From positions 1 to 64,000 of the forward strand of contig JAFDWS010000002.1 of NCBI GenBank assembly GCA_018268375.1: DNA of 64,000 nucleotides, read 5' to 3'. Below are positions 1 through 64,000 of the stretch, in pieces. The notes under the pieces are model-generated. The model saw nothing but the letters and a program-made list of their open reading frames with translations. It did not search any database and was not told the origin of the DNA. The translations under genes and the position numbers were made by a program. The number at the start of each line of letters is the position of its first letter. Position 1 is the first letter of the stretch. Origin of the DNA: Armatimonadota bacterium. Its GTDB lineage: Bacteria > Armatimonadota > Fimbriimonadia > Fimbriimonadales > Fimbriimonadaceae.

Positions 1-204
1 CTCGTAGGGGTCTTCGAGCTCGATTTCTCGCGCCACGGAGACGCCGTCCTTTGTGATGATAGGAGTGCCGCCATATTTCTTCTGCAGAATCACGTTGCGA
101 CCGCGAGGACCGAGAGTGACCTTGACCGCGTTGGCAACGTGGTTGACGCCACGACCAAGGGCCGCACGTGCGTTTTCGTCAAAAATGAGTGTTTTGGATG
201 ACAT
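1..204 (-). CDS. groEL: GroEL chaperonin large subunit, N-terminal fragment
   Basis: This is the first 68 codons of a GroEL/Hsp60 chaperonin; the rest lies beyond the left edge of the window. The translation carries the family's N-terminal signatures: an [13 protein letters not shown] stretch, then an [17 protein letters not shown] stretch, which contribute to the equatorial ATP-binding domain. In the cell GroEL forms a double-ring ATP-driven folding chamber capped by GroES. The start at 204 is supported by an AGAGGA-like ribosome-binding site about a dozen bases upstream, and by groES ending only 18 bases before it. That spacing gives the usual groES-groEL operon order. A phage-encoded copy probably folds virion proteins or replaces host chaperonin. 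Identity is near certain from this stretch; completeness cannot be judged. Confidence 0.95.
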
Positions 205-222
205 AGTTCTTGGTGTTTCCTC

Positions 223-525
223 TTAGGAGGCGTTGTCGATGACAAAGACCTGTTCTTCGCCAACGACCGAGTAGTCGACATCGTTCTTGGTGACCTTGAA
301 ACCGGCCGCGGCATTGAACCAAACGCGGTCGTTGACTTTCACCTGCATTTCGGCGCGGTTTCCATCCTGCAGCAATTTCCCAGGACCGACCGCAACGACC
401 ACACCAGAATTGTTATGGCCTTGCGCCTGGTCTGGGACGTACAGTCCTTGGGTCGTCTGTTTCTGGTTGTCGTCTGGCAGAATGACAAGTTTGTCGTTGA
501 GTGGCTTGAGTGTGGCTTCGCCCAT
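223..525 (-). CDS. groES: GroES co-chaperonin
   Basis: A 100-residue protein of normal GroES length. It begins with the typical [10 protein letters not shown] beta strand. A flexible region at about residues 20-40 corresponds to the mobile loop that docks on GroEL, then comes a VVVAVGPGK strand and a C-terminal strand built around [10 protein letters not shown]. GroES heptamers cap the GroEL ring during ATP-dependent folding. The gene is the first of a minus-strand operon with groEL only 18 bases downstream. The start has a CGGAG-type ribosome-binding site about 12 bases upstream. The loop sequence ([16 protein letters not shown]) differs from bacterial consensus loops; that could reflect pairing with the phage's own GroEL. 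Confidence 0.95.
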
Positions 526-551
526 GTAAAGTTGCTCCGGTCAAAAGTTAT

Positions 552-567
552 CGCGCCATAGGGCGCG
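552..567. promoter_or_regulatory. Inverted repeat in groES leader (possible operator or hairpin)
   Basis: CGCGCC and GGCGCG arms separated by four bases lie in the 96-base divergent gap, about 27 bases upstream of the groES start. It does not match CIRCE (TTAGCACTC arms). It could be a leader hairpin or an operator shared by the two divergent operons. Function is inferred from position only. Confidence 0.35.
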
Positions 568-583
568 CAAACCCAAAAGTATT

Positions 584-612
584 TTGCCAACTTTGGGCAC
601 GCGTGGTAAAAT
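584..612 (+). promoter_or_regulatory. Candidate sigma70-like promoter for the rlmH-like operon
   Basis: TTGCCA at 584-589 and TAAAAT at 607-612 are separated by exactly 17 bases, each one mismatch from consensus. Transcription would begin near 618-620, only two to four bases before the ATG at 622, so the mRNA would be nearly leaderless. That agrees with the absence of a Shine-Dalgarno sequence before that gene. Chance matches of this quality do occur, so support is moderate. Confidence 0.45.
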
Positions 613-621
613 GTGCCGACC

Positions 622-1005
622 ATGGTCAAGTTTGTCCATCTAGGCACGGGCGGCACGCACACAAAACACGTGACCGACGCCTTGCACCGCGCGAGTCGTC
701 TAAGAACCTGTCGTCTGTACAACACTATGCCACCCACGTCTGACACAGTCGTCGCGATTGTTGATGAAAGCGAACGATTGTTGGACAAAGACACACTTCA
801 AACATTGCTAGAACAAGAATCTGTCGTCTTCGTGATTGGAGACTCCATGGGAGTCCCTTGCAACATACGCAACAGCGCCGAGCATGTTTGTTCTCTGAGC
901 CGTCTCAAGTTAGGGCACCAGCTTCAGGCCCTGGTCTTGGCGGAAGCCGTTTGCGACTCGCTTGCCTCCCTTGCTTTGTCACATGACGCCCAAACGACCG
1001 CCTAA
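622..1005 (+). CDS. RlmH-like 23S rRNA pseudouridine-1915 N3-methyltransferase (SPOUT family)
   Basis: A 127-residue protein whose C-terminal half aligns by eye with RlmH, the SPOUT methyltransferase that methylates pseudouridine 1915 in helix 69 of 23S rRNA on the 70S ribosome. A VVFVIGDSMGVP stretch corresponds to the family's glycine-rich SAM-binding loop (IGGPEGL). A SLSRLKLGHQLQALVLAEAV stretch corresponds to the SLS-T-LPH-L-R-LVAE knot motif. It is shorter than bacterial RlmH (about 155 residues). It has GH where RlmH has PH, lacks the conserved arginine after that motif, and lacks the terminal YHR. It may therefore be a divergent or catalytically altered homologue. A GTG at 613 is an alternative start. 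It is first in a plus-strand operon and overlaps the next gene by 23 bases. Confidence 0.6.
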   Translation: MVKFVHLGTGGTHTKHVTDALHRASRLRTCRLYNTMPPTSDTVVAIVDESERLLDKDTLQTLLEQESVVFVIGDSMGVPCNIRNSAEHVCSLSRLKLGHQLQALVLAEAVCDSLASLALSHDAQTTA

Positions 1006-1519
1006 AGACTGCGATGTGGAGGCCATGAGGGCATGGCGACGAGCATACATGCAGGCCTATCGACGCGGAGAAGTGTCCGAGCGCAAATCGGCGGCCAGCC
1101 AACAAGGTGCCGCAGACCCACATGTCAGGTACCGTGAAACAGGCTACTACTTGGACATGCCGCTTTTGGCAAGTCTGCAGTGTTTTGCCGCACAACACGG
1201 GCTGAGTCGACGGGCAACCATTGAAGCCGCGGTCGAAAAGTTTTTCGGCCACCGAAGGTACAAACACGAAGTGCGCAGCACTGACGCTGTCTTTAGTGAC
1301 AAAAAGTTCTTGCACGACCGACTCGACCGGACATGTTACGACAAGCTAGATGAGTTCACGAGAGACCAAGGCAAATTCAAGCGCCAGCTCAGCATAAGCC
1401 AAGTCATTGAGCAGGCTGTTCGAGAACTCGTAGGGTTAGATGTAGAATACCCTTATGTCGTCAACGCCGAACCCGCAGAGTCAAGACACTATCGAAAACG
1501 ACAACGCCGCGGCGGTTAA
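983..1519 (+). CDS. Tandem ribbon-helix-helix-like protein, putative DNA-binding
   Basis: A 178-residue basic protein not assignable to a named family. Two segments resemble ribbon-helix-helix (CopG/Arc) units, each a short strand followed by a helix-turn-helix pair. One is YYLDMPLLASLQCFAAQHGLS with a following RRATIEAAVEKFF helix. The other, near residues 110-145, is a KLDEFTRDQGKF region followed by LSISQVIEQAVRELV. Two units in one chain could act as a self-contained dimer. The first 40 residues are Arg/Lys/Tyr-rich and the C-terminus is strongly basic (HYRKRQRRGG), consistent with nucleic-acid binding. The start at 983 is preferred over 962 because it gives a modest 23-base overlap with the upstream gene. 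It overlaps the next gene by 65 bases. Function is inferred from fold resemblance only. Confidence 0.5.
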   Translation: MTPKRPPKDCDVEAMRAWRRAYMQAYRRGEVSERKSAASQQGAADPHVRYRETGYYLDMPLLASLQCFAAQHGLSRRATIEAAVEKFFGHRRYKHEVRSTDAVFSDKKFLHDRLDRTCYDKLDEFTRDQGKFKRQLSISQVIEQAVRELVGLDVEYPYVVNAEPAESRHYRKRQRRGG

Positions 1520-1775
1520 TGAGCCATCGCCAGAAGAACTGGCACAATACTCCGCTACAGAATTAGCGCAGTTCATACACGAAAGTTTGATTTACAGCGA
1601 GGCCTTTACTGTTTCACTTCAATCTATGGGTGACACGATAACAGAGACTGGCATGTTCGCGATGATTGTTTTGGACAAACTACGCACATGTGCTTATGGC
1701 ACGTTGCTCTGGCTCAACCAAAAGACCACCGAAAGCTTGGCGACCCTGGTAGAAGGCAAGGACGATGAGTTGTGA
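1455..1775 (+). CDS. Hypothetical acidic protein
   Basis: A 106-residue acidic protein with no recognised family. A polar, proline-containing N-terminus (about 30 residues) is followed by mostly helical sequence with a hydrophobic middle (MFAMIVLDKL then AYGTLLWL) that is too polar to be a clear membrane span. It overlaps the upstream gene by 65 bases, which is unusual here, so the true start could be further in, for example at the internal ATG at 1626. Its stop overlaps the GTG start of the next gene in a GTGA arrangement, implying translational coupling within the operon. Confidence 0.6.
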   Translation: MSSTPNPQSQDTIENDNAAAVNEPSPEELAQYSATELAQFIHESLIYSEAFTVSLQSMGDTITETGMFAMIVLDKLRTCAYGTLLWLNQKTTESLATLVEGKDDEL

Positions 1776-2134
1776 CTCGAACCTTTGCCGAGTTCCTAGA
1801 AGCAGTCGAGGCCGTCAGTCCTGAGTTCGCGCAAGCAGTAAGAACGCACGTCCTGCCAAAAAGCGAACATTCAAGGCTACATCTTTGCAGCACGAACCTC
1901 GTCGTAGAAGTTGACACCCATGGAGGCTACAGCCCTTTTGGGTGTCCGATTTGTCTGGGCGCCACCCCAGACCAAGACGAAGACGGTCGACCGATATTGG
2001 CAGCCCAGGCGTGCTTGGACGCTCAACAGTATGGGTTGAAACCTTCAGACTTGCCAACCGAAGTCCTGCTCAATTTGTGGTTCTGTCCAGGCTGCCGTAT
2101 TCCGCTATGGAGTCTTGTGCCGCGGTTCGAATGA
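1772..2134 (+). CDS. Small zinc-knuckle protein
   Basis: A 120-residue protein starting at GTG, with its start overlapping the upstream stop (GTGA). The C-terminal half holds two CxxC pairs, CPIC near residue 58 and CPGC near residue 108, about 50 residues apart, which would suit one structural zinc site. The N-terminal half is helical and Glu/Val-rich. No family is recognised. Such small zinc proteins in phages are often nucleic-acid or host-protein binders, but nothing here specifies a partner. Confidence 0.65.
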   Translation: MTRTFAEFLEAVEAVSPEFAQAVRTHVLPKSEHSRLHLCSTNLVVEVDTHGGYSPFGCPICLGATPDQDEDGRPILAAQACLDAQQYGLKPSDLPTEVLLNLWFCPGCRIPLWSLVPRFE

Positions 2135-2181
2135 AGGTGAAAACCCGGTTTAGCAAGAAAACAACAAAGAGGCAACAATCA

Positions 2182-2601
2182 ATGTCAGCATACAAAATTG
2201 TCCAATGTGAGTTCATGGCGGACGCAGACACTCTGTGCGAAAGTTTGTCGCGACTAGGCTTGGAGCACGAACGCCACGAGCAACCAGTAGAACTCGAGGG
2301 CTGGTTCGGCGACCGCAGAAGTCAAAAAGCCGAAATTGTCGTACGACGGTCTGAGCTGAACAAAAAATTCACCGGCTTGTCGAACGACCTGGGATTCCGC
2401 TGGAACTCAGCGAACGAGAGCTTCGACATTGTATGCAGCGACTACGACATGGGCATGCGAATTGACAATCGCGTCAAGCAAGCTTATGCGGCCGTAGCAG
2501 TTGAACGAGCTATGCGCAGAAATGATTTTCGTGTCGAAACAACCTTCGACAACAAACGCCGGCTGGGCGACGTCGCCATCATTGGCAAAAAACTGGTGTG
2601 A
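2182..2601 (+). CDS. DUF1257/Ycf35-like protein
   Basis: A 139-residue protein resembling the DUF1257 (Ycf35) family of unknown function. It starts with a short strand and a segment in which a residue pair is scored for similarity (LCESLSRLGLEHE), followed by a charged middle. It ends with the family's typical pattern of a tyrosine-rich DYDMG segment, a VKQAYAAVAVERAMRRNDFRV helix region and a final strand. The ATG at 2182 is chosen because AGAGG sits about 10 bases upstream; longer readings begin inside the preceding gene. In many bacteria DUF1257 genes lie next to a DUF2997 gene and an AAA ATPase. Here the next gene is DUF2997-like, which supports both assignments. Biochemical role is unknown. 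Confidence 0.6.
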   Translation: MSAYKIVQCEFMADADTLCESLSRLGLEHERHEQPVELEGWFGDRRSQKAEIVVRRSELNKKFTGLSNDLGFRWNSANESFDIVCSDYDMGMRIDNRVKQAYAAVAVERAMRRNDFRVETTFDNKRRLGDVAIIGKKLV

Positions 2602-2603
2602 CC

Positions 2604-2804
2604 ATGGCAAAAGAAGTATCTCTCAATGCACGAATTGACTCCTCAGGCAAGCTGTTGGTCAAACCTGAAGGCACACAAGGCGAAGAATGCATCGACCTGA
2701 TGGCCTTTTTAGAAAACATCCCCGGTCTCAAAGTGGTTGAAACGCGCAGACTGGACACAGACAACCCCAATAGCTCAGTCGTTCACGAACAGCAAAACAC
2801 TTGA
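2604..2804 (+). CDS. DUF2997-like small protein
   Basis: A 66-residue protein. A beta-strand pair at the start is followed by a KPEGTQGEECIDLMAFLENI segment that matches the G-x-x-G-x-x-C-hydrophobic pattern of the DUF2997 family, a frequent neighbour of DUF1257. The ATG at 2604 is preferred; a GTG at 2598 overlapping the upstream stop is possible. The gene ends one base before the end of the convergent tail-fibre gene. Function is unknown; the conserved pairing suggests the two proteins work together. Confidence 0.5.
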   Translation: MAKEVSLNARIDSSGKLLVKPEGTQGEECIDLMAFLENIPGLKVVETRRLDTDNPNSSVVHEQQNT

Positions 2805-2805
2805 T

Positions 2806-4806
2806 TTACCAATAAGAAGTCACGCGCACTTCACCACGCGCACCAGCACCGCCAGCACCTGACGTATTGCCGTTGCGAGAGCCGCCGCCGCCGCCGCCGC
2901 CACCGCCTGGAGCCCCGCCGTCGCCGCCGTTGGCACCAGTGCCAGACAAGGTTCCCCCTCCTCCTCCACCGCCGTCGCCAGACATCGAAGGACGCGATGT
3001 GCCGGGACTACCTGCTGCGTGGACACCACCGGCAGTACCGCCGCCGCCCGTAGTAGTGGTAGTCTGGCGGACTGCATACCCACGGCCTCCATCGGCACCC
3101 GCAGCCTCAGTGCCCCCGCCTGTGACTCCTCCGCCACCGCCGCCACCGCCGGGCTGCTTGTTGGCACCACCACCCGCGCTTCCGGCACCACCGTTCGCAC
3201 CACCCGACCCACCGGCATTAGGCACAGCGTATACAGATATCACTGCCGAAGGCGCACTATTGCCGATAACGATGCCGGTACCGCCGCCGATGCCACCGGC
3301 ACCACCAACAGCAGTCAACCAGTTTCCAAAGGAAGAGTTGTTGCCGGTGGTGCCGTTGCCGCCGTTAGTGTCGTCCACCGTCTGTCCCGTCGTGCTATTT
3401 GCGGCCGTACCAACCGTGACAGTCTCAGAGCTTCCTAAATCAGACGCAGCAAAAACACCTTCGTTAAAGTAGCCTGCGCCGCCACCGTTACCACCGTTGG
3501 CATTGGTACCCGAGGCCGAACGGCGACCTGAGCCACCTTGGCCTCCGCCACCAATGACCACAACGTGCACCCACTTTGCATTGGCAGGTTTGTTCCAAGT
3601 CCCACTTGCTGTAAAAATTTGCACGTCTACTCCTGTCAAGAGGTCATAAGTACTCGAAGCACTGCGGAAATTAAACGTGCCCGCGCCAGAATCCCACCAC
3701 AAATCACCCGTGGACGGAGACGAGACCGTGCCACTAGAAGCAAAGTTCAGAGCCGCAGTGCCACTCGCTGGAGTGTGCGACGCCTTACCAACGCCACTGA
3801 TGCTCAGTTTTGTCGACGAAGTATTTTGCGACGTGCCAGAAGAGCCAGGAGTCGCGGTATTAAAATTGATAACCGAATCGCCAGTGCCAGTCCCCTTACC
3901 GGCCTGCAACAACAACGTACCCCCTGTTTTGTCAGTGGTGCCAGAGCTGACGCTTCCAGCATCAATCGTCAAGCTGTGTGCATTCGCCGAGGTGGTACTA
4001 ATAACACCAAAAGAAAACGTGCTAGGCGCAGCGCTGCCCGGGGGGGCATTGATGCCGATAGTGTGTCCTGTTGAGCTGGTGCCGAACAATAAAAGCGAGT
4101 TGTGGGCAAACTTGGCAATAGTGAATGGCGTCCGGTCAGTGCTGCCTAGGCCACCACCGCCCGTTCCCTGTAGTTCTACGCCTGAAGTTGCAGAGCCCGT
4201 GGAGATGCCCCCACTCAAGAACAAAGTACCACCACTCTTGGTCGAGGCACCAGACTGTCCGCCACCAGCCTGAATGGTTAGGTTGTTGCCATTGTTAGTG
4301 GTGGCACGACCAACAATAATCGTCCTGGCTGCATCTGGGCCAAAGCCCACGTCGCCATCCGGAGAATTTGTGCCGATACCCAGGCGACCGTCATTCCTGG
4401 CGAAGAAAATCACAGTCGACCCAGAGTCTTGTATTTCGAACGAAGACGTGGCCGAACTCGCGCCAGTCCCCTTAATGCGCACAGAGGGGTTTGTTCCTGA
4501 TATTGCGCCAGAACGCGTGGCGCCAATGCCTAAAGTATGGTTGGTGCCGTCCCAAAAAAGATTGGCATTGTCTTCTGTGACCAATGTAGACGTGGCGAAC
4601 AATATGGAACCAGCAGATGGCAGCGTGCTTGCCCCCAACAAGACTGACGTCGAGCCAGGCATCGTGAACGTCGCTGTTGACGCGCCCGAGAACGTCATGT
4701 CCGCGCCACTGAAAGTTATAGTTCGCTTGTTCGACGTGCCGCCACCAATTTTGAACCCGTCCGACTGCGGATTGGCGTCTAAATTGATACTTGTGTTTCT
4801 AGCCAT
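2806..4806 (-). CDS. Tail fibre/adhesin with glycine-rich tip domain
   Basis: A 666-residue protein, last in a run of four fibre genes. The N-terminal ~385 residues are Ser/Thr/Gly/Ala-rich repeats of the kind seen in trimeric beta-structured fibres, with LGIG and RLGIG turns. A segment at about residues 80-150 is nearly the same as one in the next gene upstream (SGTNPSVRIKGTGASSATS). From about residue 394 it changes to a glycine-rich adhesin domain that opens with a FTASGTW-KP strand and a VVVIGGGG motif, like Gly-rich tail-tip domains. The last 150 residues contain many poly-Gly runs, as in the polyglycine-sandwich receptor-binding tips of T-even-type gp38 adhesins. It ends in RVTSYW. Likely location is the distal fibre tip, where it would bind a host surface receptor. 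Confidence 0.8.
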   Translation of the reverse strand: MARNTSINLDANPQSDGFKIGGGTSNKRTITFSGADMTFSGASTATFTMPGSTSVLLGASTLPSAGSILFATSTLVTEDNANLFWDGTNHTLGIGATRSGAISGTNPSVRIKGTGASSATSSFEIQDSGSTVIFFARNDGRLGIGTNSPDGDVGFGPDAARTIIVGRATTNNGNNLTIQAGGGQSGASTKSGGTLFLSGGISTGSATSGVELQGTGGGGLGSTDRTPFTIAKFAHNSLLLFGTSSTGHTIGINAPPGSAAPSTFSFGVISTTSANAHSLTIDAGSVSSGTTDKTGGTLLLQAGKGTGTGDSVINFNTATPGSSGTSQNTSSTKLSISGVGKASHTPASGTAALNFASSGTVSSPSTGDLWWDSGAGTFNFRSASSTYDLLTGVDVQIFTASGTWNKPANAKWVHVVVIGGGGQGGSGRRSASGTNANGGNGGGAGYFNEGVFAASDLGSSETVTVGTAANSTTGQTVDDTNGGNGTTGNNSSFGNWLTAVGGAGGIGGGTGIVIGNSAPSAVISVYAVPNAGGSGGANGGAGSAGGGANKQPGGGGGGGGVTGGGTEAAGADGGRGYAVRQTTTTTGGGGTAGGVHAAGSPGTSRPSMSGDGGGGGGGTLSGTGANGGDGGAPGGGGGGGGGSRNGNTSGAGGAGARGEVRVTSYW

Positions 4807-4821
4807 AGTTCTCTCTTTTGT

Positions 4822-7800
4822 TTACACAATGTCCACAGTGCCGACTGCATGAATAATCTGCCATGCTGTGGCAGACACGCCCAACAACTTGATGGAATCG
4901 TAACGATTGGTCGAAGCCACACTGCCAGTGGAGGCACTTACTACATTGCCCATGCGCACTGTGTGCCCAGAAGCGCAGTTGGCCAACCAACCACCGGCAC
5001 CGACGCCGACAATCTCGACGATAGACCCCACCGCTGGCGTAGGAAGCGTGAACGTGACAAGTGACGCGTTGTTGGCTAGGTATCCATTACCCGCTGCCGC
5101 AGTTTGAGACGTCCCAGTAACATCCGTCCAATCCACTCCTCCAGAAGGAGTGGACCAGCTGGTGGTCACATCGTACGGGCCGCTGCCACTTACAGACGCA
5201 GCTTTCAACACCTGGTTGGTGCTAGGCTGGGTTGTAGGCAACGTGTATCGAATATCAGCCGACTGGGTGCCTGCCGCTAGACTAGAGTAATTGCCGCTGC
5301 CACTTTCGTACATCGACAGCTTGCCAGCATTTAAGATGCTCACGTTCGACGCCGAGGCTAATCCAGTATCGTCAATGGTGAACGTACTTGCCGAGTCACC
5401 GGTATCACGCACTGCAAAAACAGTGCCCGAAGAAGACTTGCGCACAGTCAGCGTGGCGCTGGCCGTGCTAGTGCCTATACTGACTTGACCCGAGGCGTTC
5501 ACATAAATGGCCTCAACTGACCCCGCGCGCACTCGCAACGGCAGCACAGCGGCCGAAGCACCGGTCTGAATATTAAGCAAGGCTCCGGTACCGTTGGCAG
5601 AAGCATCGGTAGTCAACGAAAAAAGGTTGTTGGACGAAGTTCCAGTGGCCCAATTGAACGTGGTAAGGTTCGTCGACATTGTCAACGACAAGTTGCCACT
5701 TGGATTGGTCAATGAGTTCCACCTCACCGCAAGCGCGCCAGGGTCTGTCCATGTCATTGGTGACGCGACGCCACCGGCTGAAGTCAATAAATAACCTGAA
5801 GAACCGGCCGTAGTCGGCAAGTTGAAATTGTATGTGCCGGCCGAGGCTTGAACAGTCATAGTGACTGCGCCTGATGTCGCGCCGTTCAACACAACGGTGC
5901 CACCCGTTCCTCCGTTTGCACCCAGAGTCAACGACGTTGTGCCTGAAATGGCACCAGTGACAGAGGCCCCCAAGGCCAAGACTGTCAAACCGGCAGCCAC
6001 TACAAGGGCATCGTCTGTCTTCAGCGTGTTAGAAGCCGAACGGTAAATGTTAGTGTCGCTACCGAACAACACGCCATCGCGGGCACCACCTGTGCCCGCC
6101 AAACGAATGGCCGCTGTCGTGGTGCCAGTAAAGGAACCAGGGTCTGGCATTGCGACAACGTAAAGCCCATAGCGAGTTTGACCATTAGCAGTATAGGGAC
6201 TGGCTTGTTCAACAAGCAAGACGCGCGAACCGGTCACAACTGAACCTGAACCACCTGAATCGTCTGTCAGAATGTATGCGCCCACTTGGGCAGCCAAGAC
6301 GCCACCTGTGCCACCATTGTCGTCATAAAACGATGCGGTAGCCCGCAGGCCGTACTGTGTGGCCAACGTGCCACCTGTTTGAAATGTTTCGTACAGGCTG
6401 AGAGCAGAAAAACCAGTCCCGCTGTCGGTGAAGTTAAGCGGGCCGGAGGCAGACACATCGGACACCGTCGCGCTGGAGTCAAAACCATATAACGTGGTCC
6501 CACTGTCAGCAGTGGGTGCCAAGCGGCGAGCCATCCGCACGCCATAGACGCCACCACCAGTGTCAGCTGAATCCGGGACTGTGAAATAAAACCCAGACTG
6601 TGCATTGGTACTGAGGCGGTAGCTAGTGTTCCAGACAATGCCACCAGTGTTTTCATTGGTGGTAGTCAGTCGCAACTCCCTGTCAGTAGTGGTCAATGCC
6701 ACATGGTCATCCGTCGCTAAAACATCGGCAGCCGAACGATAAAGGTTTGTGTCACCACCAATCAACAAACCACCAGTGTTTCCAGTAGTAGCAAGCGCAA
6801 GGCGGTTTCCGTTGAAGGTCATGTTGACCGAGTCGCCAAGCAGGCCGCCAGTGCCGGCAAAGGTCACTCTGCCAGAAGTCAAGGTACCGACAAGCACATT
6901 GCCGTCCAAGCGCACAGTCCCGCTGTCCACCCACAAGGCATAAGCACTCGTCAGAGTAGCGTTAGACCCCGCAGCCGGAGCATCGGCGATGTACACAGTC
7001 GCAGCGGCCGTGTAAGTCGTGCTAGACGAAGCGGCCAAAGTTGGCTGGGCAAACGCATGCACCACCTGGGCAGCCACCGTGCCGCTCGAGGCAGTGTCGG
7101 TATACGTCGCCCCGGCATACCTTAGACCAATGCCCGCAGTCGACCATGTCGAAGCACTAATGTTGCCGGCTAAATGTAAACGTGCGGCCGGAGAGGCAGA
7201 CGCGCCAACGCCCAAGAAGTTATTAGTATCGTCCCAAAAGAAGTTACTGTTGTCTTGGCTCAACGCACCAGAGGCACCAGCGAAGACCACTGACCCCAGA
7301 GTCAATGTGCCGACGGTCAACCCGCCCGCTGCGATAAAAGCATCGTCAGTTTTTAGGGTGTCGGCCGCCGAGCGGTACAAGTTCGTGTCTGCATTCCACC
7401 AGATTCCTTGTCGCGACAAACCACTCGTGCCGTCAAGGTAAATGGCATAGTTGGTTGACGCACGTGACAAGTCTCTTATGCGTATGCCGTATTGAGTTGT
7501 GACAGTGCCGGCGCCTGGGTTGGGGATATTTAGGCCAGTCAAAGTGCCAATTACTGGCGAGCCACTGAGACTGTACGACGCATTGTAATGCGTCAGATTC
7601 GTCACTGTCATACTAGATGCACTGCCAGACGTGACTTCAGACAAGAAACAATCCAGTGTGGTGACCGTGGAACCAGCACCAGCAGCCATCGAGAACAACG
7701 TTCTCACTCCATTGACCAGCGTGTGTGTCGTCCCGGCCGTGGCAATGAAATTCACTTCATTGTGAATGCCATACAAAGGAACAGTAATCGCTCCAGATTG

Positions 7801-10800
7801 ACCACTTGCAACAATCAACTGGTTGCAAAAGTTTGGCATAAACGCCGAACCAGCAGGCGAAATCGCGTTCGCTCCGGCGTCAATAGTCAAAGTATTGTGC
7901 AAGTTCCGAATGTCTCGGCCTGTTTCGGCAGACGTTACCGTCAAAGCGTTGTTCTGCAGTGTAAAACTAGCGTCTGAAGCATGCGTGTGCACGAAGTGCA
8001 GGTGATAACTTGGATTGTTCAGGCCAATTCCAATGTATCCATCGTTTCTGACAAAGAGCAGCGTATTGCCACCCGAGTCCTGCACTTCAAAGGCGGAAGT
8101 GGCCGAAGACGCACCGGTGCCTTTGATGCGCACTGAAGGGTTGGTGCCAGAAATAGAACCAGTCCGCGTCGTACCGATGCCCAGTGTAGTATTCGAGTTG
8201 TCCCAGAACAGGTTGCTGTTGTTTTGGCTGACCAGGCCAGAAGCTCCGGAGAACAAAACAGAGCCCGAAGTCATGGTGCCAATCGTCAGTCCAGCCGCGG
8301 CCACAAAGGCGTCGTCTGTCTTGAGTGTGTCAGCGGCCGACCGATACAAGTTGGTGTCACTTGCGAACAGCAAGCCATCGCGAGCACCGCCTGTGCCGGC
8401 CATGCGAATTGCCGCTGTGACAACACCTGTGAAGCTGCCTGGTGCAGGCATAGCTTTCAAATAAAGACCATAACGCTCTTGATTGTTCTCGGTGACCGGA
8501 ATATCCATGTCACTGTAAAACGCATAAGCTTTATCAACCAAGGGTTCTCCGGCCTCCGCGGTTGCGTTGACATAGGAATAAACACCATAAAGGTTGTTCA
8601 GTCGCCCTAAGTTAGTATCGTCGTAGAAATGGACGTTTGCATACAGGCCAGTCAGGCTCGCAACTATGGATGCGCCAGCCAACACATTGGCATAAGCCTC
8701 AGCATGTACGCCAGAGACAGTCTGTGTCGCACTAAAATTGACCGCGCCACCAGCACTGGAGTCGTCAGCAGCAGCGGAAAAATGTGCACCTATGATAGAG
8801 CCAGAGTTAGTCCCAGTACCCGTCGGTGCCAACGAACGCCCTCCCTCGATGCCAATATATGCCAGCGAACCTGTCGCGTTCGTCTGTGTTATTCTCAGCG
8901 ATGTGCCTGACGCGCTAATTCGCGAGGCGCCACTGTTGAAATTGATGCCGCCCGACGTGTTGCTACTTGTGGCTATGCGAATTTCCCTATCGGTGGTCGC
9001 CAAGTTAAAATGGTCATCCGTTGCTAAAACGTCTGCGCCAGAACGGTAAAGGTTGGCATCACCACCCAGGAGCAATCCACCAGAACTTCCGGTGACTGAC
9101 AATGCAATCTGACTTCCGTTGAAAGTCATGTTCGCAGAGTCAGTCAATTGACCACTAGTAGTCGCATAAGTCACACGACCTGAGGTCAATGTGCTGACCA
9201 GCACGTTGCCCGAAGCGTTTACGACCAGATAATCTGTCGAACCGACGCGCACACGAAGAGGCACCACTGTCGATGACGCTCCGGTCGCCAAGAACAACAA
9301 CGCTCCAGTGCCGTTAGCGGAAGCGTCGGTGGTCAAAGAAAACAAATTGTTCGAAGAAGTGCCGGTCGCCCAGTTGAACGTCGTCAAGTTTGTTGACATC
9401 GACAAAGACAAGTTGCCTGTCGGAGCCACCAAGGAACTCCAACGCACCGCCAATGCCCCTGGGTTAGTCCATGTCATGGCAGACAATGACCCACCGCCCG
9501 ACGTCAACACATCTCCGGACGACCCCGCTGTCGTAGGCAGGTTGAAATTGTACGTTCCAGCGGCCGACGACGTTCGGACAGTGATGGCACCCGAAGTAGC
9601 ACCCTGTAAAATCAAAAGCCCCGAACTGCCGGACTGCCCCAGTGTCAACGAACTCGTGCCGGTCATTGCACCGGTGATGCTCGCGCCATTCGCCGACACC
9701 GTCAAACCATTGCCGACCACAAAAGCATCGTCCGTCTTAAGAGTGTCAGTCGCAGAACGGTACAGGTTTGTGTCTGCGCCTATCAACAACCCGCCCGAGC
9801 TTCCCGTCACCGGAAGGGCCAACTGACTTCCGTCAAATGTCAAGTTGGCTGAATCAATCAAGCGACCGCTCGTGCCAGCATAGGTCACACGACCCGAGGT
9901 CAAAGAACTGACCAAAACATGGCCGGAGGCATTGACCACCAAATAATCAGTAGAACCGACTTGCACTCTCAATGGCAAAACAGAAGAACCAGCACCAGTC
10001 TTCAGTTTAAGCAACGCTCCTGTGCCGTTTGCCGATGCGTCTGTAGTCAGCGAAAGAAGGTCGTTAGAAGATGTCCCGGTCGCCCAATTGAACACCGTAG
10101 TGTACGTGGACATCGCTAGGCTGAGGTTGCCAATGGGAGCAACTATCGCGCTCCACGGTGTAGTGACGGCACCAGTGTATTTCCCAAAAGTAATCTCGCC
10201 ACCAGGTCCAGCACCATCGAGCGTGGTGAACGAAGTGTTGGTCATAGACCAAACAGTGCGTGCGTTCAGCGTGCCAGAACGCACAAAGACTATCGCACCA
10301 GCGAACACATCTTCTGTGTCATTGAAGTCAGGGGCTCGCTGAAACCGCCATGTGGCAGATGCACCATCCCCGACGCGCTCGACATAATAAATGCCGTTGT
10401 ACGAGAGTGTCGACCAATCTTTAATGAGCACTCGGTCGCCAGTCAATCCCGTCGTAGTATTCAACGTGACGCCATCAATCGTCAGGCTAGTAGTAGTAAC
10501 TCCTGTGTCTATGACTTCAGAGCTGTAAGACCAACCTGAAAAAGACGTGGCCGGCGTCGTTGCAACGCGAACCTCGTTCTTAATGACGTTCGCGTCGATG
10601 CCCTTTCGACCGACATAGCGATAGCCCTTGATTTTGAAAGGAGCGCGAGAAGACAGAGAACCCCCGCCGCCAGTGGTCGTAGTCGTCGACCCGAATGTCA
10701 AAATGCCTGTCTGATAATCAAAGAACCAACTACATCCGTCAGAGGGCGGAATTTGTACGTTAGACGTGTCATAGAGCTCGATTTCATAAGTAGCACCGTA

Positions 10801-11115
10801 CTTGTCTGAAATCCAATCTTTGAGACGTGCGTTCTCATCAGTCTGAGCGGGCACAGTGCTCGAGTTAGTGGTGGCGAACCACGTTTGTTGGTTCGGGACG
10901 CTTGTGTCTTCAACCAATGTCAACGTGTTGTAGACCTGGACGATATCACTCGTTACACCAGGCGCGGTCGCTGGAATGGCGTCAGTCCAAACCTCAAGCT
11001 GATGGAGGTTAAGGGTGTAATCACCCTTCTCATTGAAATAAAACTTACCGTCCGAGTCGGTGACTCGTTTGTTGATAAGCGTCTTGAATGAGCGGTCAGT
11101 CTTGTTCCAGGGCAT
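4822..11115 (-). CDS. Giant modular tail fibre protein
   Basis: A 2097-residue low-complexity fibre protein. The first ~330 residues form a distinct domain, possibly for attachment, with aromatic residues and few repeats. The rest is a mosaic of repeating modules. One begins TFNWATGTSSN and carries LVVNASG, SLTSGRVTYAG and TGSSGGLL motifs. Another centres on NLYRSAADTLKTDD, found six times with small changes. A third has NLFWD-N-TLGIG and RIKGTGASSATS and is shared with the downstream fibre gene. Gly/Ser/Thr/Ala/Asn dominate and there is no cysteine-rich or catalytic region. It is typical of phage shafts folded as intertwined beta-helices. It starts five bases after the upstream fibre gene ends, so the fibre genes are co-transcribed. 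The C-terminus (last ~90 residues) is less repetitive and may cap the shaft. Confidence 0.85.
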   Translation of the reverse strand: MPWNKTDRSFKTLINKRVTDSDGKFYFNEKGDYTLNLHQLEVWTDAIPATAPGVTSDIVQVYNTLTLVEDTSVPNQQTWFATTNSSTVPAQTDENARLKDWISDKYGATYEIELYDTSNVQIPPSDGCSWFFDYQTGILTFGSTTTTTGGGGSLSSRAPFKIKGYRYVGRKGIDANVIKNEVRVATTPATSFSGWSYSSEVIDTGVTTTSLTIDGVTLNTTTGLTGDRVLIKDWSTLSYNGIYYVERVGDGASATWRFQRAPDFNDTEDVFAGAIVFVRSGTLNARTVWSMTNTSFTTLDGAGPGGEITFGKYTGAVTTPWSAIVAPIGNLSLAMSTYTTVFNWATGTSSNDLLSLTTDASANGTGALLKLKTGAGSSVLPLRVQVGSTDYLVVNASGHVLVSSLTSGRVTYAGTSGRLIDSANLTFDGSQLALPVTGSSGGLLIGADTNLYRSATDTLKTDDAFVVGNGLTVSANGASITGAMTGTSSLTLGQSGSSGLLILQGATSGAITVRTSSAAGTYNFNLPTTAGSSGDVLTSGGGSLSAMTWTNPGALAVRWSSLVAPTGNLSLSMSTNLTTFNWATGTSSNNLFSLTTDASANGTGALLFLATGASSTVVPLRVRVGSTDYLVVNASGNVLVSTLTSGRVTYATTSGQLTDSANMTFNGSQIALSVTGSSGGLLLGGDANLYRSGADVLATDDHFNLATTDREIRIATSSNTSGGINFNSGASRISASGTSLRITQTNATGSLAYIGIEGGRSLAPTGTGTNSGSIIGAHFSAAADDSSAGGAVNFSATQTVSGVHAEAYANVLAGASIVASLTGLYANVHFYDDTNLGRLNNLYGVYSYVNATAEAGEPLVDKAYAFYSDMDIPVTENNQERYGLYLKAMPAPGSFTGVVTAAIRMAGTGGARDGLLFASDTNLYRSAADTLKTDDAFVAAAGLTIGTMTSGSVLFSGASGLVSQNNSNLFWDNSNTTLGIGTTRTGSISGTNPSVRIKGTGASSATSAFEVQDSGGNTLLFVRNDGYIGIGLNNPSYHLHFVHTHASDASFTLQNNALTVTSAETGRDIRNLHNTLTIDAGANAISPAGSAFMPNFCNQLIVASGQSGAITVPLYGIHNEVNFIATAGTTHTLVNGVRTLFSMAAGAGSTVTTLDCFLSEVTSGSASSMTVTNLTHYNASYSLSGSPVIGTLTGLNIPNPGAGTVTTQYGIRIRDLSRASTNYAIYLDGTSGLSRQGIWWNADTNLYRSAADTLKTDDAFIAAGGLTVGTLTLGSVVFAGASGALSQDNSNFFWDDTNNFLGVGASASPAARLHLAGNISASTWSTAGIGLRYAGATYTDTASSGTVAAQVVHAFAQPTLAASSSTTYTAAATVYIADAPAAGSNATLTSAYALWVDSGTVRLDGNVLVGTLTSGRVTFAGTGGLLGDSVNMTFNGNRLALATTGNTGGLLIGGDTNLYRSAADVLATDDHVALTTTDRELRLTTTNENTGGIVWNTSYRLSTNAQSGFYFTVPDSADTGGGVYGVRMARRLAPTADSGTTLYGFDSSATVSDVSASGPLNFTDSGTGFSALSLYETFQTGGTLATQYGLRATASFYDDNGGTGGVLAAQVGAYILTDDSGGSGSVVTGSRVLLVEQASPYTANGQTRYGLYVVAMPDPGSFTGTTTAAIRLAGTGGARDGVLFGSDTNIYRSASNTLKTDDALVVAAGLTVLALGASVTGAISGTTSLTLGANGGTGGTVVLNGATSGAVTMTVQASAGTYNFNLPTTAGSSGYLLTSAGGVASPMTWTDPGALAVRWNSLTNPSGNLSLTMSTNLTTFNWATGTSSNNLFSLTTDASANGTGALLNIQTGASAAVLPLRVRAGSVEAIYVNASGQVSIGTSTASATLTVRKSSSGTVFAVRDTGDSASTFTIDDTGLASASNVSILNAGKLSMYESGSGNYSSLAAGTQSADIRYTLPTTQPSTNQVLKAASVSGSGPYDVTTSWSTPSGGVDWTDVTGTSQTAAAGNGYLANNASLVTFTLPTPAVGSIVEIVGVGAGGWLANCASGHTVRMGNVVSASTGSVASTNRYDSIKLLGVSATAWQIIHAVGTVDIV
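9005..10098 (-). repeat. Tandem ~237-residue fibre module (two adjacent copies)
   Basis: A module beginning TFNWATGTSSN starts near 10098 and again near 9386, a spacing of about 712 bases (237 codons). The second copy runs to about 9005 before diverging. A third partial copy starts near 5669. The protein sequence is far better conserved than the DNA: aligned codons differ mostly at third positions. These are therefore old duplications kept by selection on protein structure, not recent DNA repeats. Confidence 0.7.
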
Positions 11116-11119
11116 AGTA

Positions 11120-13609
11120 CTAACTGCTCACGATTCTGTCAATGGTGTATGTAGAGTTGCGAAAAACCACGACAAGCCTAAACTTTCCGTCGTTGCCTGA
11201 CCCTGAAGGCCCTGTGGTATAGAGACCAATTGACCAGTTCAAAGTGCCTCCAGAGCTTCCGGTATTCTTTGCGCCAATGGCCAACGAACGGCTGCTGCCG
11301 TTCCTGGTACCCGGGGATGTGCCCACGTCGACTCCCAAATCGAACCATTTGGCGCTGCTTTCCAGGTAAATCAACATATTAAGAGACCCCGAACCATAAG
11401 CCGCGATATTGGCCACGTCAAAGCCAGTAAAAGTCAACGTTCCTGTCGAAGCACTAGTCTTATAAAAATACCTTTCGTACTCACGGTCTCCAGTAAAGGT
11501 TGGTGTGTAGTTGTAAGGCGAGGGGTTGTTCTGGTAGTCCGCCACCACTGGGTAGCTTAAACGACCATTGCGCACCTGTGCGTAGTTTCCTACCGTGTCA
11601 AACGCTCCTGAAGAGGAGTAACTACCGAACAACGTGGTCGAGGGGTGTGCTCGCAAACGATATCCTTCGTCAAAAAAGTACTCGGTTGTTGTGGTACTGT
11701 AGTTCGACGGATAAGTATTCACAGGCCTCGCTAATGTGACTGAACTGGTAGCAGTGTTGCCCGTGGGTTTATACAGGGTGACCGTGAGACTGCGTGTCGT
11801 GATGGGGGGCGGCGTGGCTTGGTTCGCAACGCTCAAAGTAATAGACACCGGACTTGAAGAACGGTCGTAAGTGGCGTTATACGCAGGCGTTGCCCCAGGC
11901 AACAAGTCTAAAGTGGTCATGCCCGTACACGCGACAGTGGCGACATGAGTCGGGTGGTAACACCGGTTGAAAATGCCTGATGCCGCCACAAAGGTGGCCT
12001 CTAAAGTAGAGTTCACATCGTAGTAAATAATGCCAGACACCCACTTGTCCACAGGCGTCACTTCAGACACGGCAGCTGCAGAAGAGAACGAGGGATTAGG
12101 GTTCAGAGCACTATAAGTGTCTCGCCAATACTCACGTTTGTTCGATTCACCGCCAACGGTATGGTTCAGACTATGACCCAGGTAACCGTCAGCAGAGTGC
12201 GTGTACGTGATTGTGCCGGCAGCGATTCGCCAAATCGTGTTGTAAGTAGACACGACGACTCCAAGGCTGCCTGAACTACCACTAGAGTTTGTCGTCAAGT
12301 CATAGGAAGCATTGTTCGTAAAAGTGCCTGCGGCATACAGCTTGTGGTACAGCGTGCCAAACGCTGAGGGTTTGCCTTTCCAGCCCAATTGGAACGTATT
12401 CGACACATTGGGCGAATCAAGCACGAACGAGCTGCCCACACAATAGGTTGAAATCGTGTTCCCGGCGACCTTTCCGCCTTGGTACCAGTCATTGGCCACC
12501 AACCCCGTGGGCAACACGGCCGAATACATTGTCGGTATTGTTGTCTGAGTCAGAGCAGCACCAGACAAATCATTACCGCGGGCCGGAGCGATATCGTAAA
12601 GCAGTTCGTTCACATCATCGAAAGCATTGCTGATGGTAGTGGTGCTGTCCACCCAATCTGCGAAGAACCCGTCTGTGTACACGCCATCTGTAGGGGCACC
12701 GATATAAAGACTGCCACCCGTTGAAGGTGTGGCCCAAACCGGCAAGCCACCCGAGACAGTAAGGACTTGGCCACTCGAGCCAATGCCATAGCGCTCCCAG
12801 GTGCTTCCGTTGCGACGAATGATGTCACCGCTCGATTGCCCGATTCCGCTCAGACCTGCTATCAAGAACGTTTGACCCGAGGCGAACGTGATGGCATTGT
12901 TGAACACATGACTACCAGACCATGTGAAGTTTGCGCCCGTGTTCACCGCCACGGTTCCAGTGGTCACTATAGGGTTGGGCGTCAGCGTGATGCCTGCGCC
13001 GGCCGAAATTGAAGTGATACCGCTGCCGACCGATGCCCATGTACCAGGCGACACGTAAAGCTTCAAAGCATTGTCGACCGTATTGAAATACATGTCGCCC
13101 AAGTTGCCGCTTACTGGGTTGCTGGCACGGTTGGCGAACCTCAAAATACCAGTGCCCATGTCCAAGTCGCCGGACAACGGGTCGTTAGAGGCGTCCAGCC
13201 GCAAGAACATTAGGTTGGCCTGCGACAGGGTCAGCGCACCTATTTGGGCGACAGACTGCCAACCGCTAGAGGTGTAAATGCGCAAGACATTGGAGCCAGT
13301 GTCGTAATAAAGCGCGCCTATCGCCGCTTCTGTCGGCTCCACTGTAGTGGATAACAAGCGCAAGCCGTAAGGGCCTGGAGTGTTTGGCAAAAACTCCAAG
13401 TTTCCAGTCACAGTGTCCCCACTGCGTTTAACGTAGTAATTTGGCTCAATGGACAACGTCAAAGAGTTGTCCACGGTCTGCATCACCAGTGGGCTATCGA
13501 CCAGGAACAAAACGTCGCCAGAAAGACTGTTGAAAGAACGAACGTAATTGGGGCCGACGTCCAGTCCCGGCACTTTTCGAGGAGGGACAATGAACATGCC
13601 GTCGGACAT
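11120..13609 (-). CDS. Tail fibre protein
   Basis: An 829-residue fibre-like protein. The N-terminal ~270 residues contain motifs widespread in phage fibres: RSGDTVTGNLEFL, PLSGDLDMGTG, and NPVSGNLGDMYFNT followed by an ALKLYV strand. A GAGITLTPNPIVTTGTVAVNTG stretch leads into a further fibre module. The C-terminal ~500 residues are a larger Tyr/Asn/Thr-rich region with few repeats, more like a folded receptor-binding or carbohydrate-binding head; no catalytic motif is visible. Its ATG shares one base with the TAA of the upstream gene (TAATG), which indicates translational coupling. The location is probably the proximal or middle fibre, or a side fibre. Confidence 0.75.
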   Translation of the reverse strand: MSDGMFIVPPRKVPGLDVGPNYVRSFNSLSGDVLFLVDSPLVMQTVDNSLTLSIEPNYYVKRSGDTVTGNLEFLPNTPGPYGLRLLSTTVEPTEAAIGALYYDTGSNVLRIYTSSGWQSVAQIGALTLSQANLMFLRLDASNDPLSGDLDMGTGILRFANRASNPVSGNLGDMYFNTVDNALKLYVSPGTWASVGSGITSISAGAGITLTPNPIVTTGTVAVNTGANFTWSGSHVFNNAITFASGQTFLIAGLSGIGQSSGDIIRRNGSTWERYGIGSSGQVLTVSGGLPVWATPSTGGSLYIGAPTDGVYTDGFFADWVDSTTTISNAFDDVNELLYDIAPARGNDLSGAALTQTTIPTMYSAVLPTGLVANDWYQGGKVAGNTISTYCVGSSFVLDSPNVSNTFQLGWKGKPSAFGTLYHKLYAAGTFTNNASYDLTTNSSGSSGSLGVVVSTYNTIWRIAAGTITYTHSADGYLGHSLNHTVGGESNKREYWRDTYSALNPNPSFSSAAAVSEVTPVDKWVSGIIYYDVNSTLEATFVAASGIFNRCYHPTHVATVACTGMTTLDLLPGATPAYNATYDRSSSPVSITLSVANQATPPPITTRSLTVTLYKPTGNTATSSVTLARPVNTYPSNYSTTTTEYFFDEGYRLRAHPSTTLFGSYSSSGAFDTVGNYAQVRNGRLSYPVVADYQNNPSPYNYTPTFTGDREYERYFYKTSASTGTLTFTGFDVANIAAYGSGSLNMLIYLESSAKWFDLGVDVGTSPGTRNGSSRSLAIGAKNTGSSGGTLNWSIGLYTTGPSGSGNDGKFRLVVVFRNSTYTIDRIVSS

Positions 13610-15471
13610 TAAAACTCCTCCAACATGATGCTCAGTGTCAAACGACCGGGCACTTGGCTTTGTGAGTGAACTTGCACAACAGTGCCAGACGCAAAGACTG
13701 CCTCAGTGAATTCAGTCGAACCACCAGGACCGGCGAGCACCGTTAATGGCGCAGGCAACACAGTCCTGTCACCGAACACCAGGTCAAATGACGCCTCTAT
13801 GCCCGAATCGGCCAATAACAGCCAATCTATCCGCAACAAACGCCAACGAGACGGGCTTGTCGGGCTAAGAGGAGAATAAGGAACCACTGCACCACAATAA
13901 CTACAATCAGATAGCAAAGCACCCGATACTACTGGCACGACCACCATGCGCTTGTGCGACGACGATGCAACGGCTTGAGTCATACGCTGCACTCCGCGAC
14001 GCGATGCGTAGTACACTTCGTCTCCATCACTCCACATAGAGCCTATGGTTGGATTGTCCGGAGCGCTTCTGGGCGACAACACCAAAGTGCTTGATGCATC
14101 AAGTGTGAGTTCTGCCCCTGAACCGACGCACAATCCACGAAGAAAACTGTGAACCCCCGACCACGTGTGCTCTCCGGCCCGGTCGAAGGAAACGATGCCG
14201 TCTTCAACCAAAAGACCGTCCGAGAAACACAAAGATTCGGGCAGCGCAGTCCATTCAGGCATTTCTTGTGGCCCACGCGACACGAGCACCGACCCTTGCG
14301 GGCCAGGAGACAAAGCGACCACAGCGTCACGACTACGGCCTAACAAAATCGCACCACGGTCTAAAGAGGTGGACAAGTCGCTGCCCGTGCCACCCACAGA
14401 CACGTCTGCCAAGGTTGCTTTCAGTGGTTTTTTAGGAGTGCTGGCAACTTGCAACTGCACCCGTTTGTTTTTTGCGTTGACATAGTAAAGCGACTCGCCG
14501 TCCGTTTCAAGCTGGACTCGCCGCGAGCCGCCTGCCACTGTGATTTCCGCCGAGTCCACCCACTCGGGTAGACCTTTTTTGCCCAACGACAAAACCCAGC
14601 CTGCCCCGGTCGGGGCAGATAACCTGGCCAGTTTTCCATGCTGGTCTGCTATCAACATGTCACCCGGACGGTATTTGCTCAATCCGGTGCCTCCTGCAGT
14701 GGTCGGCAAAATGCCTTGAAGCATAGAGACCGGAACGCCTCCGGACACCATTGCCCCAAGGTCGTCAAAGGCAACTTTGCCTAACCGGAACGCGCCTGTG
14801 TGCCCGAATACGAACAACGCTGGTCCGACACCGATGCAAGCACCGTCAGGAACGGTGCCTAACACCATGCCACCCTCTATATTCAAGGGGCAGGCCACAA
14901 GAACCGCGCTACCGTCGCTTGAAATAGGGCTGTCAATCAAAACCGAAGAGTTGTGTGCAACCGGCACCGCTCCGGAGCGCAATTCGCCATACAAATTGCC
15001 TGTGGGCGCCCAAACAGGCAGACCATGTCTGACCGTCAGCACATTGTTCTCCGGACCGATTGGTAATGCCTCCCAGTGGTTTGTGACCGGCGAGAACAAC
15101 ACACTGCCACGAGAGTTGCCATTAAGACCAGTGCCACCGTGCTCGGTCGATAAAACACCGGACACTAGAGTCAAAGGCAAATCGCCCCAGTACACTCTCT
15201 GACCGTCGAACAACAAGGTTTTCGACTGCGCAGAAGGCACCGCGCGTTGAAACCGCGACCCGTCGTGCCACAACACGCTGCCTCGACGCGAACCATGGTC
15301 GACTAAGTTCTCAACATCGAACTGCTGTGTCGCTGAAAAGACCACAGACTTAGTGAAAACATGCCTGGCAGTCCAGGTCATGTCTGCACTAGTGTCAACC
15401 GCCAGCACGCCGGTGTGAGCCAGGCACAATCCCGTGCCGGTCTGCCTTATTTGGAGAAAGTCCGTTGACAC
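13609..15471 (-). CDS. Tail fibre protein with GGTG repeats
   Basis: A 620-residue fibre-like protein, first of the four-gene minus-strand fibre operon. It contains repeated GGTGL/GGTGS motifs, each followed about ten residues later by a G-x-L/I-L strand (HGGTGLNGNSRGSVLF, AGGTGLSKYRPGDMLIA, VGGTGSDLSTSLDRGAILL). This is a repeat common in phage tail fibre shafts. The N-terminal part (LAVDTSADMTWTARHVFTKS) is echoed near residue 440 by GEHTWSGVHSFLRG and in the downstream fibre by FTWSGSHVFN, so the genes share modules. The C-terminal ~120 residues are a distinct beta-rich domain. Its start faces a 116-base divergent gap. Confidence 0.7.
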   Translation of the reverse strand: MSTDFLQIRQTGTGLCLAHTGVLAVDTSADMTWTARHVFTKSVVFSATQQFDVENLVDHGSRRGSVLWHDGSRFQRAVPSAQSKTLLFDGQRVYWGDLPLTLVSGVLSTEHGGTGLNGNSRGSVLFSPVTNHWEALPIGPENNVLTVRHGLPVWAPTGNLYGELRSGAVPVAHNSSVLIDSPISSDGSAVLVACPLNIEGGMVLGTVPDGACIGVGPALFVFGHTGAFRLGKVAFDDLGAMVSGGVPVSMLQGILPTTAGGTGLSKYRPGDMLIADQHGKLARLSAPTGAGWVLSLGKKGLPEWVDSAEITVAGGSRRVQLETDGESLYYVNAKNKRVQLQVASTPKKPLKATLADVSVGGTGSDLSTSLDRGAILLGRSRDAVVALSPGPQGSVLVSRGPQEMPEWTALPESLCFSDGLLVEDGIVSFDRAGEHTWSGVHSFLRGLCVGSGAELTLDASSTLVLSPRSAPDNPTIGSMWSDGDEVYYASRRGVQRMTQAVASSSHKRMVVVPVVSGALLSDCSYCGAVVPYSPLSPTSPSRWRLLRIDWLLLADSGIEASFDLVFGDRTVLPAPLTVLAGPGGSTEFTEAVFASGTVVQVHSQSQVPGRLTLSIMLEEF

Positions 15472-15587
15472 ACCGGCTTTATACTGAGCTGAAAAAAGTG
15501 CCGCAAACTCGAAGGTGCTATTTATCCGTTGCTGTAATTAAGACGCAGGACGCCTCGACTGCGACCGCCGACAGGAGACATTTCAGA

Positions 15588-16028
15588 ATGCCCACATATC
15601 CTTCTAACTACAACGACCCGACATTGACGGTCAACAACTTGACTGACTTGCGCCAGTTGACCAACCCGCTTGCTGCTGGCAACGCTGGCGACCCCGACCT
15701 GACCACGCCGACCGCCACCTATGACGACCTTGCGACCGCGCTCAATTTGTTGTTGGTCGAGATTTACCAAATCAAGTCACAGGTCATCGGCACATACGAC
15801 ATTTCCAACCCCGTTGGCAGCGTCACAACCAACTCGAACATCACCTCTGGCGAACAAACGTTCGTCGCGCAGGCGTTCCAACCAAAAGTTCTGTTCTTGA
15901 CCAAGCGAGCCTTGCAATTGGCGCGCGAAATTCAGAACCTCCAAGCCGACATCAACACCGCAGTTGGCGCGAGCGGTAGCCAGTCTCCGGCGGCCAGCGG
16001 CCCGTCCGAGTACAACCACGGCTGGTAA
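15588..16028 (+). CDS. Hypothetical, possibly virion protein
   Basis: A 146-residue protein of unknown family. The ATG at 15588 has AGGAGA about 14 bases upstream; a longer reading from 15465 would run back into the divergent fibre gene. The first half is Asn/Thr/Leu-rich; residues about 45-70 (YDDLATALNLLLVEIYQI) and 95-125 (LTKRALQLAREIQNLQADI) look helical and could form a coiled coil. It ends in a Ser/Pro/Gly tail with EYNHGW. Single-gene unit: it faces away from the fibre operon and is closed by a strong terminator-like hairpin. This suggests high, separate expression, as for a structural protein. Confidence 0.65.
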   Translation: MPTYPSNYNDPTLTVNNLTDLRQLTNPLAAGNAGDPDLTTPTATYDDLATALNLLLVEIYQIKSQVIGTYDISNPVGSVTTNSNITSGEQTFVAQAFQPKVLFLTKRALQLAREIQNLQADINTAVGASGSQSPAASGPSEYNHGW

Positions 16029-16049
16029 CCTATTTGTGGTCGAGGTTTT

Positions 16050-16086
16050 CCAAGAGACGGACATTATGTCCGTCTCTTGGTGTTTT
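16050..16086 (+). terminator. Rho-independent terminator-like hairpin
   Basis: A near-perfect inverted repeat of 15-base arms (CCAAGAGACGGACAT and its complement) around a single central base at 16065 is followed by TGTTTT. It lies 21 bases past the stop at 16028, as expected for the terminator of that gene. Confidence 0.8.
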
Positions 16087-16129
16087 AGTCTGCGCAGGTG
16101 CGCACTAGACCTAAATGTAAAAAGACCAC

Positions 16130-16447
16130 GTGGACATTAAACGGTACACGATGCCCTCAAAAAAGCCGGCTCAAAGAGCTGGCTACGAGCTTTCGCGCAC
16201 GTGCCCAGGCTGCAACAAGCAGTTCCCACTCTCCGAGGTATCGTGGCTGCGACCTGGACAAACTTGCTTCAAGGAAAGCGACCCGTCCCAATGTGTCCTT
16301 GTGCAAACGCAGCGCCAATGGCTGGACAATACCGAACAACCGCTGGAACAACAGCTTCAGATGGCCGAAACCCTTTTCACAGAAAACCGAACGGCGGAAG
16401 CGTCGGCCGCCATAGACCGCCTACTCGACGTCATCTTCCGGGTCTGA
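16130..16447 (+). CDS. Small zinc-finger protein
   Basis: A 105-residue protein with a CPGC pair near residue 25 and two further cysteines near residues 46 and 54, a plausible four-cysteine zinc site. A C-terminal helical half (QPLEQQLQMAETLFTENRT) follows. No family recognised. The start is uncertain: GTG at 16130 or ATG at 16151, neither with a clear ribosome-binding site. Its 3' end overlaps the convergent gene by 27 bases. Confidence 0.55.
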   Translation: MDIKRYTMPSKKPAQRAGYELSRTCPGCNKQFPLSEVSWLRPGQTCFKESDPSQCVLVQTQRQWLDNTEQPLEQQLQMAETLFTENRTAEASAAIDRLLDVIFRV

Positions 16448-16684
16448 CCTTTCTTTAGGTGGCTGTAATGCCAAAATCCGGTCTAAGTCTGCCAAGCAAG
16501 ACTGCGGCATCCTTCGCAGACGACATTTGGGGCAGTGCAAAATCACGTGCGCCTGCCAGTCAATGTAAGTCACAGGTGCTTGGAACTGCACAGAAGACGG
16601 CTCTGACGAACCCAGGTAAGAAGCTTCGTGTCGATTCAGCTCAAAACCAGTCCCGCATTTATAACAACGTGAACGAACCGTCAT
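16421..16684 (-). CDS. Zinc-ribbon protein
   Basis: An 87-residue protein with two CxxC knuckles (CYKC near residue 7 and CPKC near residue 51), the spacing of a small zinc ribbon, and a basic stretch (RLRRMPQSC) right after the second. The C-terminus is acidic. Its ATG overlaps the upstream stop in an ATGA arrangement, so it is the last gene of a minus-strand operon. Possible nucleic-acid or transcription-complex binder; no specific family is recognised. Confidence 0.65.
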   Translation of the reverse strand: MTVRSRCYKCGTGFELNRHEASYLGSSEPSSVQFQAPVTYIDWQAHVILHCPKCRLRRMPQSCLADLDRILALQPPKERSDPEDDVE

Positions 16685-17034
16685 TTTTCACCATCTAAAC
16701 TACATACATACGCCAAAATCTCCCGCTCATTCATAAACCACTTTGGGCCATGCTGGTCAACCAAGAAGTGCAACAAGGTGCCGTCAAGCCCGCCTGGCAC
16801 GTTCAAATATCCAACAATGCGGACGCCACAAGTCCCGATGGCAGCTTGGGCGGTCTTTACTAACTCCCAGCACTTGCCTGCGCCGTTGTCCACCAACCAC
16901 ACATCGCAAGCGGCTGACGGAGGTGACGCAGACACCCAGACCTTTAACCCGTCGACCCCAGGCACCTGCTTGACAACGCGCTGGAACAGCGGGCCGTCGC
17001 CGTCGACAATCACAATTCCCCTCGAGCTGTCCAA
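16681..17034 (-). CDS. Hypothetical protein
   Basis: A 117-residue protein with alternating hydrophobic strands (GIVIVDGDGP at the start, VWLVDNG near residue 45, VRIVGYLNVPGG near residue 72) and helices between. This suggests a small alpha/beta fold of Rossmann, flavodoxin or receiver type. There is no clear catalytic motif. It sits between the nucleotidyltransferase gene (25-base overlap) and the zinc-ribbon gene (ATGA overlap) and is probably cotranslated with them. Confidence 0.6.
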   Translation of the reverse strand: MDSSRGIVIVDGDGPLFQRVVKQVPGVDGLKVWVSASPPSAACDVWLVDNGAGKCWELVKTAQAAIGTCGVRIVGYLNVPGGLDGTLLHFLVDQHGPKWFMNEREILAYVCSLDGEK

Positions 17035-17723
17035 TATTGCAACGTGGTCTCGGTGACCAGATGATTCAACAAGTCACGACCAACAACAAGTGGGAGTGCG
17101 CAACTTTCGCGCAAAGCCTCTAGCTGAGACATCATTGAGTCAGCACGCGCCAAACCGTCTGCCAATGGCACAGTGCCCTCTTTTATGCCTAGGATTTCAG
17201 CCCGGTTTTCTACATCACGGACAAGAAACTCGCCGGTCTCAAGCAGGCGCAACGTCAAATAACTGACACGGACTGCATGAGCGATTTGTTTTTGTGCCCT
17301 AGGCATAGCGTCTGCCTCATCCTGCCCGCGGCGAACCATTCCCTTGATAAACCCCAGGGACTTGTCCACTAACGCCAAGGTCAAAAAACTCCTCTTATGG
17401 TCGAGAAAGGCACGAAAACTTGGATGGTTGACAGACACAGCGTCTGGCGGCGCGAAAAGTGGCTCGACCCAAAAGTGCGAACCATTTTCAAGGTGGCGCA
17501 CAAACTCATCTAACCGCTTGAGCACCAAGTCGTCGCCATAACGCACGCCGGCGTATTCCGACAATCCCAAGGTGTCTTCGGGCGAATCCACGTAGGTGCC
17601 CAAAAAGTCCTCGTCGCTCTGAGGAGTGTCAAGGCCGTACATGAAAGAGCCTGACCGCACTGCGTACACGGTGCGGTCTAAAGCTTTCTCATAGGCTTCC
17701 TTAGAGTTATTGGAAGAAGACAC
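17010..17723 (-). CDS. RlaP-like nucleotidyltransferase
   Basis: A 237-residue protein resembling the RlaP/COG3541 branch of the polymerase-beta-type nucleotidyltransferases. The N-terminal domain has the signature GS at residues 25-26, then YGLDTPQSDEDFLGTYV, with the metal-binding acidic pair at D37 and D39. The conserved D-LVLKRLDEFVRHLENGSHFWVEPLF segment follows, which in this family is a helix plus a motif for a third acidic position. The C-terminal half is helical. Members transfer a nucleoside monophosphate to RNA, nucleotides, proteins or small molecules, and some sit next to RNA ligases; the substrate here is unknown. No ligase is visible nearby. Gene order places it upstream of two small overlapping genes. 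Confidence 0.65.
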   Translation of the reverse strand: MSSSNNSKEAYEKALDRTVYAVRSGSFMYGLDTPQSDEDFLGTYVDSPEDTLGLSEYAGVRYGDDLVLKRLDEFVRHLENGSHFWVEPLFAPPDAVSVNHPSFRAFLDHKRSFLTLALVDKSLGFIKGMVRRGQDEADAMPRAQKQIAHAVRVSYLTLRLLETGEFLVRDVENRAEILGIKEGTVPLADGLARADSMMSQLEALRESCALPLVVGRDLLNHLVTETTLQYWTARGEL

Positions 17724-17746
17724 TCACACATTGTACCGCGGACGGG

Positions 17747-18313
17747 CTACTTGCCCCAGGTAATGTGTATGATATTGAACTGAATCAAGCTCTCCATAAT
17801 GGCGACAAAACCCAACAAGGCGCAAAACCAAAGCCGCCATTTTTTCCAAAAATCAGCGGCTAAGCGCTGTTGCAAGTACACTTGACGCACAATCTTCAAC
17901 GTAGAATCAGCCGCGGACGCCACGTCCGATTGAAGCTGTGTCAGCAGTTCCTTGACTTCATGGTCATGGCTCAAAGAATGTTGCTGCACTTGCTCCAAGA
18001 CGACACTGACCGTGCTCAAATGTTGGAGCAAGGCAGCTTGGTCTTGGCGGACCAAATCTTCAAAATGCTTCAGTGCAGAACCCAGGACGGTGACATGGGT
18101 CAAAATGTCTTGAAACCGCTCTTGCACGTCACGGTCGGAATTGTCCACGGCCGCGCTCACGTGACGGAGCGAGTCCATAATGCGGGCCAAAGCAAGCGAG
18201 TACTTCTCGTACACTTCAGCCATGACTTCATAAGCCTTGGACTGGAGCTTGACTTGTTCAGAAAGACGAGCCAGTTGTTCTTCTTGGCTCAGGTTGGACG
18301 ACGTTTCGTCCAC
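17747..18313 (-). CDS. Membrane-anchored coiled-coil protein
   Basis: A 188-residue protein with long heptad-like helices over residues ~10-150, rich in Gln, Leu, Val and acidic residues. A single C-terminal hydrophobic segment (WFCALLGFVAIMESLIQF, near residues 163-182) is flanked by Lys/Arg on its N-side. This is a tail-anchored topology with the coiled coil in the cytoplasm. It begins two bases after the stop of the upstream gene. Possible roles include membrane association of phage assemblies, superinfection exclusion or lysis control; none is specified by sequence. Confidence 0.65.
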   Translation of the reverse strand: MDETSSNLSQEEQLARLSEQVKLQSKAYEVMAEVYEKYSLALARIMDSLRHVSAAVDNSDRDVQERFQDILTHVTVLGSALKHFEDLVRQDQAALLQHLSTVSVVLEQVQQHSLSHDHEVKELLTQLQSDVASAADSTLKIVRQVYLQQRLAADFWKKWRLWFCALLGFVAIMESLIQFNIIHITWGK

Positions 18314-18315
18314 TT

Positions 18316-18660
18316 TTAATGTTCCCCTTGGAGCATCGCGTCTAACACTTGGTTCGCAGCGCGCATTCTATCAAGGGGAGAGCAAATATTGTGCAACTCG
18401 AACAAAATAAAGTCGGTCTTGTGGTTCAGCCGCTTGCCAATAGTGCGATAGGTTTCTTCATTGCACATGGCGATTTGCCCGTCCTCCCAATGTTGTGCCT
18501 GTACATCCAGCCCCTTAGACCGCAGTGATTTAGCGGACTCGTTCGACACTATAAAGCCCTGCGACGGACTAATGATAAAAGCTGGATGTTGAATCGCATC
18601 CACCAAGCCGTGCACCAATGCACGTACCTGACCGATGCTCTTCAAAACAGGTGTTGGCAT
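18316..18660 (-). CDS. Hypothetical protein, weakly PAS-like
   Basis: A 114-residue protein with a good ribosome-binding site (AGGAGA) before the ATG. Residues 20-50 (LVDAIQHPAFIISPSQGFIV followed by SNESAK) resemble the start of a PAS sensory domain. The remainder is short for a full PAS fold and lacks other recognisable motifs. It is immediately upstream of the membrane coiled-coil gene, so the two may act together. Confidence 0.55.
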   Translation of the reverse strand: MPTPVLKSIGQVRALVHGLVDAIQHPAFIISPSQGFIVSNESAKSLRSKGLDVQAQHWEDGQIAMCNEETYRTIGKRLNHKTDFILFELHNICSPLDRMRAANQVLDAMLQGEH

Positions 18661-18719
18661 GTGTCGAGTCTCCTAGTGAAGTGTTCTCGACTTTACTGTT
18701 GGCTCCCTGCCACTAAGGG

Positions 18720-19691
18720 TTAATCGGCGAAAATTCTTTCGTAATACTCGTCGAAAATCTCGACTGTAACATCGTCTGGTATTAAAACCACAATATGCCT
18801 CAAACTTGTGGTAGGCGTAGACACCAAAAACTCGTGCACAGTGGAAATTTGTGCCTGAGCTGTGAGTTCAACATCAAAACCAGCGTAATCCATGGGCACC
18901 ATGGCCAAAACCTCTACACCCGAAGCGTCAGCCAAGTGCAAACTGCGCCTCACAGCCTCTTCAATGTCGACTGCGTTGACAGTCTGTACTCCCGCGACAA
19001 CGCCGCGGTACACCCATTTTTTTGCTGCGATTGCTGGATGTGGAGACTTCACAGGATATACGTGACCCATAGACACACTGCCTTTGTGTTTTTGGCGCGC
19101 CGAATCCATATAGGCGCCACAATGACGGGTCAACATCAAATCGACTGGTTCCAGCAAGTTATTGACAGGCAAAAGTATCGCGTCACACTTCACCCTATAA
19201 GGGTCAGGCACTTGATGGATGGAAAACTCTGCCGCTGACGCATAGGCGAGAGGGTCGGCAGAATACTCTTCTTGCTCAACAGCAGCGCGTTCAGCAGCAG
19301 CGCGTGCCGCGACCTCTGGTGGCGTAAAACTGTCCAACGTACGAGGCGCAGACTCGTCTTCCTCTTCACTGTCTTCCTCTTCATCAAATGGCGCATAATC
19401 GTCGGCCTCATCGTATGCGTTCGGGTCGATGTCTGCCTCAGAGTATTCGTACAACAATGGCAACACCGTGCAATTGTCCCACAAGCCGCTGCAGTCCGAA
19501 GCCCAATCCGACTCTTCTAACTCACTCGGGTTGTCCACAAGTCCTTGAGCGGCGTCCAACGATAATGCGTTTTTGATAAAACAAAAACCGTGCCCTTTCG
19601 CATTTTGAGCGTAAAAAGGACATTGACAGGCTTCTGAAATCGGTCGAACAACCGCAATTTGCGGCTTGACGGTTTGCTTGTTCACACGCAC
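18720..19691 (-). CDS. Macro-domain-like protein with cysteine-rich N-terminus
   Basis: A 323-residue protein in three parts. Residues ~20-75 hold five cysteines (CQC, GFCF, then two more) that could form a metal site. Residues ~80-155 are a highly acidic, low-complexity linker. From about residue 165 the order of elements recalls a macro domain, the ADP-ribose-binding fold: KCDAILLPVNNLL (compare the VDAIVNAAN strand), HCGAYMDSAR, GHVYPVKS, a KKWVYRGVV strand, a VDIEEAVRRSLHLADASGV helix, a VLAMVPMDYAG loop and a terminal LRHIVVLIPDDVTVEIFDEY strand-helix. The usual NAAN and G-G-V residues are changed, so activity on ADP-ribose is uncertain. It could counter host ADP-ribose-based defence or signalling, but that is speculation. 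Confidence 0.5.
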   Translation of the reverse strand: MRVNKQTVKPQIAVVRPISEACQCPFYAQNAKGHGFCFIKNALSLDAAQGLVDNPSELEESDWASDCSGLWDNCTVLPLLYEYSEADIDPNAYDEADDYAPFDEEEDSEEEDESAPRTLDSFTPPEVAARAAAERAAVEQEEYSADPLAYASAAEFSIHQVPDPYRVKCDAILLPVNNLLEPVDLMLTRHCGAYMDSARQKHKGSVSMGHVYPVKSPHPAIAAKKWVYRGVVAGVQTVNAVDIEEAVRRSLHLADASGVEVLAMVPMDYAGFDVELTAQAQISTVHEFLVSTPTTSLRHIVVLIPDDVTVEIFDEYYERIFAD

Positions 19692-19700
19692 TGTATTGTA

Positions 19701-20228
19701 TTATGCCGATTGACCAGGTCTTTGCTGTGCCCTGGCTCTGACTTTTGCGTCAGCGTTAGACATGGCGGTCTCAAACTTTTGGTACAGTTCGCGATTCATG
19801 CGCTCAAGTTCTGCCTGATTGGCCGGCTGTTTAAGCATGTTAAAGTATGCCTGCATGGCTCCAACGGTGCTTTGCCCAAGCATGTTGCTGTACTGCGTCA
19901 GCCATTCCTGGCTTCGCTTGATATAACTCGGAAAAGACTCGCCCGGCATCATTTGAGGCACAGGCACCCCTCGAGCTGGCCCAGACGTCGGTCGAAACCA
20001 ACCCAACACAGGGCCGAAATATTCCCAAAACTTGGTTTGCTGACCTCCGTGCAGCCCCAATTCGGCACGACCAGTTTGGCTAATGTGCCGAGCGTTCAAC
20101 AGCTCAGGACCGGCTTGCGCAAGACGAACCATAGCGGACGCCAAAAGAGCAGCCCGCTGCGTGTCACCCTGCGCGACTAAATCGCGCAATGCGCAAGCAG
20201 CTACGTGAGACAGGTCATTCTGCGGCAT
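19701..20228 (-). CDS. Hypothetical, possibly virion-associated protein
   Basis: A 175-residue helical protein, Ala/Gln/Met-rich, with no recognised family. Its middle holds a Pro/Gly/Trp-rich stretch (FGPVLGWFRPTSGPARG). The C-terminal third is a charged helix. It overlaps the upstream larger gene by 14 bases and appears cotranslated with it. Confidence 0.6.
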   Translation of the reverse strand: MPQNDLSHVAACALRDLVAQGDTQRAALLASAMVRLAQAGPELLNARHISQTGRAELGLHGGQQTKFWEYFGPVLGWFRPTSGPARGVPVPQMMPGESFPSYIKRSQEWLTQYSNMLGQSTVGAMQAYFNMLKQPANQAELERMNRELYQKFETAMSNADAKVRARAQQRPGQSA

Positions 20229-21702
20229 TGTCCACCTCGTCTGCCGAAGCGCCTACGCGGCGCTTTAACAACTCGCGATAGGTCAGTTCCACATCATTAG
20301 ACATCCGCCGCAACATGTCTGCGTTCTTCTCAAGTCCTTCTTTGAACGTTATCATGCGGGCACGGACTTCTGCTGGACTGTGAGTCGAAGCGTATTGTTC
20401 GTACGACTGCCCCCCAAAGCTGCCTGCCAAAATAGCCAGCACAAAGTTTTCAGGCTGAAAATGCCCGTCTTGCATGCCGTATTGACCAAGAACAGCTGTG
20501 GCTTGATAAAGTTGCTCACTCAAATGCTTGGCCAAATCTGCGTCAGACGATTGCGCCGCAGCTGCCTCGGCGCTTTCAGCAGTGCGAACATTGTCGTCCA
20601 GGCAGTCACTGCCTCGAAAATAGCCCATCTCGTCTGTCTGCATACTGCCAGGAGTATAAGACGGGTCCCAAAAGTCATTGGACGAACTCGGTTTTGTCTC
20701 GATGCCCTTGTATTCATAAGGCTTGAACAATGAAGGGGCTGCGGCTCCGCCAGAGCTGTTCGGTGTCTCTTGGCCGCCAGGCTCGGTCGTGGGGGACTCG
20801 TCATATTGCGATTCTGGCGTCGCGGCCTGTCCTATGGAGGACGAGTCTAGACCTGCGGACAAAGGATTGGTCGTTGAAAAGGTTTTGTTGTCAGAAGGCT
20901 GCTTGCCCATCAACGCAGGCCCCATTACTGTGCCGGCGCCCACAACAGCACCGCCCAGCAGGATTGTTTTTAACAGCTTGCTTTTGTCGCTCACAGAGGC
21001 CTTGGGATTGGCCATGACAGGCAGAGATTGTTTTAAGCGAGCAGCCATGTCGAACTTCGACTGCGCGAGAGCCGTATCGGGAGTCTGATGTTGGATGATT
21101 TTGTGCTGAATGAAGTCGCTCGCAGAAGTGTGGCCTTCCAAAGGTGTGGCAAGGGGCGCGTCTAAGTCGACCAGTAGATTCATTTTGCCCAGCTTTCTTG
21201 GCATATCGACTTCAACATAAAGCTTGCGTTGAGCAGGATTGAAGGAATGGTTGGCCAAAGCGTCATGGACTTGGCGGAGAACAGTCTGCAAGTCGTTGTG
21301 CGTGGCCCATCGTTGCCAGTCTGGGTGTTGGGCTAAAATTTGCCGCTCCATCGAGTCCCAAAGCCCGCTTTCGACCGAGCCTGCAGGAAGAAGCGCCTCG
21401 CGTGCAAAACGGTTGATGTCAGACTGATTGACTATCTTGGCCTTCATGGCGTCCATGCCTTCGCGCACAAGTTGGCGTTCTGCTTTCATGACTTCTTTCG
21501 CCAACAGCTTTGCCTCTCCCCCGCGCAAGGCAGTGAACAACCAGTGACCGACATCCCCTAAGATGCCAGCAGTCACTTCGCGAGTGCCCAAGTGGTCGGC
21601 GAACAGAGTTGTGCCACCTTCATCGTCGACACACGACGCCAGGCCGCCGAATGCCTCAAGGTAGGCATCGGGCGCATATTCTGGGACTTCGCCTTTCTTC
21701 AT
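20215..21702 (-). CDS. Hypothetical protein with a hydrophobic segment
   Basis: A 495-residue protein of unknown family. Residues ~1-230 are mixed alpha-helical with many acidic and basic residues. A hydrophobic Gly/Ala-rich stretch (TILLGGAVVGAGTVMGPALM, near residues 247-266) could be a single membrane span. It is followed by a Ser/Pro/Thr/Asn-rich low-complexity region to about residue 360 and a helical C-terminus. The order of helical domain, glycine-rich hydrophobic segment and disordered linker is partly mirrored in the divergent gene at 21784-23385. Both may be internal virion or injected proteins; this is inference only. Its promoter probably lies in the 81-base divergent gap. Confidence 0.6.
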   Translation of the reverse strand: MKKGEVPEYAPDAYLEAFGGLASCVDDEGGTTLFADHLGTREVTAGILGDVGHWLFTALRGGEAKLLAKEVMKAERQLVREGMDAMKAKIVNQSDINRFAREALLPAGSVESGLWDSMERQILAQHPDWQRWATHNDLQTVLRQVHDALANHSFNPAQRKLYVEVDMPRKLGKMNLLVDLDAPLATPLEGHTSASDFIQHKIIQHQTPDTALAQSKFDMAARLKQSLPVMANPKASVSDKSKLLKTILLGGAVVGAGTVMGPALMGKQPSDNKTFSTTNPLSAGLDSSSIGQAATPESQYDESPTTEPGGQETPNSSGGAAAPSLFKPYEYKGIETKPSSSNDFWDPSYTPGSMQTDEMGYFRGSDCLDDNVRTAESAEAAAAQSSDADLAKHLSEQLYQATAVLGQYGMQDGHFQPENFVLAILAGSFGGQSYEQYASTHSPAEVRARMITFKEGLEKNADMLRRMSNDVELTYRELLKRRVGASADEVDNAAE

Positions 21703-21744
21703 CTCTGGATATTTTCGAGCCGCGCAGGCCAGTAACCTACCAGG

Positions 21745-21758
21745 AACCTGCGCAGGTT
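21745..21758. promoter_or_regulatory. 14-base perfect palindrome, candidate operator
   Basis: AACCTGCGCAGGTT is a perfect 14-base palindrome in the divergent gap between 21702 and 21784. A GTAACCT at 732-738 and the AGGTTAC at 754-760 form a second, larger inverted repeat around it. Position between two divergent promoters suggests binding of a dimeric repressor or activator; none is identified. Confidence 0.45.
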
Positions 21759-21783
21759 ACGCCGTACAAACCAAAAGAGAGAC

Positions 21784-23385
21784 ATGAAAACGCACGTGGC
21801 ATTTCGAGACGGCGTCGCTGAATGGCTCGTGCTCAAAGACCCTTTGTACATGGCACGAGTCGTGCGGGACGTAAGGCGAAACGGCACTGCGTATATGGTC
21901 GAAGAGACCAATGGTGACCAAAGTCGGTCTTGGCTGGCGGCCAACACAATGGACGATGCCGCAGAAGGCTTCGATGAACTCATGCAGGAAGTGCTACAAG
22001 GCCGGCACAAGCTACTTTCTCTCATAGACCAAAAAAAGCAAAGCGAGAACTTTTATGCCGAGCTGAGCGCGACCAAGGTCAAAGAGTTGCTGGGGGAAGG
22101 TTATTCTCCATTGGGTGAGCAATGGCTGCAAATTTCAGGGAACGACCGGCCAGGAGCCGTCTACGCCTGGCTGGTTTGGTCACCCTGGGGCAAAGTGTGG
22201 CTGTCGCGCATGGCCCTTCTTTGCATCAAGCAATATAGGACAAAAGACTTTTCGCCTTCGGACATTTTAGACCACGCAGCTATCTCCTCAAGAGACCTGT
22301 CACAGCCTGAACAAAATCCCGACACCAACCGACACTTTTGGGCGCAAGGCGACTCGACCATGAAAAGAGAATCTTCCATTATGGACAGCGGCACACCTCG
22401 TAAAAAATTCCAGGACAGTGCGACAAGCATGGAGGCTTACAGTCGCTTTAGCAACCTTAGCGGTCTAGAAAGGTATGCCGTGCGCGGCGACGGATTGTTC
22501 GATGGTGACAACGTGGCCAAAACACTTGGACGAGCATTTTTCACCGGTGCGCTCACGGCACCGTTTGGTGGAGTCGGTGGGTTTTTGTCCGGTGCCGGAG
22601 CCTCATTGGGCAGTCAGTACTTAGACTACATGCAGTACCACAAGCTTGCGACGGCAGACAAGGCAACGCGACAGTGCGAGGACTTATATGAGGTTGCCAA
22701 GCACATTGCTGCTATTGCTAAAAGTTCCAAGGCCACTGGCGCAGCCGAGGCGGCGAGCGACCTCGTCGACGCGGCAATGAATTTCAAGCAAGCTGTCGCA
22801 GCAAAGTTCCGGAATCAAGAAGTCCAAGCACAAAACCTCTTTTCTGGCAATGCGACAGAAATGCGCAGCCGCTTCAAGCAGCCTGGAGTCGGTTTCCGCC
22901 CCCGTTCAACTCGAGCAGCTCAAACCCAACCTCACCTCGGCACGGCCACCGAGCCTGAAGAAAAACCCTTAATTGACCCTTCGAGAGTGCCAGAAAACCT
23001 TGCGCTTTTGGGCAAAAACCTTTTGACCTCACCAGGCAACGTGGCTGGCTACGCCGGCGCCGTGGTCGGGCCACAATTGGAAAGCAAGGCTGAAGACCTG
23101 TACAACCAATGGAATCCCAATCCTGGTCGTGTCGAAGACATGATGAACGAAGCTAAAAACATCATGGCTGAAATTCGCGTTCTTGCTAACGAAAGCGAAC
23201 ACGAGACCGGCACCACAGGGCTTCTTGAATATGTGCGCAGTGCCACAAACACGATGTACAGCTATATGACTCGATGCCTGCGCGCAATGCAATCTCAGTC
23301 CAAGCCTGCTTCATTGAACACTGATGTTGTGCCCAACCATATGTTCTTGCCTGGACAAAACAGCGTGTACCCAATCACTGGCTAG
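21784..23385 (+). CDS. Hypothetical, possibly virion protein
   Basis: A 533-residue protein without a recognised family. The first ~170 residues hold a mixed alpha/beta region with a Trp-rich segment (YAWLVWSPWGKVWLSRMALL). Residues ~255-280 are a Gly/Ala/Phe-rich hydrophobic stretch (FFTGALTAPFGGVGGFLSG). Long Ala-rich helices and a Pro/Gln/Arg-rich linker follow, then a final helical part ending near NSVYPITG. It is a single plus-strand gene facing away from the gene at 20215-21702, with an AGAGAGA ribosome-binding site. It overlaps the convergent RecD2 gene by 11 bases. Could be an internal head or tail protein, but nothing in the sequence proves this. Confidence 0.6.
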   Translation: MKTHVAFRDGVAEWLVLKDPLYMARVVRDVRRNGTAYMVEETNGDQSRSWLAANTMDDAAEGFDELMQEVLQGRHKLLSLIDQKKQSENFYAELSATKVKELLGEGYSPLGEQWLQISGNDRPGAVYAWLVWSPWGKVWLSRMALLCIKQYRTKDFSPSDILDHAAISSRDLSQPEQNPDTNRHFWAQGDSTMKRESSIMDSGTPRKKFQDSATSMEAYSRFSNLSGLERYAVRGDGLFDGDNVAKTLGRAFFTGALTAPFGGVGGFLSGAGASLGSQYLDYMQYHKLATADKATRQCEDLYEVAKHIAAIAKSSKATGAAEAASDLVDAAMNFKQAVAAKFRNQEVQAQNLFSGNATEMRSRFKQPGVGFRPRSTRAAQTQPHLGTATEPEEKPLIDPSRVPENLALLGKNLLTSPGNVAGYAGAVVGPQLESKAEDLYNQWNPNPGRVEDMMNEAKNIMAEIRVLANESEHETGTTGLLEYVRSATNTMYSYMTRCLRAMQSQSKPASLNTDVVPNHMFLPGQNSVYPITG

Positions 23386-25723
23386 AAGCACGCTTGAGTC
23401 GACTAGACAGATTGGTGTTCCGTTTGATTTCTTTGTTGTTCGCCACGGCGCGCGCCAACGCTTCGGCCGCGCCAATAACCACGCACACGCGCTTCGCGCG
23501 CGTCAAACCAGTGTAGAGCAAGTTGCGCTGCAGCATGATGCTGTGGCACTTTTGCAAGACCAATAATACGACAGGTATCTCCGAGCCCTGCGATTTGTGC
23601 ACGGTGGTCGCCCATGCGTGCTGAATCTGGCCCAAGCTCTCATCGCTGTAAGTGACAACATTGGCAATGTCAGCAAACTTCACACCCACATTGGGACCGT
23701 CGGCTGTCATTTGCACTGACACGATATAGCCAATATCGCCATTGAACACGCCATTATCGCCAATTGTGTAATTGTTTTGCACTTGCATGACGCGGTCGCC
23801 AACGCGCAGTGTGCGCCCAGAGTCTTTGATTTGTTCCACGCCAGGACCCCCAGGGTTCAGTGCCTCCTGCAACCATGGATTCATTTCATCGACCGAATAC
23901 GCCCCAGTCCTTCGAGGTGTTAGAATTTGGATGTCTCGCTCACTATAAGGGCGGCCTTTGGAATCCTTGAGTTTGGGAACTTCCTGGGTCACCAAATGAA
24001 CGATGAAGCTCTGCAGCACTTCTTGGTCGTCACCGACATCGACCATCATGCAGTTCCTCCCCCGGGCAGCCTTAGGAGTAGGCAATTCAGGCACTTCGCC
24101 TTTGAGTATTTGGTGTGCGACATTGACGATTGTGTTGCCACTTTCTTGACGGAACACGTGCATCAGTCTCACGACTGGCACGGCCTCTGACGAAATGACG
24201 TCGCGCAACACATTCCCTGGACCGACAGACGGCAATTGGTCGGCGTCTCCGACCAAGACCAACCGGTCGTCGGGTTCCAATGCCCGCAACAAATCACGGA
24301 ACAACCGGATGTCCACCATGGAAAATTCATCGACGATAAAGACGTCTCCCACTAACGGGTTGGCAGTGTTATGAAAAAAGCCACCATCGCGAACGCCCAA
24401 CAATCGGTGTATCGTAACCGCTGGCCGACCTGACGATTCGCTTAGCCGTTTGGCGGCGCGACCGGTCGGAGAGCATAAAGACACTTGATACCCATGGTGC
24501 GAAAGTAGCTCCACAACCGCCTTTGTAATCGTCGTCTTGCCAGTTCCAGGACCGCCCGTGATTACACAGACGCGCTGATTGAGCGCTGTCATAATAGCCT
24601 GCAATTGCAAAGCATCGAACTCGAACTCGGTGCCAAGACCCAAAGTTTGCAGCTCGCTCTTGAGCCCACTAGCGTCCTGGTAGTGCTGCTTGCCTTGGGC
24701 ATAGGACAACAACTGTGACAACTCGTTACAAACCTCTTCCTCGGCATTGTGCATCTCGGCCGAGTACACAGAAGTTCCCTCGACCACTACTCTGCCCATC
24801 GCTGCCAAACTTTTAATGGCTGCGACAACGCGGTCTGACGAGGCCCCAATCAAATCGTCCACCATGTTGACAATCCGCGGGGTGTCCATGTAGCAATGTC
24901 CCTGGTGTGTGCTTTCGTCCAAAACAAAGGACACTGCGGCCTCTGCGCGACGAGGAGAATCCGGAAGAATCCTACCATAGCGCATAGCGATTTCATCCGC
25001 CTTCTGAAAACCGATGCCCCGTACTTCGGTCAGGCAATAAGGGTCTTCGGCCAAAATTTTCAGGATGTCCTTGTCTCGAAAATGCTTGAGAATGCGATGA
25101 CCGATGACAGGACTCACGCCAAGCTTAATGAGCTCTAACAACTCCCGGTGTTCTCGGCGCGCCTTCAACCACCCTTCGGCCACACGCCGCAGTCTCGCCG
25201 GCGACGCCCCTGGCACCTCCATAACACGGCCGGGGTCTATGTCCAAGATTTCAATGGTTTTGTCTCCAAAGTGAGCAACGATTGCAGTAGCTGTCACCTC
25301 GCCAACGTCTTCAAAGTCAGGGCCTGCGAGGTACTTTTGAATACCTTCCAGCGTAGAGTAACCAGACGACACCAGCTCAACAACCTTGTATTGAACTCCA
25401 TATTTCTCATGAACGGTGCGTTTGGCGCGCACCCGCACTTGCATTCCTTCTGTCACTGCCGGCAACGTGCCCACGAGCACCAGGTCTGAGTCAGCGAAAG
25501 ACGAACGGTCTCGAGACTCTTCTTCGGGAGTCACATTGGCGATACACCAGCCGCTGTCAAAACGCCTCAAGCTGGCAACTTCACCGTGTATGGTGACAAT
25601 AGAATCTGCGGTCACAAGCCAGTTATCGCACCACGAAGGGGGAATGAGCCGGTCTGGGTCTTTTTCACACCACGAGAGCAAATGGTTTTGTTTACACGCC
25701 ATATCCTTTCGCGTGTTTGACAC
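23375..25723 (-). CDS. RecD2-like 5'-3' DNA helicase
   Basis: A 782-residue superfamily 1B helicase of the RecD2/RecD-like type. It has an N-terminal OB-like region (residues ~40-120, IVTIHGEVASLRRFDSGWCI) and a helix-hairpin-helix region (~150-270, with the KADEIAMRYG element). The helicase core follows: Walker A GGPGTGKTT near 388, motif II IVDEFSMVD near 460, motif III GDADQLPSVGPG, a FRQESGN motif and a C-terminal HAWATTVHKSQGSE with YTGLTRAK. Such enzymes unwind DNA 5' to 3' in repair and replication and lack RecBCD partners. Length is normal. The start is GTG at about 25723; ATG at about 25702 is an alternative. Recognition is confident. Confidence 0.92.
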   Translation of the reverse strand: MSNTRKDMACKQNHLLSWCEKDPDRLIPPSWCDNWLVTADSIVTIHGEVASLRRFDSGWCIANVTPEEESRDRSSFADSDLVLVGTLPAVTEGMQVRVRAKRTVHEKYGVQYKVVELVSSGYSTLEGIQKYLAGPDFEDVGEVTATAIVAHFGDKTIEILDIDPGRVMEVPGASPARLRRVAEGWLKARREHRELLELIKLGVSPVIGHRILKHFRDKDILKILAEDPYCLTEVRGIGFQKADEIAMRYGRILPDSPRRAEAAVSFVLDESTHQGHCYMDTPRIVNMVDDLIGASSDRVVAAIKSLAAMGRVVVEGTSVYSAEMHNAEEEVCNELSQLLSYAQGKQHYQDASGLKSELQTLGLGTEFEFDALQLQAIMTALNQRVCVITGGPGTGKTTITKAVVELLSHHGYQVSLCSPTGRAAKRLSESSGRPAVTIHRLLGVRDGGFFHNTANPLVGDVFIVDEFSMVDIRLFRDLLRALEPDDRLVLVGDADQLPSVGPGNVLRDVISSEAVPVVRLMHVFRQESGNTIVNVAHQILKGEVPELPTPKAARGRNCMMVDVGDDQEVLQSFIVHLVTQEVPKLKDSKGRPYSERDIQILTPRRTGAYSVDEMNPWLQEALNPGGPGVEQIKDSGRTLRVGDRVMQVQNNYTIGDNGVFNGDIGYIVSVQMTADGPNVGVKFADIANVVTYSDESLGQIQHAWATTVHKSQGSEIPVVLLVLQKCHSIMLQRNLLYTGLTRAKRVCVVIGAAEALARAVANNKEIKRNTNLSSRLKRASSQ

Positions 25724-25866
25724 CCTAATAAAGCATGTACAGTCATAACGATAATTGGAAGCATTTCATGCTTTACGTCTGTTCGAGCACCACAGTCCAC
25801 GGTGCCACACTCCCCTTCTGTAGTCTCTGACAAGGTTGGTCGACGTACATTTCGTAATGCGGACAA

Positions 25867-25886
25867 CAGACACACAACAGTGTCTG
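25867..25886. promoter_or_regulatory. Inverted repeat in divergent region upstream of 25912
   Basis: CAGACAC and GTGTCTG arms, perfect over seven bases with a six-base loop, lie 26 bases before the ATG at 25912 in the 188-base gap between divergent genes. A second small inverted repeat (AAGCAT-TTC-ATGCTT) lies near 25760-25774. Either could be an operator or a leader hairpin. I see no convincing -35/-10 pair in this gap. Confidence 0.4.
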
Positions 25887-25911
25887 AAGTCATAAAAAAG
25901 AGAAGACAAAA

Positions 25912-26151
25912 ATGGACAATCAGGCAAGAGACGAAGGACAAGGACTATGGACGTTCCGAGTGTACAAACCCAAGGGGCTAGAACCATTGGGTCCATTTGA
26001 GGGGCATCTCATTGTGGACAATCGAATGTACACAGTCCGCACAGGTTACGCTCCTCAAAATGGACGCACAGGCACAACCGTAGTGGCGGTACCGTCACAG
26101 AACGTGGCATATGTGCAGAACACGGCCGAGAACTCTGAAGAGAACGAGTGA
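25912..26151 (+). CDS. Hypothetical small protein
   Basis: A 79-residue protein with beta-strand-like alternation (WTFRVYKPKG, GHLIVDNRMYTVRTGY, GTTVVAVPSQNVAYV) and an acidic tail. No family recognised. It is the first gene of a plus-strand cluster, with an AGAGAAG ribosome-binding site. Start and strand are consistent with the next genes. Confidence 0.6.
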   Translation: MDNQARDEGQGLWTFRVYKPKGLEPLGPFEGHLIVDNRMYTVRTGYAPQNGRTGTTVVAVPSQNVAYVQNTAENSEENE

Positions 26152-26181
26152 CTTATGTGGTACCGTGCCCAAGGAGCGTCT

Positions 26182-26418
26182 ATGGACGAAGCCACCCGCC
26201 GAGCTCTTGAGTCTTTGGCAGTGGTCGCTGTTCGGAAACGTTTGTTGGTGTCACGAATGGCACTTCCTTCAGACGCCGAAGTCTTACGTGGTGCGATGAA
26301 AGTGATTGACCGCATTGAGCGAGACCATGGCTCTCTGACCAAGGCTGCGTTACAATCTTCAGAAGTGGCCCTCCGGCCACTTGTAGACTCAGCGGTCGCA
26401 AAAATAAAATGGGCTTGA
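26182..26418 (+). CDS. Hypothetical small helical protein
   Basis: A 78-residue protein, mostly amphipathic helix (EATRRALESLAVVAVRKRLL at its start). The ATG at 26182 is preferred over the in-frame ATG at 26155 because AAGGAG lies about 11 bases before it, whereas the earlier codon has no such site. No family recognised. It is followed after six bases by the next gene. Confidence 0.6.
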   Translation: MDEATRRALESLAVVAVRKRLLVSRMALPSDAEVLRGAMKVIDRIERDHGSLTKAALQSSEVALRPLVDSAVAKIKWA

Positions 26419-26424
26419 AGGCAT

Positions 26425-27045
26425 ATGCTCCGTCTGCTGAATTTATTGGACGAAGCACCACAGCGGCCCAATCGGCTTGATTTACTATTGGGGGCACACG
26501 CTTGCGTCAAAGGCGCAATACATGTGCCCCGAGCATTTTTACCAGAAACGGTCAGTGCGCTCGAATCAGCCCTTTTCTTAGAAACGTTGTTGTTGAGCCA
26601 TCCATTGAGCGTTCGACAAAAGACGCTGAGCACCATGCGGCCGTATTGGGAACCATACTGTTTGGACGCTCATGCCAGGCAATCCCTGCTTTGCGACATA
26701 GAAGACACGGTGTGCGCCGTGGTCGGTCCAGGAAAGATTGTTTACGAAGAAAGTCGGTTTACACCGTACGGCTCCTCGTTGTTCGGCGAAGCCCAACATG
26801 CTGTGGAAAACCACGGACTAAGCCGAATTTCCTTAAGTCAACTATACGACCGAGAGTTTGAAAAGCACCGTGCGCCGCAATTTACGACTGCCGGCAAACC
26901 CGTGACTCCCGTAAATTTTGCCCAGCGCGTGGCGTTCGAGCGGAAATGGGCATCTCGCTGGCTTGATTCCAGTGCGTACACAAGACCAGGCAGTCCAGAG
27001 CGCACTCTGCGAGCCCTTGTGGCTCCATCGTTTGAGGGAGCGTAA
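26425..27045 (+). CDS. Hypothetical protein
   Basis: A 206-residue protein with no recognised family. Leucine-rich helical segments occupy residues 1-65 (LRLLNLLDEAP, VSALESALFLETLLL), then a mixed region containing ARQSLLCDIEDTVCAVVGPG, and a basic C-terminal third (RVAFERKWASRW, SPERTLRALV). An AAGG site lies seven bases before the ATG, and the stop is immediately followed by the ATG of the next gene. This is a coupled small operon whose function I cannot assign. Confidence 0.65.
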   Translation: MLRLLNLLDEAPQRPNRLDLLLGAHACVKGAIHVPRAFLPETVSALESALFLETLLLSHPLSVRQKTLSTMRPYWEPYCLDAHARQSLLCDIEDTVCAVVGPGKIVYEESRFTPYGSSLFGEAQHAVENHGLSRISLSQLYDREFEKHRAPQFTTAGKPVTPVNFAQRVAFERKWASRWLDSSAYTRPGSPERTLRALVAPSFEGA

Positions 27046-27630
27046 ATGAGCACAAGGACGACTTGTGGAGCCTTGCTCGGCAAACCAGCGTCAATAGAGC
27101 CTCTTGTCTCAACTGAGCTAGACATCCATGGTCTAGGCTCGATTGAGTTTGCACCCATGTCTGCGTTGCGCCTATGGGCTGGTGCCATATTGCTCGTTTC
27201 ATGGCCGTTCGGACTAGTCGACAAACACCCTGACGCTGTCTACTTAATGGATGCCGCAGGAGGAATACACCAATTGTCGGGCAGCACAGACGTATTGCTC
27301 GAAGAAGGCGTCCTTTATGATTTAACGCTGCCTCACTCAGCAACATTGGCCGCAGCAGAAGCCTTCTTGGCAGTTTGTTCGGACATGCCAGAAGCGGAAC
27401 AGTGGTGGGACGTTTTTATGTGCGAGGCTTTGGAATCTCCTGTACGATGGAAGAGACTTCTTGATTTTGCACTGGAGGCAGCCAGTGCTTTTGACTGGCC
27501 TGCAGAGACCTTGCGCGGCCTAAGCGAGGTAAAGCCGGTGCGAAATGCTCCGTCTCCCCTCATGCGACTTGAGCGAACGCACCTTCGGGCGCCTCAACTC
27601 TTATCCCACTCGACTCTACAAAATGGTTAA
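27046..27630 (+). CDS. Hypothetical protein
   Basis: A 194-residue protein of unknown family, directly after the previous stop and with GGGAG upstream. Residues ~40-60 are hydrophobic (ALRLWAGAILLVSWPFGLV) and could be a membrane span or a buried helix. The middle and C-terminal parts are acidic and helical, with paired tryptophans (AEQWWDVFM). The final 71 bases overlap the convergent gene. The overlap means at least one of these 3' ends encodes protein in two frames. Confidence 0.6.
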   Translation: MSTRTTCGALLGKPASIEPLVSTELDIHGLGSIEFAPMSALRLWAGAILLVSWPFGLVDKHPDAVYLMDAAGGIHQLSGSTDVLLEEGVLYDLTLPHSATLAAAEAFLAVCSDMPEAEQWWDVFMCEALESPVRWKRLLDFALEAASAFDWPAETLRGLSEVKPVRNAPSPLMRLERTHLRAPQLLSHSTLQNG

Positions 27631-28096
27631 AGGCTTGCTGGGCTGTCAGACAGGCTGGGCAGGCACTCGAAGAGACTTCCCATACCGGGATGAAAAGTCC
27701 TTGGTCGTCATGGTCTGGCCTGAACTGTACTCGACAACGACAGTTGTCGTGCACCGGCCAGACGACTCCTGCGCCGGCCATTACCCCTGACAGGTCGCGT
27801 GCTCGTGACGCGTCTTGCACATCATGGACTTCTTGTTCGTCAGCGGAGCTTTCTGGCGTATAGTCGGTAAACGTGTCAGTAGTCTCTGTCGCAGGCTCCT
27901 CAACAGGTTCTTGAGGCTCTGAAGCTGGCGTTTCGGCCAAATCCGCGGCGACAGGAGGCTGACTTGTCATGGGTTCGACAGGATTGACCTCCTTGTCTTG
28001 ACGAGCAGTCACGCCGCCAGTCTGGTCTAGAGTCTCGCGGTCAAGTTCGGCCGCATCGGCCTGAGCCAACACCTCTTTAAGCCTTCTATACCACAT
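27560..28096 (-). CDS. Unknown protein with HxxCRC and CPAC motifs
   Basis: A 178-residue protein. Residues ~30-100 are a Pro/Glu/Thr-rich, probably disordered segment. Near residue 114 is WPVHDNCRCRV, which recalls the HPNCRC signature at the end of Mu-F-type head morphogenesis (minor head) proteins. A CPAC pair follows near residue 146; in Mu-F proteins a CxxC normally comes before the HxxCRC, so the order here looks swapped. The residues could form a zinc site. Start chosen at the ATG at 28096: a longer reading to 28180 has only a TTG start and would overlap the divergent gene. The 3' end overlaps its convergent neighbour by 71 bases. Assignment is weak. Confidence 0.4.
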   Translation of the reverse strand: MWYRRLKEVLAQADAAELDRETLDQTGGVTARQDKEVNPVEPMTSQPPVAADLAETPASEPQEPVEEPATETTDTFTDYTPESSADEQEVHDVQDASRARDLSGVMAGAGVVWPVHDNCRCRVQFRPDHDDQGLFIPVWEVSSSACPACLTAQQAFNHFVESSGIRVEAPEGAFAQVA

Positions 28097-28163
28097 GACC
28101 AGTTCAAATTTCGCCAGTTGAAGCCGGCTGACCTTGCTTTGTCCATGTACAAGGAATTCCGAT

Positions 28164-29183
28164 ATGGCGTCAACAACCAAAAGAATGGACGCGAAAAAGC
28201 TAGTCGACTTTGAAATCGACTATTATGGGGTTTTGGGCTTGACGCGAGAAGGAGTCCCTGCAGACTCGAACCCTAAAGACCGACGCATCGCGGCAGAAAT
28301 ACTTGACAGTGCGTTTAACGCTTCCGCACGTCGATGTCACCCTGACTTGCATCGAGACGTTCCCGGCGCAGAAGACATGTTCAAGCTTGTCGTGCGCGCC
28401 CATACCATTTTGTCAGACCCAATTGCCAGGCGCTACTACGACTCGGGTGGCACTGACCAGTCGCGTTCAATTGAAATTGATGGAAAACGGTACGAAATCG
28501 ACTGGGACGACCTGGGTTTCTACCGACCTGGCACCACGGCCGACACAGTTGGCCATGGATTGTTCTGCAAATTGAATGAACGAAAAAAAGAACTCAATAT
28601 TGTCCCTGCATTTTTCCCAGAGTTGCCTCAGCACAATTATGAATGGGACTTCATGGTTCCAGACATGGGCGTCAAGCTCTCAGTTTCACTCGTTCCTGAC
28701 GAAGAAGACGTCCGGCGCTTGACCTCGGGAAGCGATGTCGGTCGTTCTTTGCCGTTCAAAATCTATGTGTGCTTCCCTCGAGCATGTCCGTATTTCTTCA
28801 AAGACGACGAAGAGGTGCACCAAGTAGGAGACCGGACCATCGTCCTTCCTGGCAGACTGAAGCGCACCATGTACGTGGATTACGACCTGCTAGAGACTAC
28901 ATTGCTGGACACGGCCCACGAGTTCGTAACTGGAGACGGGGTGGCCAATGCATTGACCAAACTCAGAGATGGGAGTCTGCAGGCTGAGCAACGACAAAAA
29001 GACCAACAAGCAGGTGCTCTAAACTGGCTTGACACTCAAGCCTTGAAAGCCGTGGAAACCGAACGGTTGCGCGAAATCATAAGGCGCAAAACTCCAAGGC
29101 AAAAATACGACCCGCACGCCGCAGACTTCTTAGGCCGCATCGCTGACACGCAGGTGGCCCGTCAGTCAAAGGACAAAAAATAA
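28164..29183 (+). CDS. J-domain protein with unique C-terminal region
   Basis: A 339-residue protein starting at ATG 28164, with AAGGA upstream. Residues ~16-95 form a J domain (DYYGVLGLTREGV, then CHPDLHRD with the essential HPD at 59-61, then HTILSDPIARRYYD). It has an insertion between helices I and II compared with DnaJ. J domains recruit Hsp70 and stimulate its ATPase, so the partner is probably the DnaK encoded at 45107-46831. There is no Gly/Phe region and no zinc finger, unlike the DnaJ at 49566-50612. The remaining ~240 residues are not recognised: they contain beta-rich segments (WDFMVPDMGVKLSVSLVPDE, RTIVLPGRL) and a charged helical C-terminus. This part probably selects a particular client. 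Confidence 0.8.
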   Translation: MASTTKRMDAKKLVDFEIDYYGVLGLTREGVPADSNPKDRRIAAEILDSAFNASARRCHPDLHRDVPGAEDMFKLVVRAHTILSDPIARRYYDSGGTDQSRSIEIDGKRYEIDWDDLGFYRPGTTADTVGHGLFCKLNERKKELNIVPAFFPELPQHNYEWDFMVPDMGVKLSVSLVPDEEDVRRLTSGSDVGRSLPFKIYVCFPRACPYFFKDDEEVHQVGDRTIVLPGRLKRTMYVDYDLLETTLLDTAHEFVTGDGVANALTKLRDGSLQAEQRQKDQQAGALNWLDTQALKAVETERLREIIRRKTPRQKYDPHAADFLGRIADTQVARQSKDKK

Positions 29184-29222
29184 AACAGCGCCATCCTGGC
29201 GGCCCGTGGAAAGGAGAACCCC

Positions 29223-30581
29223 TTGGCAAAACACGCGTACGTAATTGACACATGCGTTCTGATACATGACCCTTCCGCACTTTACAAGTTCCAAGACAAC
29301 GACATGTACCTCCCACTTGCCGTTGTCGACGACTTAGACGAACTAAAACAGAGGAGAGACCCGACTGGCTGGGCCGCTCGAGAAGTGTTCAGGCACCTCG
29401 ATAAGCTGAACCTTGAAGACCTAGTGTCAAAAGGCGTCGTGATGAACAGCAAAGGAGGAAAGTTGTTCATCTACAATATGGAAGCACCAGCGACCAAGGG
29501 CGAGGTGCCTGTCATCACTAGGGTGAACAGCGACAACGCCATTATCCAGACGTGCTTGATACTCAAAGCAAAGTCTCCTCGTAAAAAAGTGGCGATTGTC
29601 ACCAAAGACACCGGCCTCCGTGTGCGTGCCCAGTCTATGGGCTGCGCTGCTGAGAACTACAGAAGTGACTTGCTCGAAGACGAAGCCTACGAAGGAATTC
29701 GCTCGGTCGTCATCGAGTCTGGTGACGACTGGTCAATCCTATATGGCGACCATGACAATATTGACATCACGGAATTGAGTCAAGCAATCCAGACAGAATT
29801 GACTGACCTATCCCCGAATGAGTTCGTGGTGTTCCAACACGGTACAGCTTGTTGCCCGTGTTGGTTTAAGAAGGGCAAGTTGCACGTCTTACGGGACAAA
29901 CACGGGCATAAGCCGGACTACATGGGTGTCAAACCGCATAATTTGGAACAACGGTTCGCAATGATGGCATTGTCTGACGACGATGTGCCTCTGGTCGTCT
30001 TGTCAGGTCAGGCCGGTACTGGAAAAACAATTTTGTCGTTGGCAGTAGCATTGCAGAAAGTCCAAGACGGCACATACGACCGAGTGGTGGTCATTAAGCC
30101 TAATGTCCCGGTCGGTGGTATTGACATTGGTGCCTTGCCTGGTGACAAGTATGAAAAGTTGTCGGCATGGCTAGGTCCGATTAAGGACAACGTCCAGCAG
30201 CTCACTGCAGACCGTCGCAGGGCAAGTCAAAGCTATCAACAAATGTTGGACGACGGGCTTATCGAGGTCGAGGCATTGAGTTACATCCAAGGCCGCTCGA
30301 TAACCAACAGTGTCATCATTGTCGACGAGCTCCAAAACGTCAGTCCTCGTGTGGCCAGAATGGTAGTAGAACGATGCGGCAGAAATTCCAAAATCGTACT
30401 ATTGGGTGACCCTAGTCAGGTGGAAAACCCCTTTTTGGACATCAAATCGAACGGCCTGGCTCATGCGACGCTAGGTGCCAAAGATTCGGAACTGGCCGCG
30501 GTTGTGCAGTTATCCAAAGTGGAACGCTCACAATTGGCCGCAGCTGCCTCAAAAATCTTTGCCAGACCAGAAGCACGATAG
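29223..30581 (+). CDS. PhoH-family protein with N-terminal PIN domain
   Basis: A 452-residue protein of the PhoH2/YlaK type: an N-terminal PIN RNase domain fused to a PhoH ATPase. The PIN part has the acidic metal ligands in YVIDTCVLIHDP (D9), VVDDLDELK and the VTKDTGLRVRAQSMG loop. The PhoH part has Walker A VVLSGQAGTGKT near residues 261-269, an IDIGALPGDKYEKL motif and Walker B VIIVDELQNV near residues 364-371. Family members are RNA helicase/nucleases linked to RNA turnover and are common in phages. The start is TTG, supported by a strong AAGGAG site eight bases upstream. It follows the J-domain gene after 39 bases. Confidence 0.93.
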   Translation: MAKHAYVIDTCVLIHDPSALYKFQDNDMYLPLAVVDDLDELKQRRDPTGWAAREVFRHLDKLNLEDLVSKGVVMNSKGGKLFIYNMEAPATKGEVPVITRVNSDNAIIQTCLILKAKSPRKKVAIVTKDTGLRVRAQSMGCAAENYRSDLLEDEAYEGIRSVVIESGDDWSILYGDHDNIDITELSQAIQTELTDLSPNEFVVFQHGTACCPCWFKKGKLHVLRDKHGHKPDYMGVKPHNLEQRFAMMALSDDDVPLVVLSGQAGTGKTILSLAVALQKVQDGTYDRVVVIKPNVPVGGIDIGALPGDKYEKLSAWLGPIKDNVQQLTADRRRASQSYQQMLDDGLIEVEALSYIQGRSITNSVIIVDELQNVSPRVARMVVERCGRNSKIVLLGDPSQVENPFLDIKSNGLAHATLGAKDSELAAVVQLSKVERSQLAAAASKIFARPEAR

Positions 30582-30592
30582 GTCTGGCGTGT

Positions 30593-30625
30593 ATAAGCCC
30601 CCTCGAGTCCTAACAGGGGGCTTAT
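30593..30625 (+). terminator. Strong hairpin between phoH and the propeller gene
   Basis: ATAAGCCCCCT and AGGGGGCTTAT form a perfect 11-base inverted repeat with an 11-base loop. It lies after the PhoH stop at 30581 and only seven bases before the ATG at 30633. No run of T follows, so it may terminate poorly. The 3' arm contains the only G-rich stretch that could serve as a ribosome-binding site, so the hairpin may instead control translation of the next gene. Confidence 0.6.
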
Positions 30626-30632
30626 AGACTCT

Positions 30633-33600
30633 ATGGCATTCTCCCATCGTTGGCGGAAACACTATACTGGCACTGGTTACACTGTAGTCAACGAAGGACT
30701 TTCAGTGCTCGACTTGGGCACTTACAAGGCCAATACTTACGGGAGCGACTCCGCCTCTAAGAAGGCTGTCGTCAGTCTCAGGTTCGCTGGAACCGAGGCC
30801 AAATCGGTCAAGGTGTGGTTGGACGCGTCAAGCGTAGACCTGATGGCGCCTGACGGGACGGTCACCCCTAGAGTCGATTTATCAGACCGTGGGTACACTT
30901 TCAAGGGAACCATCGTTGACGCATATCGAGTTGCCTATGCACTTGGAACCGAGAACGAAAATGAGTCAAACGTATACTCTGCCGGCGAAGAAAACAATGG
31001 AATAGTGCAATTGACGGCTCACTCCTTAGACAGTTATTCGGGGAGCTATAACTACGACGGCACTCAAATCATTTTTGTGAGCGACCGCGGAGGTCGGAAG
31101 CAAATTTACCGCGCCAACGCAGACGGCTCTGGAGCCGTGGTGCTGACGCCGCCTGACCAAAACGCCATAGACCCACATTGGTGCAAGGTCACCAACCCGC
31201 TGTCAGCGAGCTTCAATAAAATCGTTTATGCATCTGACCTACATGGCGGATGGCAGTTGTATACCATGAACGCCGATGGCACTGGTCGCACTAGATTGAC
31301 CAACAGGACAACCGGCAGCTACGACGGAGATGATTACTCTCCGGCCTGGTCATACGACGGCACGCGCATCGCATTTGTCAGCACGCGCAACTCTGGTGCG
31401 GAGCAAATCTACCGCATCCTTTCTAATGGGACTGGCACAACTGCTGTTTTGGCAGATGGATTCTCTAATATTGACCCGAGTTACTCACCTGTCACTAACA
31501 CTATCGCCTTTTCGTCCAACAGAACGGGAAGCTATGACATTTACACCGTGCTTGACGATGGTACCAGCTTGGCCCGAGTCACCCAGACTGGGCGCGATGC
31601 GACGCAGCCTGCTTGGGTGGACAACGACACGTTGGTCTTTGTGACGCGGTCTAACGCGACCAAAAATCTGTACACCGTGCAGACCAATGGCACAAGCATG
31701 TCGCGAGTGACATACTCGGCCGAGAATGACGGGTCTCCAGAAGCGAACCCGGCTGGTTCGTTGTTGATTTATGACACAGTCAGGGATAAATTCCGCTGTG
31801 TCGTAAAGTCGTCGTCCACTGGCGTGCCCATCACACGCTTGACACAAAATAGTCCTGAGAGCTTTTGTCCAGCATTTGATAGGACAGGTGAATTTTTTGC
31901 CTTTTGTAGCGACCGTGGCACAGGGGCAATCAATCTGTATTACACCGGGTCAGACTTGGACATCAATTCGGCTACTCAAATCACGAATAACACTAGTGTT
32001 AGTTGGCAGCCTACTTGGAGCGTCGATGGTAATACTTTGGCGTTTTCTACAAATCGCGACGGAAACTTTCAGATTTACTCCATTGGCAAGAACGGGACTG
32101 GACAAACCAGGCTGGTAAACAACGCCTTTGACTGTACGTTCCCCACATGGGTCTACGCTTCGTCTCCGGTCAATGAAAGAATTGCCTACATGAGCAATGC
32201 CACAGGGTCTCATCAAGTGTATTTAATGCACACTAATGGCACTAGTCAAACTCAGTTGACCAGCAGTGGCACTAACATTTGGCCATCAGCCTCGCCTGAT
32301 GGGACTAAAATCGCCTTTGCCTCCAATCGAGGTGGTGGCGAGTTCATGCTGTACGTCATGAACGCTGACGGCACCGGACAGACCGCTTTGGGCTCCCATG
32401 TGGTCTCATCACCTGTTACTTGGTCCGGAGACAGTCAACAATTGGCGTTCAACCGTGACAACTTTGAAATTTACACCGTCGATGCCAGTTCTGGTGAGGT
32501 CATCGCTCGTGTGACTCACAACAGTATTCAAGAGTTTTATATGGCCTGGGACCCGGACGGCACTGTCATTGTGTTTGATTCGGAAAACTCTTCAGGTCGT
32601 CGCAGTTTGAAATACATCGACCCTACTGTGGGCGAAGAGGTGTCAGTCGACAGCACTGATTCTAAGTATGGAGGTTCTTGGTCTCACGACGGCTCGAGTA
32701 TTGTGTTTAGCCGCATCAATGCTTCCGGCCGCGAACGACTGTACCAATGTGACTTCGATGGCGACGACAAGACTTTGGCAACTATCGAGTCGGTGCTTGA
32801 CGACCGAATGGCATTGTACGCGCCAAGCGCCAACAGGTTATATTTCGAACGCAAATACCCTGGGCTCAATACTTCCATTTGCTATTTGACTGGCAACACG
32901 GTTACAGTACAGTACACTACCCCTTACAGCACAGAAGTGTTGCTGGACGTGTCAAGCGATGGGTCTAGGCAACTTTTGGGATATGGTGGTAAGCTGTTCG
33001 AGCTAAATGGCACCACTCTCACGGAACTTTTGACGTCAGACGGCCTCTCTATCGGTCCCACGCACGCTTGTTACAATCCCGACCGCAAACGCATTGGTTT
33101 GATAATGCCTGGCGGCATAGGCACTTATCCACTGAAGCCACAGATTTTTCTTTACACGATTTCCACTAAGAGGTTGGTAAAAGTCACCGATACCGACACT
33201 GAAAAAAGCTACATTTCGTGGCGTGCCAAGTCTCCGGAACTCATGTACACCGATGAAGTGTCCGCAGGCGTGCATCGACTGCATATACTGAAGCTCAACG
33301 GCAGTGGCAAACAACGCTTTATCACCCTCGGCACAGATGACAGTCCTACCACTGCAGAAATCGGGGGACGATGGTGCGCTGACGGTCAAATGGCCACTTA
33401 TCAGAGGGTTTTTAGCTCTGGTGCCGCAGAGAGTGGCGCGTACTTGACGCAAGGTCCCACTCCTGGCGGAATTTTATCGTCTGGAGCCGTCTTGACTTCT
33501 CCGTACTGTTCATATGACCAAACAACCGGCACGGCTTATTTTTCAGCTACAGATTCCATTTACGAAGCCAGTGGAATCTATTCCAAGACCGGCTATACCG

Positions 33601-36044
33601 GAGCTTTCCGGCACACTAACTTTGGTTACAACGACCGTTTCGGGTGCCTTAACCCGGACAAAGACCGCATAGTCGTTCAGTCGATGTACATGGACACGTC
33701 TGGCGCAGTGCAGAGCATATACATAGCTGACTCGGCCACGCCATGGGACCGCGAACTGTTAAAAACAAGCGCAGAGTTTCCAGACTGGGGCAGCAACGAC
33801 ACAATTTTGTACACGTCGCCTCAAGGTCTCCGCACCATCAATCCTAACGGTTCAGGAGACGCCGCAGTGCCAAATACAGTGGGCGCCACACAGGGGCGCT
33901 GGTCTGCGGACGCAACAAAAATCACCTTTGTGCTGGATGGCAGTGTGTGGGTCTGTGATTCTGATGGTTCTAACGCGGTAGAAGTCGCCGCGGCGGTGAG
34001 TGTTTATGGCAATCGTAGCCCCTCCTTCACACCCGATGGACAAGAAGTGGTGTTCGAGGCTGTGTCTCCGAACGGCAACGGCCAGATTTATCGCGTCGAA
34101 GCGGTCGAGGGTGGCGAAGTGTCTGAAGTTTCATTTCCCGGAAAATGGCCTCGTATGGATTACTTGGCCGGTCGCGTGCTTTACAGCAAGGAGCTTGTAT
34201 CGAGCAATGTTTTGGCGTGGAGGAACATTGACGGCACTGAAGAAACCGAGTTGACTGAGTCTTTTGTGGACGACATTGAACCTCGATACAACCCGGCTAC
34301 CAACGGTATTGTTTACTCTTCCAATTCACCTGGCACGTTCCAGTTGTATTCCATGACCTCGTCAGGTGGGTCAATCACTAGATTGATGACCAATTCTGCC
34401 AATGACCGACAACCTGCGGTCACTAACGCTGGTGATTTTATTGCTTTCGCCAGTGACCGTGGCACCAACTCTAACCAGGACATTTATCGGTATCAAGTCA
34501 GTGACCAAAGTGTGGTGCGCCTGACTACAAGCACTGGTGAAGACTATAAACCTTGCTGGAACAACACGGGCAGTAAAATCGTGTTCGTAAGCACGCGCAC
34601 AGGCGCGTCACAGATATGGGTCATGGACAACGACGGAGCCAACCAGACCCAAATTACAACTCTGGGGCACAACGAATGTCCAGTCGTGTCACCCGATGGC
34701 TCAACAGTACTTTTTGTCAGTGACCGCTCAGGGCAATGGAAGCTGTACCAGGTGCCTATCGCTGGCGGGACTGAGACCCTGGTGTACACTGGCGACAAAG
34801 AAGTCAGGCAGGTCGCTTGGAGGTCTGACGCTGGTCAGATAGCCTTCGTGGGAGGCACGAACGGTCATTTGCATATTTACACTAGGAACACGCCTTTGGG
34901 CTCGTCAATAGAACCCGTTGCGCTTTGGACGAGTGGAGAAAACGCCGATGTGTGGTACGGCGAGTCAGACGCTAAAATTGTCTTTTCCGCGAACATTGAC
35001 GGGCAAGCTGAAATTTACAAAGTGGCAGTCGCCGGTGCCGGAGAAGTCAGTTTGGCCAGGAGTTCTTACGCAAACGCCTATCAACCAGCGTGGAACCTTG
35101 ACGGCACGCGTTTAGCATACGTTAGTCAGGGCAATGGCGGGGTGAACATTTTTACACTTGACGCTGAGACTGACGAGCTGGCAGTCCTGACTACTAGTGT
35201 CGGCACTTTGGAAATGAACTTGCATCCCAAATGGGAACCCGTAAGTAGCAACCCTCGCATCGCTTACCAGACCAACGTGAGCACGGTACCGTTTACTGTT
35301 TATGGGTTTTCAGTGTCAGGATTTGCATTAGGCAACTTTGGAATTGCGGTCATGAACGACGACGGCACACAACAAATGTACTACACAGACCCCAACACAT
35401 CTGACTCTGTAGAGCCGGCTTGGTCTCCTGACGGTGCGTATATTTACTTCGCCAGAAGGACAAGCGGCAACTATGAATTGTGTCGTGTCACGTCTTCTGG
35501 CACAGGACAAGCAGTGTATTTTGCCCCTGACGGCAATTCTCATTCGCCTTGCGTGCACCCGACAGACGGTTCCTTGGCTTACTCCAACGACCGCACGGGT
35601 GAGTCTCAAATTTATGTGTACGACGCCGAAAACGGCACGGACACAAGGTTGACGCACAACACATCCGAGTGCACAGCCCCGCAATGGACGCCAGACGGAG
35701 AGTTTGTGATATACACGAAAGAATCTCCCGAAGGCGAAAAAAGCCTCTGGCGCATAAAGGCGGACGGCACAGGAGACGAAGAATGGTACGACCCTGATGG
35801 CGTCGAGGCCTATGACGCCGCCAGTACGCTCGCCGATGCATTTGGCAGTGTTGTGCTTCAAGACCCTTCTGCGTGGCCAGACTTGCCGCTCGACAAGGAC
35901 AGTGCTTGGGATTTTGGGTTGGGCAACATGAATCGCCGCATGATAGGACAGTCTAAGAAGTTGGCCGTGGTCATAAAACCGCCTTCTTCTGAAGGCCCTC
36001 TCGAGCTAGTGAATCTACGACTAAGGGCAAGCTTTCAGGTATAG
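30633..36044 (+). CDS. Giant TolB/PD40 beta-propeller protein
   Basis: An 1803-residue protein made almost wholly of PD40/WD40-like TolB repeats of about 40-43 residues. Typical cores are SYDGTQIIFVSDRGG---IYRANADGSG, DGTRIAFVSTRNSGAEQIYR and PDGSTVLFVSDRSGQWKLY. Roughly 35-38 repeats would fit, enough for five or six propellers. A distinct ~125-residue N-terminal region (HRWRKHYTGTGYTVVNEGLS at its start) and a ~90-residue C-terminal region (ending LRLRASFQV) flank them and may anchor the protein. There is no signal peptide. PD40 arrays bind peptides, proteins or sugars; bacterial TolB lies in the periplasm. In a phage this is likely a virion surface protein or a large scaffold. Its start lies behind a strong hairpin. 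Confidence 0.8.
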   Translation: MAFSHRWRKHYTGTGYTVVNEGLSVLDLGTYKANTYGSDSASKKAVVSLRFAGTEAKSVKVWLDASSVDLMAPDGTVTPRVDLSDRGYTFKGTIVDAYRVAYALGTENENESNVYSAGEENNGIVQLTAHSLDSYSGSYNYDGTQIIFVSDRGGRKQIYRANADGSGAVVLTPPDQNAIDPHWCKVTNPLSASFNKIVYASDLHGGWQLYTMNADGTGRTRLTNRTTGSYDGDDYSPAWSYDGTRIAFVSTRNSGAEQIYRILSNGTGTTAVLADGFSNIDPSYSPVTNTIAFSSNRTGSYDIYTVLDDGTSLARVTQTGRDATQPAWVDNDTLVFVTRSNATKNLYTVQTNGTSMSRVTYSAENDGSPEANPAGSLLIYDTVRDKFRCVVKSSSTGVPITRLTQNSPESFCPAFDRTGEFFAFCSDRGTGAINLYYTGSDLDINSATQITNNTSVSWQPTWSVDGNTLAFSTNRDGNFQIYSIGKNGTGQTRLVNNAFDCTFPTWVYASSPVNERIAYMSNATGSHQVYLMHTNGTSQTQLTSSGTNIWPSASPDGTKIAFASNRGGGEFMLYVMNADGTGQTALGSHVVSSPVTWSGDSQQLAFNRDNFEIYTVDASSGEVIARVTHNSIQEFYMAWDPDGTVIVFDSENSSGRRSLKYIDPTVGEEVSVDSTDSKYGGSWSHDGSSIVFSRINASGRERLYQCDFDGDDKTLATIESVLDDRMALYAPSANRLYFERKYPGLNTSICYLTGNTVTVQYTTPYSTEVLLDVSSDGSRQLLGYGGKLFELNGTTLTELLTSDGLSIGPTHACYNPDRKRIGLIMPGGIGTYPLKPQIFLYTISTKRLVKVTDTDTEKSYISWRAKSPELMYTDEVSAGVHRLHILKLNGSGKQRFITLGTDDSPTTAEIGGRWCADGQMATYQRVFSSGAAESGAYLTQGPTPGGILSSGAVLTSPYCSYDQTTGTAYFSATDSIYEASGIYSKTGYTGAFRHTNFGYNDRFGCLNPDKDRIVVQSMYMDTSGAVQSIYIADSATPWDRELLKTSAEFPDWGSNDTILYTSPQGLRTINPNGSGDAAVPNTVGATQGRWSADATKITFVLDGSVWVCDSDGSNAVEVAAAVSVYGNRSPSFTPDGQEVVFEAVSPNGNGQIYRVEAVEGGEVSEVSFPGKWPRMDYLAGRVLYSKELVSSNVLAWRNIDGTEETELTESFVDDIEPRYNPATNGIVYSSNSPGTFQLYSMTSSGGSITRLMTNSANDRQPAVTNAGDFIAFASDRGTNSNQDIYRYQVSDQSVVRLTTSTGEDYKPCWNNTGSKIVFVSTRTGASQIWVMDNDGANQTQITTLGHNECPVVSPDGSTVLFVSDRSGQWKLYQVPIAGGTETLVYTGDKEVRQVAWRSDAGQIAFVGGTNGHLHIYTRNTPLGSSIEPVALWTSGENADVWYGESDAKIVFSANIDGQAEIYKVAVAGAGEVSLARSSYANAYQPAWNLDGTRLAYVSQGNGGVNIFTLDAETDELAVLTTSVGTLEMNLHPKWEPVSSNPRIAYQTNVSTVPFTVYGFSVSGFALGNFGIAVMNDDGTQQMYYTDPNTSDSVEPAWSPDGAYIYFARRTSGNYELCRVTSSGTGQAVYFAPDGNSHSPCVHPTDGSLAYSNDRTGESQIYVYDAENGTDTRLTHNTSECTAPQWTPDGEFVIYTKESPEGEKSLWRIKADGTGDEEWYDPDGVEAYDAASTLADAFGSVVLQDPSAWPDLPLDKDSAWDFGLGNMNRRMIGQSKKLAVVIKPPSSEGPLELVNLRLRASFQV

Positions 36045-36136
36045 AGAAGGTGACTGTGCAAGGCCTGCGTAAAGGGATAGCAGTGTAAGCTGTCGAAAGA
36101 TGTGTTCGACGCACACTGCATTGGCGGGTCATACAA

Positions 36137-36613
36137 ATGCGAGACGTAGAAGCAAAGCTGCACGAAATGTTGCTCGAGGTCGCACCGTGCTGCTACGACG
36201 AAGAAGAGCAGGCAAAGATTGTTGCTTTCGCTTCGTCGTTACTGGACGATTCTACTCGTCTGGCCTCTTTACACGAAGCGGCGTTTGAAAGCCACATGAT
36301 GGACGCCATGCTGCAGGCGATTGGGCAATTGCGCGAATGGGCTGACCCAGTTGAAATAAATGGCATTGATGGCCGCGGTCTTACCGCTGAGCAAATCGTC
36401 CGTTCTGCAGGCCGTTCTATTGCCGACACAGGCATGCACATCATTAACGAAGAAGACCTCGACGTATTCTTCAACCAGCCGGACTACCAAGACCCCAACG
36501 GCTATACAATGGACGATGCAGCGGTGTTTTTAGACGGCGAAGAAGCACACCCTGACCGATATTTTTTCAAACCAGGCCGCGGTCGCCATCGAAGCGATTC
36601 GCAATCGAGGTGA
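36137..36613 (+). CDS. Hypothetical protein
   Basis: A 158-residue acidic protein with no recognised family. The first ~85 residues are helical (VEAKLHEMLLEVAP, LDDSTRLASLHEAAFESHMM). A middle segment (LTAEQIVRSAGRSIADTGMH) leads to an acidic region rich in Asp, Asn and Tyr, with a basic end (GRGRHRSDSQSR). It follows the giant propeller gene after 92 bases in which I see no promoter or terminator. It is separated by four bases from the next gene. Both may be virion-associated. Confidence 0.6.
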   Translation: MRDVEAKLHEMLLEVAPCCYDEEEQAKIVAFASSLLDDSTRLASLHEAAFESHMMDAMLQAIGQLREWADPVEINGIDGRGLTAEQIVRSAGRSIADTGMHIINEEDLDVFFNQPDYQDPNGYTMDDAAVFLDGEEAHPDRYFFKPGRGRHRSDSQSR

Positions 36614-36617
36614 CAAT

Positions 36618-37259
36618 GTGAAGCGCCACGCCCAAGCCCTACCTGGCGCGCCGCCCCCCGGGCCGCCGGCCGCTGCACCACCTCCTCTTCCACCACCGCC
36701 CGGAGGCGCATTGATGCCGCCTGGTGCTCCGCCCGCTCCTACCGACCAAGGCCCGCGTCAAGAACTATCAGGACCGCTGGATTCATTGGCCAAAATCCTA
36801 TACGATTACGATATTGGCTCCAAACTTGACGGTAACGCCGCGGAAGAACCTGAAGACATCGCGATGGACATTTGGATGGCCTATGGCGGTACAGAACTTG
36901 GTGATGACACTGTCTCAAAACAAGGCAAGCGGACCAAAAAAGCTCTTAAGTCTTCGCCTCAAGAACAGGACAAAGAACGCTTGTCGACAGAAAACAGTCG
37001 ATGGGAGCGTCTTCCTTTAGGTCAAACCATTGAAGACATTGCCTCACTCGAGGAACTTGCGACCATGCTTAACGGCGTGTCGTATGGGTCAGTCAAGGCC
37101 AAAGCCGCCCCGCCTGCCCCGCCTGGTGGCGGCATGCCACCACCCATGGCCGAAGCATCTTCATTATTGACGCGTTATGCGGCACTTTTAGATATGCGTG
37201 GAGACTTTGAAATAGCTGACGCAGTCGATGCATTGGCATTGTTATTGGTGTCAAAATGA
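36618..37259 (+). CDS. Proline-rich protein with conserved helical end
   Basis: A 213-residue protein starting at GTG. Residues ~8-45 are almost entirely Pro, Gly and Ala (a PPP-rich stretch interrupted by GPPAAAPPP). A second proline-rich block lies near residues 165-180. Between them is an acidic-to-basic helical region; the C-terminus (SSLLTRYAALLDMRGDFEIADAVDAL) is a helical hairpin-like motif. No family is assigned. Proline-rich tracts suggest a flexible linker or a binding site for other proteins. Its stop overlaps the ATG of the next small gene (ATGA). Confidence 0.6.
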   Translation: MKRHAQALPGAPPPGPPAAAPPPLPPPPGGALMPPGAPPAPTDQGPRQELSGPLDSLAKILYDYDIGSKLDGNAAEEPEDIAMDIWMAYGGTELGDDTVSKQGKRTKKALKSSPQEQDKERLSTENSRWERLPLGQTIEDIASLEELATMLNGVSYGSVKAKAAPPAPPGGGMPPPMAEASSLLTRYAALLDMRGDFEIADAVDALALLLVSK

Positions 37260-37423
37260 ATGTAGACGCCAAGGTGATATTCTCCCTGTGCGCGGTCATC
37301 GTGTTGGCATGGGTGATTTACTGCCTATGGTGTGAACACAAACACGACGCCAAACATCGCCAACTTGACAGTGAAATAATCGAGTTGGTGTCCGAGGTTC
37401 CTGAAGAAACTGACGAAGACTAG
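37256..37423 (+). CDS. Small single-span membrane protein
   Basis: A 55-residue open reading frame whose ATG overlaps the upstream stop in an ATGA arrangement. Residues ~7-26 (VIFSLCAVIVLAWVIYCLWC) form a clear membrane span with three cysteines in or at its end, followed by a charged tail ending in EETDED. Orientation cannot be fixed: the short N-terminus carries one Asp and one Lys. A small membrane protein next to DNA topology genes could be a lysis or membrane-tethering factor; nothing identifies it further. Confidence 0.6.
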   Translation: MNVDAKVIFSLCAVIVLAWVIYCLWCEHKHDAKHRQLDSEIIELVSEVPEETDED

Positions 37424-37460
37424 GCCGCGCCACAGTTGTGTGCCATAATAGTGTCAACTC

Positions 37461-39392
37461 ATGGCGCGCAAGCAGACCTATGACACTCAATCCATCGTTG
37501 TGATGGAACCCATGGAAGCAGTACGCCTGCGACCAGGCATGTACGTCGGCGACGACGGCGAACGTGGGATGAACCACCTGATTTGGGAGGTCGTCGACAA
37601 CGCAGTAGACGAGGCGATGCAAGGGCATTGCACTGTCATCGCCCTTGAACTGGCGAACGACGGCCTTACTGTCACGGTGGAAGACAATGGCCGCGGCATT
37701 CCTGTCGACCCGCACCCCTCAGATGGTCGCTCTACCCTTGAAGTCGTAATGACGGTTTTGCACGCGGGCGGCAAATTTGGCCGCGACGAGGCATACACTG
37801 AGACTGGCGGGCTGCACGGCGTAGGTGTATCTTGTGTCAATGCTTTGTCAGAACATTTCCAAGTCAATGTATGGCGGATGGACAAATCAGCCGGAGCGAC
37901 TGGAGAGTTTTCACAAACATTTGCGGCCGGGAAGCCTCTCGACAAAGTAAAGCGTGTCGGTCAGGCCAATAAAACTGGCACCAAAATTACTTTTCGACCC
38001 GACTCGTCGATTTTCAAAACAGTGCGCGCTTACGACCCCGCGACCATTGTGCGTCGATTGCGCGAAGTGGCCCATTTGAACCCTGGTTTGACGGTGATGT
38101 TCTATGACGGGGTCAATGACAAAGACTACACCTTCGTGTCGGAAGGGGGCATTGCAGACATGTTGCGCGATTTTGTCGGCACGGCCAGCGATGTGTACCC
38201 AGAAACGCCTTTGGTCATAGAGGGCAAGAGCAACGGCGTGACTGTCAAGTTGGGCATGCAATATCGAGAAGTCGACGAAGAGAGTCTGCACTCGTACGCC
38301 AACAACATACATACTCCGGACGGGGGCACCCATCTGACAGGGTTCAAGCGCGCCTTGACTGTAGCGGTAAACTCGGCAGCGAAGCAGGCTGGCTTAGTAA
38401 AAGACAGCTTGCAGAGCGACGATATTAGGGACGGTCTGGTCACGGTGTTGACAGTCAAGTTGCGCCAGCCTCAATTCGAAGGACAGACTAAAGGCCGCCT
38501 GGGCTCACCTGAGGCCGACTCTGGCGTCAGCAGCGTGGTCGCCGAAAAGTTGGGTGAGTATTTTCAGCGTGACCCACAATTCTTGAAACGCATTGTCGAC
38601 CGCGCTTTATTGGCCCAAAAAGCTCGCGAAGCCGCCAAGCAACAGTCTGAAATCATCAAACGAAAAGGGGCATTTTCCAAGACTACGCGGTTGCCTGGCA
38701 AATTGAAGGATTGCAACGTGGACGACCGCAGTGACAGCGAGCTGTTCATTGTAGAAGGCGATTCGGCCGCCGGTTCTGCCATCGACGGTCGAGACCCGCA
38801 GACGCAAGCAGTTTTGCCTTTGCGCGGCAAGATTATGAATGCCGAAAAGAATGCGCTTTCAGAAATGTTGAAGAATGAGGAAGTGCGAAGCTTGGTGACG
38901 GCGATTGGTTCCGGAGTTGAAATACCGGGAAAAGAAAGCTTTAGGCTGAAAGACAGACGCTATGAACGCATCATTGTGATGACGGACGCCGATGTGGACG
39001 GCGGTCACATCGAAACGTTGTTGCTGGCTTTCTTCTATCGGTACATGCGACCGCTTGTGGTCGAGGGCTGCCTATATTTGGCTGTGCCGCCACTATACAA
39101 AGTTGAAGACGGCAAAGGCAACAAGCAATATTGTTGGGACGAACAGTCCTTGCGCAAAGCTACCGATAAGTCCAAAAGTGCTCGTGTGACCCGGTTCAAG
39201 GGTCTAGGTGAAATGAATCCAGCAGAATTGGCAGAGACAACTATGAACCGTGACACACGCAAGCTGGTCAGAGTCAGCGTGCCCGACATTGACGAGGCCA
39301 ATGCCATTTTGACGACTTTTATGGGCAAGTCTGTCACCGCAAGGAAAGGTTACTTGCTCGAGCGCAGCCACCAGGAGGTGCTCCTTGGCTAA
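37461..39392 (+). CDS. DNA gyrase/topoisomerase IV subunit B (GyrB/ParE)
   Basis: A 643-residue type IIA topoisomerase ATPase subunit. The GHKL ATPase domain has EVVDNAVDEA (residues ~43-52), EDNGRGIPVD, and GGLHGVGVSCVNALS (~115-129). The transducer domain follows. The TOPRIM metal centre has LFIVEGDSAAGSA (~428-440), PLRGKIMNAEKN and MTDADVDGGHIETL (~506-519), then the C-terminal RFKGLGEMNP motif. It works with the GyrA/ParC subunit encoded next to change DNA supercoiling or decatenate DNA, using ATP. Length fits the short form, without the insert of E. coli GyrB. Which activity (gyrase or topo IV) cannot be told from sequence alone. It overlaps the next gene by eight bases. Confidence 0.95.
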   Translation: MARKQTYDTQSIVVMEPMEAVRLRPGMYVGDDGERGMNHLIWEVVDNAVDEAMQGHCTVIALELANDGLTVTVEDNGRGIPVDPHPSDGRSTLEVVMTVLHAGGKFGRDEAYTETGGLHGVGVSCVNALSEHFQVNVWRMDKSAGATGEFSQTFAAGKPLDKVKRVGQANKTGTKITFRPDSSIFKTVRAYDPATIVRRLREVAHLNPGLTVMFYDGVNDKDYTFVSEGGIADMLRDFVGTASDVYPETPLVIEGKSNGVTVKLGMQYREVDEESLHSYANNIHTPDGGTHLTGFKRALTVAVNSAAKQAGLVKDSLQSDDIRDGLVTVLTVKLRQPQFEGQTKGRLGSPEADSGVSSVVAEKLGEYFQRDPQFLKRIVDRALLAQKAREAAKQQSEIIKRKGAFSKTTRLPGKLKDCNVDDRSDSELFIVEGDSAAGSAIDGRDPQTQAVLPLRGKIMNAEKNALSEMLKNEEVRSLVTAIGSGVEIPGKESFRLKDRRYERIIVMTDADVDGGHIETLLLAFFYRYMRPLVVEGCLYLAVPPLYKVEDGKGNKQYCWDEQSLRKATDKSKSARVTRFKGLGEMNPAELAETTMNRDTRKLVRVSVPDIDEANAILTTFMGKSVTARKGYLLERSHQEVLLG

Positions 39393-41787
39393 GAAACCAA
39401 CCACCAGCCCCAAGGGCGTTGGCGCAGTCGAAGATTGCAGCCTGCCTCGCGTCCTTGACAAGGCTTACGTCAAATACTCGACTCATGCCATCCTGCAGCG
39501 CGCGATACCGGATGCCCGCGATGGGCTCAAGCCGGCACAACGGCGCCTGTTGTACGCCATGGACCGTCTCGGACTGTCCGATGGGGACAAATACGTCAAG
39601 TGCGCCAAAGTCTGCGGATATACAAGCGGCGACTTCCACCCCCATGGCGAGTCCGTACTGTATCCGACGTTAGTCCGCCTTGTGCAAGACTGGCTGCTCA
39701 GATACCCGTTGGTGTCCGGACAAGGCAACTTTGGCACAGTCGACGGATTGGACGCCGCTGCAATGCGGTACACCGAAGCGCGTCTGAGTGTGTACGGTGC
39801 TGCGGTCGTCGACGACGTAGATGGCGACGCTGTAAATTTCCAACCCAACTATACTGACTCGGACAAAGAGCCGGTCGTAATGCCAGGGTTGTTCCCCAAC
39901 TTGCTGTGCAATGGCGGTTCAGGCATCGCAGTCGGAGTCGCGTGCAACTTCGCCCCCCATAACCTAAGGGAAGTCGCTGCGGTCATTCGCGAGTGTGCAG
40001 TCAATCCAAACCCCACAGTCGAGCGACTGCTAGAACTTATGCCTGGTCCGGATTTCCCAACTGGCGGGACGTTGCGCGGTCAGTCCGCAGTCAAGCAGTA
40101 CTATTCGACAGGGAAAGGCACTGTCGTACTAGACGGCAAATGGGAAGTATCAAAAGACGCCAAGGGCGTTCAAAGCATCACTGTCACACAATTGCCATAC
40201 GGGTCTTCACCAGACCGTTTGGCACAACAAGTCGCGGACTTAGTCCAAAACAAGCGACTAGAGGGAGTGACTGACCTAAAGGAACTTAGTCACCGAGACA
40301 AGACCGGTCAGAAACATATTTGTGTAGTGTTCATTTTGGCCAAGGAGGCCGACTCCGACCGCGTGATTAAGGTGTTGCTTCGCCACACGTGTCTAAGAAG
40401 CACCTTTTCCGTCAACCACACGGCCATAGTCGACGGTCGAGCAGGCGAGGGTGTCTCCCTGGTTGACTTGGCACGGTCGTACTACGCACACAGGCGCGAG
40501 GTGTTGAAGCGTCGCAGCGAACAAGAACTCATCAAGTTAACTCAACGCATACACGTCCTCGAAGGTCTTGTGGGCGTTTGCGGCCGCATTCGCGAAGTTG
40601 TCGAGGTGATACTGGCTTGTGACTCACCTGCATCTGCACGAGCCCAGCTTGTGTCAGACGGCTATGTCAAAACGGACGAACAAGCTGCTGCCGTCCTTGA
40701 AATCAGCCTTAAGCGACTGACCCGCATGGAAATCGACCAGTTGATGGCGCAAAAGACCGAGGCTGAGAAAAAGGCCAACAAACTGACCAAGCTTTTGGGC
40801 AGTGAAAAAGCCATGCGCGAAGCGGTTTTACAACAATTGGACGACTTTGCAGACAAGTACGGAGATGACCGACGAACAGCCCTGGGGCCTGAGCCCGAAG
40901 CTGTCGGCACCCAAGATTTGATACAAGACGAAAACGTGACGGTCTTCGTCAGTCGAGAAGGGTTCGTCTGGCGCTCGCCTGCCGGGGCAGGCACTACTGG
41001 GATGCTGTCCGCAGACACACGGCTTTTGGGCCGGGTCGTTTTTGTCACGAACAAAGGAATGGCATATTGCCGATTTGGGCACGACATACCGGAACCTGGC
41101 AAGGGCAAAGGCACTCACATTGGTCAACTGCTGGGTTGCCGACCCGACGAAACAGTCTTGTCGGTATACGACGTCGACGAAGTCCGTAGCGCCAAATGTC
41201 TTCTTGCAACGCGTGGTGGCCTCATAAAGAAAATGCCCGGCTCACTGATGGAGACCAAAAAGCGAGCTGGCATACCGTTGCTCAAACTTGGAGAATCCGA
41301 TTCTTTGCTGTGTGCGGACAAATGCCCTGATGCGGCCGACGTGTTCGTGGCAACCGCCAACGGCAAGGGAGTGCGCTATCCTGCCTCGTCTGTCCCGGTG
41401 CAAGGCCGGGGCTCGGCCGGCGTCACTGCCATGCGTCTCGCTGCCGGCGACGCGGTCGCTCAAGTCGTGTTGTTGGAAAAAGACTTTGATGGATATGCGC
41501 TGTTTGTGACTTCCTTAGGATACGTCAAAAAGACCAGCGCAACGAAGTTCAGATGCTACTCTGGCCGGATGGCGTTGGGCATGAACACCATTGATAACAT
41601 CAAAAAAGACAGAACCGGCGTCGTCGTCGGCATGGTCGTGTTGCCCAAGAACGGTTCTTTTGCGGTTCATACTCGTGAAGGAGGCGTCATGGTAATCGGC
41701 GCCACCGAGGTGCGCGACTCGGAGCGGCCTGTGCGTACTGCCACGCTTGACAAAGGCGATGAATTGGTGGCAGTGACCACGGCATAG
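39385..41787 (+). CDS. DNA gyrase/topoisomerase IV subunit A (GyrA/ParC)
   Basis: An 800-residue DNA-cleaving subunit. The active tyrosine is Y129 in AAMRYTEARL; GQGNFGTVDGLDAAAM precedes it. Residues 82-94 (GDFHPHGESVLYP) correspond to the quinolone pocket. E. coli Asp82 and Asp87 are Glu89 and Pro94 here, while the Ser83 equivalent (Ser90) is kept. The tower, coiled coil and C-gate follow, and the last ~300 residues form a beta-pinwheel of repeated blades (VVFVTNKGMAY, CLLATRGGLIKKM, ALFVTSLGYVKK). A VPVQGRGSAGV segment is the nearest thing to a GyrA box but lacks its usual form, so negative supercoiling is not assured. The start is TTG, with an AGGAGGTG site inside the end of the upstream subunit gene. 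Confidence 0.95.
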   Translation: MAKKPTTSPKGVGAVEDCSLPRVLDKAYVKYSTHAILQRAIPDARDGLKPAQRRLLYAMDRLGLSDGDKYVKCAKVCGYTSGDFHPHGESVLYPTLVRLVQDWLLRYPLVSGQGNFGTVDGLDAAAMRYTEARLSVYGAAVVDDVDGDAVNFQPNYTDSDKEPVVMPGLFPNLLCNGGSGIAVGVACNFAPHNLREVAAVIRECAVNPNPTVERLLELMPGPDFPTGGTLRGQSAVKQYYSTGKGTVVLDGKWEVSKDAKGVQSITVTQLPYGSSPDRLAQQVADLVQNKRLEGVTDLKELSHRDKTGQKHICVVFILAKEADSDRVIKVLLRHTCLRSTFSVNHTAIVDGRAGEGVSLVDLARSYYAHRREVLKRRSEQELIKLTQRIHVLEGLVGVCGRIREVVEVILACDSPASARAQLVSDGYVKTDEQAAAVLEISLKRLTRMEIDQLMAQKTEAEKKANKLTKLLGSEKAMREAVLQQLDDFADKYGDDRRTALGPEPEAVGTQDLIQDENVTVFVSREGFVWRSPAGAGTTGMLSADTRLLGRVVFVTNKGMAYCRFGHDIPEPGKGKGTHIGQLLGCRPDETVLSVYDVDEVRSAKCLLATRGGLIKKMPGSLMETKKRAGIPLLKLGESDSLLCADKCPDAADVFVATANGKGVRYPASSVPVQGRGSAGVTAMRLAAGDAVAQVVLLEKDFDGYALFVTSLGYVKKTSATKFRCYSGRMALGMNTIDNIKKDRTGVVVGMVVLPKNGSFAVHTREGGVMVIGATEVRDSERPVRTATLDKGDELVAVTTA

Positions 41788-41789
41788 GT

Positions 41790-41829
41790 TCATTGCCTTT
41801 GTAGGGTGAAAAAGACCTACAGGCAATGA
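41790..41829 (+). promoter_or_regulatory. Hairpin enclosing the start codon of the next gene
   Basis: TCATTGCC-TT-TGTAGG at 41790-41805 pairs with CCTACAGGCAATGA at 41816-41829, leaving a two-base bulge and a ten-base A-rich loop. It begins three bases after the GyrA stop. The ATG at 41826 lies in its 3' arm, and there is no T-run, so the structure could hide the start codon and control translation, or attenuate read-through from gyrA. Confidence 0.6.
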
Positions 41830-42830
41830 TTTACCGAGACACCCCAGGTGCATACGACGCTGGACAGGTCGCAACTGGAATCTTGGTCCGCGGCATACGC
41901 GTCGATGGTTACTATACGATTGTCGAGTCGTGCGACGTGAACTTCGAGCATGAAGTCGACTTGAAGACATATATTCAGGGCGGTCCCAATTCGTCTATTG
42001 TAGACATGGGCAAAAAGGTCTTAAAAGGCCAAATCGTGTTACCTGTCCGTGTCGACCGCGACGGTGCGCTTGAAATGGCTACTCGGCGACTCTTGTCCGC
42101 GGCCCATGACCCAAGCGCGTCAATCACTCTTGACACCAATCATATCTTGTCGTACAGCCGCATTGCTGCTGACAATGGTCAAGGAGGAGACAGTGATAAC
42201 GAGTTGTTGTCATTGGACTGCATGGTTATCGAAGAACTTTCTTTGACGGCCGCCCCAGACACAGGTGTAAAACTCACGGTGTCGTTCACTGGCATGGTCG
42301 ACGCACGTGCGCCAGCCGACTTGGTCGCGCCCCCGTCAAGTTTTCTACTGGGCAGGACGTTGTCTTTCCAAGACTGTGATTGTTCGCGATTGGCCAGCGC
42401 CATGCGCAATGTAGTGTCATTCAATGTAACGGTGCGAAACAAAATTATCGCGCCGGCCTTTATCCCTCCTTGTGACGTGGACAACCGCGCGACTTCTTGG
42501 TCGGGCACTTCTCCGAACCAACCTGCAGACTGGGCTTTCATGCCCGAGCAGCCGTTGATACTAGGCATCGAAGAAGTGCGATGGGGCGGAGATTTTCAAG
42601 AAGTGCTGCGCAAAGGCGGAGACACCGAGACTCACATGCACGCAGGCTGGATACAAGACGAAGATTTGACATTCACCTTCGGTCCGGCTCGAGCCGTGTT
42701 CAAGGTGCCGCTGTACAAAGTGTCTCGTGTCCCGCTTGTCGCGGGCATCCTAAACCGCAAAACTGAGTTTATGGGCGTGGTAAAACCCAGCCGTTTGAAC
42801 TCGCCCACCTCGTTGTTCTTTTTCAGCTAA
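41826..42830 (+). CDS. Tail-tube-like virion protein, paralogue 1
   Basis: A 334-residue protein with no catalytic motif. It shares with the next gene a segment near residue 45: DLKTYIQGGPNSSIVDMG here, KPETYIQGTPKTRVLNIG there, followed in both by a strand (QIVLPVRV / DLQMPILV) and then a region ending in D-P. This pattern of beta strands around G-x-x-I-L-P is common in phage tail tube and related proteins, so a structural role is likely. The middle holds SLTAAPDTGVKLTVSFTG, a further strand-rich section. There is no strong ribosome-binding site, and a hairpin covers the start. Assignment by pattern only. Confidence 0.5.
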   Translation: MIYRDTPGAYDAGQVATGILVRGIRVDGYYTIVESCDVNFEHEVDLKTYIQGGPNSSIVDMGKKVLKGQIVLPVRVDRDGALEMATRRLLSAAHDPSASITLDTNHILSYSRIAADNGQGGDSDNELLSLDCMVIEELSLTAAPDTGVKLTVSFTGMVDARAPADLVAPPSSFLLGRTLSFQDCDCSRLASAMRNVVSFNVTVRNKIIAPAFIPPCDVDNRATSWSGTSPNQPADWAFMPEQPLILGIEEVRWGGDFQEVLRKGGDTETHMHAGWIQDEDLTFTFGPARAVFKVPLYKVSRVPLVAGILNRKTEFMGVVKPSRLNSPTSLFFFS

Positions 42831-42914
42831 GTGCGCGCTGCAACGAGGCTAGTAGGTAGGACTCACACTGGTGGCTAACGTAGTTCTAGACCCTCCAGTC
42901 TTGGACGAACAACC

Positions 42915-43946
42915 ATGCCTATCAGGAACGAGTTAATAGGTGCATTCAAAACCATCAGAATCGGTGGCACTAGGTTCGTTCTGGCCGAAAATGCATCACG
43001 TCGTCGCGAAATGGATGTAAAGCCAGAGACTTACATTCAAGGCACTCCTAAAACACGGGTGCTCAACATCGGTGGTGCTTCAGAACAAATCGACTTGCAA
43101 ATGCCTATCCTGGTCGGCCCGGCTTCAGTCCTTGACGGCCGCAGTCTATTGTTGGAGCAAATTACGAACGCACTAGACCCTGTGAATGCGACACTGCCGC
43201 TGATTCAAAATGCAAGCATTGCGATTAACGAGGCCCAAACAGCCATTAACTTGTCGCTCATCAGCGACGGAGACCCAAACCAGCCACCTGTCTTCGAGGT
43301 CTTTGGCGATGTCCCGGCCGGTTTTCAAGGAGCGGGGAACAATGTCCCGTCTTATCTGTTGGACCCTTCGCATGCAGGATGTCCCACGCGTGTAGCCCGG
43401 TTCTACGACTTCCGCGTCAATCTGGCGGGCTTTTTCATGTACGTCATGGACCTCAAGCTGCAAGTCCAAGTCTCCACTGAAAAGCACAACTTCTTGGGTG
43501 GCACCACTGATTGTGACCCAGGCGACGATGTCCAGGATTTTGAACGCAATTGGGGCACCCAATTTCCCTTCCTTGGCGTGTCAGGTGTCACAGTGTCAGG
43601 CACTGGCACTGCCGCCGTCCTTTTGGAAGACCTGACCGGAGATTACGATTTCGATGACTACGACCAAGACTACGCATGGCAAGAGGGCGACGAATCCCTG
43701 AACTTGTCGTACGGACAAGGCGCGGGCTCAGACATTACGTTACAGCTTCCAGGTCAGCCTGTGTGCGTACCAAGCACTTTTTGCGTGCGCATCTACAACC
43801 CGAACACGTCTCAGTGGGAGAGTTTGTTCTATGATGGGTCTTCAGAAGTCGTAGACCTCAGTAAAAGCGTTGTCAAAATGTCTTCGTTCAATGTGACAAC
43901 GGGATTGCTCACGGCTCAGTTTGAATTTTTCTGCTGGGTGAAGTAA
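42915..43946 (+). CDS. Tail-tube-like virion protein, paralogue 2
   Basis: A 343-residue beta-rich protein homologous to the previous gene over the N-terminal half (same TYIQG-x-P motif near residue 43). Its N-terminus (FKTIRIGGTRFVLAENASRR) and later parts (VARFYDFRVNLAGFFMYV, MDLKLQVQVSTEKHNFLGG) fit a tube- or baseplate-type fold. The C-terminal ~120 residues hold an acidic, Asp/Tyr-rich stretch (TGDYDFDDYDQDYAWQEGD) that may bind metal, and a small beta domain ending CWVK. It follows its paralogue after 84 bases without a clear promoter. A tail tube or minor tail function is inferred from the paralogy and neighbours. Confidence 0.5.
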   Translation: MPIRNELIGAFKTIRIGGTRFVLAENASRRREMDVKPETYIQGTPKTRVLNIGGASEQIDLQMPILVGPASVLDGRSLLLEQITNALDPVNATLPLIQNASIAINEAQTAINLSLISDGDPNQPPVFEVFGDVPAGFQGAGNNVPSYLLDPSHAGCPTRVARFYDFRVNLAGFFMYVMDLKLQVQVSTEKHNFLGGTTDCDPGDDVQDFERNWGTQFPFLGVSGVTVSGTGTAAVLLEDLTGDYDFDDYDQDYAWQEGDESLNLSYGQGAGSDITLQLPGQPVCVPSTFCVRIYNPNTSQWESLFYDGSSEVVDLSKSVVKMSSFNVTTGLLTAQFEFFCWVK

Positions 43947-43948
43947 GA

Positions 43949-44452
43949 CTACCATTCTTCGATGTCGTATTGATAAGGCCAATCATCGACGGGGTGAAGC
44001 CCTTCAAATAAACTGTTGACGATGCCCAGCCTCACATCAGATAAACTGCTGAGTATGCAGGCATCGACAACGGAAAGAACTTGTGTGAACGATTTTCCTT
44101 CGTTGTCTTTCCATATTGCGCGGGCATAATAAACGTCACCGTGTTTAGACTCTATCACGGTTTGTGCCAAAGTCATGCGGCAGACTTTTTGAGCCAAGTG
44201 CATATAAGCTGCGTAAACGTCTGGGATGTGTGCTCTTCGCCCAAAACCGTTGCAATGAAAAGAAATTTGAGTGCCCTCGACTGAAGTAATGGGCACGACG
44301 TATCCTTCGCCCTCTATCACCAAGACCAAAATCGTTTCATCGACTTCGCGTGCACAAACAGCATAGAATCGTTCGATTGTCACGACTTTCAGGTCGTTTA
44401 TGTCTCTCAGCTCAGCCTCCAGCTCGCCCTTATTGTACTTTCGTTCTTTCAC
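43949..44452 (-). CDS. Bifunctional-nuclease-like protein (DUF151/BFN fold)
   Basis: A 167-residue protein starting at GTG with GAGG 11 bases upstream. Its pattern resembles the bifunctional nuclease (DUF151) domain: LVLVIEGEGYVVPITSVEG near residue 45 (compare the strand pair before the LPI signature), an IPDVYAAYMHLAQKV helix, VIESKHGDVYYARAIW (compare the D-G-x-F-Y-A strand), and VLSVVDACILSSLSDV (compare D-A-R-P-S-D-A-I-A-L-A). The Arg/Ser pair of the consensus is changed, so activity is uncertain. BFN proteins cleave DNA and RNA. It is the last of a dnaK - rnhB - BFN operon and overlaps rnhB by 23 bases. Its stop lies two bases from the convergent paralogue. Confidence 0.45.
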   Translation of the reverse strand: MKERKYNKGELEAELRDINDLKVVTIERFYAVCAREVDETILVLVIEGEGYVVPITSVEGTQISFHCNGFGRRAHIPDVYAAYMHLAQKVCRMTLAQTVIESKHGDVYYARAIWKDNEGKSFTQVLSVVDACILSSLSDVRLGIVNSLFEGLHPVDDWPYQYDIEEW

Positions 44453-45110
44453 ACGTTTTCCTCAACAGGTCAGACCGGTCTTCTTCCCGGTATTGGTCGA
44501 CTTTGTATGAAAAACGGTGCAATCCTCGTACTCGCCCTAGATTCTTGACCGCACTCCTGTGAACAGGAGTGACGTAACCTACATGGTCTTGTAGGCCATA
44601 CCCTGGATGTACCGTGTCAAGCTCTTGCATCAGCGTGTCTCGGTAGACCTTCGCGACAATAGACGCGGCAGCAACGACATGCGACAAAGCGTCGGCCTTG
44701 GACATCATAGTGTGCGGCTCGAGTCCACAATCGGGCATTTGGTCTAACACATATAGGTTCACGTCGTCTTCCAAGTTCTGTGCGGCCGCTTTTGCGGCCA
44801 TGCGCGAGGCGTGTGCGTTCGCCCAAGTCAAGCCCTTTCGGTCAATCAGTCGTGGCTCTACTTCGTACACCGCCCATGCTAAAGCCTTGCTTTTGACTTC
44901 TTCAGCAAGTGCAGGCCTCAAGTGTGCTTTGACTTGCTTACTGTCTGTCAATCCCGGAATAAATGTCTCTCGGGCAAAAACGACAGCACCGACAACCAGC
45001 GGTCCGGCCCAGGCCCCTCGGCCCACTTCATCGACACCGCACAGCAATTCGCCATATTTTTCGCGCAGAACGTTGTCATTGGCCCAAGCAGTTTCGGGGG
45101 GCACTCTCAT
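44430..45110 (-). CDS. rnhB: Ribonuclease HII
   Basis: A 226-residue RNase HII, which cuts the RNA strand of RNA-DNA hybrids and removes single ribonucleotides from DNA. Motifs: CGVDEVGRGAWAGPLVVGAV (catalytic D27, E28), VLDQMPDCG (third Asp), MMSKADALSHVVAAASIVAK (fourth Asp, in KAD) and HPGYGLQDHVGY with a following HRSAVKNLG. Length is normal. The start is taken as ATG 45110, which overlaps the dnaK stop in an ATGA arrangement. A reading from 45173 would lie well inside dnaK. In a phage it would remove RNA primers or R-loops during replication. Confidence 0.93.
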   Translation of the reverse strand: MRVPPETAWANDNVLREKYGELLCGVDEVGRGAWAGPLVVGAVVFARETFIPGLTDSKQVKAHLRPALAEEVKSKALAWAVYEVEPRLIDRKGLTWANAHASRMAAKAAAQNLEDDVNLYVLDQMPDCGLEPHTMMSKADALSHVVAAASIVAKVYRDTLMQELDTVHPGYGLQDHVGYVTPVHRSAVKNLGRVRGLHRFSYKVDQYREEDRSDLLRKTCERTKVQ

Positions 45111-46831
45111 TTGAGTATCTTCGCAGCAAAAAGCGCCATTTCTTTGTTGACTTTGACCATGGTTTCTTGACACGCTGTCTCGAGTTCGTCAAGCAATTTG
45201 ATGTTTTGAGACCCTTGTGCATCGGTCAAAGAGACAAAGACGTCGTCGACCTCTGCCTTGGTGTCCTCTGTCAAAATATGCCACACGTCACGCTTGAGCT
45301 GTTCGATTTGCTGAACACGACCAAGTAGTCTGTCTTGCGCTGCTGCGGTGGCGAAATAACGCTCGTCTTCAACTTTGTTCGCGGTGGCTTCTTCCATCAT
45401 TTTGGCGACTTCGTCTGCGGTCAAGCTTGAGCTACCGGTCAAAGTGACTTTGGCCATTAACTTGGTGGACAATTCTTCTGCTTTGACGCTAAGGATGCCA
45501 TTCGCGTCGACTGCGAAGGTCACTTCGACCTCAGGGACTCCTTTGGGGCGGTCAGGAATGCCTTCTAGCATAAATTGGCCCAGGAGTTTGTTCGCTGCCG
45601 CCTTTAAGCGCTCCCCTTGGTAGACCCTGATTGCGACTGTGGTTTGACTGTCCTCGGTCGTGGTGAACAATTTGGAAGCCTCTGTCGGGATGGTGGTGTT
45701 TCGGTCTATCATGCGGTCCATCACACCACTCGCCGCTTCTACGCCGAGTGTCAAAGGGATGACGTCGATGAGCAGCACGTCACTTTTAGTCTGGCCAGAC
45801 AAGATGGCTGCCTGCTTGGCCGCGCCAACTGCTACAGCTTCGTCCACATTGACAGACTTGTTCGGCCGCTTCCCAGTCCATTGTTCGACCAGTTGAGAGA
45901 CAAGTGGCACACGGGTACTGCCGCCTACGAACACGACTTCGTCAATTTGTGAGGCTTTGTAGCCGGCATCACGCAGTGCTGCCTCTACGCAGGTTTTGGT
46001 GCGTTCTAAAATTGGCGTGATGAGTTCTTCGAACTTAGCGCGCGTAACATCGACAGGCGGTCTGCCTGGCACGGACACTTTGGTCTTTTCGACACCCGTG
46101 AGGCTTTTCTTAGCGGCCTCGGCCGATGCTCGCAGTGCGGCCAGGCCTTCTGGGTCGTCAACCGGTTCGTCCCAGCACGTTTGGCAGTACTCCATGATGG
46201 CAGTGTCAAAATCATCGCCACCAAGTTGGACGTCTCCATTCGTGGATTTTACGTCGAACAGCCCATCGCCACTCAGACTCAATATGGTCACGTCGAACGT
46301 GCCGCCCCCTAAGTCGTACACCAAGACGGTCTCTTTGGCTTTTTTGTCCAACCCGTAGGCCAACGCGGCCGCTGTGGGCTCGTTGATGACTCGAAGCACC
46401 TCAAAGCCGGCCAGTTCTCCCGCTGTCTTGGTGCATTGTCGGGCATCGCTGTCAAAATACGCAGGCACAGTAATGACTGCTTGTGACACTTCGTGGCCTA
46501 GGTAGCTCTCAGCGTCTCGTTTTAGTTTTTTGAGAATTTCTGAACTGATTTGCTCCGGACTAAGGGGCTGTTCGTCAATATGATAGCGAAAATTGGTGCC
46601 CATGCGTCGTTTGACTGAACGTATAGTGGACTGTGGGTTCCATTTTTCTCCCTCTGCCGCCAGTCGGCCGACCACACGCTCGCCCGTTTCCCAAATGGCG
46701 AACACAGACGGCGTCAGTCGGTCTCCTTCCGCATTTGGCAACACTTCGGTGCGGCCATCCAGGGTGACGCAAGCGACGACACTGTTCGTAGTGCCTAAAT
46801 CAATTCCAAGAGCTTTTACTTTTTGACTCAT
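45107..46831 (-). CDS. dnaK: DnaK/Hsp70 chaperone
   Basis: A 574-residue Hsp70. The ATPase domain has GIDLGTTNSVVA (residues 9-20), VYDLGGGTFDVTILS and VVFVGGSTRVPLV. Substrate-binding domain motifs include DVIPLTLGVEA and RNTTIPTEASKLF. The C-terminal lid is short: the protein lacks roughly 40-60 residues of the usual ~610-640 and has no EEVD or acidic disordered tail. Hsp70 binds exposed hydrophobic segments with J-domain partners and a GrpE exchange factor. Two J-domain genes are in the window, but no grpE was seen, so a host GrpE may serve. It heads the dnaK - rnhB - BFN operon. Confidence 0.97.
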   Translation of the reverse strand: MSQKVKALGIDLGTTNSVVACVTLDGRTEVLPNAEGDRLTPSVFAIWETGERVVGRLAAEGEKWNPQSTIRSVKRRMGTNFRYHIDEQPLSPEQISSEILKKLKRDAESYLGHEVSQAVITVPAYFDSDARQCTKTAGELAGFEVLRVINEPTAAALAYGLDKKAKETVLVYDLGGGTFDVTILSLSGDGLFDVKSTNGDVQLGGDDFDTAIMEYCQTCWDEPVDDPEGLAALRASAEAAKKSLTGVEKTKVSVPGRPPVDVTRAKFEELITPILERTKTCVEAALRDAGYKASQIDEVVFVGGSTRVPLVSQLVEQWTGKRPNKSVNVDEAVAVGAAKQAAILSGQTKSDVLLIDVIPLTLGVEAASGVMDRMIDRNTTIPTEASKLFTTTEDSQTTVAIRVYQGERLKAAANKLLGQFMLEGIPDRPKGVPEVEVTFAVDANGILSVKAEELSTKLMAKVTLTGSSSLTADEVAKMMEEATANKVEDERYFATAAAQDRLLGRVQQIEQLKRDVWHILTEDTKAEVDDVFVSLTDAQGSQNIKLLDELETACQETMVKVNKEMALFAAKILK

Positions 46832-46880
46832 GGTCCACGCAACTTATACTGCCGCATTGGCGCAGTCACGAGTAATTATG

Positions 46881-47225
46881 TCAAGAACGGTTGTCGTCCG
46901 AGTTTTGCTCGGATTCAATCACGGTCTTAAGGCTCTTAGGATTGCTCAGTTGGTTGCGGAAACTGCGCATTTCCTCGATTGTGATGGGAGAACCTTCTTT
47001 GCGTGCTTCCTCTTGGTCTTTAGGCAGCTTGTCGTAATAGTCGTGCGCCATGGCAATGGGCTGTGTGACCAAAAAAGTGTCTCGGCAGGCCGGGCAGCGC
47101 ATAACAGCGAACACCTCGAGCTCGGATTGCATTTTATAGCCCAAGTGTGACGCTTTGGTGAAAAGCTCGCCACAGTTCCTGTTGAGGCATTGACGAGGCA
47201 TTCCTGAAATCCTATGGCTGCGCAT
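46881..47225 (-). CDS. Zinc-ribbon-like small protein
   Basis: A 114-residue protein with cysteine pairs C-x4-C near residues 13-18 and CPAC near 44-47, a likely zinc ribbon, and a helical charged C-terminus (YDKLPKDQEEARKEG). An internal ATG at 47201 (MPRQC) is an alternative start with AGGA 11 bases upstream. No family is recognised. It lies between the helicase and dnaK genes on the same strand. Confidence 0.6.
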   Translation of the reverse strand: MRSHRISGMPRQCLNRNCGELFTKASHLGYKMQSELEVFAVMRCPACRDTFLVTQPIAMAHDYYDKLPKDQEEARKEGSPITIEEMRSFRNQLSNPKSLKTVIESEQNSDDNRS

Positions 47226-47272
47226 GGCTTTCTCTTCTGGACAAATTATATAGAAGGCCTTGAAGTACCTGC

Positions 47273-48934
47273 CTATGTCACCATGTAGACGCGGAACTCT
47301 GGCTCAAGGGCATAGGCCCGTTTGCGGCGCAAAGAGTGCGAGTGCAAGTCTTCTTGCTCGTCCATAAAGTCAATGACGACTGCATTGTTTTTGCCCTTTG
47401 CAGGTCTCAAAATGCGTCCTACTTGTTGAAAGGTCGTGACCGAGGACATGCTAGACCCGGCCAGAATCAATGTGTCAATACTAGGTTCGTCCACGCCAAC
47501 GTTGGCCCACTGTGTAGCTATCAAGATGTGTTTACGGCTGCCGCATTTCGCCAACATGCCCAAGCGGTAGTTCTGAGTGTCTTCGTCAGCATCGTCTTCG
47601 AGTCCGCTGCCATTGTCTTTTCCTGGGACAAAAACAGACTGCTCTATCATTTGCTCAAGAATGTCTCCATGGTCTAGGCGTTCGACCAATATCATGACCG
47701 CCCTTCCCGCTGCGAACATTTGCTCTGCAAACTGCTTGATGCGGTAATTGCGCTCCCAACAACGTACAATGTGTTTGTCGTAAACCTCGGTATAGTCTGA
47801 GGTTGATTCTAAGTGCCGGATTTTTACCATGAAAATCACGGGCGGCACCAACCACTTGTCCCGAATCAAGTCCGATGGTTTGATGACAATGAGATTGCGG
47901 CCAAAAGTGCCTTCGATGCGAATTTCCTGTCCGTCCTCCCGCCAGTTGGTCGCCGTGACACCAAAGCGATAAAACGCGTTTGACGCATGCTCCCCTAGTC
48001 TTTGAATAACAACGGCTGCAGTATGCGCTTCGTCGACGATGAACACGCCACAGTTTTGTACGAGGGCTTTGATGGCCTCTTTTTTTGCTATGTGCTGCAG
48101 TCGGGTATCGTACTTGTTTTTAGCTTTGCGCGCTGCATTTTTCAGGTCTTTTGTGAGCGTTCCATCAAGTTTGGCTTGCTCAAGTTTCTTTTCAGCATCT
48201 TGGGCTTCTTGTCGAAGTTGGTCGGTCTTTTTTCGAGTTACAAGTCCTGTGAATTCGTCGTAGACAATTCTGTCCCCTTTTGCCGTGTACTTTTCGTCAA
48301 ACGCCTGAAGTGCTGTTTGCCATGTCATTACGTTGACGCCTACTGACTCAAGGTCACAAACACCGTCTCCGGCGATGCCCACTTTTGCCGGCATGCCGTT
48401 CAAGGTCAAGTACTTGGCAAATTCCCGCTGTGTTTGGTACATTAGTGTCTTGGAGGGCACGATAAAGACGACTGGAGCGACTCCCATGCGCGCGATGAGT
48501 TCGCACGAAATCATGGTCTTGCCGCCGCCCGTCGCGACCGATAGCACTCCGCGACCTCGCGCCATCGCTGCCTGGACGACGTTTTCCTGGTAATCGCGCA
48601 ATGCCCGGTCGTATTGGGCGAAGTTGGTGGCGATATCGACGTGCGTCAGGTTTTTGGCGCGCTTGTCTTCGACGACGAACTCGACGTCGTTCTCGTCGAG
48701 CACGGTTTTTACCCGGTGGAGAAGACCGGTCGGGAATGTCTTGTCGCCGCGGTGATAGAGGCTTTTTTTGCCGTCCCAAGCGTTAGTTTTGAACTTCTCC
48801 GACCATTCGTGGCCACTGACCTCATACGCCAAAGCGTCCCTAATCTTGTCGTTGATGAGACGATAGGTGTCGTAATGCGGGTGTATGGCGCCGCGAATAA
48901 TTGACACGGCGTTGCTGAGTACTAAACGCACCAT
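47273..48934 (-). CDS. UvsW/XPB-like superfamily 2 helicase
   Basis: A 553-residue SF2 DNA helicase. After an N-terminal domain of ~105 residues it has a Q-type RDYQENVVQAAM segment, motif I SVATGGGKT near residue 137, motif II VDEAH near 300, motif III FGVTATN, and motif VI QQVGRILRP near 505. UvsW-type phage enzymes unwind branched DNA and convert origin R-loops; XPB-like ones open DNA for repair or transcription. Here a basic coiled-coil insert (residues ~210-290, RKKTDQLRQEAQDAEKKLEQ) separates the motif I/Ia part from motif II, which is unusual. The start is ATG 48934 without a clear ribosome-binding site. RNase HII and RecD2 in this window would fit a shared replication/recombination role. 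Confidence 0.88.
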   Translation of the reverse strand: MVRLVLSNAVSIIRGAIHPHYDTYRLINDKIRDALAYEVSGHEWSEKFKTNAWDGKKSLYHRGDKTFPTGLLHRVKTVLDENDVEFVVEDKRAKNLTHVDIATNFAQYDRALRDYQENVVQAAMARGRGVLSVATGGGKTMISCELIARMGVAPVVFIVPSKTLMYQTQREFAKYLTLNGMPAKVGIAGDGVCDLESVGVNVMTWQTALQAFDEKYTAKGDRIVYDEFTGLVTRKKTDQLRQEAQDAEKKLEQAKLDGTLTKDLKNAARKAKNKYDTRLQHIAKKEAIKALVQNCGVFIVDEAHTAAVVIQRLGEHASNAFYRFGVTATNWREDGQEIRIEGTFGRNLIVIKPSDLIRDKWLVPPVIFMVKIRHLESTSDYTEVYDKHIVRCWERNYRIKQFAEQMFAAGRAVMILVERLDHGDILEQMIEQSVFVPGKDNGSGLEDDADEDTQNYRLGMLAKCGSRKHILIATQWANVGVDEPSIDTLILAGSSMSSVTTFQQVGRILRPAKGKNNAVVIDFMDEQEDLHSHSLRRKRAYALEPEFRVYMVT

Positions 48935-48961
48935 ATGAGGCGTACATTGAGTTATCGCGCC

Positions 48962-49414
48962 TTAAAGAAGACAACGACAAGGTAATTTGGGAACGTTGTA
49001 CTCTTCCGCCGATGTGGCGCTGACATCTTTGCCCTGTGTGCCGTCCAGTACGCTCAACATCCGCCCAATAGCCTCAGTCTGGGCCTTGGACAGGCCGGCT
49101 TCTGTCTGCAAGCGAGTTAAGAAGTATGCCTTGGAATACGCAGCCCCTTGTGGCGTTTTTCCTTTCTTTTTTGTGTTCTCAAGCTCGTCGGCGATATCGT
49201 TCCACTTTTTAGCCACGGTCTTGCCTTTTTCCTCACCGACCGTGGTTGTAAGCTGGTCCTCAAGCAGGCTCCAGGCCATTTTGGCATAGTCACGAGTCCT
49301 TTGGTTCGCCATAACGAGCCAAAGCAACAAGGAACACACCACCACGGCAAGGATGGGTGCCGCGATTGGCGCAGCGCGCAGCGCGTACTCCTTGGCTATG
49401 TCTGACCAAGTCAT
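48962..49414 (-). CDS. Small membrane protein, possible holin-like
   Basis: A 150-residue protein with one N-terminal membrane span (AAPIAAPILAVVVCSLLLWL, near residues 14-34) and a charged, helical C-terminal domain. The layout resembles LLH-type phage holins: a short N-terminus, one span, then a helical region with WSLLEDQLTTTVGEEKGKTVAKKW. This is a similarity of architecture rather than of clear sequence. It could instead be a generic membrane tether. Its ATG overlaps the stop of the tiny upstream gene (ATGA), linking it to dnaJ in one transcript. Confidence 0.45.
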   Translation of the reverse strand: MTWSDIAKEYALRAAPIAAPILAVVVCSLLLWLVMANQRTRDYAKMAWSLLEDQLTTTVGEEKGKTVAKKWNDIADELENTKKKGKTPQGAAYSKAYFLTRLQTEAGLSKAQTEAIGRMLSVLDGTQGKDVSATSAEEYNVPKLPCRCLL

Positions 49415-49569
49415 GCTGCGTCGTCGGTTTCGGTTTCTTCAGTGGGTTGGGCTGCTTCCTCAAGGTTTTCGTCGTCGCTCATCATATTGGTGGCGACCAC
49501 CTCTTTGCCGTCTTTCGACGGCCGGAACACAGACTCAACCTTTCCACCTGGGATTGTGCGGTTCATCAT
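49411..49569 (-). CDS. Tiny acidic protein between dnaJ and the membrane gene
   Basis: A 52-residue open reading frame: it starts at ATG 49569, overlapping the dnaJ stop (ATGA), and ends at 49411, overlapping the start of the next gene (ATGA). This double overlap makes it very probably translated. The first half is basic-polar ([20 protein letters not shown]) and the second strongly acidic ([19 protein letters not shown]). No family is recognised; it is too short for a domain call. Confidence 0.65.
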
Positions 49570-50612
49570 GTGCTTTTCACTTCCTGACTTTCCCTGGCCT
49601 TCAGATAGTTTTGAAGAGCAGATTCTTGTTCTGCAGTCAGGTTCTGAGGCATTTTGTACACAACCACGACTACTGCGTCGTGCCGCGTGCCATACATGTC
49701 GGTCAAACCTTTTTCTTCAGCCACGAACTGAGTGCCTGGTGGAGTCATCTTAGGAAGAACAATACGCAATTCCTCTTTTCCCTTGAGTCCCGCAGCGACC
49801 ATGGTGCAACCCAGCATGGCTTTGACAGGGTCGACTGGCAACTCATATACGGCCAAGTGACGTTGAAACTTGCATTTTTTGCTTACAGGCATGACATGCA
49901 CAAGCAAGTCTCCTGGTGGAGCCTCTGGGTGTTCGCGGTGTCCTGCCTGAGTAACGCGCAATTGTACGAAGGCCGCGCCGGCCGGTATCTCGAGTTCCAT
50001 AGACTCATTGGAAGTAATAAGACCGATGCCGTTACAATAGTCGCACAAGTTGCTATGTGTCATGCCGCGCCCGTTGCACTGCCTGCACGTGCCTAAGTCT
50101 TGCTGCATGACCATGTTCCCGCGCCGGTGGGTGTTTATGCGTCGACCGCGACCTCCGCAATCGGCACAAACAAGTGTCTCACCGAGACCTCCGCTGCCTT
50201 GGCAATGTTGGCAATACTCAGTCCTGCGAAAAGCTACTTGAGCCTTGTGTGGCTCAAAAAGCTTGGAAGCGTCTACCTCCAGCGTGACCTCTATGGGACT
50301 GTTGGTGTGCCTATAAAACCGCCCTCCTGGATTTACACCAAAGAAGTGGCTCATGATGTCTTCTGGTCTAAAACTAGGCTCGACGGGCTCACCATCAGGC
50401 CCAATAAGCCCTTGGTCGTACTTTTGACGCTTTTCGGGGTCGCTCAAAACAGCGTTGGCCTGACTGATTTCTTTGAACTTTTCTTCAGCCTCTGAATTGC
50501 CAGGATTGACGTCAGGATGATATTGACGCGCTAGTTTCCTGTACGCACTTTTGATTGCCTTGTCGTCAGCGTCTCGTGGGACACCAAGGACTTCGTAAAA
50601 GTCTGCTGCCAT
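49566..50612 (-). CDS. dnaJ: DnaJ chaperone
   Basis: A 348-residue class A J-domain chaperone. The J domain (residues ~4-68) has the HPD motif at 32-34. A linker of ~35 residues is shorter and less Gly/Phe-rich than in E. coli DnaJ. The zinc domain has four CxxCxGxG repeats: [24 protein letters not shown] and CDYCNGIG. The client-binding beta domains follow, and the C-terminus ends in a charged helix. It delivers unfolded proteins to DnaK and stimulates its ATPase. It lies five genes from dnaK on the same strand but in a separate cluster with protease genes. The stop overlaps the next small gene. Confidence 0.95.
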
Positions 50613-50644
50613 GGATTCTAACAGATTTTACCGCAGTTGGACAA

Positions 50645-51313
50645 TTATCGTTTCACCTTGGCGAACGCTTTGTTCACCAAGGCAGCGAGCTTGTTGCTCG
50701 GTTCGACCGAGTTCAATCCGACAAGGGGCTGTTGTTGACCTGTCCGGTCCATGACACCAAGGACAATGCCGACTAGTAACCCTGTCTCGTCCAGCACCAT
50801 GCCTCCTGAAGAACCCGGAAGCAGTGTCACATCTATTAGCAACAAATCAGTCCATGCCGGTTCGTTGCCCCCTAAGTCAGGCGACTGGTGCACGTTTGTC
50901 ACACGACCCACCATACTAGTGTCATGGAAACCTTCGGGCGAAGAGACAACTGCCACCATGTCTCCAATTTGTACTTTGTCACTGTCTCCAAATTCGATGA
51001 CCCCAAGATTGTCGGGTGCCTTAAGCACCTTCAGTACGGCAGCGTCCATTTTTGGTTCGCGAAGCACCAATCGAGCAGGGTACATGCTGACACCATCAAA
51101 CGTTACACTGATAGAAGTGGCAGGATTGACGTCATCTCCTAAAACATGCGCGGCCGTTACAACTAGGCCATGTCCCACATGGAACCCGCTGCCGGTAGAG
51201 TAATCCTTTCTGGTGACGACAGAAACGGTGCAAGACGCCTTGGCGCCGTGCTGGATGACCTGCTTCATCGGGTCGGCGTGTTTGTATTGAGCGTATCTAT
51301 CGAGCTTGAACAT
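50645..51313 (-). CDS. Trypsin-like (HtrA-type) serine protease
   Basis: A 222-residue protease domain with a complete catalytic triad: H56 in VVTAAHVLGD, D90 in KMDAAVLKV and S169 in LLPGSSGGMV. There is no PDZ domain and no clear signal peptide, so it is a minimal HtrA-like protein. The start is ATG 51313; it overlaps the upstream gene by 17 bases. HtrA-type enzymes degrade or process misfolded proteins. Here it sits in a row with a signal peptidase and a subtilase, directly after dnaJ in map order, so a role in protein quality control or virion maturation is plausible. Confidence 0.85.
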   Translation of the reverse strand: MFKLDRYAQYKHADPMKQVIQHGAKASCTVSVVTRKDYSTGSGFHVGHGLVVTAAHVLGDDVNPATSISVTFDGVSMYPARLVLREPKMDAAVLKVLKAPDNLGVIEFGDSDKVQIGDMVAVVSSPEGFHDTSMVGRVTNVHQSPDLGGNEPAWTDLLLIDVTLLPGSSGGMVLDETGLLVGIVLGVMDRTGQQQPLVGLNSVEPSNKLAALVNKAFAKVKR

Positions 51314-51860
51314 GGTCGTGTGGTTTGGATTCCAGCTCGCTTTGTTCTCTGACCATCGCAGAGTACCAAAAAGAGTCGGGCGGAGTAGAGGTGTCTATCG
51401 TGGCTATCACGTCTTGTACAGCCGGCATGCCTAAGTCTTCGGAACCAATGCCTCTGCTAAAGTCGCTCTCAACCCAGAGGTACCCTTCAGGTATTTGAAA
51501 CCAGTCGTCAAATGCCCCGATTGAAACGTGATAAGTGTCCACGAGCTCCATGTGTACGTTTCCTTCTGCGAACACATATTTGACAGGAATGTAATTGCCC
51601 TCTGTCGCCACTACACGCTTGACGTAGGTTTGTCCTGCCACTCGGAACACAACGACGTCTAGAGGGGCTATGACGCCCACCCTTTTATCGGCCAGGCACC
51701 AAGAACCGTCCATGAGCGTCGGCTGCATCGACCTGCCAGTGACGCGCACCAACAGAAATGGCGAAAAGTAGTTGAGCCATACAAAAAACGCCACGGTGCA
51801 GGCCAAAAACGTGTACACCGCCCAGTGCAACCAAGTCCTTTTCCTGACCGTGTTGCGCAC
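51297..51860 (-). CDS. Type I signal peptidase-like serine protease
   Basis: A 187-residue S26-family protease. An N-terminal membrane anchor (residues ~11-30, LHWAVYTFLACTVAFFVWL) is followed by the catalytic serine S44 in GRSMQPTL and the general base K81 in TYVKRVVATEGN; DVVVFRV lies between. Both catalytic residues are present and the order is canonical. Type I signal peptidases cut signal peptides from exported proteins at the membrane surface. Length is close to small bacterial enzymes, and the box E region (VESDFSRGIGSEDLG, compare GDN-x-x-S-D-S-R) is altered but recognisable. A phage-encoded copy is unusual. It is followed by the HtrA-like gene (17-base overlap) and preceded by the subtilase gene after six bases. 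Confidence 0.85.
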   Translation of the reverse strand: MRNTVRKRTWLHWAVYTFLACTVAFFVWLNYFSPFLLVRVTGRSMQPTLMDGSWCLADKRVGVIAPLDVVVFRVAGQTYVKRVVATEGNYIPVKYVFAEGNVHMELVDTYHVSIGAFDDWFQIPEGYLWVESDFSRGIGSEDLGMPAVQDVIATIDTSTPPDSFWYSAMVREQSELESKPHDHVQAR

Positions 51861-51866
51861 TTCGTG

Positions 51867-52811
51867 TTAGCCCTGTGGTGGTGGTGTCTGGCCTTGCCAG
51901 TTGACATTGGCAAAGTCTGGTATTCCAAACCCGATGTTTCCATCACGTCCGGCAAAGCCTGCTCGTCCTTTAGGGTCACAAACCTTGTCCAGTGCGACCA
52001 GCATGTCTAAGTAGTTCTTAATGGGGTCTACCCCGGCCGTGCTCCGACTATGTGACAACAACAACGCGCACACTCCAGAAATAAAGGGTGCAGCCTGACT
52101 TGTGCCATTGAGCACTGCGTATCCATTGTTCAGGCTTGTCGAATAAATAGACACGCCCGGTGCAGTCACGTCAACATTGCCGTCGCGAGAAGAAAAGTTA
52201 GCGATATCACCATTCTGGTCTACGGCCGCCACCGCAACAACCTCTTCATATCTGGCGGGGTAGTTGACAGCTGCTGCATCGTTGCCGGCAGCGCACACGA
52301 CGATAATTCCCTTCTCTGCAGCTGCTCGAATTTGTTGATAAAGACTGTCTGGCGGCGGTGAAGGAGAACCCAGACTCATATTGATGATGTCGGCACCGTT
52401 GGCAATGGCATATTGCAGGCCTTGCTCAATCCAGCCATAGTTGCCTTTGGCTTTGTCATTCAACACCTTGACCGACATGATGCGGGCCTCTGGGGCGACA
52501 CCAATGACTCCATTGTCCTGAAATTCCCGCGCCGCGATGATGCCGGCCACATGAGTGCCGTGTCCTTGCATGTCCATGACGCTCGTCGAGTCGCTGAAGT
52601 TGACCCTTTCTCCAAATATTGCTGCATCAAGGCACGGGTGAACGGCTGTTCCGGTGTCCAGGGTGGCGACCAAAATGCCAGCTCCTTTAGTGAATTTTTG
52701 TGCCTCGGAAATATGGGACATCATTAGTCCCCAATTTTGAGCCCGCTCGATGGACATGGCCATCAGCTCAGGGTATAGGTCTTCAGGCGTTAAGAAATCA
52801 AGAAGTTCCAT
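51867..52811 (-). CDS. Subtilisin-like serine protease (S8 family)
   Basis: A 314-residue subtilase with all the main signatures: D52 in ATLDTGTAVH, H84 in GHGTHVAGI, the oxyanion asparagine in CAAGNDAAA, and the catalytic serine in NGTSQAAP near residue 235. Residues 1-40 may be a short propeptide; no signal peptide is visible, so export would need another route or the enzyme acts inside. A short Pro/Gln tail ends the protein. Some tailed phages use unrelated protease families for head maturation, and an S8 enzyme could replace those. First of a three-protease row with the signal peptidase and HtrA genes. Confidence 0.92.
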   Translation of the reverse strand: MELLDFLTPEDLYPELMAMSIERAQNWGLMMSHISEAQKFTKGAGILVATLDTGTAVHPCLDAAIFGERVNFSDSTSVMDMQGHGTHVAGIIAAREFQDNGVIGVAPEARIMSVKVLNDKAKGNYGWIEQGLQYAIANGADIINMSLGSPSPPPDSLYQQIRAAAEKGIIVVCAAGNDAAAVNYPARYEEVVAVAAVDQNGDIANFSSRDGNVDVTAPGVSIYSTSLNNGYAVLNGTSQAAPFISGVCALLLSHSRSTAGVDPIKNYLDMLVALDKVCDPKGRAGFAGRDGNIGFGIPDFANVNWQGQTPPPQG

Positions 52812-52842
52812 GGTGCGGTTGTCCCATGGTGATATTCCTTCT

Positions 52843-55800
52843 TTAGAGTACAGTTACCTCGTCACTGCGCACAGCCAGACCGTAGTTTTCGCCATCATAT
52901 GGCGTGACAATGAATGAGAACACCTTGCCAGAAGTCACTAGCTCGGCTGGCAGTGTGAGCTCAGAGGATACACTGTCGGCACTGTCGCGGTCGTACCATG
53001 CGACAATGCTTTGGTCGGCACCGCCGTCTAAGTCGACATAAGTGTATTGTGCAGTCACGGTCGCGCCACTAGTCACATATGACTTCGCATTTATCACTGT
53101 TTTTTGCGGGGAGGCGACATTCACAGCAGTCACCCAGGGTGGAGAATTGCTACCGAGCATGATTGCAGGCTTCGAGTCGACTTCGGTGCCGTATACAAAT
53201 CCATCATACGGAGTCACCTTGACGTAAATCTGGTCGCCATTTTGGAACAAATCTAACGTCCCGATGTCAATGGTGCGTTCAATAGTGCGATTGTCGTAGT
53301 CTTCGCCGTCAACAAAGCCGTTAATTGCGCTCAATCGCACAAAGCCATCATCGTCCACTTCTGTGTACACACTGGTGTCTTCGCCAGGACGGAAACGCCA
53401 CCAATTGGTCAGCGACCCTCGCTCTTTCGCTGAATCAGGTGAGGCATATTGATATTCAATGGCCAGGCGGGTGTATGCTGTCGCGCTTTCTGGGGTCACG
53501 CGCAAAGTCCCCTCGACAACTTGTGGAGTTTCTGGATTTTGGTAGCTGAACACAATCGTGCGGTTTTTCCGCTTGGTGTAGTACAACCCAAATCTTTCTA
53601 AATCTACGGTCGCCGTGCCGTAATCCAGAACCTCACATCCAACACGGAAATATGGAGCATGTTGAATGTACACAGTAACAATGTCTGCTCTTTCGCGCTC
53701 TTCCATAAAAGCGATGAAGCCCTCTTCTGGCGACAACCAATAACCGCCTCTTTTTATCTGCCCATTGACCAGTACTACAACTTGAGCGTCATACGGCCAC
53801 CGACCATTGACAGCACGGTAGATTTTGCCATCAGTCGTCGTCGTGGGCTCACCGTCGTACACATAGAGTTTTTCTGGCGTGACCAAAGTGACGCGAACTT
53901 GAGTGCCTGCTGGCATTTCATCGCGGAAATACACGATGCCCAATGCATAGTCGTAGGTGTAAAATGGATTGTCTGGGTCTAGGCGCACTTCAATTCCGCC
54001 TACATACACTTTGACAGTATCGTCCGGCAACCACGTCGTCGGCAGCCCGTCGTCGCCGAGAACTTGAAAAGCTCGATTGTCCAGTGTACTGGTATTCAGC
54101 AGCAGTCGGGTTTTTTCTGGGCTGAACTGCACACTTTGTTGGCGGTTTGGCAAACAACCTTTGCGGTTTGTCCGCACACTTTCGAAGTCTGCAAAGTCCT
54201 TGGAGTCTCCGCGTACAACGCCCCAATTAAGCCGCGCAGTGCGAGGCACGTCCACGACTGGGGAAAGCAAGTACTCAAACACCATGCCCGATACGTCTTG
54301 CCTCGGGGTGACTAGATATTGTCGACCTGGAGTGACTCGCGTGTATGTCAGCGAACCAACCTGGGGCCGTATGGGCACTTCGTAGATGGAATCCCAGCCG
54401 TCTGCCAAGACGATGCGAAACTCTAGACCGTAAACCAAGTTATCAATAGTCGCCGGCACAGCGTTTTCTAAGACCGTCCATGACGACCAGTCCGAACGAT
54501 TAAGTGTGAACCTGTACTCGACAGTGCACACCGAGCCTGGGTCTGCGGTAAATCCAGCTTGCACTTCGCGCACCCATGTCGCTGTGTCAAAATCATAGGT
54601 TTTCGTCCAACTAGACTCAAACATGGAGTTCGCGCCGCTGTGCATCAACGAGTCTTCGAGGATTTCCCAATCGCCGCCACTTTGTCCGTTCAACACTGTC
54701 GTGTACAGGCCGAGAGACTCGTCGCCCAAGGTCTTCAAGTCGATTTGGCGTTGCGACACCTCAGTGCCAATGGCAACAATATGGGTTCCTTCGCTCGGCC
54801 AGCCGGCCAGTGCGCTCAGGGCTACAGTGGCCGCGTCTTGACTAGCAGTGTCATCACCGTCTCCGACCATGAAAATTACAGGTTTGAACGAATTAGCCCA
54901 TCTTGTCACTACATACTCGGCGACATCTTCATAGTCTTTAATGGAGGCAATGCGCACGTCAGGGTCTGGATTGTCGTACGGCCAGTCCGACCTCGTGCCG
55001 ACTGGTTGTGCTTGGAACCACTCGTCGATTTCAGACAGTCGCAGCATTTGACGCACAGGGTCGTTCAAATAGTCGACAACTTGCTGGACTAATGTGCTCC
55101 AATCTTCGTCTTCTAAGATGGACTCAATGACTGCCTGAGGGAACACCGTCGTGCTTGCAAATTGTCCAGCTTCGTTCAGTTGAGACTTGTTTCCTCGCTC
55201 GAACAATCCACCCAGGTAGACCTCGAGCGTGTCAGGATTGTTGGTGTAACCGCTGGTCCTGTCAATTATGCTGGTACCAAATGTGAACACTGAGCCCCAA
55301 GACGGGTAGTACAGTTCGGTCGATGGCGACAACACATGCTTTGTGCGGTTCCACATTTCGTTCATCAACGATTGCATGGCGTCCCCGCGGGTGCCATTGC
55401 CGCTGCCGTCGTCTGGGTCGCCCCAATCCATGCTTTGTGAGTCGTCTAAGACCCACGCGCTCACAAACTTAAAGTCGGTTGTCAATGCACCGGCGTCTGT
55501 GCAGATGAGTCCCAGCCCTTCGCCTTCAGACAAGTCTACGTTCACTACTTCGGCAGTCGGTTCGTCGGCCGGGTCAAAGTAAACACGGAAAAAGAAGTCG
55601 GCGGCGCCCCCGTCATAACCCGGCACTTCATCCCAGCCCGAAGCGTAAGCAAAGGCCTTTCCGTCTACATAAGGTTCGCTTTTTGTACTAGTGTGCCACC
55701 TGAAAACCTTAGTCCCGCCAGCGCCGGCGTCTGGAACTTCTTGCGCCACCAGTGCATATGTCGCGTCTGGGTCTAGGAGTGTGTATGAAATGTCGAAAGT

Positions 55801-58800
55801 CCAAAAATTGGGATAGAGCACATCCCTGGCATAGATGTTACCGATAGGAGTGTTGGACAGTATCGGAAAGAAAGGTTCGCCGGCGCCGCTTGTGCTCCAC
55901 AGGCTCAACTGGACATAATTGTCCAGTAACGCATCGGGATTATCGTGTTCGGCGGGATACTCGACTGACAAATATGCACCTAGTCTGATTACATCAGACT
56001 GTCCATCCACGGCCGCGAACGTCTGGGCCAGGTATTGGTGACCGTCAAAACTAACCGCATTGGTGACAGTCGGGTCACATTGCAGGCAGGCATTGGCATT
56101 GTCCGGGTCGGGTTGCCGCCACGAGTCGCCATCATCGTCAGATGTGTAAATACCCAGCTCTGTGGCGGCAAAAATGCAATCTCCGACTACTTGTAGGTCG
56201 TACACGGCGATGTTGTCCGCACCAACCCGTTCACACCGCTCATATGACGCCCCTTCATTGAAAGAACGATAAACACCACGGTCGGTGCCCACAAAAATCT
56301 TCGACAGTGGTTCGACGCCGTCTGCACAAGCACGGGTACTCAGGGCGTAGCAGTTGCAAGTCAACCCTGCGAGATTGTGAGATTCAGGGTAAAAGTCCAG
56401 GCTGTTGTCGTCCGCAGGGTCGCACCACCGCCAATTGCGCACTTTGTAGACACCGTTGTTGGTCAGGATATGAACAGGGATGGACGGTTTGGTCTCTCCG
56501 CCGTCACATGCCGGTCTTGGCAAAGCCTGAAACATCTTATAGACTTTCACAGGGACACTCAGAATGTCTCCGTCAGGATTTTCATATGGAATTTCAAGGG
56601 GAGTGTCGCCAAACATCTCGCGACCTTGCAAAAAGGCAGAAAAGTCGCCAGAAGTACCGCCGTTTGTGACACCAAACAAGCCGTTTTCAGTGCACAAATA
56701 CAAGGCATCTATTTCTGTTTGGTGACCCTCTGAATCCATGCGGATGAACTTGCCGTGCCATAGACCGTACACCCTCGTTTCTGCTACTGCTATAAAAGGG
56801 TCAGACGTAAATGGTTCGTCATCGACCGTCCAAACAAAGGCCAAGCCGTCGTCTTTGCCAAACGCTTCAAAAGTACCATCGAACCAGCTTCCAGTTTCAC
56901 GGTCAAAAATAACCTGCTGGTACGCTGGGTTGGCAGTCCACTGTCCTCCGGTGCGGAACCACAGACCGTTGTCTGTGCCTGCATTCAACGCGCCGTCGCG
57001 TTCTTCGATGAAGTACACACGAGAAGCTCCGCCAAGGTCGCTTTCTTTTTTCCAACGACCGTCTTCAAATAGCCAAATGCCCTGGTCTGTGCCAATGCGG
57101 AGCTCGTCGCCAGACTGCGTGGCGTTTTGAAGCACGTAGACCGTCCGCGGGTTAAAGGGCTGGTCTGAATCACTAGGGTCAAGACCTGCATAAACAGTCG
57201 AAGAGGACGCCTCGGTGTCAAATTCGTCAACAAGTGTATTGAAGAAGTACGCGCTTTTTGGCCCGCGGTCCGCCAAAAAGCCAGTGCCCGGGCTTCGAGA
57301 AAAGTTAGTGTAGAACCCGGCGTCTTTTTCTTCTGCCGTCATGGACATCTGAATCGTGTCGACGCCAATCAATGAATTGAAGTGGTAAGTTTGATTGGAC
57401 GTGGCTTGGCTTAAAACATCCTCAATCCCCAGTACGTCCCGGATTTCCACGAGAAAGACTTCTGTAAAGTCCGCTGGAAATGTATTCGTGCCAGAACGGT
57501 CGTGCGCCAAGTAAACTCTGTTCGTGTCAGGGTCGACCGTGACACTGGTTCGTTCTTGGAATGAACGGTATCGGAACTCGAGCAACATGGCAGTCAACGG
57601 CACTTGCGTCCGGTCTTTCAGAAAAACCTCAGTCCCGGCCAAGGCAGACCCTGCAAGTTCAAAGCTAAGCGTCGTCAAAGGCGTTAAGCCAGCCACGGTG
57701 GCATTGAAGAGCTCCTCGTGCGGGGTGCTGCCGACATTCGAAATATAGGCACCCGCTCGAATAATTGTGACCCTTACTTCATCGGTCGCGCTAAGTGTTG
57801 ACGTAAAGGAGATTTTTCCCTCGGACGGCGTCAGCGAATAAGGGACTGTCGCTACTTCGTCATTCACATAGACGACAACATCCGCATTTAGCGCTGTCCA
57901 TGGCGACACATAGTAGTCGGTGTACACACGTTCGTAAAGATACGATGCCCAGGATTGCTGTTGGGCCACAAAGCTAACGCCCTGTGTATCGGCATCGACA
58001 GTAAACTCCGCAGAGTCTACCAGCGATTGAGTGGGCGCATCGTATGTGGTGACTGTGTCAAATCTAGTGAATTGTTGTGAGTTGCGACGCCAAGACTCAG
58101 CATCGTCGCTTGTACGCCATATGCCTCGCGTGGAGCCTACATAAATATTACTGTCCGCAGTGGAGACTGCACACAATGGCGAGTCTTGCTCATCGTTGGA
58201 CCAGGTTTCTGACGCGGTCTCGAGACCTGTGAACGCATTGTCGTCGTCGTACAATACCAAGACGCTGCGACATCGGTCGTTACCGGCTTCGGCGAATACG
58301 AAGAACCTGTTGGTGCCTTGTTGCTGTACGATGTTTGAAAAGTTAGCACCGACCTCATACGCCGCTCGATACCAGAGATTGTGGTATGTCACATCTCCGC
58401 TGTCGACACTAGTGCGCCACCCCGAACCATCCAAGGAACCGGCACCAGAGACTTCTACACGCACTGAGTCGAGCTGGGAACCGCCAAAAAGGTTTAGATT
58501 GACGCCGTCAAACTGATAGACACCGTTTTCTGACAATGTGGACTGGTCTTTCAACAGCACATAATCACCAGTGGTCAAGGTTACGCCATCAATTTCGCTG
58601 ACAGCTGGCAGTGTGACTTCCTCCGTACTCGCCACGTCGACTGTGTACAGCACGCTGCCCACATCAGTCAGTGGATGGGTCCACCGGTCGCTTCCGCTTC
58701 CGTCAGACCCTGTTTCGACTATGTGTTCGGCAGTGTGGGTGAAGTACACAGCGTCGTCTGTGTACCAAAACAGTTGATTATTAGAGAGTCCGCTCCGGAC

Positions 58801-60939
58801 CCAATAAAATCCTTTGACATCATCGGTGTTCAGGCGTGAACCATTGATGTAGAACCCATCACTAGACCCAACGTACAAAGAACGGTCTTGGCTTTCTGTC
58901 GATGTACCATCGCTGCTATAGCTGATGTTTTTAGTGCAAATTTCTTGCAGGGCATAGACTTGGTGCTTGGCGTAGTTCGCCTTCGACCACACCCAGTCGT
59001 CATCAGCCGTGCCTTCTGCCAAACTTGCCGTCCATAAACCATGGTCTGTGCCTAAGTAATAGAGTTTGGAGTATACAAAAGTGACAAGGCCGCTATTGCT
59101 GACTTGTTGCGTCTTTTGTGTAGAGGCGTAAAAATCGGAAGCACTTGTGGTGACGCTGCCATCTATCGGCATGCGCAGGGCAGACCAACTTGAGGCACTG
59201 TTCCGACTAACGAACACTGCGCCTTTTGAAGCCCTTCCAGGTTTGGACAAAAAGAAAATTTCCTTGAAGTGATTGGTCTGGGACCCGTCTTGCAGCAAGT
59301 TGTCTAAGGTTTTCTTTGGTCGTCCCCGGTCTGGGACCCAGCCTGACACCAACGACGCAGAAGACAAATCAGTAGACACCATCAGGCCGCGACGGGTGCT
59401 CAACAAATATGGCGCGCCCTCCATGTTTGCCGTGGGAAAAACCTGATAGACCTCAGTCGCATGTTGTAGCTCTGAACCAAGCACCTCGGGATAGTAGCGA
59501 TAGCCGTCTCCAAGCTGGAACAGCCTTTTAGTCGGTCGTAAAACAGCCAGTTCTTTGAACCGCACCAAGCCAACGTGGTCGAGTTTTTTGACGCGGGTCA
59601 TGTCAAGAGTCCCGCGATTGACACTGGCAGCATCAAGGTCTTCGAGCCTTTCTCCTGAAATTGTGCCTTCTACTTCTTGGCCTAGTCTGGTCAAGACTAC
59701 ACGCAGGCTGTCCGAAGTGTAGACTGTACCGTCCAATGCGGGGTTAAAGTTGATGCTTCCCGCTTGTGGTGTGGTTTCGTACAAACTGGCGTCCGCCAAC
59801 ACGTTGTCCAGGTATACTTGTGGGTCTCGGTACAAGTTTTGGTCCCATGTGTACACCACTTCGTGTTCTTGCCCGTTTTCATCCGCGGTGGTTGTCCCGT
59901 CAGTCAAGTAAATTGGCCGCAGGCGGTCTGGATTTTCGCCCTCGAGACTGTCGGTTATCAACGAGTCCTCGTGCATCCGCAGTGCCGTTTGTGGTGACAA
60001 CGGCAACAGAATGGTGACCTTGGAACCCGCCACCAGGCTGTTCTTTAGATAAATGCGCTTCAAGGTGTAATCAATCGTGTAATCCGCAGAGTCCATGATT
60101 GCGTCATCAAGTCGCGCGACGGGGATGCCAAAGTTACGGGCGTTCCAGCGCTCCAAGTCTTCGTCTGGCACGATGATTTTCAGAATGGTCGACCCAGCCG
60201 GTCCTTCGGTTTCTAGCAGGATGTAAGTGCTGAGCAAAATCTTGCTCGGGTGTCCGCTCCCTCCCAGGTGTTGATGGTGGTAAAAAGCTAAGTCCAGGGC
60301 TTCTTGAAGCGCGCCTCCCAAGTTCCTCAAAGCCTTGCGCCGTTCGTCGTATGTGACGGACAGTACGAACCCCTCGTCTGGATAGCTGTCTAACTGCGTG
60401 ACTTCGACCGTGGCCAAGTAAGTTGCCACTGCACGCTCGTCGTGCTCGTAAAGTCCATCCGCGGGCACATTGATATGAGCCCTCCCCTCGGACGCCAAGC
60501 ACAATCCTGCTTCGGCCCACACGTAAAAGATGGTGTCTGGCGTTTCGAACCGGAAGTAAGCGTCCTGTACAGTCTCGGCCGCGAACGTGCCTACGATGCC
60601 TGTGCCCGTTGTGACCTTGATGGTTTGGCCCCAGGCCAACTCGTCGTACAATGCCGGACTACCGATTAGTTCGTACACTTTTGCCAGATAGGTGCCAGGT
60701 TCAGCATCTATCAATGCAGACCTTTCTGCGAGTTCGTCTGCCCCGACTGTGTCGCCTCGCAGCTCTGAAGGCATCATTGAAACTTCCCAACCTGTCAGCA
60801 CGCCAGGGCCTACGAATTGGTAAAGTGCCTCGAATTGGTTCTCGGTAGTGACCATGTTGCGTTGGTCATATCCGGGGAACCATACGTCGCGTATTTCCGT
60901 CAACGCGTAGTATCGGTAAATATCAGTGATTTTGGGCAT
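52843..60939 (-). CDS. Giant virion-like protein with BNR-type repeats and a VWA domain
   Basis: A 2698-residue protein. The N-terminal ~250 residues carry a His-rich segment (FYHHQHLGGSGHP near residue 220) and seem to be an attachment domain. From about 500 to 1650 many BNR/sortilin-like propeller blades appear, for example RGIWRTSDDAESW, DQGIWLFEDGRWK and RGVYRSFNEGASY. A von Willebrand factor A domain follows at about 1820-2080, with an intact MIDAS start (LDDSQSM, the D-x-S-x-S pattern) and a later MVGDGDD. The last ~400 residues have beta-sandwich modules with TPYDGFVYG and TPYDGENYG repeats, of an FN3-like type. No enzyme motif was seen. It is probably a structural or host-binding tail component; its size rivals a tape measure protein, but it is not coiled-coil. 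Confidence 0.75.
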   Translation of the reverse strand: MPKITDIYRYYALTEIRDVWFPGYDQRNMVTTENQFEALYQFVGPGVLTGWEVSMMPSELRGDTVGADELAERSALIDAEPGTYLAKVYELIGSPALYDELAWGQTIKVTTGTGIVGTFAAETVQDAYFRFETPDTIFYVWAEAGLCLASEGRAHINVPADGLYEHDERAVATYLATVEVTQLDSYPDEGFVLSVTYDERRKALRNLGGALQEALDLAFYHHQHLGGSGHPSKILLSTYILLETEGPAGSTILKIIVPDEDLERWNARNFGIPVARLDDAIMDSADYTIDYTLKRIYLKNSLVAGSKVTILLPLSPQTALRMHEDSLITDSLEGENPDRLRPIYLTDGTTTADENGQEHEVVYTWDQNLYRDPQVYLDNVLADASLYETTPQAGSINFNPALDGTVYTSDSLRVVLTRLGQEVEGTISGERLEDLDAASVNRGTLDMTRVKKLDHVGLVRFKELAVLRPTKRLFQLGDGYRYYPEVLGSELQHATEVYQVFPTANMEGAPYLLSTRRGLMVSTDLSSASLVSGWVPDRGRPKKTLDNLLQDGSQTNHFKEIFFLSKPGRASKGAVFVSRNSASSWSALRMPIDGSVTTSASDFYASTQKTQQVSNSGLVTFVYSKLYYLGTDHGLWTASLAEGTADDDWVWSKANYAKHQVYALQEICTKNISYSSDGTSTESQDRSLYVGSSDGFYINGSRLNTDDVKGFYWVRSGLSNNQLFWYTDDAVYFTHTAEHIVETGSDGSGSDRWTHPLTDVGSVLYTVDVASTEEVTLPAVSEIDGVTLTTGDYVLLKDQSTLSENGVYQFDGVNLNLFGGSQLDSVRVEVSGAGSLDGSGWRTSVDSGDVTYHNLWYRAAYEVGANFSNIVQQQGTNRFFVFAEAGNDRCRSVLVLYDDDNAFTGLETASETWSNDEQDSPLCAVSTADSNIYVGSTRGIWRTSDDAESWRRNSQQFTRFDTVTTYDAPTQSLVDSAEFTVDADTQGVSFVAQQQSWASYLYERVYTDYYVSPWTALNADVVVYVNDEVATVPYSLTPSEGKISFTSTLSATDEVRVTIIRAGAYISNVGSTPHEELFNATVAGLTPLTTLSFELAGSALAGTEVFLKDRTQVPLTAMLLEFRYRSFQERTSVTVDPDTNRVYLAHDRSGTNTFPADFTEVFLVEIRDVLGIEDVLSQATSNQTYHFNSLIGVDTIQMSMTAEEKDAGFYTNFSRSPGTGFLADRGPKSAYFFNTLVDEFDTEASSSTVYAGLDPSDSDQPFNPRTVYVLQNATQSGDELRIGTDQGIWLFEDGRWKKESDLGGASRVYFIEERDGALNAGTDNGLWFRTGGQWTANPAYQQVIFDRETGSWFDGTFEAFGKDDGLAFVWTVDDEPFTSDPFIAVAETRVYGLWHGKFIRMDSEGHQTEIDALYLCTENGLFGVTNGGTSGDFSAFLQGREMFGDTPLEIPYENPDGDILSVPVKVYKMFQALPRPACDGGETKPSIPVHILTNNGVYKVRNWRWCDPADDNSLDFYPESHNLAGLTCNCYALSTRACADGVEPLSKIFVGTDRGVYRSFNEGASYERCERVGADNIAVYDLQVVGDCIFAATELGIYTSDDDGDSWRQPDPDNANACLQCDPTVTNAVSFDGHQYLAQTFAAVDGQSDVIRLGAYLSVEYPAEHDNPDALLDNYVQLSLWSTSGAGEPFFPILSNTPIGNIYARDVLYPNFWTFDISYTLLDPDATYALVAQEVPDAGAGGTKVFRWHTSTKSEPYVDGKAFAYASGWDEVPGYDGGAADFFFRVYFDPADEPTAEVVNVDLSEGEGLGLICTDAGALTTDFKFVSAWVLDDSQSMDWGDPDDGSGNGTRGDAMQSLMNEMWNRTKHVLSPSTELYYPSWGSVFTFGTSIIDRTSGYTNNPDTLEVYLGGLFERGNKSQLNEAGQFASTTVFPQAVIESILEDEDWSTLVQQVVDYLNDPVRQMLRLSEIDEWFQAQPVGTRSDWPYDNPDPDVRIASIKDYEDVAEYVVTRWANSFKPVIFMVGDGDDTASQDAATVALSALAGWPSEGTHIVAIGTEVSQRQIDLKTLGDESLGLYTTVLNGQSGGDWEILEDSLMHSGANSMFESSWTKTYDFDTATWVREVQAGFTADPGSVCTVEYRFTLNRSDWSSWTVLENAVPATIDNLVYGLEFRIVLADGWDSIYEVPIRPQVGSLTYTRVTPGRQYLVTPRQDVSGMVFEYLLSPVVDVPRTARLNWGVVRGDSKDFADFESVRTNRKGCLPNRQQSVQFSPEKTRLLLNTSTLDNRAFQVLGDDGLPTTWLPDDTVKVYVGGIEVRLDPDNPFYTYDYALGIVYFRDEMPAGTQVRVTLVTPEKLYVYDGEPTTTTDGKIYRAVNGRWPYDAQVVVLVNGQIKRGGYWLSPEEGFIAFMEERERADIVTVYIQHAPYFRVGCEVLDYGTATVDLERFGLYYTKRKNRTIVFSYQNPETPQVVEGTLRVTPESATAYTRLAIEYQYASPDSAKERGSLTNWWRFRPGEDTSVYTEVDDDGFVRLSAINGFVDGEDYDNRTIERTIDIGTLDLFQNGDQIYVKVTPYDGFVYGTEVDSKPAIMLGSNSPPWVTAVNVASPQKTVINAKSYVTSGATVTAQYTYVDLDGGADQSIVAWYDRDSADSVSSELTLPAELVTSGKVFSFIVTPYDGENYGLAVRSDEVTVL

Positions 60940-60947
60940 TGGCGGCT

Positions 60948-60964
60948 GCTTGTTTTGTACAAGC
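60948..60964. promoter_or_regulatory. Small hairpin between the two giant genes
   Basis: GCTTGT and ACAAGC arms with a five-base loop fill most of the 32 bases between the stop at 60972 and the start at 60939 of the next gene. The stem is short and no T-run follows on the coding strand, so a role in attenuation or mRNA protection is only a suggestion. Confidence 0.3.
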
Positions 60965-60971
60965 CGGCACC

Positions 60972-63900
60972 TTACATGAAGTTCATGTCTTCCGCGCCGG
61001 CGTCAAGGATGGTGCCAAACTCATCGACCACGGCCGGGTCAACGCTGCTGATAGACACAATCATGATGCCAAAGCGAATCTTATCTGACGTCGTCGGCAA
61101 CTTGAACACCTGGTTGGGCGTGATTTCGGTGTATTGAGCAAAATCAAACGTGTCTCCTGCTTCTTCGCTAGTGGTGTAACCGTATTTGATGATGCCACCA
61201 TTCGGCAGACTGTTGGCAGTCAAAATACCACGTCGGAACTCAGGTGCTGGGACAGTGGCGCTGTAGTCTGACGTGTCGAACATCGTTGTGAAGAAGTAGC
61301 TGGCCTCGGCCTCGAGATAACTCAACGTGACTGAGTGTACCACTGGTGACACATTTTGTTGGGCAGTGACGAGCTCTAATTTGAACTGCAGCCATTTCTT
61401 TTGTTCGATTGGCTCTAAGCTGAAATCTCCGACAAGCGCAGTGTCTACATACCCGGAATCGTCGTCGGGGGGGATGGTAGAGCGCTTGTACTCCGTGCCC
61501 CAGTCTGCCGCCAACAACTCGTCGCGTGTGTCGCCAGTCCGCACAAACAGTCGTACCTCGACGCCTTGCTCCAAACCATTGTTCTGCTCAGTGCCGGCGT
61601 CCAAGGTTGCTGCAAAAGAAATCATGTCCCAGCGCGTCAGTGCTGCAACATAAAAAGGTACTGATTCGAAGCGTCCAGTAATGCGTAGCCTGCGGTCAGG
61701 AGCGTACAAAGCACCGTTTTGCTGCGGTGTGAATGTGGCTACGATTTGTTTATCGTCCGTTACTTGGTAAATTTTGCCACTGGAAACAATTTCGTCGCCT
61801 CTTCTTTCGGCGTCCTCGATGATAAAATCATTGGTCAACAACGTCGAGGCAGTGACATTGCCCGCCTCGTCTTCAAAGCGCGCATACACGCGCCTCACCC
61901 TCGAGGTGACAGGGTCAGTGTCGAGCGTGTACAAGCGACCGTCTTCCGCAGAGAACACAAAGTCGTCGCCGAGTTGCATCACATCGTACAAGAGTGCTCG
62001 TGAGTCGACGGTGTCATTTAGAAACAAGCTTTCTGCCGGAATCACTTCTTTCGACACATTTGTGCCGGACCAACTAAGTTTGACCATAGACGCGCCAGAA
62101 GCTCGATATGTTTCCACCCTAATAGGGACTACTTGACCGGCGATGAGGTCAAAAGTAGCGCTTAGCTCGCCGCTTACCGGGTTGTCCCAGTTGTTGAACA
62201 CCAACTCGCCACCAGTCCAGTCGTCACCCACAAGTTCTCCCCCGAGATACATTCGAGCACCTTGTAGGCCTTCCAAATAAAGCGTGTATTCTTGCGTGTA
62301 GTCCGCCCGCAAGAAGCCTGACCAAGAAGCATTCTGATACGTAGTGTCGACAGAGGGCGTCAAGGCCGCGGCGTATGTCAAAATATCGGCTTGGTTTATC
62401 GTCGTCTCGGTAACAGACGCTTGGTCGAGTCCAGAGGGTAAAAACTCGGTGTTCTTATAGTTAGAAGCGTCACTTTCTGTGTAGACTGCCGTAACTCCAC
62501 TCGCGTACACGGGAGGCCCTTCGACGGCCGAATAGGTTTGTTTGGTAGCGTAATAAACCTGGACTCCAACGTCGGTCAAAAACCACACAAAAGGACTGCT
62601 GCTATTCCCGCGAATTTGGTAAAACCTGGACGCATCACTTGTTTGAGGAGGAATGTCCCATGCTTTTGCCGTGCCGTCTGTTTCAAAACTCAGAGTATGG
62701 ACGATACCGCCCGACAAACCGGCCCACAAAAGGTCAGCACCGTACCCCAGGGCATCCACCCTGTCCGTGCTTGTTTCGCGCGAAGGAGACCATTGAGTGC
62801 TGTCATAGATATAAACAGCACCTTCGGCGGCATTGGTGTCTCCACTCAATCCGGCAAAAAGATACTTGGAGGTAGATTGCAGACACGACACGTCTTTACC
62901 AGCAAAATTCTTTGCTTGTGAAAACGACGTCCCATCGTAAGAGTACACAAAGCCTGTGTCGCTGCTGTCGCGTGAAGTCCCGGCCCACAACAAACCCCCG
63001 TAACTGGCCAAAGCGTTTACTGAAGGCAGTGACGTTGAACTGTTCACCAATTCGTACGAAGAGCCGTTGCTCGAGCGGTAGATGCGGCCGTCTGTCAGTC
63101 CCACATACAACACGTCTTTGTGCACGACCGCGGATTGAACGTTCGCTGAAAACGTGTAAGTCGTCGCCAATCCGCTGGCCTCTGACCAAAGATAAGCATG
63201 AGAGGTGCCGAGTACGACCAGGTTGGCTGACACCAAAAATGAAAACTTCAGGGATTCGCTTGCTTGACCGCGCTTGTGCATCCATACGCGGTTGATGTTG
63301 ACCAAATCCCAGTCGACTAAAGAAATGCCGTCTTGATAATCAAACCAACCGTCTGCGCCCGCAGTAATAAAGTCTCCGGCATCGCGAAAATCGCTGTAGT
63401 GCGAAACTTGCGCCCTCGTCACTCGAGTCATGTCGTCGAATGCGGCGAGTGTCAGGTCGGCCTGTCCGGTTGCGGCGTACACATTGCCACCGTGCCTTAG
63501 TCGGACTTCGCTAGTGCGGACGACATTTGCCAAGTTGACAGAATAAAACTCACGGCTGATGTCATTGGCTACCGTGTAGTAAATTGGCGCCCACGCCGCA
63601 GTGGGCGTCCGTCGCGCATCGACCAATACGGCCTTCGGGACACTGCTCGTGCAGCAAAACTGCACACCTTTGAGTTCGGGGTAGTTTCCTGAGGACTTTG
63701 GCAACCTCTTTTTGATGGCGTGCACACCCCCTGCTCCGATAACTTCATACGCACTTTCATCGTCCGCGCCACCGAGCACTCCGGCCTTGCGCACGGCGCG
63801 TCCGGCAATGTCTTCCATATAGTCGGCTCCCACGATGGGGGCCAAAGCGTTGTCTAGTGCTTTGAACAAGTGTACTTTGATGCCACCCGAGGCGACGTCT

Positions 63901-64000
63901 TCATTGAGGACAACTTGACCGTATGGTGCTTCGGTGTCTAAGGTCACAGAAGCATATGGAAATCCAAGGCGATACTCGAGCAATCTGGCACTTAGCTCAA
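60972..64000 (-). CDS. Large virion-like protein with propeller repeats and a PA14 domain (5' end outside window)
   Basis: About 1009 codons are visible. A TTG at 63983 could be a start, but the frame stays open to the window edge and no ribosome-binding site precedes it, so the gene probably begins further out. Residues ~250-500 (counted from that TTG) show propeller-like blades (LYVGLTDGRIYRSSNGSSYE, LLWAGTSRDSSDTGFVYSY). A PA14 domain lies near residues 551-661 (ASWSGFLRADYTQEYTLYLE, then MYLGGELVGDDWTGGE, then VPIRVETYRASGASMVKLSW), a fold that binds carbohydrates in many adhesins. The C-terminal ~300 residues are beta-rich. Same strand and design as the next gene; both likely belong to the tail or host-binding apparatus. 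Confidence 0.75.
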   Translation of the reverse strand, partial: ELSARLLEYRLGFPYASVTLDTEAPYGQVVLNEDVASGGIKVHLFKALDNALAPIVGADYMEDIAGRAVRKAGVLGGADDESAYEVIGAGGVHAIKKRLPKSSGNYPELKGVQFCCTSSVPKAVLVDARRTPTAAWAPIYYTVANDISREFYSVNLANVVRTSEVRLRHGGNVYAATGQADLTLAAFDDMTRVTRAQVSHYSDFRDAGDFITAGADGWFDYQDGISLVDWDLVNINRVWMHKRGQASESLKFSFLVSANLVVLGTSHAYLWSEASGLATTYTFSANVQSAVVHKDVLYVGLTDGRIYRSSNGSSYELVNSSTSLPSVNALASYGGLLWAGTSRDSSDTGFVYSYDGTSFSQAKNFAGKDVSCLQSTSKYLFAGLSGDTNAAEGAVYIYDSTQWSPSRETSTDRVDALGYGADLLWAGLSGGIVHTLSFETDGTAKAWDIPPQTSDASRFYQIRGNSSSPFVWFLTDVGVQVYYATKQTYSAVEGPPVYASGVTAVYTESDASNYKNTEFLPSGLDQASVTETTINQADILTYAAALTPSVDTTYQNASWSGFLRADYTQEYTLYLEGLQGARMYLGGELVGDDWTGGELVFNNWDNPVSGELSATFDLIAGQVVPIRVETYRASGASMVKLSWSGTNVSKEVIPAESLFLNDTVDSRALLYDVMQLGDDFVFSAEDGRLYTLDTDPVTSRVRRVYARFEDEAGNVTASTLLTNDFIIEDAERRGDEIVSSGKIYQVTDDKQIVATFTPQQNGALYAPDRRLRITGRFESVPFYVAALTRWDMISFAATLDAGTEQNNGLEQGVEVRLFVRTGDTRDELLAADWGTEYKRSTIPPDDDSGYVDTALVGDFSLEPIEQKKWLQFKLELVTAQQNVSPVVHSVTLSYLEAEASYFFTTMFDTSDYSATVPAPEFRRGILTANSLPNGGIIKYGYTTSEEAGDTFDFAQYTEITPNQVFKLPTTSDKIRFGIMIVSISSVDPAVVDEFGTILDAGAEDMNFM

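Follow-up and report, generated by a model that had tools for sequence, protein, structure and literature searches.

A capped 1803-residue PD40-repeat protein, a candidate virion-surface protein of a huge tailed phage

The locus and the phage genome around it

The window analyzed takes in the first 64 kb of contig C5, which is 1,363,254 bp long and belongs to a metagenome bin. It encodes a giant protein of 1803 amino acids, and the open reading frame in the original prediction was confirmed as real, with exactly the coordinates and ATG start listed in Table 1. Genes for a DnaJ-domain protein and a PIN-PhoH protein lie upstream and two small conserved genes and both gyrase genes follow. A 334 amino acid protein in the same run matched Phage_tube_2 weakly (E 3.8e-4; ortholog E 1.4e-5; both just under the curated cut-off). 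The adjacent 343 amino acid protein was found in one of 291 genomes of the phylum, namely that of the window itself. Phage chaperone-like genes encode a DnaK-like protein, two DnaJ-type proteins, GroEL, and GroES (window positions 45107-46831, 28134-29183, 49566-50612, and 1-525).

Table 1. Features of the giant gene and its neighborhood (window positions).
Feature	Position	Strand	Basis
DnaJ-domain protein, conserved neighbor	28134..29183	+	Pfam, synteny
PIN-PhoH protein, conserved, directly upstream	29223..30581	+	Pfam, PHROG, synteny
Hairpin, ending 6 nt before the ATG	30592..30626	+	Folding, z-score, ortholog
1803 aa giant protein gene	30633..36044	+	ATG start; ortholog approximately 60% identical over full length
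N cap, approximately aa 1-115	30633..30977	+	Common to four phages
First PD40 array, aa 136-722	31038..32798	+	Blade HMM, Pfam
Middle, aa 723-1089, blade-like by spacing only	32799..33899	+	No blade, Pfam or PDB match
Second PD40 array, aa 1090-1725	33900..35807	+	Blade HMM, Pfam
C cap, aa 1745-1803	35865..36041	+	Common to four phages
158 aa conserved neighbor	36137..36613	+	Synteny; no family found
213 aa conserved neighbor, Pro-rich N terminus	36618..37259	+	Synteny
GyrB	37461..39392	+	Pfam, PHROG, synteny
GyrA	39385..41787	+	Pfam, PHROG, synteny
334 aa tail-tube-like protein (weak)	41826..42830	+	Phage_tube_2
343 aa protein, weakly similar to its neighbor	42915..43946	+	No family found

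From base 1 to approximately 531 kb the contig is phage-like in composition, with a GC content mostly of 0.51-0.54 and of 0.56-0.57 at 224-304 kb. That higher GC region is nearer to the bacterium in composition and has short ORFs, with strong hairpins in some leaders. Past approximately 531 kb the contig is bacterial with a GC content of approximately 0.57-0.62 (past 704 kb, 12 stretches of 20 kb were sampled). The phage part encodes a portal and a large terminase, identified with PHROG, together with a DNA polymerase. With approximately 531 kb of phage-like sequence, a portal and a large terminase, it was classed as a very large tailed-phage genome. It also carries gyrase, PhoH, and DnaJ. Among the matches to its DnaK-like protein were Lak phages and phage records from metagenomes, 484-735 kb in size. 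Sixty-one tRNA genes were predicted by ARAGORN between 64 and 524 kb of the contig and none in the window. Four adjacent Gln tRNAs were among them (stretch L049:3076-3404), and one gene was called as tRNA-Pyl with the anticodon CTA (stretch L055:178-252).

A scan with blade segments of the giant protein identified one close relative, IMGVR_UViG_3300044957_000763 (G291), of 478,840 bp with a GC content of 0.45. Neighboring genes used as queries gave no relative beyond this same contig, and a PhoH scan gave 10 short contigs with partial matches of 31-40%.

The contig begins within a GroEL gene adjoining GroES. Another GroEL gene is located at C5:529,691-531,304, where the composition turns, and window bases 1-24 are identical to C5:531,104-531,127. 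GroEL and GroES are adjacent in G291, and its gene order continues from the phage end of the contig into the start of the window (ortholog order was inspected over 0-150 kb and above 440 kb of C5). The phage genome therefore probably measures approximately 531 kb and is either circular or circularly permuted. The join of phage and bacterium within groEL is either an assembly chimera or a recombination, so the bin is no proof of the host. Identity along groEL at the junction showed no sharp switch.

A strong hairpin was predicted before the giant gene and this was borne out. The stem is 12 bp long (30592-30603 pairing with 30615-30626) with a z-score of -3.24. The ortholog has a hairpin at the same place, with a 13 bp stem and a z-score of -3.56. 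By minimum free energy the leader ranked sixth among those of the 561 genes called mechanically in the phage; that of the ortholog came first among the 18 scored in its 25 kb locus. An automatic consensus fold of the two leaders kept nine pairs, one of which was changed on both sides. The two leaders thus show conservation of a hairpin, which may terminate the dnaJ-phoH unit or act as a leader element; the originally proposed control of the start would be a putative role.

Repeat architecture of the giant protein

The giant protein matched PD40 (PF07676) in Pfam with an E-value of 3.2e-89 and a score of 291.8 bits against a curated cut-off of 20.9, while its G291 ortholog scored 257.7 bits. 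Using a self-built blade HMM, 22 blades scored above 20 bits, all within two arrays. The best-blade and summed scores were reached by none of 300 whole-protein residue shuffles; the HMM was trained on the protein itself, and this control speaks to repetition only, with family membership given by the Pfam match. When boundaries were placed by eye from the spacing, 35 blade-length units were counted. Approximately eight putative blades fall in the middle (residues 723-1089), where the best blade score was 1.3 bits, equalled in 10 of 300 shuffles, and where no Pfam match at E ≤ 1 or PDB match at E ≤ 10 was found. The prediction of about 35 PD40 repeats therefore stood for the 22 clear blades; the remainder depends on spacing set by eye, including a middle with no detectable blade. 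A total of approximately 35 is plausible and partly shown. With 22 clear blades, and approximately 35 by spacing, the propeller array would be very long for a viral protein.

Mean blade similarity against lag was searched for a higher-order period and had no clear peak, and the propeller size is therefore not readable from the sequence. AlphaFold (AF2) models from the two-sequence alignment were poor, with mean pLDDT values of 32.0 and 36.2, so that the five or six propellers originally suggested, and their closure, are putative. A Foldseek search with the second, poor model had LRP2, LRP6, and TolB among the 50 matches listed, with TM-scores of at most 0.27, and was given no weight as a sign of closure. 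No hydrophobic segment was present in residues 1-45 (best 19-residue mean 0.37), and no signal-peptide-like or membrane-like segment was found in the protein, as judged by Kyte-Doolittle hydropathy alone.

The ends of the protein were predicted to be unique, and neither terminus matched anything known in Pfam or PDB. For residues 1-135 the best Pfam and PDB E-values were 0.42 and 0.48. For residues 1725-1803 there was no Pfam match at E ≤ 1 and no PDB match at E ≤ 10.

The closest solved propellers were those of TolB (E 5e-15; 6e-28 with a two-sequence profile). PD40 blades above the PF07676 cut-off are a feature in common with TolB and other PD40 proteins. The likeness to TolB structures would suit the mimic originally proposed, one able to capture Pal or another partner in the Tol-Pal system. 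The giant protein differs from TolB/PD40 proteins in having 22 clear blades against one propeller, unique caps, and a phage locus, and it has neither a TolB_N domain nor a signal-peptide-like segment. TolB_N was absent from the whole protein at E ≤ 0.01 and from the N-terminal 135 residues and the ortholog at E ≤ 1. The domain was not found in the genome of the bin (0 of 1), which may not be that of the host, and two distant relatives have no propeller at the locus (see below). The proposal of a Tol-Pal mimic is thus unsupported and is considered very improbable.

Weak matches to the propellers of oligogalacturonate lyase and S9 peptidases could point to an enzyme of propeller type cleaving glycans or peptides. 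These matches are explained by the PD40 or DPP-type propeller common to those families, and no catalytic domain was matched in Pfam. An enzymatic role is equally hard to credit.

The array is uncommon in phages, as had been predicted. Of 50,697 phage records, four gave tBLASTn matches at E ≤ 1e-5, none of them spanning more than 23% of the 1803 residues. Phage records with PD40-like matches included Thermus phage Tsatsa and two unannotated fecal scaffolds. The Tsatsa gene, a "WD40 periplasmic protein," resembles the giant gene in giving a PD40-like match in a phage record, but it is 945 bp long and is flanked by a LexA-like regulator on one side and HEPN/integrase genes on the other, which is an accessory setting. 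One scan for relatives returned only the known ortholog and another one Undibacterium PD40 protein with 23% identity; two further scans yielded no relative. Partial PD40 matches were found in 53 of 101 bacterial genomes at E ≤ 1e-10, with at most four candidates scored per genome. Long frames in the matched bacterial genomes reached 1770 amino acids (G089) and 1734 amino acids (G097). Among the papers listed in literature searches, none was about the 1803 amino acid protein; one of those listed, PMC8805305, contains the word PD40 once.

Conserved caps and differing middles in four phages

The G291 ortholog has 1808 amino acids and lies in a syntenic block. It is 59.7% identical from end to end, the termini included, with 0.8% gaps. 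Codon positions 1, 2, and 3 differ by 33, 25, and 64% between the two genes, so the giant protein is under purifying selection (dN 0.35; dS saturated). Gene sets of 561 (window phage) and 472 (G291) genes of at least 100 amino acids, called with a simple ORF caller, gave 296 reciprocal best hits. The median identity was 57.1% for the 250 pairs aligned over at least 80% of their length, and 56% of these pairs were less conserved than the giant protein, making it an average gene. Segments of the fibre locus at 2806-11115 of the window matched a shuffled array in G291, and this mosaic locus is of the host-range type.

Propellers have been described in phage particles. Gp45 of phi11, P2 of PRD1, and gp131C of PhiKZ are presented in PMC4901313 as receptor-binding or candidate receptor-binding proteins; other accounts cover the Kelch protein CBB_552 of phage CBB and the nozzle propellers of T7 and SU10 (PMC5259590, PMC10607447). 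As far as these descriptions go, and it is by them that the giant protein is set apart, such propellers are single (Kelch domains in CBB), with no long PD40 arrays or caps. A giant repeat protein of propeller type, with a middle that is swapped in distant relatives, might then be the principal fibre by which the phage binds its receptor and sets its host range. Against this, the window phage and G291 proteins align end to end with few gaps, in contrast to the shuffled mosaic seen at 2806-11115. A protein with average conservation and so few indels does not look like such a fibre, and this role is considered quite improbable.

A portal scan gave 47 loci including G291 itself and one marginal match (22% identity). 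A profile of the giant protein and its ortholog was run over 20 portal-locus records and, besides G291, matched only G293 (378,848 bp). In G293 a 993 amino acid frame aligned with profile positions 1-120 (E 3e-8) and with positions 1750-1811 (E 3.8e-4); the blades were not matched. In G293 and in G292 (358,269 bp), more distant relatives than G291, the gene order is DnaJ, PhoH, X, the 158 and 213 amino acid homologs, GyrB, and GyrA, where X is the capped protein (991 amino acids in G293 and 1942 in G292). G293 has an additional frame of 146 amino acids between X and the 158 amino acid homolog. The giant gene thus sits between phoH and the 158 aa/213 aa/gyrB/gyrA genes in all four phages. Both caps and the position between phoH and the 158 amino acid gene were present for the 1803 amino acid protein.

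Against two-phage cap profiles G293 scored 31.6 bits (N) and 21.1 bits (C), where the best of 300 shuffles scored 4.0 and 3.6. G292 scored 7.5 bits with the N profile, which was not significant (best shuffle 7.7), and 7.6 bits with the C profile (best shuffle 4.0). With three-phage profiles it scored 30.5 (N) and 21.0 bits (C) at its extreme termini, values reached by none of 1000 shuffles. Judged by these scores, the caps are homologous across the four phages. The N and C caps showed no similarity to one another. A profile search for caps elsewhere in the window phage or G291 found none that was convincing, one weak N-cap match excepted. This was to a 1217 amino acid G291 protein (G291:50921-54574, E 0.0016; ortholog of C5:74263-77910), which might be another protein mounted in this way, or the match may be due to chance. 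A search with a four-phage N-cap profile, covering the records behind 46 of the 47 portal loci, matched three, namely G291, G292, and G293; these are profile members and the sole records over 121 kb, the other 43 being fragments whose misses are uninformative. Caps are known at four loci in total.

The middles of X are of another kind. No PD40 blade was found in them with the blade profile (best scores 2.5 bits in G293 and -1.9 bits in G292). NG[IV]Y motifs numbered six in G293 and seven in G292, with none in the 1803 amino acid protein or its ortholog. The middles matched phrog_2647, head decoration (5.7e-74 in G293 and 1.2e-27 in G292), phrog_11518, tail fiber (3.9e-57 and 2.3e-17), and phrog_24595, virion structural (2.1e-55 and 2.2e-22); these names are annotation labels and not functional tests. 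tBLASTn with G293 X matched 52 phage records, some annotated as tail fiber, head decoration, or virion structural protein. The giant protein shares its caps and locus with these NG[IV]Y-repeat proteins but differs from them in having neither such a repeat nor, in the PHROG search, a match to any of the three families. Comparison of the four sequences thus shows a long repeat array held between two conserved caps. All four phages have retained the caps and the locus, but the array consists of PD40 blades in two of them and of NG[IV]Y repeats in the other two.

Possible roles and significance

The 1803 amino acid protein is probably a modular virion-surface protein of a huge tailed-phage lineage, consisting of a capped repeat array. 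Support for the predicted place on the virion surface is indirect: the same locus and caps carry virion-PHROG repeats in two relatives, and neither a signal-peptide-like nor a membrane-like segment is present in the protein. Since the other kind of middle belongs to virion repeat families, the caps would probably mount the protein on the particle with the middle displayed. Through the caps the protein would be anchored or assembled on the particle, perhaps at the tail, and the array would project as a chain of several beta-propellers. The array may bind a surface ligand (glycan or protein), may decorate, stiffen, or brace the particle, or may do both. The virion reading is in keeping with the absence of a signal-peptide-like segment, with the tail-tube-like gene in the same run, and with the published propellers on phage particles. 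Against it, the gene has phoH and gyrase genes around it and is outside the fibre and portal clusters, the giant protein itself matches none of the three virion PHROG families, and no known virion domain was matched by the caps in Pfam or PDB.

The neighboring DnaJ, PhoH, and gyrase genes would suit an intracellular phage scaffold, whose array gathers phage or host proteins in takeover, replication, or assembly and which stays outside the particle. The hydropathy result, with no secretion signal, and evolution at the rate of an average phage gene also accord with such a scaffold. In G293 and G292, however, the middle that stands in its place is a repeat of virion-structural PHROG families, and a scaffold appears rather unlikely.

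The virion-surface reading can be extended, more tentatively, to a conserved socket on the particles of huge phages. In such a socket, two caps at a fixed locus could accept unrelated giant arrays, of propellers or of NG[IV]Y repeats, as exchangeable display modules with the mounting unchanged.

Many of the giant proteins encoded by huge phages have no known use. Should the caps prove to be a mounting for an array that serves as an exchangeable display part, cap sequences would tag such parts in other huge phages. If true, this would be a natural example of a particle changing its displayed fold, with the fold class replaced wholesale.
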